This document shows, in pieces, positions 1 to 64,000 of a stretch of 64,000 nucleotides of DNA. This stretch comes from Antennarius striatus (lineage: Eukaryota; Chordata; Actinopteri; Lophiiformes; Antennariidae), in contig NC_090780.1 of the NCBI RefSeq assembly GCF_040054535.1, positions 16,773,501 to 16,837,500 of the forward strand. Reading direction: 5' to 3'. How positions within the stretch are numbered: the first letter of the stretch is position 1; the number at the start of each line of letters is the position of its first letter. The notes beneath the pieces were generated by a model. The model was given only the letters and a program-made list of their open reading frames with translations. It was not told the origin of the DNA and ran no database searches. The position numbers and the translations under genes were made by a program.

Positions 1-180
1 TGAATTTGGTTTTAACCATATCCATCTGATAGATAGATAGATAGATAGATACTTTATTAATCCCGGAGGAAATTGCATATATCCACTGTATATCCACTGT
101 ATATCTATATCCATCTGATATATATATATATATATATCCATCTATATCCATCCACTGTATATCTATATCCATCTGAAACA
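1..180. repeat. GATA microsatellite and retroelement 3'-tail fragment
   Basis: A (GATA)n run at about 31-50 adjoins ACTTTATTAATCCCGGAGG, the terminal motif of many fish non-LTR retroposons followed by simple-repeat tails. Degenerate TATATCCATCTG-type repeats continue to about 175. It lies in a dgka intron. A tail of the same kind in the opposite orientation occurs near 31130-31190. Confidence 0.55.
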
Positions 181-277
181 ACATTTGAAGTATTTGAACC
201 TATGATAGATTCATGTGCTGCACATTCAAAACCAAACAGGTTAAGTAGGTCTACAGCAGTGACTGTGAGTAACTTAC

Positions 278-3104
278 TGAGCTGTCCAGGAGTCCATTGC
301 CATCTTTATCGTAAAGTTTGAAAGTAACTACAAAAAAAATTCAATCAGGTAATGATACAAACGTTTTTCTCCTCCTCAGAGCATCCCCTTCATTATAATC
401 CTTCATCAGAGATGTGTAAAGATTAAGTGCAGTTATACAATCATAAATACTTCAGATAATGTTGGAAGAAGAAACCAACATTCAAGCTTCTCGCGTGGCT
501 GTCCTTCCTCCAGCACCGAAAAGTAACAAGACACATCACGAAGAAAGACACCACCTGGAAACAGAAAAAAACCCAAAACCTATTGACCAAAGATGCAGTT
601 ACAAATAGGAAGAAGGGATGAGTTTTTAAATATTATTTACCGTCTTTGGGCAAATTGCTCTTTGCGATCGCATCCTGATCTTGAAAATAGTAAAAAAGTC
701 GTTTGCATAAATCTGGAGGGAAGTCATTCACTTCTAGATAGGCCTTGAGAAAGAGATAGAGGCCCACTGCATCGATGCTCTATGGAAAGAAATTGTATGA
801 TTGTCAAGAGTCTAGTGTAGAAAAACATGCCGAAAGAAGTGAGCAGTTATGTTGTGTTGAAAGATTGACATAATTTACCCCTCCAGTGTTGTACTGAGCC
901 AGACGACCTCCAGGCAGAAACTCCTTAATCACATCTTTCACACTCAAACTGCTGTCTGCAAAGTGGGTATTGATGAGGTGAACAGTGAATATACAACTCA
1001 AAAGGTTTACAAGAAAAGGATCAAATCTAACTATCTGTGTGTCTGTCTGTTCCGAATACAACTCACACAAAACCTCCAAAATAAATCCTACAGGAGAAAC
1101 GGAGAAGCTGAGCAACCAGGTCACACCTGTCCCTATGTGACACGTCTCACAGTGGGCTAGTGAGATCCTCATAAATTGTGGACACAACGTACGGAGTGCA
1201 TCATGAATTTAATCTAGTTCCTGCTGTCAGAGGCATCTCACGTTGTTGCTTTTTTCAGGACCAGAGAGGATCGGGTGTGATTATCCATTCATCCATTATC
1301 CAACGGTACAACCCCCCCCCCAAACTCCCCCACTAAAAGCCTACACACCCATTTCATTTCAGTGAAAGCCTTAGCACTGTACCACTTTTAGCTTCCTGTC
1401 CACAGGTCTATCTGAGTTCAATCCTCTGTGCAAACACACGCATTTACGACCCAGACTGGTTGGTTCTGTTTTTGAGTTGATGCTCAAAAATATCCTCTAG
1501 AGAAATATTATGGACTGTTGTGTTGGTGTTGCATGAAAATAAGAAGAACTTCCTCCGGCATTTACTGTACAATATTAAAGTCCGATGCTACAGCCTCTTT
1601 CAGCATTTGTTAAGCTTTTATCAGCTCCCAGTGGGGAAGTTCTGAAGTTTAAAAGAAACTGCAAGCATCAAAAACTGTGATCCAACAAGTTTGCACAATC
1701 AAATCAGTTCCGTTACTCTCCAATGGATTACAGCTGCCTCAAATCCTGCTGTTCTTGTTTTTGACTGTATTTACATGAGAAACTTTACCAACTAACTAGC
1801 TGAGGACAAATTTAATTGAAAGTGGATGAGTACGGATACGAACAAAGTAAAACCATAAATAACAAGATGAAACTGGTTTGTAGTAGAAATAGTGTTACAA
1901 ATCAGATAATGGCACAAACCTGGAGTGTATGTTGCTCAGGTTTATCGGCTACAGAAGGGAGTGTGATTGTGATAGTTGTTTAGCTTCATGCACATTGTGA
2001 CATGGCTTTGTAAATTGTTTTTATTGGAAACACCACCTATAACCAGTACAAGGAAAAGCAGGAGAAAATTTTTTGCCAAGCTAAAAACAGTGTTCCATCA
2101 CCGGGCCACCAATGACAACTGCACATTAGCATTCCTGATTATTTTACTTCAGTGAAATCAACGTACAAATATGTAAAAGTACCTTTACAAGTTGAAAAAT
2201 AAAGTTTCATGCATAAAAAATGTGGGCACAATTTATTTATTGGAACTGCTGTATACCTAAGAAAGGTATTCAACGAGAGTGCATGAATTCAGGTAATGTA
2301 CAGTTTGCTTTCAAGACTGTAATTATTATGCTTTATGTAACATATTCAGACATGAGTCATTATAAAGCTACTACAGGAAATATTTAATTGTTCTGTTTTT
2401 TTTTTAGAATTTAACGATCAAAAGGGAATATTATGATTTGTTCTCTCATAATGTCAAGGCTACAGAAAATGTGAGCTTTTTGCATGTTGGTTACAGACCT
2501 GCCAGAAATAATACACTCTAAAACTGATGGAAACTAACAGGAAAATCTGATCAATATTCTCATATATTAATGTCGCACATGCTATAAACCGCTCTCAGTG
2601 TGTGAGTTTGAGGGAGCACTTTGTCTGAGGGATAGCTTTCATGCGTGAATGGATCACTGAAAGAACATTTCAGAGGTCCATCAGATGAGAAAGGCACATG
2701 TAGATCCAGTCCATTAACCATTTAGTTGTAGTATTACACTATTATTCCTTAATTATTATTGAATGTAGGAAATATACTGTAAAATCAAAGTTAACATTCT
2801 GCAAACAAACAGCAATTGCCTGAGGAAAATATGGCCATGTGTTGTTTTGACAATTTACACAAATACAGAAAAAATACTGTATATTTATTTCTAGTAATAA
2901 GTCGATGTAAAAGACAGTAAGAAGTTGTAAAAATACAGAACTTTGCAGGCAAAGCTGCTGGTAACTACTGCAAATTTACAGAGAAGGATTTTTATAGTGT
3001 AAATATTAAAATTGAAGAAGGTAAGACTTACATTCCATGTATTGCTGCAGCTGGATAAAATCCACGGGAGTCAGGGTCCCTTCAGTGTCTTCAACCGAGG
3101 CCAT
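278..3104 (-). CDS. dgka: Diacylglycerol kinase alpha, N-terminal part (5 coding exons; gene continues past the left edge)
   Basis: Type I diacylglycerol kinases phosphorylate diacylglycerol to phosphatidic acid and are Ca2+-regulated through an N-terminal recoverin-homology domain and EF hands. Coding exons in transcript order: 3032-3104 (ATG at 3102-3104), 879-955, 641-779, 480-554 and 278-327; phase closes at each junction. The visible protein starts MASVEDTEGTLTPVDF and continues through IQLQQYMEYSS, matching the DGK recoverin-homology start. It then has RDVSCYFSVLEEG, close to human DGKA and less like DGKB or DGKG, and KLYDKDGNGLLDSS, the first EF-hand loop. The second EF hand, C1 domains and catalytic domain must lie left of base 1. 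An acceptor sits directly before the ATG (exon 2 ends at 3106), so a non-coding exon 1 is expected; a GTAAGG donor at 3719-3724 would serve. The donor after 480 is GTTGGT, which is weak. Family assignment is firm; the alpha paralogue call is likely. Confidence 0.88.
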
Positions 3105-3724
3105 ATCTATAAATAGATTAATAGAGAATAATGTCAGAGCAAAGGTCCTGGACCAGACGTTACAACAACACAACCTTGTGTAAAATAAGTCTGAGGGAGT
3201 CTTGCGTTTTGCCCGTGACTCATGAACGGGTTTGCTTCCATTCCTTGGATTGCATATGCCAGTAGTATTTCAGACACCTCCCTTTTTAAATGGACAATGC
3301 CTTTTCACATACGTATTTACTCAGATGCCTGTCTGGTTGAGGTTTGTGACCAGACAACCAAGTATACAATTAAAAATACTAAATAGTTATTAGTTTTGGT
3401 TTACACATTCAGAAAAGAATGACGGGGTTGTGACATGTTCTGACAAGATGAGACGTCAACAATTTATCACACCATCACAGAACTAATATAAAATTAGGTT
3501 GTGAAGAAGTAAAGTCATTGCAGTGGTAATATCCTTACATCTTAATCGGTGACGAACTGGTCAGTTAGTTTAAGAAATCATCATACCCATCAGACAGGAC
3601 TATAGATTAAATTCTGATCATTCAATTGAGTGTCGGCCACTATTTTCATTCATTCAGCTGTCCACGGCCTGCGCAGGTGTTCGGTCACGGACACAGGTAG
3701 ATGGCCAAACCTTGGAGACCTTAC

Positions 3725-3980
3725 CTGACTCTCCTCAGGTAAAGTTAAAGCTGCACACAAAGGCGGAACTGTACAATAACGAAGAACCTTTTGCGTTGGT
3801 TGACGGAAAATGGTGCTTGCGGGTAAATGTCTGCTGCCGGTATTAGCGGATATACGAGATTAAGAATGAGCAGAGGAGGAGCTTTAACCTAATAATTACG
3901 GAAAGTGTCTCCTCCTCGTGCGCGTCTGCGCGCACAGAAAGGCGCTCGACCCTTTTTGATATTGAACATTTTCACAAGTG
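3725..3980 (-). promoter_or_regulatory. Probable non-coding first exon and promoter of dgka
   Basis: On the minus strand a consensus donor (GTAAGG, 3719-3724) ends a GC-richer stretch upstream of the dgka start exon, whose acceptor lies just before the ATG. CpG-containing sequence runs from about 3660 to 3960 while the flanks are AT-rich. This is inferred from splice-site logic; no TATA box or transcript evidence is visible. Confidence 0.4.
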
Positions 3981-4134
3981 GAGTTAGTCGACACACTTCC
4001 GAAATACTGCAGCTTTAAGCACTAAAATCTGTTGTGATTGATAACCAAATTTTGTTCATTCTGTCAAATAACTGCTGGTTCAGTAAGCAGAACATTAAGA
4101 GAATTGCTGATGTGATAGATTCTCCAACACACGT

Positions 4135-4167
4135 GTTTGTTTGTTTGTTTGTTTGTTTGTTTGTTTA
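4135..4167. repeat. (TTTG)n microsatellite
   Basis: Eight tandem TTTG units in intergenic sequence upstream of dgka. The surrounding intergenic interval 3981-4720 shows no convincing coding or RNA feature. Confidence 0.9.
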
Positions 4168-4734
4168 AACGTTGGGACACAATAAAATGCTGATAGAAAC
4201 AGATTTTAATGAATAAATAAAAGATTGAATGAAGAGATAATATTACTGTTTTTAAATGGGATGTTTTACATTAGGCAGTATTAGGAGCAATGTTTACACT
4301 CGTGTTTGACCTTCTTTAAAAATACTGGACCATAATTATCTCCCAAACCAGTCGTGGTTTTCCAAATTCTCAGATTTTTGTTAGATTTATAATAAACAGA
4401 CACACTTTTCCCTTCAGTAGATAGATTTGAAGAAAAAAAAATTATATCAAATTCTGCAAAATGCACTTTTGCACATGTTGGGGTCCAGAAAATCAGTGAT
4501 AACGACAGAGCAGTCTGAGAGTGCAAACCTCCATCAACGCTATGTGCTCTAACCCCAAAATAATCAGGAAACACTCATCGGGTTATTTCCAGATAGAATC
4601 CTCTGAAAACTGTTTGTGGCAGCTAGGTTAATCACTAATGATTAAAACATCATTGAGATGAGCACTGTGCCATGGTGGCGCTACTTTAAACTGCTGCTTT
4701 AAATTATTATACCGGGGTTAAATTATACTGATTT

Positions 4735-7032
4735 CCATCCATCCATCCATCATCAACCGCTTATTCGGAGCCGGGTCGCGGGGGCAAGTCTCAGCAGGGA
4801 TGCCCATACTTTACACTCCCCAGACACCTCCTCCAGCTCCTCCGGGGAGAGCCCGAGGCACTCCCAGGCCAGCCGAGAGACATGGTCCCTCCAGCGTATC
4901 CTAGGTCTTCCTTAAGATCTCTTCCCGGTAGGACATGCCCGGAACACCTCCCCAGGGAGGCGTCCAGGAGGCATCCTGAACAGATGCCCAAGCCACCTCA
5001 GCTGAGTCTTAAGACTCAGCTCCTTCTTCACCACAACAGACCTACACAGTGACTGCATCACTGCAGAAGCTGAACCGATCCGTCTGTCAAACTCACGTTC
5101 CATCCTTCCCTCACTCGTGAACAAGACCCCAAGATACTTAAACTCCTCCATTTGGGGCAAGGACTCTCCACCAACCTGAAGAGGGCACACCACCCTTTTC
5201 CGGTCGAGAACCATGGCCTCGGATTTAGAGGTGCTGATCCTCATTCCACTTGCTTCACACTGGGCTGCAAACCGTCCCAGTGCATGCTGAAGGTCCAGGT
5301 TTCATGAGGCCAACAGGACAACATCGTCTTCAAAAAGCAGAGATGAAATCCTTTGGTCCCCAAACTGGACTCCCTCCGGATCCTAGCTGTGCCTAGAAAT
5401 TCTGTGCATAAAGATTATGACCAGAGCCGGTGATAGAGGGCAGCCCTGCCGGAGTCCAACATGCACCTGGAACAGGTCTGACTTACTGCCGGCAATGCGA
5501 ACCAAGCTCTGGCTTCGGTCATACAGGGACCGGACCGCCCTCAGCAAAGGGCCCCGGACCCCATAGCACTCCCCACAAGATACCACAAGGGACACGATCG
5601 AATGCCTTCTCCAGGTCCATAAAACACATGTGGACTGGTTGGGCAAACTCCCATGAACCCTCGATGGAGAGTGTAGAGCCGGTCCAGTGTGCCATGACCA
5701 GGACGAAAACCACATTGTTCCTCCTGAATCGGTCTAATCCTCCTCTCCAGTACCCTGGAACTTTCCCCGGGAGGCTGAGGAGTGTGATCCCCCTATTGTT
5801 GGAACACACTCTCAGGTCCCCCTTTTTGAAAAGAGGGACCACTGCCCCGGTCTGCCAATCCAGAGGTACTGTCCCTGACTGCCATGCGATGTTACAGAGA
5901 CGTGTCAACCATGACAGTCCCTGCACATCCAGAGACTTGAGGTACTCAGGGCGAATCTCATCCACCCCCGGTGCTTTGCCACCAAGGAGTTTGGCAACCA
6001 CCACGCAACTACTCGAGCCGCAGTACACCTGGCCTGCCTGTACCTGTCAGCTGCCTCCGGAGTCCCACAATGCAACAACACTTGATAGGACTCCTTCTTC
6101 AGCTTGACAGCATCCCTTACTTCTAGTGTCCACCCCCGGCATGTCGCGGTTACCACCGCGACAGGCAACAGAGACCCTGCGACCACAGCTCCAAGCAGCC
6201 GCTTTGACAATGGAGACGGAGAACATGGTCCACTCTGACTCAATGTCCCCAGCCTCCTGCAGGATCTGGGAGAAGCTCTCCAGGAGGTGGGAGTTGAAGA
6301 CCCCACTGACAGAGGGTTCTGACAGACTTTCCAAGCAGACTCTCAAAACACGTTTGGTCCTGCCGACTCTGTCCGGCCCCCTGCTCGGCCAGCGGATCCA
6401 ACTCACCACCAGGTGGTGATCGGTTGACAGCTCTGCCCCTCACTTCACCCGAGTGTCCAACACACACGGTCGGAGGTCTGATGATACAACAACAAAGTCA
6501 ATCATCGACCTCCGGCCTAGGGTGTCCTGGTGCCATGTGCACTTATGGACATCCCTGTGGTTGAACAAGGTGTTCGTTATGGACAAACTGTGACTAATAA
6601 CAAAACACCACTCATGTTCAGATCGGGGAAGCCGTTCATCCCAATCACCCTTTTCCAGGTCTTACTGTCATTGCCCACGTGCGTGTTTAAGTCCACAAGG
6701 AGAACAATGGAGTCCCCAGTCAGAGCACTATTCAGTACTCCTCCCAGGGACTCCAGGAAGGCTGGGTATTCTGCTCTGTCATTTGGCCCATAGGCCAAAA
6801 CGACAGTGAGACACCTGTCCCCAACCCAAAGGCGCAGGGACGCGACCCTCTCGTTCACTGGGATGAACTCCAACATATGACGGCTGAGCTGTGGGGCCAC
6901 AAGCAAGCCCACACCAGCCCGTCGCCTCTCACCTTGGACAACAACAGAAAATTGGAGAGTCCAGCCCCTCTCAAGGGTTTGGGTTGAGGTGAGCCCGACT
7001 ATATCTAGTCGGTACCTCTCAACCTCCCTCAC
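4735..7032 (-). pseudogene. Disrupted endonuclease/reverse-transcriptase ORF of the LINE
   Basis: The polyprotein is spread over several frames, with coding-like pieces at about 7032-6577, 6409-6047, 6028-5519, 5715-5383 and 5244-4912. Frameshifts, in-frame stops, an altered active-site box and an internal deletion in the maturation-side segment show that it cannot encode a working enzyme. Overlapping plus-strand ORFs here are shadows. Confidence 0.85.
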
Positions 7033-7510
7033 AAGCTCCAGCTCCTTTCCCCACAGTGAGGTGACATTCCATGTCCCTAGAGCTAGACTCTTTGTCTAGG
7101 GATTGGGTCGTCGGGCCCCATGCTGACGACTGCCACCCAATCCAGACTGCACCCGTCCCCTAGTTTCCTCAGCGGGTGGTGAATCCACCGGTGGTTCGGC
7201 CCACGTCGTCCTTTCGGGCTGAGCCCGGCCGGGCCCCGTGGGTAGAGGCCTGGCCACTAGGCACTCGCACACGAGTCCCAGCCTGGCTCCAGGGTGGGGC
7301 CCCGGTTGCGCTATACCGGGCGACGTCACGGTCCTTGATTTTGTACTTATCATAGGGTTTTTTGTGCTGCTCTTCATCTGGCCCATCACCCAGGACCTTT
7401 TTGCCAAGGGAGACCCTAGCAGGAGCGTAAAGCCCCTGGCAACATAGCCCCTGGGATCATTCGGGTACTCAAACTCCCCCACCACGATAAGGTGGCAGCT
7501 CTCGGAGGAG
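4735..7510 (-). mobile_element. Rex3/RTE-like non-LTR retrotransposon, nearly complete but dead
   Basis: The element is read on the minus strand, with its 5' end near 7510 and its 3' end near 4735. It is bounded by a perfect 14-bp direct repeat (AATTATACTGATTT at 4721-4734 and 7511-7524), a target-site duplication. The 3' end is a short (GGAT)n tail, as in Rex3-type RTE elements. Translations show an APE endonuclease region (about 7032-6577: [40 protein letters not shown]), a reverse transcriptase (about 6028-5290: GKAPGVDEIRPEYLKSL, SNNRGITLLSLPGK, HMCFMDLEKAFDRV, GLRQGCPLSPAL) and the C-terminal segment (about 5244-4790: EEFKYLGVLFTSEGRMERE, LRWLGHLFRMPPGRLP). Reading frames are broken by frameshifts and stops. 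The FADD catalytic box reads FEDD near 5320 and is followed by a stop. Superfamily is likely RTE; the exact family needs a repeat library. Confidence 0.9.
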
Positions 7511-7524
7511 AATTATACTGATTT

Positions 7525-8034
7525 ACCTCAGTATAATCACTCACTTTCTTGGACATAAAAACTTCTTTTTTTTCCTAATCATATACTGAATATATTGTAC
7601 ACCCAGCGATGGACGGTAAAGGAACATTGTGGATGTGAACGTTTTTCGCGCATCCTCGCCGAGACGCGAGGGGGCGCTGTAAGCGTCAGTGACGCGTGGT
7701 TTACGCAGTAACGCGTCGTAGGAGAATAAACAGTCTGCACAGGTTCCACTTCCGTAGCTACCCTGAGGGGCATCTTTTTCTATTGCAACTTTAAATCCAA
7801 ATTTCGGTTCGAAACCCTCGGTCATGTTACTCGTTTAACCATAAGGATTAGAGACGCCTTACATATAAATATCTTGGGGTCGTAAACTCGCTGTATATAG
7901 AGTTTACTTCATCAGTCATCGCTGCTAAAGCTAGTTGTGTTAGCTGAGAGTCAGCGGTAGTTGAAATAATTAAATACAGAATCGAGTAATCCGCTCTTTG
8001 TCCAGTATTAATTTGAATTTAAAACAAGGCAGTC
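7525..8034 (+). promoter_or_regulatory. stx16 upstream region with CpG-rich stretch and CTCF-like site
   Basis: The interval between the LINE and the stx16 start codon is CpG-rich at about 7640-7720, unlike its AT-rich surroundings. It contains ACGCGAGGGGGCGCT at 7664-7678, which fits the vertebrate CTCF core on the plus strand. No TATA box is evident. The stx16 transcription start probably lies between about 7700 and 7990. Confidence 0.5.
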
Positions 8035-14023
<5,989 letters not shown>

Positions 14024-15614
14024 TGCTGCATTCCTCTGACTTGTTTTTTTGTTTGGATGTTTTTTGTTCATCTGTGTGGACATGGAATTTGTCTTGGTTC
14101 TTTTAAATCAAAGCTGACTACCTTTCACACCCAACCTGAAACAATGAAAAAATAAGGATCAGGCATCTCTTTAGAGGCGCATGATTAGTTGTGTGTGGTT
14201 GTTCCAAAAAGTGAAACAATCGACCCGCTGTAGCCATAGCTGTTTACTGAAGTGTCTCACACACACACATCACCCAGATTGTATGACAGAGGTTTGTTGA
14301 ACCCAGCAATGTTGGTGTGTGTGTGTCTTAACGGAATGTGGTTTAAAACATGTGGTCCTAACAAATGGACTATCATTGCTTATAATGGTGAAGCAGAGTA
14401 TTCTCTGCTCAACATCGACATATTTTTGTCCGGTTCCGTTGCAAAATTGCTTCTTCTTTTTTTTTCTTGTTACAACAAGAAAAGTTTGTGAAAGTGGAAA
14501 AATTAGGAATGCCTTTTAATGCAAATTCATTAATATATGACAAATTGCATTTGTATTTCTGGCTCATTATTTTGTCTTGGGATAAACATTAGGACAGATA
14601 TAATTACAATAGCCTTTCAGTACCAAGTATATGTTCCTTTGTTTTATGGACCACTTAGTAGTTTTATCACTTTCCTCCTCGATCTTGAGATGATGTATTC
14701 CATTGAGGAGGTAGTAGACAGCCATGAGCTTCCTTCTATTTGTCTGTTTATTTGAAAATCAAATCATCTGCACTTTTTCATGAAGTGCTTATTTTAAAAC
14801 ACTTCATAGTTTTAGTTTTTCATGGTTCTTGCACAAAGTGCTACCTTTTCTGAACTCTTGCAGTTTGCACATATTGATGCCTGAGGAGGAGTTATGGTTG
14901 TTATGGATGTAATACTACTGTCATCTGTATGATGAGAAGAATTATTTATTTTTTTAATAACTTCAATAATCAGTGGATTCACAATGCGTTCCATCACAGG
15001 CAGAATTACTGCACATTGAGTTAATTATATCTGTAGCTTAAACCTAACAGTTATAGTCCTTCCCTCTGAGAAAACTGTGATGTAATCCAACCCAAGCAAA
15101 CATGAAGACAGGATTGTGAGGTTTTTTTTTTTACTTTTAGAATGGACACATTACATTTAAGTTGTCTTTGTTGAAAATAATTGTACTTGTGTTCTTTAAA
15201 GACTCGTCTGATTAGTTTTATTTGACATATCTGTACTTGATTCTACAGTTTATAAACCTGTTAAAAACATCTTTGTCATTGATGTAAAGTTGTATGTGAA
15301 AAATAATCCAGTCCTGATGATCCTTCGCTGATTTTGGTTCCCCAACGAAATCAGGGAGGAGGTAACGGGGTTAGTAAACCTCAGACATGATTCTTTGTGT
15401 GATTTCAACTATAGCACTGGTGCTTGTGTATAGATTTTTTTTTTAAAAACCCTCTTTATTAAAGTTTATTTATATTGTCAGAGTCAATGCTAAATGCAAA
15501 ATATATGCAGATTTGTAAAAAATTATTTAAAAATTGGGGGTTGTTGCTGTTCTAATGTTAAAGCAAGAGGCAACTGCAGAGAAAAAAATTCAATATTTTA
15601 ATGAAGTTTACAAA
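14024..15614 (+). other. stx16 3' untranslated region and intergenic sequence
   Basis: The sequence following the stx16 stop is AT-rich with no further gene. An ATTAAA near 15457-15462 is a possible polyadenylation signal, but no single site stands out. ORFs at 14252-14755 show no similarity that I recognise. Confidence 0.5.
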
Positions 15615-15618
15615 TTAA

Positions 15619-16385
15619 AGGGACAGTAAAGTTAATTTCAGTGACATGTATGTTATTCATCATTATGAAAAATAGAAGAAAAAATAAATTTTATGTGTGT
15701 AGCATCATCTGTTCGGTCAAAAAAGCTTAAAATCTGCGCCGCAGCAGCTTCCGCATTCAGTGGTGACGTGAGCATCATACGTCATTGAGGCCAAACACCT
15801 TAGCAGCCATAAGAAAATGTAATTCTAGACGTGATTAACACCAAAAATTTCATGGTTACCTGCACGGTGAATGGTTGTGTCAACAGAACAGCAAAAAGAC
15901 GCAACTGTCAAAAATATTCACTGTGGAATGAATAACAACTACAGTTGTTATTAATTCCACACAGTCCAATAGTAATAAATGGCAGTTAGCTAAATTCTGA
16001 CATAATGTGGACAATCCCTTTGATGGGCTAGCGTGTTGCCATTTTTAGCGCGATACCTTCCAAAAGGTATTCTAAAGAACGACAGGTTTTGTCTTCGCGT
16101 CTTTTTGCTATTCTGTGGACACAACCGCTCACCACGCAGGTAATCATGATATATTTGGTGTTAATCGCGTCTAGAATTGCATTGTTTCTAATTGCTGCTA
16201 AACTATATTTGGCCCCAGTGAGGTATGATGCCCATGTGACCAGTGAATGCGGAAGCTGCTGTGGCGCAGATTTAAAGCTTTTTTTTTAACCAAACAGATG
16301 ATGCTACACACATAAAATATATTTTTTCTTCTATTTTTCATGATGAATAACATATATATCACTTAGAATTAACTTTACTGTCCCT
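15619..16385. mobile_element. Kolobok-like fold-back DNA transposon with THAP-like starts in both arms
   Basis: A 767-bp element is flanked on both sides by TTAA (15615-15618 and 16386-16389). Its termini are AGGGACAGTAAAG and the inverse. The terminal inverted repeats are long, about 280-300 bp, and imperfect. The left arm has an ORF start at 15852 (MVTCTVNGCVNRTAKRR). The right arm, on the minus strand, starts at 16147 (MITCVVSGCVHRIAKRR). Both look like the beginning of a THAP zinc finger (C-x4-C). TTAA target sites with THAP-bearing transposases are characteristic of the Kolobok superfamily. No complete transposase is present, so it is non-autonomous. A smaller inverted repeat occurs near 15924-15963. 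It ends about 420 bp upstream of the eef1akmt3 start. Confidence 0.75.
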
Positions 16386-16389
16386 TTAA

Positions 16390-16807
16390 GTGGTCGATTG
16401 ATTAGCCTGCGATATCACCTAAACGGGAAGATCAGTTCTGCTTTAGAGGTTACTGGGAGGTCAGCCAATCAGCAAACAGGAGAGAAATGAACCCGGAAGC
16501 AGATGTTTTCTTTGCGAATTTAAAACCCCGCACACTACAGAGCATTCTGTTGAACTCGGTAGAAAAGTAAAAAAAACATTGTAAAAAAACATTGTGATTT
16601 CCAGCATTGTTTCAGAGTACTTTCAAAATGAAATCTGAATCAAGATGAGCTCGCTGGCCTCGCTATTCTGACTGACTGCGTCTGTAAACAAGCGCCAGCT
16701 ATATTTAGGACGGGAGGTAGCCTTCACTTTTTAAATAAATACTCTCCGCTCTATAACAGAGCTGACTTCACTTCAATCGAACCGCTTTCTTTAAAACGGA
16801 ATCAGCC
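16390..16807 (+). promoter_or_regulatory. eef1akmt3 upstream region
   Basis: This short unique interval lies between the Kolobok-like element and the eef1akmt3 ATG. It is the only space for a proximal promoter and 5' UTR. No strong core-promoter element is recognised. Confidence 0.35.
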
Positions 16808-18606
<1,799 letters not shown>

Positions 18607-18889
18607 TAATGACGACCTGCTACTGGTCTGAGATCTGGATTAGATATTGCCTTGAACAGGCATGACGCTGGTATCTGGGATACCTCTTTTAAAAGAAAGC
18701 AGCTTTATGAAGAATGTGTAACAGGAACATATGTTGTTGGATAAAACAATGTTAATTGAGTGTATTTAACTTTTCTACTTAACATTTGTATTTAAAAAAA
18801 ACAATCGAAGATTTGTTGGTTTTTCACTTTTTGCCTTTAGTTACACACTGCTGTGAAATGAACTGCTGAGAAATAAAATGTTATTATGT

Positions 18890-19150
18890 AGAAAATGTGT
18901 CATCTTTACCTTTCGGCTTGTCCCATTTGACGCCACATAGAGGTCAGCCTATCTTCTGCATCCTCCTCTCTAACATCAACTGCCCTCACGTCTTCCCTTA
19001 CTGCATCCACCTGGATGAACACTCATATTGTTTGGCAAAATTTTAGGCCGGATGCCCTCCCTGCCACAACACTTTGCATTTATCTAGGCTTGGGATTACA
19101 GTTGATACTGGCTTGTGCCCCGTAGGACTTCTAAAATTAAAAATATGTAT
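18890..19150. repeat. Dispersed teleost repeat fragment
   Basis: Phrases such as CTTTCGGCTTGTCCC, CTGCATCCTCCTCTCTAACA and GGCCGGATGCCCTCCCTGCC recur in many fish genomes in this order. Class is uncertain. It begins just after the eef1akmt3 polyadenylation signal. Confidence 0.6.
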
Positions 19151-20448
19151 CTTTTTTAGGGAAGGCGAAGTGGTAAGTATAAAACAAAGTACGACAAAGA
19201 AGAGTGTTAACTCGAGCAATTAAAATCAGACATCATGCAAGAATGGGCATTTCATAATGAAAAAGTAATATTTTACTATTTCCCAGAAAAGAATGGGAAA
19301 ACATTCCAGTTTCAGAATGACAGAAGTTCTACTCGGTTTCCAAAGGTTTACAGAGTGTTATTGGAGGAAGAGACAACCCTGTCCCGACTATTTTGAAGCA
19401 TGTTGCTAGCAAAAACTTTTTTTTTTCAAAAAATAACATGCATTTCTCCATTTCATCATTTGAAATGTGGACTTTGTGTCATTTTCAATTATACATAGAG
19501 GGTTTAAATGATATTGCAAATACATGCACTTTAATTGATATATTAGCATCTCAAGTCTTGTTTGGAAACAGGTGTGTAGTTGCTATCATGATGAATCATG
19601 TTGGCATTGTGATCGCTGTTCACACCTCTGACTTCAAAGCAGTTTGTACAGACCTAAAGTAGAGACCTGGTGCATTATTTTTTATTAAACCCAAATGTCT
19701 ATAAATCAGGCCTACTTCTTCACACTTAAACCACATGAAAAGTAAGCACCTTAGCCATATAGTATCTGATATTTTTATTCTTCACAAACTATTTGTTGCT
19801 TTGTTCCTAAAATAGATCCAGGAGAATATTTCCTGGTGGATATCCAGTGAAATGTGTTAATCAAAATCTACAAAAGCTAAAACAAAGCCCAACTATTCTA
19901 TCAACAAGAACAGATTGCCCTGCCGGCAGCTCAATGTCTCTGCATGCATCATCCCCTCTCTCTCGCTCTTTGCTGATGTACAGACTTTCTGTTCAGAGAA
20001 GGAAAGCCTGTTTGTTACGCTGAAGAGTTTCAAAGAAAGGGAGAGAACCCGTCCGGTGCCTGGCTCTCCCTCTGCTGCAATTCAGCCAACAAAACAACAG
20101 ATCCCTATCTCCATACAGTCTGTGCTCCATCCCACCAAGCACCTCCCACAGTAGTATCAAATTAAGTGAAAATTCCCTTTTTTTTGTATTTTAAATCGCT
20201 ATATATGATTATATATGAAAACCTATGAAAATAGGCTGCTGAGAGGTGGTAACGTTACCCGAGGGCCTTGGAAAGAAGCAATTCCAATCAGTTGAAACAT
20301 GAATTACCTATTTAAAATTACTTCAGGTTATTCACTACAATCATAATGTGTTGGGAATGATTCTAATATACATATAAATCTTAAATATCAATAACTATTG
20401 GCTTTATTTTGGCTGGATGAGAGGAGAGTGGCTCTACGGTGTGATTGC

Positions 20449-20519
<71 letters not shown>

Positions 20520-21060
20520 TGGTGGGAGGGGGACTGAAAACTGCTGTCCTTTTTAAAACAAGTGAGCCTGTTTGGACTTCATTAGAGTTGGAGTTCTTAC
20601 CAGATCAGGAGCAGGACACTAATCTGAAAACACCAGCTACGGGTAAATGTTACTTGTGTGTCGCTGTATGTCATGTACTCTGTTATTATCAATGTGCATG
20701 GGCCAGTTTTCAAATGCTTGAGCAGTTTGTTTTTCTCAGTTCTATGTATCAGACTATAACATGGAGTTCTGGCAGGGGCAATCACATCCATACTCCAACT
20801 TTGGTGCTGTTCCTGGGAGAAACTATACGCAAAAGTGAGTTCAGTGTCATCACTAATTTTTATTGGATGATGGAAGTTGCCATTTTTCTGCACTGGTTGG
20901 ACAAACTGCACATTTGAGTTGTGCTGTTATGTTGATTCCATTAGCAAGTTACAAAAAAAAGCTGAAGAATGACTCAGTTGCCTCTCTTGCTGCATGTCTG
21001 TGACCCAACTTCAATACTTACAGAAGAGATTCCTCGCAGCACATCATTTTCATTTGTGGT
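19151..21060. other. Interval between eef1akmt3 and ddn, with possible ddn 5' exon
   Basis: No protein family is recognised here. An acceptor (TGACAG, ending at 21065) precedes the ddn coding exon. A candidate donor (GGGTAAAT near 20641) follows a pyrimidine/GT-rich stretch at 20417-20640 that could be a 5' exon. ORFs at 19393-19662 and 19915-20154 show no resemblance that I can name. Confidence 0.35.
20449..20518. repeat. (GT)n microsatellite, slightly interrupted
   Basis: A GT repeat with two GC interruptions, upstream of the ddn coding exon. Confidence 0.95.
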
Positions 21061-21074
21061 GACAGGGTCAAGTC

Positions 21075-24000
21075 ATGATAATCATAATGATTTCACAAAA
21101 GGAGCCGCTGGACATGGAAATGATAACTTTAAATTATGGCAAAACTGACATTGACATTACTCACATTTCCCACCATTTTGCCAACAGCTACCATGACCGA
21201 TATCAAGCGACCCATTATCCACCGCACTATGGTGAGCGTCAGGATCAAGGCAGAGAGACTGGTTACCTGACTGTAGCACGACAAAGAACAGAAGGGGTTC
21301 CACAGAAAAGCAATAGTTGGATGGACCAAGAAATGAGCGCCCCTTCTCCCTCTCACTTCCCTTTCCTCTGCGACTCTCGCCCTCAGCAGCATCAGGACTT
21401 GGGAGAGTATCAGCTGCATGAAGTCAGAGAGAAAGAGTGGACAAGTGCTCAGCGAGGCATGCGGGGATATGGGAGTGGATTTCTGAGGGAGGGATGGCCG
21501 AGGACGTGGGAGGCCTGTAGTCCTGCCCATTACAACAGGGAAGTTTCTGTTAAGAGGACCGACAGCAGTTATCGAGAGCTGGAGGCTTGGGCAGCGCGAT
21601 ACAGCCATTCACTTCCAAGGAAGAGACGCATAGAGGCAGAGTTGAGGGGTTCCTCTCAAGGGCTATTGGAAAGCAACAGGGCTCAGGAGAGGGACATTAG
21701 GAGTGTGACAGATCCCCGAGTGGCAGCACTGCAACACGTCATACAATCTGCAAACATCAGAGAATCAGGACTGAGGGATAGAGGGGGCAGACAGCTGGTT
21801 CTGACAAGCTATGCATCACAAACCCCAACCACTGGCATGAGCCACACATTGGATGTGAAAGAAAAGACGGGCTACATTAGGAGAATGGTCAGCCATCCTC
21901 CTGGATATGTTGCTCCTCCACCTTACAACAGCCCACATAAAAGCTTGCCTGTGTTAAAAAACAGTGATACCAGCTGTGAGAAGGAAGGTTGGAGACAGAC
22001 CTACTGGTCACAGCCCACACTCTCAAAACAAGATGTCTCTGGACATCCCAGAAAAGGAGACAAAGAGGACTTAAGAACAACAGATGTGACTCAATACATT
22101 TTTTCAGAGTTTGAAGATTTGAAGAACCAAAGACATGAAACGGATATTGTAGAGGTAAGCAGTCCTGTTAGTTCCCGGAAGCCACATATACAGCATGAGG
22201 ATACGTTGTCTCTGCAATGGCCACAAACTCTTCTAGCAGCACATGGTCAAAAGAAAAATGAAGAACCAAACCCTAAAGTCATCGAAGGAAGGAAGTTCAG
22301 GTTAAGCAAAAAGACAGGTGGGCTGACCATATTCTGTTTGGTGTCTCGAATAGCTGGCACAACAGGAACTGTATCCCTGCCTCTTTGCACGTCAGACACG
22401 AGCACAGAAGCAGGAGATGTTTCTAAAAGTTTCAGGGATTTTGATTACAAAGAACAAACATTCAAATTTGCCGATGAGGTAGACTGCAGAGCGCTGACAC
22501 TCTCAGAGCAATCAAATAATTCTGATGTTGGAAATCTCAACGCTTCACAGAAAGTCACGCAAATCTGTGACGAAAAAAAGCTATCAAACAAAGCAGAGCT
22601 TGCTACTATGGCCCTTGAAAAGGAAAGTACAGATGTTGCTGACAGGAGTAAGGTTAATCAGCCTGTGTCTGTCAAATATCCTTTGTGGAGGGAACCCAAT
22701 TTCACAAGCAGGGCTGAAATAGAGAGTTCATCTACAAGCTTGAAAGCTAACAATGAGGAAAGGGAGTCAGATCTTCTGAAGAACCAACACACCTTTGATG
22801 AAACTCATCCAACTAACACTGAAGTGGGGACAGGTGAAATCAAGACAGACACCAAATGTCATGATAATGAGGGCCTACTGCTTATTGACACAACCTGCGT
22901 TGTTGTTAAAATGGAGCTCATTCCATCACCCAAGAAAAAGCAAATTCACTTCTTTGATCACAGTCCACCTGATAGTCATCCTAACATATCTCCTGAATGT
23001 CTTCACTCAAACAGCCCGCTGAAACAAGATGTGAAAATTGTACAAAAAGAAGAAAACAAGCCTATTGATGAAAGATCTGAGGCAGAACTATACTCAGATC
23101 TTGCAGAGAGAAAGCCAACAGATGAGGAAAATGAAATATCTTTCCCCTGCATGTCTTCAGCTTCAGGATCTGAAAAGGAAGCCTTGGAAGAGTGTGCCGA
23201 GGAAATCCTTGTAATCCCTAAACATTATAGTATTACTGAGCAGGAATCTGGAAGATCTCTTCTCGACTTGTGTGTAGGGGACCAGGAACCTTCTCCTATT
23301 GATGACAATGCTACTGGAAGTGCAGCTGAAGAAATCACAGAAGGACAGTCAGAGATTCAAGTCGAAATTGACCAAACTGGAGATGTTCTATGTTTGAAGG
23401 AGAAAGGTAAACCAGAGGATAATATGTCCAGTGATTACAGTGAGGCTTTTGCAGGATCTCAAGAGCAGACCTTTGTCCTATCTGAAGAGAACCACAATGA
23501 CTCCCAACTCAAAACACTGACTTCAAACACAAATGACTCACTAGAATCTGAAATGAGAGAACATCTCGATCTAAGAACTACTAGTGTAGATGATAAGACT
23601 GAATCTGGATTTATCGCCCATAATGCTCCAGAAGACTTAACTCATTATGCTGCACCTTTATCCATTCCGTACAGCCCATCAAAGAAAATGTCATCTTCTC
23701 TTCCCACTGGATCAGAAAACCTTTCCCACAGCTCTGTTTCTCACACAGATCATTATCCAGACCCTTCTCTTGATTTAATAAATCTACCTGCAGATGCAGT
23801 GTCTGGTGTTGGTGAAGCGAGTGAAACATCACCAAAGATAAACAATGAGATCAGTGAAGGCCTTGATGTGTCACAGAAAGACGTGTTAAAGCAACAATTT
23901 GAAAGTGGTAATCTAGACAATCCTCCCAGTGTACCAGAGAGAAATATTTGTGATGAGAATCAAACAAAAGAACCCAATAAGGATACCATAGAACCCATTG

Positions 24001-25826
24001 TACCTGTAAAATCCCAAGATGATGGAACAAAGATCAGCATCTTGGATCAACTTGAATGTGTTCAAGAAAAGGATGTTGCTTGTGTGACACGGAGCTCTAT
24101 GGCTGAAGAGCAACTACCAAAAGAAGTCAAAAATAATCCTAAAGGTCTGATGAAAGCGGCACTATCTGAAGAGACTTTAACTGAATGTCAAACTGGAGCT
24201 GACATTCACCACCAACAATCTGATAACAGCCAAGAAGATGATTATTCCTGTCCAAAAGAAAAATACATGACTGAAGAACAATCAGATGAAGAGGCCAATG
24301 AGGATCCTGCTGGTGTCATGGAAGAGATGATATCCAGAGAAAGTAATATAGACTTTCAAATTGAAATAGAGATAGAAAATGTTCAAGACACTGAACCACA
24401 GACTGAATCTTCTGATTCTTCTTCCTCACCTTTAGACTCTCCCTCTGAGTTGTCTCAGTCATCTGTGGATGTAATCTCACACTCTGGACTTCCTTCTCTT
24501 TCTTCGGTTCCAAACTCAGATTTGGAGCCAACTTCTGTTCCAGTAATAGATGCATCACTTTCATCATCAGACAGTCCCTCAGATCTAAATCCTGTTGGTG
24601 ATGATGAAGGTGATGCATCACTTTCATCATCAGACAGTCCCTCAGATCTAAATCCTGTTGGTGATGATGAAGGTGATGCATCACTTTCATCATCAGACAG
24701 TCCCTCAGATCTAAATCCTGTTGGTCATGATGAAGGTGATGCATCACTTTCATCATCAGACAGTCCCACAGATCTAAATCCTGTTGGTGATGATGAAGGT
24801 GATGCACCACTTTCATCATCAGACAGTACCTCAGATCTAAATCCTGTTGGTGATGATGAAGGTGATGCATCACTTTCATCATCACACAGTCACTCAGATC
24901 TAAATCCTGTTGGTGATGATGAAGGTGATGCATCACTTTCATCATCAGACGGTCCCTCAGATCTAAATCCTGTTGGTCATGATGAAGGTGATGCATCACT
25001 TTCATCATCAGACAGTACCTCAGATCTAAATCCTGTTGGTGATGATGAAGGTGATGCACCACTTTCATCATCAGACAGTACCTCAGATCTAAATCCTGTT
25101 GGTGATGATGAAGGTGATGCATCACTTTCATCATCACACAGTCACTCAGATCTAAATCCCGTTGGTGATGATGAAGGTGATGCATCACCTTCATCATCAG
25201 ACATTCCCTCAGATCTAAATCCTGTTGATGATGATGCTGCTGCCACCCTAGAAATGGTTCCTTCTCTTGTTCTTCTGGACTCTTGTAAAGAGTCAAGCAC
25301 ACCTTCATCAATTTTGTTGCTTCCCAGCATCACAAAAGCAATGCTACAAGAGGGAGGTGGACATGCTCCCCTTGATTTGACCCTCAAAGAAGAGCCCCAG
25401 TACCCAAAGTCGCTCTGGGATGCAGTAAATCGCATTAGGAAACATACAGCACCTGATTCAGAGAATGAGGAGGAGGAGGCGAGTGATTTGTGGGATCCAG
25501 TAAGTGCAGGGAAGGATCTGAGCGGCCTTAATGTGGTAGATAACACTGATATTGAAAGAAGGTTTTTATATGAAGCAGAGCAACTGGAGCTTTTATCAAA
25601 AGGAGATATTGTGGATGCAGCTGAAGTACAGAAGGTTCCATGTGGAGAAGAGGTAAGGGGAGATGATGAAGAGGATTCTCTGTCCAGCAGCAGTGCCAGC
25701 AGCCAGAGCTCCGAGGACACCATTGTTATAGCAGATGAAGATGAGTTTGAGGAGATGGTTATTAATTCCAGGAGGGAAACCAAGTCTGTGCAAAATGAGG
25801 AGTCTCAGGTGGCAGACAATGAATGA
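21075..25826 (+). CDS. ddn: Dendrin-like protein, 1583 aa in one large exon
   Basis: Dendrin is a proline-rich scaffold of the podocyte slit diaphragm and postsynaptic dendrites, binding nephrin, CD2AP and WW-domain proteins through PPxY motifs. Three blocks match human dendrin in order. PPGYVAPPPYNSPHKSL, with a PPPY motif at residues 281-284, parallels human PPPYVAPPSYEGPHRTL. LLLIDTTCVVVK at about 601-612 parallels FVIDATCVVIR and is followed by IPSPKKKQI. AVNRIRKHTAPDSE near 1449-1462 parallels AVSRIRRHTAPDSD. A weaker N-terminal match is ITHISHHF to VKTISCHY. Human dendrin is about 711 aa; this protein is more than twice as long, owing to an acidic Ser/Glu-rich middle and a 21-residue repeat array (residues 1159-1389). 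The ATG at 21075 is the first in frame, with a second at 21114. An acceptor just upstream suggests a 5' exon that I cannot define. The name rests on remembered similarity. Confidence 0.82.
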   Translation: MIIIMISQKEPLDMEMITLNYGKTDIDITHISHHFANSYHDRYQATHYPPHYGERQDQGRETGYLTVARQRTEGVPQKSNSWMDQEMSAPSPSHFPFLCDSRPQQHQDLGEYQLHEVREKEWTSAQRGMRGYGSGFLREGWPRTWEACSPAHYNREVSVKRTDSSYRELEAWAARYSHSLPRKRRIEAELRGSSQGLLESNRAQERDIRSVTDPRVAALQHVIQSANIRESGLRDRGGRQLVLTSYASQTPTTGMSHTLDVKEKTGYIRRMVSHPPGYVAPPPYNSPHKSLPVLKNSDTSCEKEGWRQTYWSQPTLSKQDVSGHPRKGDKEDLRTTDVTQYIFSEFEDLKNQRHETDIVEVSSPVSSRKPHIQHEDTLSLQWPQTLLAAHGQKKNEEPNPKVIEGRKFRLSKKTGGLTIFCLVSRIAGTTGTVSLPLCTSDTSTEAGDVSKSFRDFDYKEQTFKFADEVDCRALTLSEQSNNSDVGNLNASQKVTQICDEKKLSNKAELATMALEKESTDVADRSKVNQPVSVKYPLWREPNFTSRAEIESSSTSLKANNEERESDLLKNQHTFDETHPTNTEVGTGEIKTDTKCHDNEGLLLIDTTCVVVKMELIPSPKKKQIHFFDHSPPDSHPNISPECLHSNSPLKQDVKIVQKEENKPIDERSEAELYSDLAERKPTDEENEISFPCMSSASGSEKEALEECAEEILVIPKHYSITEQESGRSLLDLCVGDQEPSPIDDNATGSAAEEITEGQSEIQVEIDQTGDVLCLKEKGKPEDNMSSDYSEAFAGSQEQTFVLSEENHNDSQLKTLTSNTNDSLESEMREHLDLRTTSVDDKTESGFIAHNAPEDLTHYAAPLSIPYSPSKKMSSSLPTGSENLSHSSVSHTDHYPDPSLDLINLPADAVSGVGEASETSPKINNEISEGLDVSQKDVLKQQFESGNLDNPPSVPERNICDENQTKEPNKDTIEPIVPVKSQDDGTKISILDQLECVQEKDVACVTRSSMAEEQLPKEVKNNPKGLMKAALSEETLTECQTGADIHHQQSDNSQEDDYSCPKEKYMTEEQSDEEANEDPAGVMEEMISRESNIDFQIEIEIENVQDTEPQTESSDSSSSPLDSPSELSQSSVDVISHSGLPSLSSVPNSDLEPTSVPVIDASLSSSDSPSDLNPVGDDEGDASLSSSDSPSDLNPVGDDEGDASLSSSDSPSDLNPVGHDEGDASLSSSDSPTDLNPVGDDEGDAPLSSSDSTSDLNPVGDDEGDASLSSSHSHSDLNPVGDDEGDASLSSSDGPSDLNPVGHDEGDASLSSSDSTSDLNPVGDDEGDAPLSSSDSTSDLNPVGDDEGDASLSSSHSHSDLNPVGDDEGDASPSSSDIPSDLNPVDDDAAATLEMVPSLVLLDSCKESSTPSSILLLPSITKAMLQEGGGHAPLDLTLKEEPQYPKSLWDAVNRIRKHTAPDSENEEEEASDLWDPVSAGKDLSGLNVVDNTDIERRFLYEAEQLELLSKGDIVDAAEVQKVPCGEEVRGDDEEDSLSSSSASSQSSEDTIVIADEDEFEEMVINSRRETKSVQNEESQVADNE
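24549..25241 (+). repeat. 63-bp coding tandem repeat, 11 units, inside ddn
   Basis: Each 63-bp unit encodes 21 residues of the form DASLSSSDSPSDLNPVG followed by DDEG. The eleventh unit is degenerate. Units 3-6 resemble units 7-10 position by position: the HDEG variants are units 3 and 7, the DAPLSSSDSTSD variants units 5 and 9, and the SSSHSHSD variants units 6 and 10. This indicates a later 252-bp duplication of four units. The 63-bp period keeps all six frames in register, which produces a long spurious antisense ORF. Confidence 0.97.
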
Positions 25827-28390
25827 TGGGGATAAGGTCACGGAAAAGAAGAGACTGCAGCTAAGTAAGAGGACGAAGATGAAGATGAGTGTCAGAAAGT
25901 ATCCAGACAGAATAAGGAATGTCTGTTTAAGGCAGTGAAGCAAAAATCAAGGCAGAGGAAAGAATGGAAAAAAGGAACGGACATGGTCACTGTCTGATGA
26001 AGGTATGAGGAACGTGAGCCTGTAAATTAGGTTGATAAAACAAAACCTGGCCTTATTGATTTAACTTAAAAAGTTTTATGTCTGATGGTGAGAGGAAGTC
26101 ACTCTCTTTAATAACATTTTGAGGCAGATATTTTCAGTTTAGATGTTATTATCTTGTAATTTTTTAGCTGATCTTTTTTGAGAGTGGGATTTAAATCAAT
26201 GTGTACCTCTGATAACTTTCTCTATTTGGAGGGCTATCTTGGCAAGCCACTGGTCTGTCAACTAAATAAAATAATAAATTGATTTAACAAAAGGCTATGG
26301 AAGGTTTAGTGGGACATCTATGGACCTCTATTTGAGGACAGTGGTTTGTGAGCTGCTGCAGTAGATACGAAATGTACCTCACATACAGAAATAAAAAGAT
26401 CCAAAATTCTACCATGACTTTTCGAAATAGTCATTTTAAAGCATCCCCTTCCCATCGACATGTGATATTTACTAACAATACTTCAAGGTATACGTATATA
26501 CAGTATAATGGTTACAGTGATGTTCTCTGTACAAGAATTTGCTCCAGACATGATCAAGACTCACCAGAAAAATCACACTTCCATTGATATTATTAAAGAG
26601 ATCAATTTGTCGAAAAATCTGAATATTTAGACAAATACTTATTAACTGTTAATATATGTACAAACAACTACTTCTGTAATTTATATTGTAGGTCACAAAA
26701 ACAACTATTTAATTTTAAAAAATTGTTAATAGGTGTTTGTTCATTACTGGTCCTCACATCAATACGTGATGCAACCAACTTATGATTGCAATTTTGGTTT
26801 ACGATTTAGTGGGTAAATTATTGTTGATACAGTGAAAATATATTTTCAATCATTGAAGACAAAACAAATGCAGAGAAAACTTACAAAGTTTATATAAAAA
26901 GGAAACATGAAGTCAATATTCTGACATTCTACACATTGAGAAATGACCAAAAATACTTCTTTATCTTCGACAGCATAGTGCTGACGCTCCAAAGCAGTTT
27001 GATTCTTTGATTTGAACTCCCTACGCTGACATTCAAACACTTTTAACATATATGTGATGAAAAAATATATTTTTCTCTACTTCTGATGCTTTAAAGTGAA
27101 ATTAAACTCTCTAAACATCGTAATCCACAGGGGTAGTAATTGTGTTTTAGTAGTAACAAATGAAATCTACCAAGTAGGTTGTTGATACAAAAAAAAAGGA
27201 CCACTGAAAGCTGTCAAATGAAGTTTGTTTTCAAAAATTTTCAACAAATTAAAAAATGTGTGATCAGATCAGTTTATGATGACATTCCCAGCCTCAACTC
27301 CAGAACCTGAGAAGCAACATTTAAACTGCTGGACTCTTTCAGAAACAGAAACAAAAGACCAAAGCAAGTGGCAAAAGGTGACAAAATGTAGAAATGTATA
27401 CATATGAAACATTTTCACCGTATTTTAACCATATTCTGTCAGGTGGGCAACAGTTGAAATAATAAAAACTTTGTTTAACCTAAAACAAAATTTAAGTAAA
27501 ATATGAACATTTTGAAATGTGTTGCTCCTGTGATCTTGGACAGTTCAATAAATATTAGAGTGTTAATAAGTCTGCAGCGAAGCCAAAAAGGAAAACACAG
27601 CTTGAATTGTTAGTTTGTGATCTGCTCTTATGCATGTCAAATCATTGTGATTAAAAAAAAAAAAGACTAATGGCATCTAAAATCTTATTCCAAGAAAGAC
27701 AATTTGTGAATGTACATGAATAATTAACTTAATTTACAGTTTTTGACTACATCCATTCCTCATTCCATTCTTTCATATACCTCCAGCCATCCATATATAT
27801 TCATGGTCAGGTCATATTAGCAGCAGGTTAGGCAGGAACTTCCAGAACTCCCTCTCCAACCTTTTCCAGCTCCTCCAGGGGGATACCGAGGCATTCCCAG
27901 ACTAGATGAGATCTATTATCCCTCCAGTGAGATCTGAGTCCATAGCCCAGAGTCTCCTCCCAGTTCGACATGCCCAATAAACCTTTGGAGTTCCGGCATG
28001 AATATGCTTACTCTACATACAAAACAAATCCTTTAAGAGGTCTTATTTACCAGGGGAGTCTAACTTTGTATTGCATCAGTTTCACAGCTTCAGATTCACC
28101 CGATAAAAAGCATTTAACACAAGAGCCTTCAAATAGAAGGAAGAATATCAAAATATGTAATACCTACAGTACATAAACAGGTGAGAATGTAGTAAACAGA
28201 GGGCTTCAATATTTGCAAAGTTGTCTATAGACTGTCACAGATCACAGGAAGAACGTATTGTCAGATGGATATCCAAATAGTTGACATTAAATTGTGAATA
28301 TCTTTCACCGCTAACATGATAAAAACAGGTGATGTGAGAACATTAAAAACATTAAAGCATCACTTCAGATGAGGAGAGACGGCGATGACA
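25827..28390. other. ddn 3' UTR and intergenic sequence up to the cnpy2 3' end
   Basis: This convergent interval holds the 3' ends of ddn (+) and cnpy2 (-). AATAAA occurs near 26264-26269 for the plus-strand gene. Apart from the LINE fragment at about 27785-27985, I see only AT-rich unique sequence and small non-conserved ORFs. Confidence 0.6.
27785..27985 (-). mobile_element. 3' fragment of a Rex/RTE-like LINE
   Basis: CTTCCAGAACTCCCTCTCC, CAGCTCCTCCAGGGGGATAC, GAGGCATTCCCAGACTAGAT and CCCAGTTCGACATGCCC parallel the C-terminal coding end of the 4735-7510 LINE class in the same orientation. It is strongly truncated at the 5' end. Confidence 0.65.
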
Positions 28391-30040
28391 TCAAAGTTCA
28401 TCGTGGGGCATTTTCAGAGCGTGGTCACAGAGATCTGCAAAATAAAAATAAAAACAAATATGTAACAAGGTGTAAAACTCATGGTTAATGACAAAAAAAA
28501 TTATCACGCAGTGGGAAAACATACCTGTCCTCTTGCTGCAGAGTTTATCTTTGACATTGTCTGTCTCATGAGAAAAGAACTCAATAATTTCATCTTCATG
28601 GTGCTCAACAATTGTTTCACACTTGAGAAAGGAGGGAAAAAAATACTTTAATCAGCTTCACATTTTCCTGTAAAATCACATGCTTCAGTGGAATGTGTTC
28701 CATAAACAGCTCGTCTCATCAAAAAAACACAAAAGCGTATTGTTCCAAAGGCTGCATAGACATTGTACTCACTGCAAACTTTAAACTGGCTGTAACTCTA
28801 CTATCCAATGTGGCCTCTGATAGATCCATGGCTTCACCGCTGCGAGACTTGATCCTAATGTAGGACTTCCTGTTTGTGGAGGAATCTGTGTGTTCACCAT
28901 AGTCTTGCATTCTCTCACACACACTTTCCATCAAGTCAAGAAGATTTCCCTCTGAGCGAGCCAAAGGAACCTGATGGCATTAAACGTCACCAAAAACAAT
29001 GAGGATGTGAGGTTTCTGTTCATTAAAATCCACTCAAACATAAAACTACAGAAATATTGTTTAATCCAACTTTTAATATTGACAAATGTATCAGTATCTA
29101 TGCAGTTATTTCTTTATCCTCACCTCTGTTAAAGCCAATACATCAATTTGACTTAGGTCATCATCTGACTTTAGACACAGGCAATTCTATTCAGCTTCTA
29201 AACTGATGATGTTATGGAACAGATTTTAAGTTCTCTGTGATGAATCCACATCATTCTCTATTACCAGAATTTCATAAAGGATTCTTTCCTATAGAAGATG
29301 AGAGATATTACAAAACTGTGGCTTCTAACTTCATGGATAATGTCCCACAATACTTGAACAAATAATACATGGATTAAATCTACAACACACCAAAGAAGCA
29401 TCTGGATCCAATATTATTCCAAAATGTTAAAATTTATTGTATAAGGCTCATGGAAATTAACTACCATGAGATTACAAATAGTAGTAATAATCTAATAGTC
29501 TTGTCATTTTGATCCAACTACATTTGAAACTGTGCTGATTCAGTTGGGAGTCCCATTTCTTCATAAATCTCCAGCTTAAACTGTTAAGAAAACCTCTATC
29601 AGCGAAACACAGTTTTCGTCATCAATAATGACACCAAAGGCTGCAAATCTTGACTTTTTATAAGAATTTTTATGGAACTTTTCCTAAAAAAAAGTAATAC
29701 ATAAAAATTGGTTAATCCATTAACCCTGTCCTTAAGGTGGGTCAGCTGGTGTGATGCCATCAGCCTCACCTCCCTGACGGACTGGCTGCCGTCAGGATTG
29801 ATCCTGAAGGATCCCGTCTGGATCATCTTCTTCGGGTCTACCTGGGAGATGGCCCACTCCATCTCATCCACCATGGCCCTGCAGGCTGCGGGGGGAGAGG
29901 CACAGTTGAGCGGGACACAAGTGTCACTGACAGGAGCGTGTGAGACACAGGAGCGTACCTCCACATCTCAGGTCCTGTCCCTGTCGGGCTGCCTGACTCA
30001 GAACCACACACCACATGAGCAGGAGAGTCGCTTCCCTCAT
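28391..30040 (-). CDS. cnpy2: Canopy FGF signalling regulator 2, 5 exons, 178 aa
   Basis: CNPY2 is a saposin-like ER-resident protein linked to receptor folding and ER-stress signalling. Exons in transcript order: 29959-30040, 29770-29885, 28773-28970, 28525-28621 and 28391-28434; phases close to 179 codons with stop. A signal peptide (MREATLLLMWCVVLSQAA) leads into DLRCGACRAMVDEMEWAI and QVDPKKMIQTGSFRINPDGS, almost identical to human CNPY2. Then come SVCERMQDYGEHTD and IVEHHEDEIIEFFS. The conserved CNPY cysteines lie in the CGAC, SVCER, C-ETIV, KLCSK and LCDHA contexts. The protein ends MPHDEL, giving the HDEL ER-retrieval signal. Human is 182 aa. The upstream ATGs at the 5' end are out of frame or quickly stopped, so ATG 30040 is the start. 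Confidence 0.96.
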
Positions 30041-30345
30041 CTTCCTCCTTCATGCATATTCCAACACAACACAGGATGACACATCAACACGTAAAACCCT
30101 TTAAATGACTTGACGGCTCAGCCGCCATCCCTCCACCCGCCCGCCACGAACACATTCAGGCACAGAAACTGTGTTTTCTCAACTTTTCATTCAACTTACA
30201 ACTTGTCGGCAGTGTTGTTCGCTTCAGCGTTAACGCGTCTCCACGCTGTCTCATTGCATTCGGTGAAATGTGGTGACGTAGACACCGGAGGAGTTGGACA
30301 GGATGGGACGTCGAACGTAACAGCGCCCTCGCGTGGCCAGGAAGA
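30041..30345 (-). promoter_or_regulatory. cnpy2 upstream region with CTCF-like site
   Basis: CpG-bearing sequence lies immediately upstream of the cnpy2 start. At 30322-30336 the minus strand reads CCACGCGAGGGCGCT, a good match to the CTCF core, oriented opposite to the site at 7664-7678. Confidence 0.45.
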
Positions 30346-30389
30346 CAACCAACGACTGAACGGGGCAGCAGTAAAGTTTATTAAAAAGA

Positions 30390-31195
30390 AATTGAGAAGT
30401 TGTCTCACGGGTTGTTTTCATCCTTATCCATATTTTGGTTGGTTGGATTGTGGGAATGATTACACAAAATCTACCAGACAAATTTCCACCACTCCTGGTG
30501 GGAATAGGAATATTGGGCTCCCATCAAATTTTGGTTATAACCCAGTTTTAGTCCAGTAGGTTTCTTCTTTTATACATATTTATATTGAGACACAGGTTGT
30601 TTTTTTTCTTTTTACATGTTCTATAATTTACAAGTGAACCTGAATTAGAATGTGTACCTCTGCCAAAATTCAGAAGTCCCTGAATTTACCAGATGTGGAA
30701 CAGTCCTCCATTCAAACCTTGTGGATTTTTATTTGGATGTTCATCAAATTTTGCAATGTCACAATGCTAATGACAATGGACCCACCTCATTGTCATGAGC
30801 ATACAAAAATTGAATGCGCTTCACTAAAGTCAATGCCTCATATCAAATTTCAGTTAAATTTATCTGTGGCTTTATGGAACATGTTGACAATACACCATAA
30901 TACACCAAAAACAATGCAAACACTATCGACACTTCACTCCACCCAAATGCCTATCTAGGCCCGTTTATTTATGCTTTCTTATTCCTATGCCTATTTATGC
31001 CTTTCTGTTGGTATATTCTTGGTGGGTTATTCATTATTCTTTCTATTTGGTGCTGGTGCTACTTTCTGTGTGCTTTTTCTTTTTTTGTGTCCTCACTGTG
31101 CTGTGTGTAGTGCGACGGAGAAGTTAATTTCCCTGACGGAACCTCCTTAAGGAATCAATAAGTTCTACTCTACTCTACTCTACTCTACTCTCTCT
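30390..31195. repeat. Degenerate interspersed repeat with (TCTAC)n-type tail
   Basis: The stretch ends with GTTAATTTCCCTGACGGAAC, an AATCAATAA motif and (TCTAC)n at 31166-31190. This is the same type of 3' tail as the fragment at 45-76 in inverse orientation. The 30400-30960 part resembles dispersed fish repeat sequence, but I cannot name the family. Confidence 0.5.
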
Positions 31196-32552
31196 CTTTA
31201 CAAACCCAACACTGTACAGTAGGTGAAACATAATCACCATTCAAGAGTGACTGGGCTTCAGTCTCTCTAACCAAGATCACTTCTATATATGAAGGCAGGG
31301 ATCAAACCACCATCCCTTAAGGATATTTAAGACACAATATTTAGATATAATTTTCCTTTTTTTAATTTAATAAGGAAACATTAATAGGTAGGCATATTTT
31401 GCAGATTTTTTTATTCAAACACATTTTTTGACAAATAGACCAGAAAACCACCCATTTTAATAGGGTGACAATACTGGGTCTTACGGAGTAATTTCATGAA
31501 CTCACAAACAACACATTTAATCCAGCATTATAAAGTACAGCACCATTTTTTTCTCTGGCCATGGAAATGGTCTGAGATCATCCCAATGCATTTTCTCAAA
31601 TTCAGAAACAATTCAATACTGTAAAATGCAAACCATGATGCTATCAGTAAAAAAAGGTTCACAAAAAAAACTCTTAAAAATGAATCCACGAGAACCAAGT
31701 TCTCAACACGAACACATGGAATCTGGATACACCAAACAGAATTATTTGTGACATGCTACACATTTTTCTGCAGTGATACCATCAATGATCAAAAAAACAG
31801 ATTTTTCAAATGTCAACTTTTATGTCTTTTGTTACACATAGGACTATTTATTTTCTAATCAAGTGCTGGTTCTTTTATATGAAAAAAATGTTATGTTTTT
31901 TGCAGAAACATTACTAAAATGATGCTTTGATCACTGTTTTGTCTTAATAGCATTTGCATCTGTTAGAAAAATCAGATCATTCATGTAAATGAAATATAAA
32001 ATCTGTCACATAATATGAATCATGTGAATTAAATATAGCGTCTCATAACTCATCCAAATTACAGATGTTTTCACAATATTGTTTTGTGATTGATACAAAA
32101 AGATGCAACATTTGAACTGTCATGTTTCTGGACTGAGCTGTGTCAAGGCACGGCGGTGAGTGAAGGAGGCACTTTGGTCGTCTGCAAAGTATAACAGATG
32201 CAGTGAAACATTTGGTCAACGTCACGGCACAACTACAACTCCTAAAAGTACTATTAGAGTTGGTGATGTACACAGAAACTATTAGCCTGTTACCAGTTAA
32301 CATCATGTGCATTTATTAAGTTAGCATTCTGTTGTTAAGCTAATGCTTGTCTCCCACATTTCAGTCAAACTTTTACAAACTCTGCTGTTGCTACTGGCGC
32401 ACCACAGTCAAGTCAAAAATGTCTTTTTTTTAGCCACACATCACCACAACTATTTTGCTCCACCATAAAAAAGCTAACTTTGTCCTCTATACTAATTTCA
32501 GTAAGTTTGCTCACAACAAACTCAACATGTACTTAAAATGCCCAACAAGCCA

Positions 32553-32554
<2 letters not shown>

Positions 32555-32632
<78 letters not shown>
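32555..32632. repeat. (GT)n microsatellite, about 39 units
   Basis: An uninterrupted GT run in intergenic sequence. Confidence 0.97.
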
Positions 32633-32633
<1 letters not shown>

Positions 32634-33707
32634 AACACACATCTCAACTTCCCATCAATAATTTAAGACGGTAAATTAAAAGAAAAAGTAAATACATCAG
32701 AAATTAGTATATTCTAATAGGCAAGACCTGATTAACATGATACCTGTGTACTGCTGTGGTCGTGCTGCAGTCGGCACTAACCACCCATATTCAACAGTTT
32801 TTAAATAGTAGTTCATTGGAATGTATAAATGTTCTGAAATAAACTTTTTATCATCAGATTTAAAGTTAGACAAATGAAATGAAGAATTTTTAAATCCTAC
32901 ATATGGCATCTTTAATTCAAAAGTCTTCAATGAGTAGATTTTGACCAGCCTTCAAAAGACTTGAATATAGGCAGGTTTACAAAACTTATATCTGAGAACT
33001 GAACATTCTAGAAGGTAAAATACGTAACTGTGCATAAGGTGATGTATAAATGTCATTTACTGTACTCTCTCTTTTTTAAAACAAAGGAACAGTCTTTACT
33101 ACTTACACATAAATACCTTAAATATTTTAGTATAATGATGTTTAAAGATCTTATTAATTTAATGTACAAATGTTTTACATCTGAATATGAGACTAATCCA
33201 TGTAAAAACACCAAATGAAAACAAGAAAAAAGTAAAATAAATCCATGCAGCTTTGATTTTTTTAAAGGAAAAATTGAAACCAAATTTACAGAATGTTTTT
33301 TGTTTTAAAACACTTCTTGTTCTCCCTCAATACAATTCTATTTTTTGTTTAGAAAAAAAAGGAAATAAAGAATAAAATAATAAATTAGAACAGAAAGTGG
33401 CTCAAAAAAACTGTTTACAGAAAAAAAAATAAACAGTGTTCCTGAGACCATGAGTTATATTCTTATAACTTACATACACTCACATGTTTCTCAGAGGTTT
33501 GAACCTCACGCCATTCTGGTAGGTGAACACCTGCATCTCTTAAGGATTTGCCTTCTGTAATGGATCATAATCTTTTCACACAAGAAAACTTCCACATTGT
33601 TTTTTGAGCATTTTTGTAGTTTCATGATGCTCTGTCCCAGCTTCTTTGAAACATGTGTCTTGCATCAAATTTAGAACAAGAATACATGTACAAAACTGAA
33701 TACAGTA

Positions 33708-33880
33708 CAGTAATCCCTCGCGCACTTGCGCATCAACATGCGCAGCTTCACCTCATTGCTGATTTTTAGTAGGTAGTCACGTGATACTGTACGCGCATTC
33801 TATTGGCTGATGGCATCCGGAATTGCGCTGCCATCCGTGAGTGTCGGAACACATTAACCACGTGTAACGAGGGATCACTG
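33708..33880. mobile_element. Tigger/pogo-like MITE, copy 1 (173 bp)
   Basis: TIRs CAGTAATCCCTCGC and GAGGGATCACTG are flanked by TA on both sides. The internal sequence TACGCGCATTCTATTGGCTG is shared with copies at 40500-40828 and 57975-58147. It has no coding capacity. Confidence 0.75.
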
Positions 33881-35162
33881 TATACTGAAGTAAAACATTA
33901 AAAACACTGCCTGGCTAAAAGAATCTTCACTTGGATTTAACCAACCCAATAGGTAAGAGTTTTCCAATGGATGAACATTAAATATTTCATTGTAAAAAAA
34001 CAAACAGTGGAGCTCAGACCTGTGCTGAACAGTAAAGTTACGAGCCTGACAACAGGAACAATGTGAGGAGAACTCCAGAGATTGGTCCTCAAGACAAGAG
34101 GCGGATGAAGTGATGTCTACCAGACTAACCTGTGGGGGTAGGAAGTTGATCTGGGATTGCTAGAGTTGATCAGGTCACTGTTCAGCAACGTCCCGCGACC
34201 AAAGCACGATGTCCGCCGACTGCACACAAATACTGAAGGAACAGGTTTTTTCTACAAATGGATTTTTTTTCAATGCCTCAATTAATTGCCCTTATATTGT
34301 GAAAGGGCGATTCATGGAACGTGACACATCATTTTCATATGTGGACAGGAACTGGAGAAGACTTGACACAGCGACCGACTCTCCAGGTTTATATATATGA
34401 TTATGGCAAAAAAAAATTATTTGACTCTGGACGGACATAAATGTTGTGACATTGCATAATATTTTTTAAAATAACACCATGGTAAACATGTGCCACAATC
34501 AAAGCTAGAGGTTGTCCAATAAATAGTAGTGTTTTTCTTTTGGCCAGGCAGTGTGTTGTTCAAACAAATGCATGCCAAAAACGATTATTGAACAATTGCA
34601 TCCCGTATTATTCACATTTATAGTGCCACTCTTTTTGGTGACATGTGCAAAGCGATCCAAATATGTAGCACAGGCTTGTCATATTTTGACGGTCATTTTG
34701 GAGGTCTACAGTATCTGTAGTGCAACACTGTCTGAAAACAACCGTGTCCAAACTCATTACTCTGTGATCCCAATGAGGTGAAAGAGTGAATTCAGATTTA
34801 TTTCTGAAAGAGAAATTACTATTTGATGATACAAATTCACCACCTTGTCTTTAAATGAAGATACTGTTCTACCATGTTGTGCTTCATGTGCCGTCACAGT
34901 AACTCAACACCTTTGGATGTGTCTGTATTTGAAGCCTAGAATAATTATTTCAACATGATTTAGCTGAGGTTTTAAAATGTGATAAACAGCAGATCTCACT
35001 GTTTCAGTATTAGAAACATAAAGACATACTTCACTGTGTGTTGTAAGGACACTTAAATAATACGTAAGGCGCAGGGAGGTGAAAACAAGCACATACTGGC
35101 CGAGCCTCTTTGGTCCCATTCTTCTGGCGGGTTATCTTCGCCGCCGTTCAACACCAGTCCTC

Positions 35163-35240
35163 CTATCTCTCAACCAATGTATCAGTGTCCATGTCAGTCA
35201 GTAAGTAAATGTCTGTGTGCCGTGACAGTCCCAGTGGCGT
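35163..35240 (-). CDS. slc11a2: Alternative distal 3' coding exon of slc11a2 ('non-IRE'-type C-terminus)
   Basis: After a pyrimidine-rich acceptor (TCTCTCTCAG, just above 35240) the minus strand encodes [19 protein letters not shown] followed by DTLVER and a stop at 35163-35165. This aligns with the human non-IRE DMT1 tail LGLTAQPELYLLNTMDADS then LVSR. The matching donor is a GTAAGC (37877-37882) inside the proximal terminal exon, after codon AGG of DCGSR and in phase 0. Splicing 37883 to 35240 would give a protein of about 566 aa. The donor position within the proximal last exon also matches the mammalian arrangement. Confidence 0.85.
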   Translation of the reverse strand, partial: TPLGLSRHTDIYLLTDMDTDTLVER

Positions 35241-35450
35241 CTGAGAGAGAGAGGAGATAGAAGCTTTAATCAGAGGTGAGGGTCTTCAGAAGTACAGTAA
35301 TCATCTTTGTAATAGTTTATCAATTGAGAAGACAATTTTATTTACTCAAGTATTTCAGACAATCATTGTCATGACCTGTGGAAACATTTTTACTACTGCA
35401 GCTAATTTTATATTTCTGTCCACTCTAGTTGTTAGTTATCACACGCGCAC

Positions 35451-35491
<41 letters not shown>

Positions 35492-38400
35492 ATGCAGATA
35501 ATGAGAGGTAGAGCAGCAAGAAGCTTCTGTGGTGCCCCCAATGAACAACTTATTTGGGGATGCTTCCTTGCTCAAGGGCACCTCAGCAGTGCTGTGGAGG
35601 TGAACTGGCACCTCTCCACTGCCAGTTCACACTCCAAATGTTTTGGCCCACATGGGTCTTGAACTGGCCACCCTCCGTTCCCCCAACCCAAGACCTAGTG
35701 GACTGAGCTACTGCTGCCCCAAATGAAACTGAGAGGAAAACTTCAGTCAATGGTGTCCTGATGAGGATCAAGTTGGTTTACAATATGGATGTGATTGTTT
35801 GATGATTTGGGAATACATCAGGGTCCTCACCTTGGATCAAAGTCATTTTCCAACCTCATCTTTCCTCATTTAATCCTGGAAAGTCCTGAAAAGAAACACT
35901 TCTCTTGCCTACCATGATGGTTGACAACCTAAAGTCAAATCTGAAACATTTAATAGGCAAACACTTTAGTCTACACTAAAATAGTATTATTTATTAGCGC
36001 AAGACTATACTTGAATAATCATTCTCCTTGTAATCTGAACTCTCAGTCAGGCCATGTATTTGTGATGTTTACAACAACAACAAAAACATCCTTGTTTAGA
36101 CAGTCAGACAGACGACACCAACAAATGTCCAAATAGCCAACATGACATTTATTTTGAAAACGTGTTGTGTTTAATCCATTAGGAAACAACACTCATTCAT
36201 AAACCCAGAAACCAGAAATGAATAACTTCAGTGTACACATCATTGAAGTTTGTTGTGTAATAGCTGAAATGTGCATCAGCCTTCTTTAAATTGTCTCAGA
36301 GATGCATTCATACCTGTATGTGAAGAACACCCTCATCTGAAAAATATACATGATCACCTGCAGAAAAACCTTGAGAAATATTGAGATCTTTAAGACCTCT
36401 GAACCAGAGGGCTGCAAACGTACTGAATCCACCATGAGTAACTTCACTGTGGTCACTATCTGACCAATGTGCTCTTACTGGTTAACAGGTACATGTCATT
36501 TGAAGGTTTGTACATTGGTGCAGTACACACAGTCCAATACTAATCTTGTGGATCAGTACTAAACTGATTTTATTCATTTAATGTGCAAGCTGGGAAAAAT
36601 GTAATACTTTGTCATCGTACAGTAGCTTTAAGTTAGTTGATAATCAAGTTTTACCCATGTCCAGCAATGTTAGAGTCATAACAGAACAAGCAGCACCACC
36701 TTCTACCAGGACGTTAAGAAGTTTACTTTATCATGCTAAGAGATAAGAGGACTAAAGGGAAGAAGTTCTGATCAAAAACAGGTCAGTGCTTAAAAAATTT
36801 GAAAAATGTATAACGCTTCCTCAACTAAGTCTAATTTGGCTTAGTTGTAAATAAAAAATATATTAAACTTAGAATTTGTGTTTGTAACCCTCATTACTGA
36901 TTTGCTGTAAAGGTGGGGAGTTTTTCAATTAATATATTTTGAAAATGATTAATTTCTCCATGGAGGTGCTGTAACTATGAGATTATCTAATCATACACAG
37001 GCACCAAACTCACTTTACCCATCATGCTACTGCACCCACCAGCAGCTGTCAGGTCATACTGTAGTTTGACCCCATTAGTTTAAATGTACCCCTTCAAATC
37101 ACAGTCACTTTGGAATTTGATAGTTATCGCAGTTGTTTATTTTCTGACAGTACAACAAATTATAAGATTCCAGATCAGCAGATCTAGAATAACACTTGGA
37201 TACAGATCCTCCTCTATTTAGCTTTACCTGGCCCAAAAAATTGTGATCAAAGTCTGCTCATAGACTTTTGAGTAATACTGCTAAAAGGATGAACAGGCGA
37301 AAAACATCACATCCTAATGGACATAATGGAAACCTCCTGCTGGTTATATGTGTGTTTGCCTTTGTGGCGTTACCAGTGTATGTTAACCAGCATTAACACA
37401 TTGAAATACAGGCTGAGTTGCTATTTTTCTAAAAACATCTCAATAACATTTTACAAAAACAGTTCAGAAAATCTTGTTTCAACACACAGATAATTGGGTT
37501 TACCTTCGACTCAGTTATAAGTTGTATTAGCAACCCAAGTCATAGGATGTTACTTTACAAACAAACATGAATACAACCATCGCCTGATGCATCTAAATAC
37601 TGTATATCTTTCATCAAACATTGGCAATGATTTTTTTGTGCTGGTGAAATTATAGTGTGGATCGCTGGGTAAGTAGAAAGCAGCATGTAATGAGAGACAG
37701 CCCTACAGAAAAATAATCACCAAATAAAGAAATGTGATTGTCAGATCCTACATGATCTTGGTGGTGTAATGGGGCTCAGTGTCTCCAAGAGTAAAGAGGA
37801 AGGCTGGTGGTTATTGTCCTTTCCAGCTCTAAGAGTCGTACTCAGACGGCTCCTCTATGAACACAGCAGGTCGATTGCTTACCCTGCTGCCACAGTCCAG
37901 GCAGGAAACTCCCAAGGCAACCAAACAATGCCATGCCTGTGGACAACGGCAAGCAGAAAGACACATGGGTGGATGTAATGAGCTTTTCTTCACTAAAACA
38001 ATGGTGAGACCCAAGATTTATTTCAAGCAAACAGTGTTTAATATACACAAATACAGAAAACCTACTGGTATCTATCAGAATAATCTTTTTTTTTTAAATT
38101 TACACCTGTATCTATTTATGTAATTCAGACATTGTATGAAGTGCTCAAAAAATAAATTGGGGGGTTGTGCTGATTCTGTCAAAAATCTGTGTTGCATCTT
38201 CATAACTTGATATCTGGGTCCTCTGGAAGCTTGAAGTTTATACTGTTTGTGTGAATTGTTTTAAAACATGTATCAGTTTGATTTACATGCAAATCTGTTT
38301 GTACTCAGTGAAAATTAGACATATGGCATACCACCTTAAGGCATTTGGAAAAGACAGTGTGCAGTTTCCCATAATTCAAAACGTTATCTGTCCTCAAACA

Positions 38401-41400
38401 CTAAATTATCAATTTAAACTTAGAAACAAGTGTCTCTTACATAACTCAACAAAGTGACTACTATAATCACCTGAGGAATGAAGTAATGTTTGCAGTAATC
38501 AGACTCACCAGGTAGCCTACGAAGCACAGATAGGCTAAGGAGAGCAGAGCGGCCAGGACGTAGAGCAGCACGCTGTTCAGTGACGTCACGTAAACCACCA
38601 CAAAATACATGTTAATGGCACAAACTACCAAGATGACGACACCTCCGGAAATTTTCCACACACTTTAAAAATAAAAACAAAAAAAAACAGGTTAAAAGAC
38701 CAATTGAAAAATGTTTTTTCCCCTAATATGAATGCTCCAGGAAATGTTCCTCACAGTTACGCAAACAAGGAAAGTCCTCGTTTATGTAACAATCTAAAAG
38801 ATGGCCAAGACCAAACAGTCAATAGCAAACATACCGAATTGATCTTTCAATAATTAACTCAACACAGACATTTATCACAACATATGTAACAGCTGGCTGT
38901 CACACAGAGAGAGGTTGTAACTTTACTTCCACTCAGACAGCAGTTCATGTTCCCAGAATGCAAGGCACACAACACAAAACAAGTCTCACACCAAAGAAAC
39001 CACCAATAAAGAACTCTATCATTGGTTCTTCAGTTGTTCAGGTTAATGTGTTCTATTTAGTCTATTTTGAATCTTACTGACTGCTTCAATAATATCGGTG
39101 ATTATATCCACACTGTGATGCAATATCCAAACATTACAAATCTACATGCACGTCTCCTGGGTGTTTCTTTAACTGTACCTCCTGTTATCCTGCTTCGTAG
39201 TAAGACTATGTTTGTCTGCCACGTAATGCTTTTGTGACAGAGAACAGCAAAGAATCTTGAAGAAAATTATTAGACTGCATGCCAACTTCTCGAGCCGTCA
39301 GACTGGCATGCATTCCCTCTGTACTCCACCTTACCTCATTCGTATGTTTGTGTTTTGTTTGTAAGATAAAGGAGAATGCTGTCAGGCCTTACAAAGTCGG
39401 TAAGGACAGTATTAATTTTAAAAATTAATAAATGGAAATCTTCACTCACATATGGTTTGCAAAGTCATTCATTATGGATTTCAGACTGGTGAAGGTCAGA
39501 ATTGGTATTAAAGCAAATGGAAGCTGTTGAACAGAAAGAAAGGTTATAATGAGAAACACACACACAACAATGAAATGTACAAAATTAAAGCTGGACTTCA
39601 GGGTATTAAACAGAAAACATGTTAAATACTATTCTGGAAAGTAGTGCAAAGGTTTACTTAAATGTTTTGTCCTGACCTGCATGCTTTGAAGCACGTTAAG
39701 GAAGTCATTCATCCCCGTCAGATGCTGCACATCCTGAAAAATGGCTACCAGCAGGGTAGGGGTGATGGCGATGGAGCGGGTCAGCAGAACTCGTGCAAAA
39801 CGAGACCATCGTAGGTTCAAAAAACCCTTAAGAAAACACGTTACATGTGAGTTACAATAGTTTTAATTTTATTTCGCCTACATTTACGTGACGCTTTCTT
39901 ACCTCCATAACAAACTGTCCGGAATAAGTGCCTGTCATGGTTGAACTCTGTCCAGCAGCCAAGATCCCTATTGCCCAAATGTAAAGAGCTGCAGGGCCAA
40001 AGAAGCACCCTAGGACCACTCCCTGAACAGATACAGAGAAAGACAGAAATGATCCATCTATGCATAAAAAAAAGAATCTAAACATGAATAATGTAGAGGT
40101 GGTGAAAATATTTGAAAAAAGGGGGTGTAGAAAAAAAGGCCTATTTATAATAAACAAGTTACTTAAATCTTACACACCTACAATCCATTCACACAGGTGG
40201 CTTTACCCTATTTGTCTTATTATACCTTTTTCAGGACTGAGACAGTTTTGACACATCATAAAAAGAAAACACACAACTGCATCTGATATCAATAACAACA
40301 TTCACTTCAGGTGTCCCACTTTCAGCGTCCGATGTCTTGCAACAGCACCTCATCTGACCTCATCTGTATAATCAATAGTATTGCAACACCTTAGATTATT
40401 CATCAATTTGAAGTCTAAAGGTCTCATATGTTCTGTCTGACATCCAATCTACAAGCTTTCAATTGAAACTCCACATTTTATTGGAAATACAGTGCAACCT
40501 CGCGCATTCACGCATTAACACTCGTGACTTTACCTCATCACGGATTTTTGATAGGCAGTCACACGATACTGTACGCGCATTCTATTGGCTGATTGCATCC
40601 GGAAGTGTGCTACCTTCTGTGAGTCTTGGACTTACGTGAGACACAAAAGTACTTAAAACAGTAGATAAGTTTGTGGGGAGGGTTTTTGAACCCTCCCCAT
40701 ATCAGTATGGGGAGGGTTCAAAAACGCTTAAATTACCTTAAGATAAATAGTTCGTTGCTATATCGCAGAATTCGTTATTCGCGTGTGGTTCCTGGAGCGC
40801 ATTAACTGCGAGTAACGAGGGCGCACTGTGGCACAAAAACTAAACATCGAATGATTGAACAAAAAATGTAGTTACTTTTAAACTTACTGTATATTCCCAT
40901 TTAAAATTTAATTACAACACAAAAGAGTGTATGTATATAAAATCACAGGGATGCCAAGCCTCCAGTGATTCAGATTATAGTGTTTGAGAGTATTCCACAA
41001 CATAAAATGGTGACAGGATTGAAAACTGGTTGAGAAATGCTACTTTAAGATGTCTGTTTGATTTGACAAACTGAATTATTTGCCAATAATTCTAATATGC
41101 AGTGCAGATTGAATATTTTGTTTCTTCTCAGATTGTAAAACTTCTCATAAAAGACAGCAACTACCAAGTGAACAGGAACTAGACAAGAACTATAAAGTAA
41201 TGATAAACCTTTTTTTTCTCATTTTGGATCAAAATGAAGAGTGATCAAGAGTGATCATATCTTAGGAATATAATTATAAAATGTGATTAATACATGTAGC
41301 TGGAAAGAAATGCTCCATCAGACTTGTGCAGTAACCTGATGGTCAGGAACGCATCTTTGACATGTAAAAGAATTTCTAATATCCTAGTAACAATTCTTCA

Positions 41401-44400
41401 GTGAGGATTTATTATTGCAGTAAAGATGACCAGACGTACTCCTTTGTAGATGTCCACCTCCAGTGTACCATTGTTGAGAGGGAAGAGATTTGTGTGAGGG
41501 CTGCCGGTTTTATTGCAAAACTCATTCTACAGGAGTGGACACAAAGAAAAACACATCTTATAGCTTTGGAAACTGTCACTGTTTATCCCACTGATTCAAT
41601 ATACAAAGAAAATGAATAGTGAAATGATTTTAGCTCTAGTACTGTATACTCACCACTTCCATGTTGGTTTTATTGTAGAAGGCCTGAGCAAAGACTGCGA
41701 CAACAAAGACATTGATGAGGAAGGAGATGAACAGAGCAATACTTGACTCAATGAAGAAGTATTTGTTGGCTTCCTTCACTTCCTTCTGGTTTTTGCGATC
41801 AATGTCACGAGACTGTAGGACAAGCAAGTGATCAGATTTACTGGTACATTTAAACCGTATCAAACACCCAAAACCAACTCTGAGATATTATTGAATAGTC
41901 TAAATTCTTCTAATTTGACTTGATTTTTGTAGGGGTTATTTGTCAGTCTATATCTGAATGTAGCATCAGATTTTCTAACCTTGACCAGTGCTGAATGCAA
42001 GTAGATGTTATGTGGCATGATCACAGCGCCTACAATTCCTACAGCTTGTTCCAACTGCACAGGCCCACAACCAGCACAGTAAGGCAAGAACATCCCCTTT
42101 AACAGCTCCCCTTGGTCTGGCTTTACCAGGACATACTACAGAAAAGTAACAAAAGATGGCAGCGTGAGCATCCTGGTTGAAAAAAACAACAACTCCCCGA
42201 TTAAAACACCCAGATTAAATTAGTTATATTTAAAATTGTAACAATTCTTACCTCATATCCAAAACTAATAGCCATTACAGTAATGAGAAAACCAAAGAAT
42301 GCTTCAAGTTTTCTTAGACCTGCATGGAGACAAAAAGTGTAATAAGACTGGGAATGAAAAGTTTTTTGGCACTGTTTGGTAACTGAGATAAGGATTAATG
42401 CATACCGTATTTGTCTAGAAAAAGAAACACAAATGTGTCTGTGATGGTGATTAGAACTCCTACCCATAGTGGAATCCTACAAGAAAAACTAGTTATTTGT
42501 ACATGTCTAATCGTTACAGAATATAAATGTGTAAAAATGTTTGCACAAATTTTCCATTATACAAGCTAACAGGATGCACCTGCCCACAGAGAGAAGGTTG
42601 AGAGCTATGGCACAGCCGATAACCTCCTGCATGTCTGAACCAATAATTGCCAGTTCCACCATCAGCCAAAGGATGATCCGAGGAACCTGAAAAAAAAACA
42701 CACACAAAAGAATGCTCAAAATATCCACAAGTTCATTACACAGAGCAAAGACATTTAGAATTTATTTTGTATCTAAAGTATTTTTGTGTCCCTTGCTCAC
42801 TTTGTTGCAGTAAGGAAACAGTGACAGAATGACACATAGTATCACATGCAAAAGGTAGAACGAAAAGAATTCAAGTTGTTTAAAGACGGTGTTGTGCTCA
42901 CTCTGGGGTACTGGCGGTTGCAGACTTCAGCCAAGTGCATCCCAGTGACAACCCCCAGGCGTGCAGCTAGCCTCTGCAACAGCAGCCCAATAATGGTGGC
43001 CCCAAGGAGCACCCATAGGAGCTGAGGAAGAGAGTCAATATCAGCAATAAGCTCATTCTTTTTGACTACATTCACTCATGTTTATGGTAATGTAATTAAG
43101 TGAAAGTTCAAAAGTTGTAATATTTTACACATATAAAATAATCGTGACTAAAATAAGCACAACTCCTTGCTGAGAGAAATATAGCAATACAGCTTATTGT
43201 GTGTGCTTAGAGTAAGGAAACTTCAAGATGACAAGTGTAGCAAAATAGGGAAGACGATCTATGTCTGGATAAAGAACACACAAAAAAAGAAAACATCATT
43301 TCCAGAAATACATAGGAAAAAAAATAGGAAAAACAAGAAAACACAGTCAAAAGGATACGGACTAACAAAGTGAAAAAGGTTTCAAAGTTCACCTTAAAGC
43401 CAGCTTTAGCTCCTGACTGAAGATCAGACTCAATGTTCCCTGGATCCAAGTAAGCAATGCTCATCAAAAACCCCGGTCCAGTGAAGGCCCAGAGTTTACG
43501 GAAACTAAATACCTGAACAGAGTCATATTACTACTGGAGTTAGCTTCAATAATGTGAAATCACTTCAGTTCAAATTAAAATGCCATACTTCCAAAATCCA
43601 ACGAAACCACACAGAAAATTCCCAAGGAAGATCATTTTATTCCTATGATTATTGTATATCATTACATGATTACATACCTGGCTGACATTTTCAGGAATAG
43701 CCACCTTCTCTTCAAAGTAAGTGGAGAAGGGTTCTTCCTGGGCCACAGGTGATTCAGGAGGAGAAATGGAGCTGTACTGGTTTGGACATGGAGCTGACTG
43801 GACACCATTTTCTTGAGATGAGTCCTCTAACCAATCCAAAGAGAATGAGGGGACTTTTATTAGTGATGAGAAACCCAAAGACCAAAATATGATGGGGATG
43901 ATGATCACTGCAACTTTAAGATATTAACATGTTGATCAGCTTGTCTCCATGCAGTAAGATTATAGTGACTTTGTTTTATTTATTGTTGCTGAGGGTTTTT
44001 TTAGATGAGGATTTGCTCTATGAAATTTCTTGATCTCCAAGTATTAACAACTATTTCTGGAGAACAAATTCATCACCAGACCTTTTACTTTTCACAGAAA
44101 AACTTTCTTTTGAGTCAATAGTCTTTAACCCTGACCAAGTTTGAAAGAAACCTTTTTCTATGAATTATCATTGGAAGAAAGACTAGGAAATACAAGAAAT
44201 ACATACATTAGTATCTCTGCCAACTTTGAGACAGGACAGAATTTTAAAAATCACAGCATATGCTTTCGTCTCAGACTATCTATACTAGTTTACTAAGTAT
44301 AACTGATCAACGTGAAAATATAACATATCATAAGACAAGAGAAATTAAACTTCAAAAGACTTAAACCTGCTGTTACCAATCCTGAAACCAGACAAGACAT

Positions 44401-45109
44401 GTTTTTTGAGAATACAGGAATACACACAAAACAACATTCAAAACCATAAAACAGTTCCTACACATTACTTCAGTGTATAAAATTTATTACAATTAGTTCA
44501 AACTATACCAGTAATGATCTGAAGTACTCACTGAGTATGGACTTCTCCGTATGTATTCCATTCATTTCCAACTGACTGCCGATTATAAAGTCCAATGTCC
44601 TCTAATGAGAACTCTGCTTTACGTGACTCAACCATTATCTCTTTTTTCCTGTTGTCAGATGTCACAACGACATTCTGACAAAGAGCTGCTAAAATTAACC
44701 CAATAAGAGTGCTCACTCTTGCTAAAAAAATCCTTGATGAAAACACAAATTACAACTATCTTGTGAAAACACAAGATTCAGAAATACAGCATTTCAATGA
44801 AGTGATCAAATCCAGAGTTCCAGATTTCAGGAATTTCAAGAATAAAAAAGAAAATGTGTAGTTGGAATAGGAGCTTTTCAAAGATTTTAAACTATGTCTA
44901 TTCTAACCAGCACAAAAGACAGTATGTATTTATGTGATATATTATTTATAGTGGCTCAGACATGCACACGGACACAGATGGTGTAAGTCAGCCATGAGGA
45001 GTGTCTAACATTATAGAGCAAAGATGAGTAGGTCTGAAATATATCAGTTGTGAGTCTGTTATCTTTAGCAGCTACCTTCCAGGAGGTCTCCATCTTGCTC
45101 AGATTTCAT
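35163..45109 (-). CDS. slc11a2: Divalent metal transporter 1 (NRAMP2), 558 aa main form, with alternative distal C-terminus
   Basis: DMT1 is a proton-coupled Fe2+/Mn2+ importer of the enterocyte apical and endosomal membranes. Coding exons in transcript order: 45076-45109, 43678-43826, 43393-43512, 42902-43021, 42580-42686, 42406-42476, 42252-42319, 41980-42135, 41654-41812, 41440-41526, 39903-40022, 39677-39826, 39450-39523, 38509-38662 and 37829-37936; phases total 559 codons with stop. Key residues: the metal-binding DPGN of TM1 at 84-87 and MPHN of TM6 at 263-266. Conserved blocks include [44 protein letters not shown] and NMYFVVVYV. The loop between TM7 and TM8 carries N-glycosylation sequons (NKT, NGT). 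The proximal end is [21 protein letters not shown] split as CGSR|VSN..., resembling the mammalian exon 16 tail. A second terminal exon is listed separately. Confidence 0.96.
35440..35720 (-). mobile_element. tRNA-derived SINE with (GT)n tail
   Basis: On the minus strand the head (from 35720) reads GCAGCAGTAGCTCAGTCCA, which fits a Pol III A box, and GGCCAGTTCAAGACCC, which fits a B box. The body contains the common fish phrase CCTTGCTCAAGGGCACCTC (plus strand). It ends in a GT/CA tail at 35440-35491. It sits in the long slc11a2 intron that precedes the distal 3' exon. Confidence 0.7.
35730..37828 (-). other. slc11a2 proximal 3' UTR / alternative intron
   Basis: This is 3' UTR when the proximal terminal exon is used and intron when the distal exon is used. 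I saw no canonical iron-responsive element loop (CAGTGN) on the minus strand in the first ~630 nt after the proximal stop at 37829-37831. The rest is AT-rich with no other gene. Confidence 0.6.
40500..40828. mobile_element. Tigger/pogo-like element, longer copy 2 (329 bp)
   Basis: TIRs CAGTGCAACCTCGC and GAGGGCGCACTG, with TA at the left and a degraded TG at the right. It shares ACTGTACGCGCATTCTATTG with copy 1 but keeps about 156 bp more internal sequence, including a 19-bp perfect hairpin. It is intronic in slc11a2. Confidence 0.75.
40682..40725. repeat. Perfect 19-bp inverted repeat with 6-nt loop
   Basis: Arms 40682-40700 and 40707-40725 (GTTTTTGAACCCTCCCCAT and its exact complement) surround ATCAGT. 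A third GGGGAGGG block just upstream (40675-40682) can pair with the first CCCTCCCC as an alternative fold. Confidence 0.95.
43827..45075 (-). other. slc11a2 intron between coding exons 1 and 2
   Basis: The sequence is AT-rich. One minus-strand ORF (44746-44528, including [18 protein letters not shown]) has a good GTGAGT donor at its end but no recognisable family, and it is not needed for a complete DMT1 protein. It could be a cassette or alternative exon, or chance. Confidence 0.4.
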
Positions 45110-47924
45110 CGGGGAAAGGTGAGGAATCCCTGGAAACTTGAGGGATGAATATCAGCTTCTCTAGAATAAGAAAATAACAGTTATATAATTTAAAGAAGAT
45201 ATGCCTGTTGGGAGAAAAACTATAATTATCGTGCAAAGTGTTGAACTCATTACCCTTTTTTTGTGTTTTTTTGCTGGGCTGCCACAGAAATTCACTTCAG
45301 TCTTTCTGACAACAAAGCAGTCAGCTTGAAAAAATAAGCCTCATCATCCAACTTTTTTGTTGAGAATTAAAAAAGTCACGAGTCAAAATAATGACTAAGC
45401 AACATGTGAAAAGCCACAAGAATATTTAAAAAAAATTGCCCAATGGCACTGGAGTATCACATCCACAACAAACTCTCTAAAACTGGTAATTATCAAACAA
45501 AAGATGGACAAACCCTGGGTCACATGTCAACAATTGTGTGTTATAACACCATGTTCTCTGTCACATGACTGGGCAATCACATGATGTAAAGACGAGTTGA
45601 AGCAGTAGACAAAGCAGCTTTCCCGACAGTCGAAGTTATAAGCATTAGCAGCATTACAAGGTCGTATCAATTCAATAATTATTTCTTGTACCAATATGAA
45701 AAATAACCATGAAAACATTGTTTTATAATGAATCAAAATTTCCACATTACACGGGGTTTGCTGTTTTTTAAAAACATTATGAAGCTTTTGTATATCAACG
45801 GAGTCACTAAACAATCTGTCTCTTGCTTTCCTCCTCCAGAGTTACTGCCATAATGTCACAGGATGAGGCATCTCCATCAAACTACACTAAAAACTATCAT
45901 TTGTGGCTTGTAAATCTTTTTCACGTTGTGAAATAGAGCATTTTCGTTTACATTTTCCAAATTAATGAAAAAACAAGTCAACTGATTTACACAAAACTTG
46001 CAGAGGGAGGGAGGTGGGTATATGGGGCAAAAAGCCAAAAACCTTTGGTGTGGATCCAGTACTTTTTGTTAAGATCTTTCTACAGCATTGCTAATACACA
46101 TTTCCTGCCTTCTAAAAGTATATAGATCAATACATCTTTGTGGTCAAAAAAATAAAATCCCACAAACATCTATAGATGCTAACTTTGTGGTGCAGATATG
46201 GATAATGATCCTGATATGCTAGATAACCGTATGTACAGTGTTTTTAAGGAAGTGATCTTTATTTAGCAAAAAGATCTAGACAGGCAGCCAGATAGAGACG
46301 TCTAAGAGTGTTGTGGTTACAAACCTCACCACGTCATGCATGTATATAATTTTTCCAAGTCTCATCCTCTATGAACACCACTGTGTACTAATCTGCCTTG
46401 AACAGCTTTGACAATCACTAAATCTATGACAACTCCCAAACTGACAAATGAGCTCTACTGTTCCACCCCTGTTACAACACTACGATCTGTAAATCATTTA
46501 ATGCCGATTTGTAACGGAAACTTGAGCAAAGACAGCGATTCACATGTTAATACAAAAAAAAGAATTGTTTTTGAGAATCATGTCCACATTCAGAATTTCA
46601 CAACAGCAATATGATTCACTAAATTTGATAATTTTTACCACTGTGTTTGCATCACCTGATCTTGTAGAAACATTGTATAAATGTTCAGAAACTGAGGAGC
46701 ACTCTTGTTGTAATTCTGAAATGGAAAATTTTTCAATTCTCACCTCATATGTGAATTCAGCTGCTCAATAGTTTGTGGTCTAATTTTTTGTATCATTATT
46801 TTCAAAATGCACCAAAATATTTTCTATGGGTGACAAGTGAGGACTGCAGGTTGATCAATTTAGCACTTGTAATTTTTTCTTACAGAGCAATGCTGTTCCA
46901 TGAGCAAAATACTATTTGGCATTGTCCCAGTGAAATAAGCAATACCTTCCCTGAAAAAAAGCAAAATTAGTTCACCAGTTTTTTGGGTCGTTTGTTTGTT
47001 GTTGTTTTTAATGTCGAGTACATTATTCTTAAATTGCTCAACTATTTAACAGTGCAGTCTTTCACAGAGCACCGATCCCTCCCCATCTTTACTGCAGAAA
47101 GACTCAGCTTTCTGGAAACTTTTTCCATACCTGTTCATGTTTTGGATTTTTTGGGGGGGTTATTTTAGTTGTGTTTTTTTTTACTGCAGAAGAAGAGGAT
47201 TTTCTTCTCTGCATTTGACTAATCCTTAAACACCAGTCGGCAGCCTTTTTGGCAGCTGGGGAGCAAATTGGGATTACGGTTGGTGCCTTGCTCAAGGATA
47301 CATCTGAAGGGGATCTGTATATGGCTTTGACTCGAACCACCAACCTTCCAAGAAGTAACCTGTGGCTAGTTAATCTAATTCATTTTGGCATTTTCAAGGT
47401 TTTTTCCTTTTGTATTTTACAGTACTTTTACAGTATTGGGTTATATCAACTTTTTTTAGTGTATTGCTGACATTAAATTAAAAACAGGCTTATAATTTTC
47501 AAAACACAAAGATAGTTTTCATTTTAAATATGTTCTATCTGTGATATTTCAAATTAAATATGGTTTTCAGTGTTTTGCAATTAATCACATTCTGTTTGTA
47601 TTTAGATTTTACACAGAATCCTAACGTTTCTGGAGTGACGCGCTAAAAAAAACCTTAAGACCTTAGACAACTATTGTATGGCTAAAACTGACCTGATAAG
47701 CCAAAACACAAGCTCACTGAATAAACAGTAAACATTTGGTAACAAAATGGCATTTGAAACGCATCTCTACCAAATCTGATTAAAAAAACAAAAAAAACAA
47801 CAACCCCAGCGCTCGAAAATCAAGTGTCCGCTACTGTGATCAAGCTAACAAGTTCACTTAAAATGTTAGCTGTCTGGTTGGGTTTGGTACTGACAACCTT
47901 ACTTTAACAGGGAGAAGGCCTTAC
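45110..47924 (-). other. slc11a2 5' UTR of exon 2 and first intron
   Basis: The exon containing the ATG extends to an acceptor at 45160 (TTATTCTAG on the minus strand). A GTAAGG donor at 47919-47924 is the best candidate for the end of non-coding exon 1. Between them I see only AT-rich intron and one SINE-like repeat (about 47160-47360). Confidence 0.5.
47160..47360. mobile_element. SINE-like fish repeat
   Basis: CTCTGCATTTGACTAATCC, GCAGCTGGGGAGCAAATTGG, GGTGCCTTGCTCAAGGATAC and TGACTCGAACCACCAACCTT follow the order of a common teleost tRNA-related repeat. It shares the CCTTGCTCAAGG core with the SINE at 35440-35720. Confidence 0.55.
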
Positions 47925-48837
47925 CTGTAACACCTTTAGGGGAGGTACAATCAAGTGTTCTTCTGATTAAAGCTACCTTTAAAAAAATACCATTTGCCTA
48001 AGTTGCAGGGTAGCTAAACAAAACGTCTTCAAGCTAAATTCAGTCAAAGTCGTCTCTTCCCATGACAAGTGTGTTAACAATCAACGCGCATGCGTGACAA
48101 GGTAGCTGTGATTGGCCAATAGATTGCGGGACATTGTTAGAGGTGGACAGGGATTGGTCTATTAGGCAGAGCGTACGCAATGACGTCATTGAGCATATCA
48201 ATAAATTACTGTAATTAATGCAAAGTAAAATGATCAGATACTGAAAATTATGTATGTGAGGATAAAATTATAGGACATACCACCATCTTTTTCAGTTTAA
48301 TTTTTTTGGTTTAAACTTCAGAAATACAGATATTTTAGTATGATTTAATCTAAAATTTGTGTTGGACTAAATACTTCACTTAGCTAAATCAGATATTTTA
48401 TACACACTATTAATTTTACTCATCATATCATTATGTTACACAAAATGTACTGATTTTTGTTCTATTCAAGACTCAACTATTTTTTTAAAAATTGATGCAA
48501 CGGTAATTGTCTTTGTAAAAATTTATAAAGGTGATGTGTTGTGATATTTCCAGTAATTTGGAAAATAGATTTATTTTAAGAAATATTTTCAATAAGAACA
48601 TAACGAAACCCATAAATGTTTTTTTAAAAAAACAAAAAAAACAATACACATAAGAAGAAGAAAACCCTCCGTTAAATGGTTGGTAAGTCTCTTCCAGTGG
48701 ATCACGTTCTTTAACTTTCCTCGCGATAGTCTGGCAGCAGCACATACCCCAGCAGCTACTTTAGCTATCGCTAGGCTAACCAGCTACTATAAAGTGACAT
48801 GTAGTCTCAACGAAGGAGCTTTCAGACTGATTGGGAT
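47925..48837. promoter_or_regulatory. Divergent promoter region of slc11a2 (-) and ankrd52 (+)
   Basis: The interval separates two oppositely transcribed genes. It holds an NRF1-type palindrome CGCGCATGCG (48085-48094), a double CCAAT box ATTGGCCAAT (48111-48120), another ATTGG (48153-48157) and a full CRE TGACGTCA (48181-48188). These cluster beside the putative slc11a2 exon 1. Near ankrd52 there is ACTATAAAG (about 48786) before the ATG at 48838. Factor binding is inferred from motifs only. Confidence 0.5.
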
Positions 48838-51800
48838 ATGGAATTAAGACATATTAAGGACCAGGTAATAACTAAGGATTTACTGTTCAATAGAAAGTAA
48901 TGTGTAATAGTTAAACCCTACTTCTGACCATCACTGCAAACACCGGGCTAATCATGTTAGCGACATGTCGAGCAAAGTTTGCTATCAGGCTGGTTATGAT
49001 GACAAATTCAGTTTCGAACATGAGTTTACTAAACTTCAGTTTTAGTTTTTTTGATGCTCTTCATGTTCGACTCCATCAGTGGTCAAAAACTTGACAAACA
49101 ACTGATTTATACATCAATTTATCAATTTATAATCTAATCTGTTATATGACTCTCTTCTGTCTTGGTTGTATGCTTAACATTATCCATAGATACAAGTTTT
49201 GATGATCCATTACTTAAAAGTTCCTAAAGTAAAAATTAAGGTTTGCACGATGTAACTAAAAAAATAGTACACTGAATATATATCCTCAATTCAAGTAAAC
49301 TTCAGGATACACATTGCTAGTTTTTTTATATCTCTAAAGGCAATTTTGACACATAGTATCTTGAAATGCACATAGGAGACATTGTTACTCATTTTTTACC
49401 CTGACTTAGTTTTTGGTATCCCTATAAACTAATTTTGTAGATATATTTATTATTACTGCAGAGTTAAAGCTATTTGCTGATTACTGCTGTTTAACTGAAA
49501 TTGTGTTTAATCACTGCTTCTATGAGGATTGTTGCTTCCTACAACATAAGGAAGTTTTTGTGTAACAAATGTGTGTTTGTCAAATATCTGTTTCAGTCTC
49601 CACTGGTCCAGGCTGTATTTAGCCGAAACACAGAAGAGGTGACATTTTTATTGAACCACAATGAAGATGTCAATTTGCTGGTAATTCCATCACATTGTAA
49701 CTGTTTAGATTTGTTTTCTGCATATTGCATTAAGAAATTTGTGTGCAAAATGTATATTGAGCTTGTACCAGTTTCAGTGACTTTTAGCTGTTATAATAAG
49801 TTATCTTTTTTCACAACCAGGGCAGATTTTCTGCAATTATACTGTATATGTATACCATCTTTGGTTTTGGCATAATGGTTTTCAGACATTTGATGCCATT
49901 TAACTACCTCATTTGATTTGTTTTTTGTTTGTTTGTTTTTGTTTGTTTGTTTTTTCTAGGACCAAGAGCAAAGCACACCACTTCATGCTGCCGCTTATTT
50001 GGGGGATGTCAACACCATGGAACTACTTATTGCTTCAGGTAAAATGAAGGCCATTCTATAATGTGTCTGAAAAAACAAATTCTACAAATTATCTTATCTT
50101 CTCTAGTAATTAATGAATGCAATGAGGCATTCAAGTATAGAATAACTTCAATTTACTCAAAACTAAAATTTATCATTTTCTTTCTGTTGCAGGTGCGAAT
50201 GTCAATGTTAAGGACCAGGGCTTGCTGACTCCTTTACATCGGGCAGCCGCTTCACAAAATGAAGTATGTCAATATTTTATTTCCTATTTTACAGCAGGAT
50301 TTGACCACCAAATTTTAGAAGTTTTTTTTTTTTATTGTTATCTTTGAATTTTTTGTTCTCAGAAAGCTGTGGAGTTGCTGCTAAAGCACAAAGCAGAGGT
50401 CAACGGAAAAGACAAATTCTGGCATACACCGTTACACATGGCAGCTGCAAAGTGGGCTGCAGGTTGTGCTTTAGCTCTGATACCACATGTACGCAGCCTC
50501 GATGTTGCTGACAAGTCAGGGAGGACGCCGCTACATCACGCAGCACACAGCGGACACAGTGAGGTGAGCTGTACAGTTCATGACACAGTATGACAATGTT
50601 ATATATTTCTTTTGACAGTCTAAATAGCACTGCTGGAAAGTACAGTATAATGTTGTTTATGATAATGATTAATAACTGGTGGACGTTGTCTGAGTTATTG
50701 TAGTTTGTGGAGCATAGTGGTAAATATACTTTGTTTTCTCAAAACATTTATTAGTAGTCAAAATACAGCCAAAGCTAAATGTTTTAGCGTGTTGCTTCTC
50801 TCGAGCCAAAACTGTGTGGTCCACTTGACTATGATTGTAAAGTGACCGTGGTTAACCCAGTTATATTTCTGCAGATGGTGAGGTTGCTGCTGATCAAAGG
50901 TGCCAATGCTTGTGCCAAAGATAAGAAGGAAAGGCAGGCAATCCACTGGGCTGCATACCTTGGTAAGAACCATAAGGAATAGATGTTAATCATAAATTAC
51001 ATCAATATACAATAAATTAAAAATAACCAAGTTAAAAATCAGCCAGGACCCACCAAATACCTGAGAACTGACTCACAGTTACAGATGGATGCTATTAACA
51101 TTTTAACTACAAAAAGACTGGCCCAACAATTTCACATTTTTCTGGGATTTTGCTGAGGCCATTGAAATTGAAAAGATGTTCTTACAATCACATGATGAGC
51201 TACGATGGTTATTTTTGTTAAAAAATATTTTTACAAACATTTTCACATGCTTAAGTTAGACTAATTATAAAAAATTGCGTAAGAGATGCATGATGTGTTT
51301 GTAGAGAATGTATGAACAAGACTAATCAGATCTGATCGACTTCATCGACACTTTTGAATGACTGATCACTTGATTCACATGAGTTTGATCTATATTTGTA
51401 AGTTAGGAAAATAATTTTGTTCTGGACATAAAGAGATAGATGGTATAAAATAATATAGTATTAAAACTTGGTTCTTAATTAATGATAACTAAATAATTCT
51501 GGTTTTGGTTATCAACACAACCTCAGCCTATTTCAGTTAAACCAAGGTCGCGCTCTCAATATAGTCAAATCTGATTACAATATTGTTTTAAATTTGTAAT
51601 GAATTCAACTCGACAAAATGACGAGACGAGACTCTGTCCTTGTACTGAGGCGGCTTTCTTTACTGAATTTAAAAAAAAGAGTTGTAGGTGTCCCAAAACA
51701 ACTGAGGTTTCTTAGCTTGCCTGCTAACAACAATTCTTCGTGTACTGTTTTTTTTTTCTCTGCACCTCGTGCGTCACTGAAATCAGACCGCCATAAACAA

Positions 51801-54800
51801 GTAATCAATTTCAATTTTTAGCTCCTAACTTATTCCCCTTTTCCTAATAAAAATACTATGAAATAAAATACATAAATATTCTTTTAACTACATATTTAAC
51901 ATATCTCAGATGAACTGTCTGGCATGAATTATTAACTTATGAATATTTATGTAGCAAATCACATCCTTCAAATAAAGTCACAACAAAATTAGCGTGCATG
52001 CTCACTAATGTATACAGTTTACAAACATGTCACATGACATTTGTGCAGTTAGCAGATGCTTGTAGTAAATGTGAAGCTCTTCTTCCAGGTCATGTGGACG
52101 TTTTGAAGCTGCTGGTGTCTCAGGGAGCTGATGTAAAGTGCAAGGACATACAAGGTTACACCCCGCTCCACGCTGCTTCCGTCAGCGGACAGTTAGATGT
52201 GGTCAGATATCTCTTGCGACTGATGGTGGAGGTAAAGTGGCTTAAAGTCCTGAAGTAAGATATTGGAGCTGTTGATTACTGTCATGCTCTCTGGTCGGTC
52301 ATATTCCTGCCTCAGCAGTCATCATGTCACATGATTCATCATTATATTCACAGCTAAAGTATAAAAAGTTAATATTACGTACCATTCTTTCTCTATGAAC
52401 AAGTAAAATCTTCAGAAGTACCATTTTTATTTTGTAATGTCTCTAGTATTTCCTGTATTCACTCATCTTTTAACACTGCTATCATGTTCAGTATTTCCTT
52501 AGCTGTCAAAAAATACTGTAATTATTTAAACCACCGGATATGGTTAATTTTAAACTGCTCATTTTTCTCCTCAATCTTGTCTCAGACTGACGAACTAAAC
52601 ATTTTTGGGAACACAGCGCTCCACATGGCCTGTTACTCGGGACATGACACTGTGGCCTCTGAGCTGGTGAACTGTGGCGCCAACATTAATCAGCTCAACC
52701 ATCATGGCAACACGCCGCTTCATCTCGCTGCGGCCTCTTCTACCGGGGTGCTGTGTCTAGAGCTGCTAGTCAATAATGGTGCTGACCTCAATGTACAGGT
52801 GAAAGGCTTGTCTTGACTAAATAGTTTGCTAAGGGAAAATAAGTAATATGTTGCTATATTGCAAGTACTGTTCATAAAATTAAATCTGCATATTGTAAAA
52901 ATTTATGATGTAATTTGTCTATGTGATGTTTTCAATATCTGTCTTGAACAGAATAAAGAAGGGAAGAGCCCTTTGCATATGGCTGCTATGCATGGACGTT
53001 TCACAGGCTCTCAAATTCTTATTCAAAATGGTAACAGACATTTTTTTTAAAAATTATGAACCACTTAAATGCTCATTGTAATAAATGATTGGATCTGAAA
53101 CTGAAATTGTACATATAGTATAGTTTTATTTATGTTTCCTTGCCCCTCTATACACAGGTGGGGAGATTGACTGCGTTGATATGTATGGAAACACTCCTCT
53201 TCATGTCGCTGCCAGATACGGTCAGGAATTACTGATCAGTACTCTTCTGACAAATGGTGCTGACAAGACCAAGTGAGTGTGTTTGAACCCGGGATGTTTC
53301 AAGTTTGTTTGAGTTTTTTTGTCTGAGACGTGTTTCCTCTATAATTGTCTTCCCATCATTTCAGGCATGAAACTAACATTTATTGCAATGCTAACCAACT
53401 ACAGTGTAGTAACTCACACACATTCAGTTCAGGATATTGCACATATTGAATGGATGTGAGAAAGGAGACAATATGTTAAGCTATTAACTAAGTGCTGATG
53501 GATCCAGAACCAACTGGAATGTGGAAAAAAATTAAAGTGTCAAGAAATTAACTAGATTAACTAGAACCAAGGCAGTCACAGACTGCAACATCCCGCACAT
53601 CCCTGAATTTAAAATGTTACCCTCACCTACTTGCATAGGTCAAAGATCAAAACTAGTGCCCTGACCTCTGGCCTACTGTCATTGATCAAAGCACTAGCTT
53701 TGATCTATGGTCTTACTCACACTAGCCTTCTCCCTCGTCTTTCTATCTAATCTGGTTCCTGAGCGTACAAAAGTTTAAATTTGACCTTGACCTAGTTTTG
53801 TCAATCATCATCTCATTTTCAGACCCTTTTCCGCCTGAGTTACATGCTTTTTGTTTCATCTTTCTATCTGCAACGGTTGTGAAGATATTTGGTGGACTAA
53901 CGGACGGAATCACAAACGAACGAACGGACGAACAGACAAACACAAACACTGAAAATTACAATTCACCACCGGTTTGAAGTGGGATGTAACCAGATCATTC
54001 TATTATCACACTTAGAAGTAAATATTTGTTATGACCTCTATAGGCAAGGGATTCATGGGATGCTTCCACTACATTTAGCAGTACTCCATGGATTTCCAGA
54101 CTGTTGTAGAAAGTTACTCTCAAACGGTGAGCATCTGTTACGTCTTAAACAAATTAATACTCTTATTTTTTATGTCATGACTATCCATGCCATTTACACC
54201 TAACAACGTTATTGTTGATTGTCAACCAGGCCAGTTTTATATGGTACCGTATGAAAAGCTGCCAATTGGGTTTGATATAAACACCACTGATGAACATGGA
54301 AGGACCTGCCTGCATGCAGCTGCCTCTGGAGGGTGAGCTGACACACAAACACTCAGTTTATGTTAATTGTTACCTTTCCAACTTTTTTGACTGCATGTAC
54401 AGTTTAACTTAAATTTACAGCATGTAAAATGTTGTCTAATATTGGACTGGTTCCTTCTTTATTTTGTGATATGGTGTCCATCATCCAGACAGTAATATTT
54501 GGTGTCTTAAGATGAAATGATTCTGTTTGTTATGTAATAATTGTTATAGTAATAATGAGAATAATATTTTAGTTTAATGATGTGTATGGGCAGCATGTTT
54601 AGTAATATGCATAGAGTTAAACATTAAATTAAGTTCATCTTTTTCTTTTAACAGAAACATTAACTGTCTCAACTTGCTGTTGAGTTGTGCTGCTGACCTG
54701 GATGTGAAAGATAATTTGGGAAGGTAAGCAGTGCTGAATAGCTTCATACCAGGGATGGTGTGATATTGAATCACAGCTGTCTGCTGCTGTGCTTCACAGA

Positions 54801-57800
54801 TCTCCTTTGCACTATGCTGCCGCTAACGGAAACAGCCAATGCACTATCTCCCTGGTGAGAGCCAGTGCTGGAGTCAATGACCTGGATCTGACAGGCTGCA
54901 GCCCTCTGCACTACGCTGCTGCTTCACTCAGCTTCTATATGTAAGTGTTTACAGTCACTGTAGTCTTGAGTCATTTTACCCAGAGTACATCAGCATGTGG
55001 ACAGTTCCTTGTTTTTAATCCAGACATCATTAAATCAGTTTGATCTCATTTTCACAGAAGGGAAACCATCTCTAACGCTGACTACAGAGAGGAAAAAAAC
55101 CAAGAAGCCTCTCTGTGAGTCACTTTTGTCTATTATAGCATTATAGCACATATTTTGTTCATCATGAAGTAGACAGAGAAGTTTTTTCTCATGCATTAGA
55201 TGTGATCTGCTTTGGGAAATGGACAGAAAACATTCACCACTGCCTTCATTTATATTTAAAGTACCAGAGCAGATAGGGGAAAAAAATTTAATTCAATTGA
55301 CACATTATAAAAATGATTATTTGGAATGTTTGGAACACATTATGTGATGAAAATGATTTTATTTTGCTGCCACAATGCATTGAAATCCATTAATCTTGTA
55401 TGTACTAGAAAAACTGAGCTCATTTAAAGGAAACCATGTATTTGCAAAAGCATCAAAAAGACATTGAGATGTAAATATAAGTAATATCTGTCTGCTATGA
55501 CTTTTGGTTCAGAATAAACCCAGGGCTCCTCCTGTTCTTTGTGTGCTCAGGTGTTTAGACTATTTGCTTGACAATGGGGCAGACCCAACTCTGAAGAACA
55601 GTAAGGGTTACAGTGCTGTTCACTATGCAGCAGCTTATGGGAACAAACAGCACTTGGAACTGGTCAGTATGTTGTGAATTAGATGGTTTGAATGGAGAAT
55701 GATTGAAATTCATAATTCATTTCAGTTTGGACCCAGGTTCTCTTTTTCTTCTAACGCTCTTGCAGCTCCTGGAGATTTCATTCAATTGTCTGGAAGAGGT
55801 TGAAAGCAATATTCCAGTCAGTCCTTTGCACTTAGCTGTGAGTAGCTCACTTCCAATGAACTCACTAAAAAATATGTGCTTTAAATTCAGGGCCCCTTTT
55901 TAAATCTTCTGCTATTATGAATTCTGACACTGCAGGCCTATTATGGTCACTGTGAGGCACTGCGTTTGCTGTCTGAGACATTAGTGAGTCTGGATGTGCG
56001 GGATATTGAAGGTCGAACTGCACTTCACCTGGCTGCTCAGAGAGGTTTTGCACCGTGTGTGGAGGTGCTGATGAAACATCAGGCCTCGTACACACTGAAG
56101 GATCACAAACGCAAGTGGACGGCTCTCCATGCTGCTGGTGAGGTTTATAATCATATAGGACTGAATACTTACAGTATACATTTGATGTTAGAGTTGTGTT
56201 CATGGATATTAATGGTTATTATAACATTATAAATGCTGTGGTTCTGAAACCATAATTTGATGATTTTTACTTGATTTTTTTTTTTTTATTTGTCACCCTT
56301 TTGTAGCTGCAAGCGGCCAAATGGACTGTCTGCTCCTATTGGTCAATGGGGAACAAAGTAGTGATATTATCGACAGTCCAGACACACAGGGACAGTGAGT
56401 CACTTTTATTATACTCTGTTAATTATCAATATAAAATACAGATACAGTTTACCTACACCAAGAAAGGTACACTATTTCACAGTTTTGATTTTTTTCTGCC
56501 ACGATTTCATCGGATTTGATTGACTAAAATTTTTTTTTTATTTAAAGCATCAGAGATGGGTTTTACGTATTTGAGTCAAGTGTATTGTGTTTTGTTTATT
56601 AACAATAGAATAGTGATGTAATTTTTTAATGCAGCTACATTTATAATGCGTGTTGGTTTACTTTGCCCACTGAACAGCCCTGTAATGGTTAGAATCAAGT
56701 CATATATATCATCATCCCAGTGATATCTTCTTTTTTTTGCCATATGCAGGACTGCTCTAATGCTGGCAGCTCTTGGGTGTCACACCGACTGTGTCCACAT
56801 TCTTTTGGAAAAAGGAGCAAAGGCTGATGCTGCGGACAAAGAGGGCTTCACAGCATTACAGAGAGCTGTAAGTGTATCTGCTTTCCATATGTGCGTCCAT
56901 GAGTCTTCAGTTTTTATATCCATTTGATTATGTGAAGAAGAGATTTGTCACTTAAAATAATTCTGTATGTTTTAGAGGGCTATACTACAAAATGATATTC
57001 ATGAGTTAATATTAGATTTTAAGTCAATATCACTAAGGTAGCTGTTTTTTAACATGGCTAGATTTCCATGGCAGTACACTGCACAAGTCACCTGTGCCAA
57101 ATTACTTACAAGGTTTCAAAACAGGGTTTCAAATTATTAACAATTTTGCTCTGACTAATTCTTTCAGCATTATCGTCTGTCTAACAGATAAATTGTCAGC
57201 AAAGGAAATACATTATACAAGCAAACTTGTATATAGAGTAGTGCTGTCTGGCTATTAAGAAAATTAATCTAATTAATTACAGGATTTGTAATTAATTTAA
57301 ATAATCCCATTTTAATCTCATACCTGCTTAAGGCCCCCAAATAAAGAATTTGAATTCTAGGACATTACAAAATTGTAGTGCATGACTAATCAATAGAATA
57401 CGCCAAGAAGAGAAGATTTGAAATCCACATTTTTCAAAAATGCAATACAAATACAGTTAAATAAAATAAAATTCAGAAATAAAATTAGCTAAGTCTTAAA
57501 TAGGCAAATAAGTAGACTCTCAATCACAATGAATACTAAAGCTGACTCAAAATGAGTATTATAACATGCCTCTAAATAAGGCAACATCAATAGCAAGATG
57601 CCAACAGGCATTTAAAAGGGTAAGCTAACGTTACAGGAACTGACAACAGACAACTCTGTATCCTTGACACGTCCATCTCTGTTGTCAGTCACCCTGTTTT
57701 TGACTAGTGGCATAGGTACGAAGTGACGTCACTGCAGCCTACGGGTCCCTCAATGGGCCAAATTTAAAATGCTTGCGCATTGACTTGCCACTCACAATTA

Positions 57801-60250
57801 ATTGCGTTAATTTTTTTAGCGCGTTAATTTGCAGCATAATTAATCTAATTAACACGTTAAACTGACAGCCCTAATATAAAGCCAAAAAATGCTAGGTATT
57901 TCTGCTGATAAATTCAAATTATTTATTTTATTTGCTACAGAAACCTATAACCAATCAGTTGATATATAGTAATACAGTAATCCCTTGCTTGTTCGAGTTT
58001 CAAGATGCACGGCTTTACTACATCGCGGATTTTTTGTAGGTAGCCACATGATGCTTTACATGCATGCTATTGGCTGACAGTATCCAGAAGTGCACTGTAT
58101 TCTGGGACTCACGGAACGCATTACCCGCGAGTAACGAGAGATTACTGTACATCTTTCTCAGAAGCCATGAATTGTGCTGTAATATCTTTAGATTCTCTAT
58201 TGTGTCTTGCTTCTAAAATAAACTGGGTGATTTGCTTAAAAAACCCATCAATAAGAAGACGGACAAAGCCTGAGGCAGAGGCTGGGTCATTATCTCTGAC
58301 AGGTTATAAAGCCTGACTTACAGTACATACATTACACTCCACGGATGTTTCATCTCTCACTGCGGTCTGTGTGCTCCCCCTACAGGCCATGTTAGGCAGT
58401 GAGGACTGTGTATCTGCTCTGCTGGAACATGGGGCCACTGCTCTATGTAGAGACTCTCAAGGAAGGACCCCCCTGCACCTCACAGCATCCCTCGGCCACA
58501 AAGAGCTGTTAAGAATTTTGCTAAAAGCTGCTATGAAAGCCGACCCTCTGGACTCCATTCTGGACTATAGAGGTTACATGCCCACCCACTGGGCTGCCTA
58601 CCATGGTGAGACAAGGCAAATTTATTTCAAATGCACTTAAGTGGTTCAAAGTTATGTGGAGCAAACATGGGCATCGTCACAGATTACACATTGAACTTAC
58701 AAAAGCACTTACGAAAGGATATTTTCGGTATTGCAGCAGCAGGCTACCATCTTATCCCCATTATTTAAGAGGTTGAATAAGTTAAGTTTCCATACATGGC
58801 TTGCGCATGGTGACCATTGTTTTACAAAGATCTGTCTCTTAACCATTCATCTTTTCTATCTGTAGGACATGAAGGATGTTTACAAATTCTACTTGAAAAT
58901 AAACTTTTATGCAACCAGGAAGGAAATCCTTTCACTCCATTGCACTGTGCTCTGTGAGTATTGAATTAGATGTGGTTGTACTGTATAACACCGTAATGAT
59001 ACGTTTAATTTTTTTTTTTTCAAATCTAAAAAGAAAAACTTTTTTATGTGCAGAGTTAACGGACATGATGCTGCTGCTAAAATTCTAGTGAAGACTTACG
59101 GGCCCCAGAGTATTAACGTCAGTGACGCCAAAGGGAGGTGGGTCCTGCTAAAACATGAGTTCTGCTTTTAACAAATACATGTCATGCTGTGAAGATAAAG
59201 ATTCAGGTTAATGTTGTAAAGAAATTTACATTTATATTGAGTTCAAGCACAGATCTGTTAGCAACAGCTATATCCATGCTAATCTATCACTTTCTTTTAT
59301 ATTAGACGATATCCCAGAATTGTTTTAAAGTAAATCATTTTTAAGTTCTGAATTAGCTTGATATCTATAATTAGTGAAATATTACATTTACTGATCTGAT
59401 GTATGTGATCCATTTTCTTTTAAGGTTCCAGAAATTTACAGACATTGAAATTTAGTTTCAAAGTAATTTTATGTACTTTTTAAAAATGGGGATTGAAAAC
59501 TAAATTGATGTTCAAAATCATGATTTATCGTGTCCGTCATTAAGACTTTTGGTATTCTGTTCATTTCATCCTGAATTTCATTTCTGTCTAAGAACTTTGA
59601 AAACATTTTGTTTTTAACGGTATCAACTACATAATTAATTATCTTAATTATGTATATTATTATTATTGCTGCTGCTGGCATTGCTATTGTTACTACCCAC
59701 AATTATCATCTGCCAAGATTACAGTTATTGTTGAAAAACTCCACGTTGTGCATCCTGATTGAATGGGTCTACTCAGTCTGTGTTTGGTTCACCTCTAGGA
59801 CTCCGCTGCACGCAGCAGCTTATTCAGGAACTGTTGCTGGGCTCCAGCTGGTCCTGGCTCAGGGAGCAGAAGTCAATGCTGTGGACCATTGTGGACGCTC
59901 TGCCCTGATGGTTGCTGCTAACTGTGGACAGACAAGTGCTGTCGGTTAGTGACTGAGTGTCTTGTGTTTGCTATCAAGCTCATCTTCTCTATTTTCAGCT
60001 CAAGCAGAGGACAGGACATCAAGTTTCTGTAACTGTACAATTGATCATTTTCACTTTTCTCGTTAAGTTTCTCTTTCCTGTTTTAATGTTGCAAACATGA
60101 AAACAGCAGCTAACATTAAGTCCTGCTTGTTGTCAAATATGTTTTTATTTTTCTGTATTTCAGAGTTTTTGCTGCACAACGCAAAGCCAGACCTGACCTT
60201 GGTGGATATCAATAATAACACAGCTCTTCACCTCGCCTGTGTTAAGGTCT

Positions 60251-60313
<63 letters not shown>

Positions 60314-61200
60314 TTGCATAATAACTTTCACATCTGTGTTGCAACAGTGAAATAGCAAACTGTCACATGAGGTGATAACTCACTGAAAAGCTGATTTAAA
60401 TCTAATCATACTTGGAAATTTAAATGGTTCTAAATTATAAAGTATTTTACATTTATACCAGTTTCACCCTGCAATGTCTCATCATTGTAAGAATGGAATA
60501 ATGCTGCTAGTACAGTGTGCAATTCACTAAGTTAATCTATTTACAGACTTTACTATAATTCATGGCATGAAAACTTGAGTCCGTACTAACATCTAACACT
60601 GAACACATTATTACCTGGTACAATCTGCTGTATCCTGCAGGGTCATGAGATGTGTGCTCTTTTGATTCTGGGAGAGATCAACGACTCCACGCTCATAAAT
60701 GCAACTAACTGTGCTCTTCAAATGTAAGTTTTGTTAAAGCATGTCCTCTCTGGATGTTTTAATAATATATGTGTTGCTCATTTAGAACAACTTTCCCTTT
60801 GTTTCATGCAGGCCCCTCCACATTGCAGCAAGGAAGGGCCTTGCGACTGTAGTGCAAGTGTTGCTAAGTAGAGGAGCAGCGGTCATGGCTGTAGATCAAG
60901 AGGGTAAGCAGCAATTGTATTTCTCTGATGCAACACCAAACCAGTGGGTGTCTGCTGTCAAACAGAAGTACTATTAACCGACGATCCTCGTGCCTTTTGA
61001 CCTCTGCAGGCCACACGCCGGCTCTGGCTTGTGCCCCAAACAAAAATGTTGCAGATTGTTTGGCCCTCATTCTATCCACCATGAAGCCTTTCCCTCCCAG
61101 AGAGGCCAGTGCCGGCACTGCGTCCCACTGCAACAACATCCTGAAAAACTGTGGTATTGCTGCCACCTGTGGGTCCAATGGTAATCTGTGTCATGCTTAA
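48838..61200 (+). CDS. ankrd52: Ankyrin repeat domain 52 (PP6 regulatory subunit), 28 exons, 1043 aa
   Basis: ANKRD52, with ANKRD28 and ANKRD44, is an ankyrin-repeat regulatory subunit of protein phosphatase 6 and helps dephosphorylate targets such as AGO2. Coding exons: 48838-48864, 49597-49680, 49960-50038, 50193-50263, 50363-50563, 50875-50962, 52089-52231, 52586-52798, 52952-53030, 53158-53272, 54044-54126, 54230-54332, 54655-54723, 54800-54940, 55058-55114, 55551-55662, 55766-55837, 55936-56137, 56307-56394, 56750-56867, 58386-58605, 58866-58953, 59054-59137, 59799-59944, 60164-60246, 60641-60723, 60812-60903 and 61010-61200. Phases close to 1044 codons. Nearly all of it is ankyrin repeats ([11 protein letters not shown] type). 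[19 protein letters not shown] and [16 protein letters not shown] with ILKNCGIAA match ANKRD52 rather than ANKRD28 or ANKRD44. The C-terminus is shorter than human (1076 aa). A polyadenylation signal AATAAA lies near 63222. Confidence 0.95.
53380..53970. repeat. Possible dispersed repeat in an ankrd52 intron
   Basis: The intron 53273-54043 contains text such as AAATTTGACCTTGACCTAG and GGACTAACGGACGGAATCAC with ACGAACGAACGGACGAACAG, which resembles interspersed fish repeat sequence. There are no TIRs or target duplication that I can define. Confidence 0.35.
57239..57873. mobile_element. Non-autonomous hAT-type element (635 bp)
   Basis: Short TIRs TAGTGCTGTC and GACAGCCCTA bound the element. 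Flanking octamers ATATAGAG (57231-57238) and ATATAAAG (57874-57881) match at 7 of 8 positions, as expected of an 8-bp hAT target-site duplication. Subterminal regions are rich in TTAATTAA-type motifs. There is no transposase ORF. It lies in ankrd52 intron 20. Confidence 0.75.
57975..58147. mobile_element. Tigger/pogo-like MITE, copy 3 (173 bp)
   Basis: TIRs CAGTAATCCCTTGC and GAGAGATTACTG are flanked by TA on both sides. It is exactly the same length as copy 1 and also lies in ankrd52 intron 20, 102 bp after the hAT element. Confidence 0.78.
60250..60311. repeat. (CA)n microsatellite abutting a donor site
   Basis: It starts 3 nt after the exon 25 boundary (exon ends at 60246; donor GTCTCA), with one TC interruption. 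It continues for about 31 units in ankrd52 intron 25. Confidence 0.95.
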
Positions 61201-63240
61201 GCCAATGTCCTTGCAGGCACTACTTGGCTGCACAGGTGTTCAACAGTGTTTGAGTGAAATTTCATACCAGTGTAGTCCAAAGTTTCACACGCACATACAG
61301 TACAAGTCTCCATGAACAAGTATGGTCATGCCTTATTCCCTTCATACAGTATATGTCATATGCAACTGTTTGTGCACTACCTGCTCATTGACTAGTAGCA
61401 GTGCTTCTCTAAAATATAATTAGAGACATCACTTAGGCCTCCAAATATGTTCTCTGTTAAACAAGATGATTCTATCACATGTATTATTTTAATGAGGTGC
61501 TAACCATGAGAAGTTAATGTAATTTTACCACCAACACACAACACAAACCTCCACCTCATGTGTTCCTGCTGTTGGCTCAACTTCCTGGCTCAGAAAGCCA
61601 TAAATGCCTGAAGTCCCTGTGTTCGTCTTTGGCAAATTCAAGAAGAAGAAGACTGGGATTATTGTATGATTAATTGACATGTATGTGTGCGCAATTGCAA
61701 ATGGTATTTTTCATATTAGACGGTCTTTTTGATATGCTTATTTTAAAGATCTAACAGGTGCTGTAAAACTTTTATGCAATTAACAAGACTATTTTCAGGA
61801 ACTACATTTATATACATACATTATTCTAATATCATGTTTTACTGAAGTTACTTACCAGTGTAGTAAATTCAAAGGCATGTGTATAGTATTAAAGCTATAG
61901 TTTATAGAGACTACCTTATAATGCAGGTAACCTAGTACTGTACTTTTGTTATCTTGAAAATCCCAAATTATTGAGAATTAACCTCAGGTCAAAATACTGT
62001 ACTTTTGGTTCTACGAAAAGCACATTTTGAACTGGATATTATGTAAAAGATCTATTTGAAGGATAAAGACAAACTATTGTTTTAAGTTTTTAGTGTGAAA
62101 GTCTTGCCTCCTTAGAAAGTGTGTAATTTCTCAGCATTAATGCAGATGACTTCAATGAGTGGGTTATTATTTTTCTTAATCCTATTAAAGTGCACAGTGC
62201 CATAGGATATATACAGTATACGTCAACTTGAAGAATAAGCTGAATTGTAGCAATTTCTGATGAAGTTTGGAATGTGTGAAAGCTGACTCCAGTTAAACAG
62301 AAATTTCAACTTTTACGAAGATTTTTACATTTTTAAGAAATTCAATGTAGATAATTAGAATTTTGACGATTAAGAAAATAATTGTGGATTTATTTAATTG
62401 TAGTTGTTAAAAGTCTACATGACAGTAATTTCTGTGAGTTATTTTTTTCCCTCACATGATAGATTGGTACAGATGGCACAGCAGCCATGGTATGAGTTAT
62501 GCAATAGTTTTACTTTACCCCATACCCACTGTTCTCCTCCCACAAACTCTGGCTGAGTTTGTTTTGTTAAAACTAATTTTGATGTCTTATGCTTTATTTT
62601 GAGAGATATACCAGTTTACATCAGGTCATTACTCTGATGTGAAAATGATTACATCATGTGACTAACTTAATGGGTAAAGGTGGATGTACAGAAAATTAAT
62701 GTAGACTGGATTATCAGAGTAATTCTAAGATGATCATAATTTTTACCACCAGAGAGTTTCTAATACCCGTGGGAAAATTTCTAGCACTCACCAGAAACGA
62801 GACATTTTGTCAATGTCCCGTTGTTGGTGCCACAGAAAGCTTTATAAACTAAAAAATTATTTATATTTTCCCTTTTTAATAGTTTTATTTTTCTCTTTTA
62901 ATCAATACCTGCTGTATTACCTTAAAATGCTTTAAATTATTTACTTTGAAAATGTAATTTTTCCAGTGTTATATGCTCTTAACGTTTATGCAAATACAAT
63001 GTAAAATCTGAAACTACATTTAGCAAGTTTTACTGTCAAAAGCAGCAACTGATTCAGTTCAAGTTTATTTTTGTACTTGATAAAACTGCTGTGTTTAGGA
63101 GTCATGTTCAGAAAGTATTCCATGGCAACTTTTCATGCGAACAAACTGCTATAAATATTTCATTCTACACTATCTCACTTGAATTCTCTGGGGTTTAGTT
63201 ATGGATGGAATTCTTTTGAGGAATAAATGAAACATTTTGA
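61201..63240 (+). other. Probable ankrd52 3' UTR
   Basis: Two kilobases of AT-rich, non-coding sequence follow the stop codon and end near an AATAAA at about 63222. No other gene or repeat is recognised inside it. Confidence 0.5.
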
Positions 63241-63454
63241 AGTTATTTCTGCGAATTTTCCTCTTCGTTTTGATGACAAACAACATGTACACCAAGTACA
63301 TATTGACATTTTATTAAAACCAGAACTTAGTTGGAATTAAATATGGATATCAATAATGATTTAATACAGTCAAAACAAAAAAAATTGCTCGAGTGTTCAG
63401 GGCCCTTTGGTACCACTATTTCTTGTAATCGTCTTTTCTTTTTCCGTTTGTTTG

Positions 63455-63475
63455 TTTGTTTGTTTGTTTGCTCTT
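63455..63475. repeat. (TTTG)n microsatellite
   Basis: A short run of TTTG units within an AT-rich intergenic stretch. Confidence 0.8.
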
Positions 63476-63637
63476 TGACAGTTGAATTTTTGCCTCAAGT
63501 TACACTCTGTACTGAACCTGATGGTATAATAAGTATTCCATACTTCATAAAAGTCATGCTGGATTATAATTTCACCCAGGCTAATTAAAAAAGCATAAAA
63601 ACAAAGGTTGTTGATCTTTTTTGAATGTCATGATGGG

Positions 63638-63639
<2 letters not shown>

Positions 63640-63682
<43 letters not shown>
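63640..63682. repeat. (TA)n microsatellite
   Basis: An uninterrupted AT run of about 21 units in the interval between ankrd52 and the next gene. The following ~80 bp is degenerate TATA-rich sequence. Confidence 0.95.
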
Positions 63683-63684
<2 letters not shown>

Positions 63685-63920
63685 TTATATAGTACCTGTG
63701 TGTGTATGATAAATATATACTGTGTATGTAGTTTATACTGTATAGTACATATTTGTATATAATATATATATAGATGTATAATGTTTTTTATATTTAACAA
63801 ATATTTGAATTTACTCTTGATTATAAAAATGATGGTTTACTCAGGTAAAAGTGTCGTACACCCTTCATTAGCCCCCCCGGTCCCGTTCGTTTATTCCGCC
63901 CACCACGTCCTACGTCTCCC

Positions 63921-64000
63921 ATGTTTCAGCTCATACGTGTAAATCTGTGGAAATCTCTTCTGTCCTCTTTCGGCTGCCGTCGCCGGTCCGCTTACACCGG
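63921..64000 (+). CDS. Probable first exon of a downstream gene (mitochondrial-presequence-like), cut by the window edge
   Basis: After an abrupt switch from AT-rich to CpG-containing sequence near 63870, an ATG at 63921 opens MFQLIRVNLWKSLLSSFG followed by CRRRSAYTG up to the last base. The peptide is rich in Arg/Lys, Ser and Leu, with no acidic residues, as in mitochondrial targeting presequences. In human, COQ10A (mitochondrial coenzyme Q-binding protein) and CS lie close to ANKRD52, so coq10a is a reasonable guess from synteny alone. I cannot identify it from 27 residues. Confidence 0.45.
   Translation, partial: MFQLIRVNLWKSLLSSFGCRRRSAYT

Follow-up and report, generated by a model that had tools for sequence, protein, structure and literature searches.

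Does the slc11a2 (DMT1) gene of Antennarius striatus end in one C-terminus or in two, and, if in two, what would the choice between them decide? The gene is located on the minus strand of the window (the whole 64-kb stretch of DNA analysed here), and once its exons were joined, the reading frame was open throughout and encoded 558 residues if it ended proximally and 566 if distally. The distal-form protein contained the Nramp domain PF01566 in Pfam (E=3.2e-113, 378.9 bits versus a cut-off of 29.8) and matched human DMT1 (PDB 9f6n) with an E-value of 4e-274. The assigned and candidate features are collected in Table 1.

Table 1. Features of slc11a2 and its alternative ends, in window coordinates.
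Feature	Position	Strand	Basis or remark
Exons 2-14, common transporter core (Pfam Nramp)	38509..43826	-	Frame open once joined; Pfam and human DMT1 matches
Exon 15, proximal terminal coding exon, 108 nt, 35 aa + TAG	37829..37936	-	Sequence and frame
Alternative donor GTAAGC inside exon 15, in phase (AGG/GTA AGC, 37883/37882)	37877..37882	-	Use keeps 54 of 108 nt
Distal-form intron, 2642 nt	35241..37882	-	Sequence
Exon 16, coding part, 78 nt, 25 residues + stop	35163..35240	-	Sequence, frame, tail homology, sea bass size
First AATAAA 3' of proximal stop, candidate proximal poly(A) signal	37136..37141	-	Would give a 3'UTR of ~700 nt
First AATAAA 3' of distal stop, candidate distal poly(A) signal	34797..34802	-	Would give a 3'UTR of ~380 nt
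Candidate exon 1A, 34 nt coding (11 residues + 1 nt)	45076..45109	-	By eye; joins exon 2 in phase
Candidate exon 1B, 34 nt coding (11 residues + 1 nt)	44532..44565	-	ATG-to-phase-1-donor scan

The initial annotation had placed an in-phase GTAAGC donor within the proximal terminal exon, a strong acceptor just above 35240, and a distal exon about 2.6 kb downstream that encodes a 25-residue tail. The donor proved correct to the base, and the acceptor (TTCTATCTCCTCTCTCTCTCAG/ACG at 35241/35240) and the sizes of the intron and exon agreed as well. The choice of donor swaps 17 residues of the proximal form for 25 of the distal form, a difference of 8 residues between the isoforms. At its 5' end, the distal-form intron includes sequence that belongs to the proximal transcript (the final 54 nt of exon 15 and the proximal 3'UTR), and further poly(A) signals are present between the AATAAA at 37141 and that at 34802. 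On the basis of sequence, phase, splice signals and homology, the distal form is predicted to be spliced in Antennarius striatus, and the candidate poly(A) sites would be used to end the two transcripts. Reading by eye also showed a (GT)n run and SINE-like sequence in the intron at 35430-35710, some hundreds of bases before the exon 16 acceptor.

Both splice signals of the distal form were strong. The in-exon donor scored 8.84 with a consensus matrix, the 15 other assigned donors scoring from 3.15 to 10.17, and it ranked in the top 0.74% of the 3907 GTs on the minus strand by the same matrix. The exon 16 acceptor is preceded by 19 pyrimidines in 20 bases, compared with 11 to 16 for the 14 other assigned acceptors; at least 18 of 20 were found at 0.05% of the 3927 minus-strand AGs.

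The relationship of the distal tail to that of mammals was evaluated by direct alignment and by searching PDB with the fish tail. When the mammalian non-IRE tail was aligned with the frames of the window, the frame of exon 16 gave a score of 62 (BLOSUM62) and the runner-up 32, and the best frame per simulated 64-kb sequence scored 30-38 (n=15, Markov-1). The search of 177,635 PDB sequences with the 25-residue tail returned a sole match at E<=10 (5f0l_D), with a modest E-value of 0.0079. This is a 24-residue chain of the molecule 'Natural resistance-associated macrophage protein 2' (DMT1) in entry 5f0l, which we take to be a structure of the SNX3-retromer complex, and 12 of 23 residues were identical to the fish tail. 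The match to the mammalian tail that had been proposed from the sequence thus stood, and the alignment with 5f0l_D also confirmed the mammalian letters quoted with that proposal. The chain represents the tail of DMT1-II, presumably the non-IRE isoform, and the fish distal tail likewise contains YLL, at the aligned position, and an L-V-x-R end. The proximal tail contains no YLL. The whole genome (548 Mb, 42 contigs) was searched with both tails: the fish tail detected one match at E<=0.001, exon 16 itself, and the human tail gave no match at E<=10, an empty answer that is uninformative by itself. A literature search with the tail letters returned only papers unrelated by title.

Judged by these alignments, exon 16 is a homologue of the mammalian distal tail exon. 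The other half of the arrangement can be followed in the proximal form, where DCGSRVSN aligns with DCGHTVSI of human DMT1 (9f6n). As GTA AGC encodes V-S and V-S is also found in 9f6n, the human exon probably has the same in-exon donor as that of the fish. The initial annotation had dated the dual C-terminus to before the fish-tetrapod split, and a common origin of that age is indeed the simplest reading of the tail homology together with the shared V-S.

What the choice of tail decides is most likely the recycling of the transporter. We put at about 90% the probability that the window gene is slc11a2-beta (DMT1) of the teleosts, that its terminal exon is composite and that its distal form is retrieved by SNX3-retromer, the proximal form having no such signal. 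The two ends would compete, cleavage after exon 15 against splicing of the in-exon donor to exon 16. If the in-exon donor is ignored, cleavage in the following interval would yield the 558-residue protein with the proximal tail; if it is spliced to exon 16, the product would be the 566-residue protein, whose tail is homologous to that of human DMT1-II and keeps YLL. SNX3-retromer would then retrieve the distal form from endosomes, and the proximal form would lack a retrieval signal. Two reviews (PMC8247582, PMC9988951) characterise the YLL of DMT1-II as a retrieval motif or as bound by SNX3 with retromer. As the fish distal tail keeps YLL and the proximal tail is without it, we infer retromer sorting of the distal form, from these three residues and the tail homology. 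No literature on a retromer motif of a fish DMT1 tail was found among the matches listed (titles and abstract starts), which is a weak negative.

The mammalian isoform pair is named for an IRE switch, and the 3'UTRs of the two fish forms also differ. The choice of 3' end might thus serve mainly RNA regulation, as in the mammalian switch, with the tail being secondary. A 3' IRE is present in mammalian SLC11A2, and such elements in some fish, e.g., fugu and carp, are cited in PMC3103463. In contrast to the mammalian gene, the sequence search of the window gene found none: Rfam gave no match of any family at the gathering score over the whole window, and the nine weak matches at E<=10 in 34000-38100 included no IRE. 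Eight CAGNGN loops were detected in the two 3' regions, four in 37828-35241 and four in 35162-34700, and the best upper stem had 3 of 5 pairs. The motif C-N5-CAGWG occurred 87 times in the whole window versus a shuffle mean of 53, a number attained in none of 100 shuffles. On the gene strand, one copy was located in 35241-37828 (3/5 upper-stem pairs) and one in 34700-35162 (2/5). In the literature likewise, the 3' regions of the sea bass gene contained no clear IRE (PMC3103463), and none is reported for bream Nramp (PMC5946104). A role mainly in RNA regulation is therefore unlikely. With no IRE detected in either 3' region of the gene, the 'non-IRE' label expresses the relationship of this tail to the mammalian one rather than an IRE switch. 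The 'mammalian-style' end of the initial annotation accordingly stood with respect to the tail homologue and the in-exon donor that can reach it, and did not stand with respect to the IRE label. The likeness of the fish pair to the mammalian pair would lie in the protein tails and, as far as the sequence shows, not extend to the IRE switch, which suggests that isoform choice is primarily about transporter sorting and that the IRE is a separate feature.

The distal exon could also be a relic, homologous to the mammalian exon and no longer spliced in Antennarius striatus. The precedent for this gene is European sea bass (Dicentrarchus labrax) slc11a2-beta, for which Neves et al. (2011, PMC3103463) obtained four transcripts, beta1 to beta4, by primer walking, RACE and shotgun-contig analysis. 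According to that paper, most of the tissues tested expressed mainly the proximal forms, beta1 and beta2, and less of the distal ones, which would fit a relic. The same source gives significant beta3 expression for head kidney, stomach and rectum; in gill, beta4 accounted for 26% of the beta expression. In the window, the frame is open, the donor and acceptor are strong, the stop codon and tail motif are intact, and the 3' exon sizes are the same as those given for sea bass, all of which make a relic very improbable. Chance, with a random open frame following a pyrimidine-rich AG and looking like the mammalian tail by coincidence, has next to no probability: the exon is short, its PDB E-value modest and the human-tail genome search empty, but its alignment score stands far above those of the 15 simulated windows and, as strong evidence against chance, the reported sea bass cDNA has the same 78-bp exon and 54-bp donor offset.

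A second slc11a2 copy of the same genome, alpha-like, was identified by matches at C2:26243935-26249103, with its last coding exon near 26243856 reading VWLCLIALGVSCLNPSASRENDGTILIEQQPEFES followed by the stop. It shares with the window gene a homologous core and a homologous proximal tail (VWLCLIALGVSCLN...ILIEQQPEFES). No donor-like site was seen by eye at the place homologous to the in-exon donor. When the fish tail was compared with the minus-strand frames of 20 kb at this copy (extending ~9.7 kb downstream of the last exon), no tail exon was found; the best score of 31 was judged to be noise against the simulated 30-38, a range obtained with the human tail on 64 kb. The claim that slc11a2 keeps two ends consequently applies to the window (beta) copy and not to the second one. 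The assignment of the window gene as beta is indicated by its exon structure and by the other copy being without donor and tail. The second copy, which shows neither the donor nor a recognisable tail exon, matches sea bass alpha, which is described with a single transcript (PMC3103463). As the tail is present in human and in beta, loss from alpha is the simplest account. A broader proposal, that after the teleost genome duplication the YLL/retromer form of DMT1 was kept in beta alone, alpha having lost the in-exon donor and the tail exon, and that the dual C-terminus is an ancient sorting switch independent of the IRE switch, stands in our judgement at even odds.

The 5' end of the gene was assigned with candidates. 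For sea bass, the excerpts give exons 1A and 1B as 34 bp each (PMC3103463), and 34-nt in-phase candidates for both were present in the window, chosen partly by eye and by size. The donor of the exon 1A candidate, GTAGCT, is outside the donor pattern of the first-exon scan. Scanning of 43870-50000 gave four ATG-to-phase-1-donor candidates, two of them 34 nt long, and the one listed as exon 1B was picked by its position between exons 1A and 2. A near match to the 23-base sea bass slc11a2-beta '5' IRE' motif was located at 45547-45569 (minus strand), 438 bp upstream of the candidate ATG of exon 1A, with 22 bases aligned, one inserted base and one mismatch. Most letters of the sea bass element are thus kept here. 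As its bulge base is A and just 4 of 5 upper-stem pairs form, the reported '5' IRE' is probably not a conserved IRE. Four CATGTGA boxes, three on the minus and one on the plus strand, were found within 181 bp (45403-45583) upstream of the exon 1A candidate. We take this cluster to be E-box/M-box-like, and it may act as a promoter element; the 23 copies of CATGTGA in the 64 kb are not an unusual number (11 of 100 shuffles reached 23).

Elsewhere in the window, a 63-bp tandem repeat (24549-25236, plus strand; 10.9 copies, 95% matches) lies inside an open frame of 1587 residues (21063-25826) and constitutes an in-frame protein repeat (DASLSSSDSPSDLNPVGDDEG), which is perhaps polymorphic in length. 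Neighbouring open frames at 18100-18606 and 52373-52816 (both plus strand) matched Methyltransf_16 lysine methyltransferase and ankyrin repeats. Open frames at 5519-7095 (minus strand) resembled a broken non-LTR retrotransposon by eye, and the two of them that were tested gave no Pfam match at E<=0.001.

The two-ended 3' arrangement of slc11a2-beta is already known, having been published from sea bass in 2011 (PMC3103463). This analysis adds support, from a second fish genome, for the retention of two C-terminal tails by one teleost DMT1 copy, and connects the distal tail of the fish with a human retromer-cargo peptide; beyond the known arrangement, what remains is the sorting-motif and paralogue-loss reading. 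The results should help gene annotation and work on DMT1 trafficking in fish, and would be no surprise to a specialist. In the excerpts of PMC3103463, exon 15 of sea bass slc11a2-beta has 108 bp with an internal donor that removes the final 54 bp, exon 16 has 78 bp (25 aa), and the 3'UTRs are 569 (proximal) and 319 (distal). The 3' sizes of 108, 54 and 78 are identical in the window, and the isoforms differ by 8 residues in both species, while the proteins are of 558 and 566 aa in the window versus 554 and 562 aa in sea bass. The distance from the exon 1A ATG to the exon 16 stop is 9947 bp in the window versus 10543 in sea bass. With regard to human, the same source states that alternate exons, not an alternative donor, are used (PMC3103463). 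Contrary to that statement, the V-S in the 9f6n protein, a comparison at the level of protein sequence only, suggests that the human gene shares the geometry of the fish gene.
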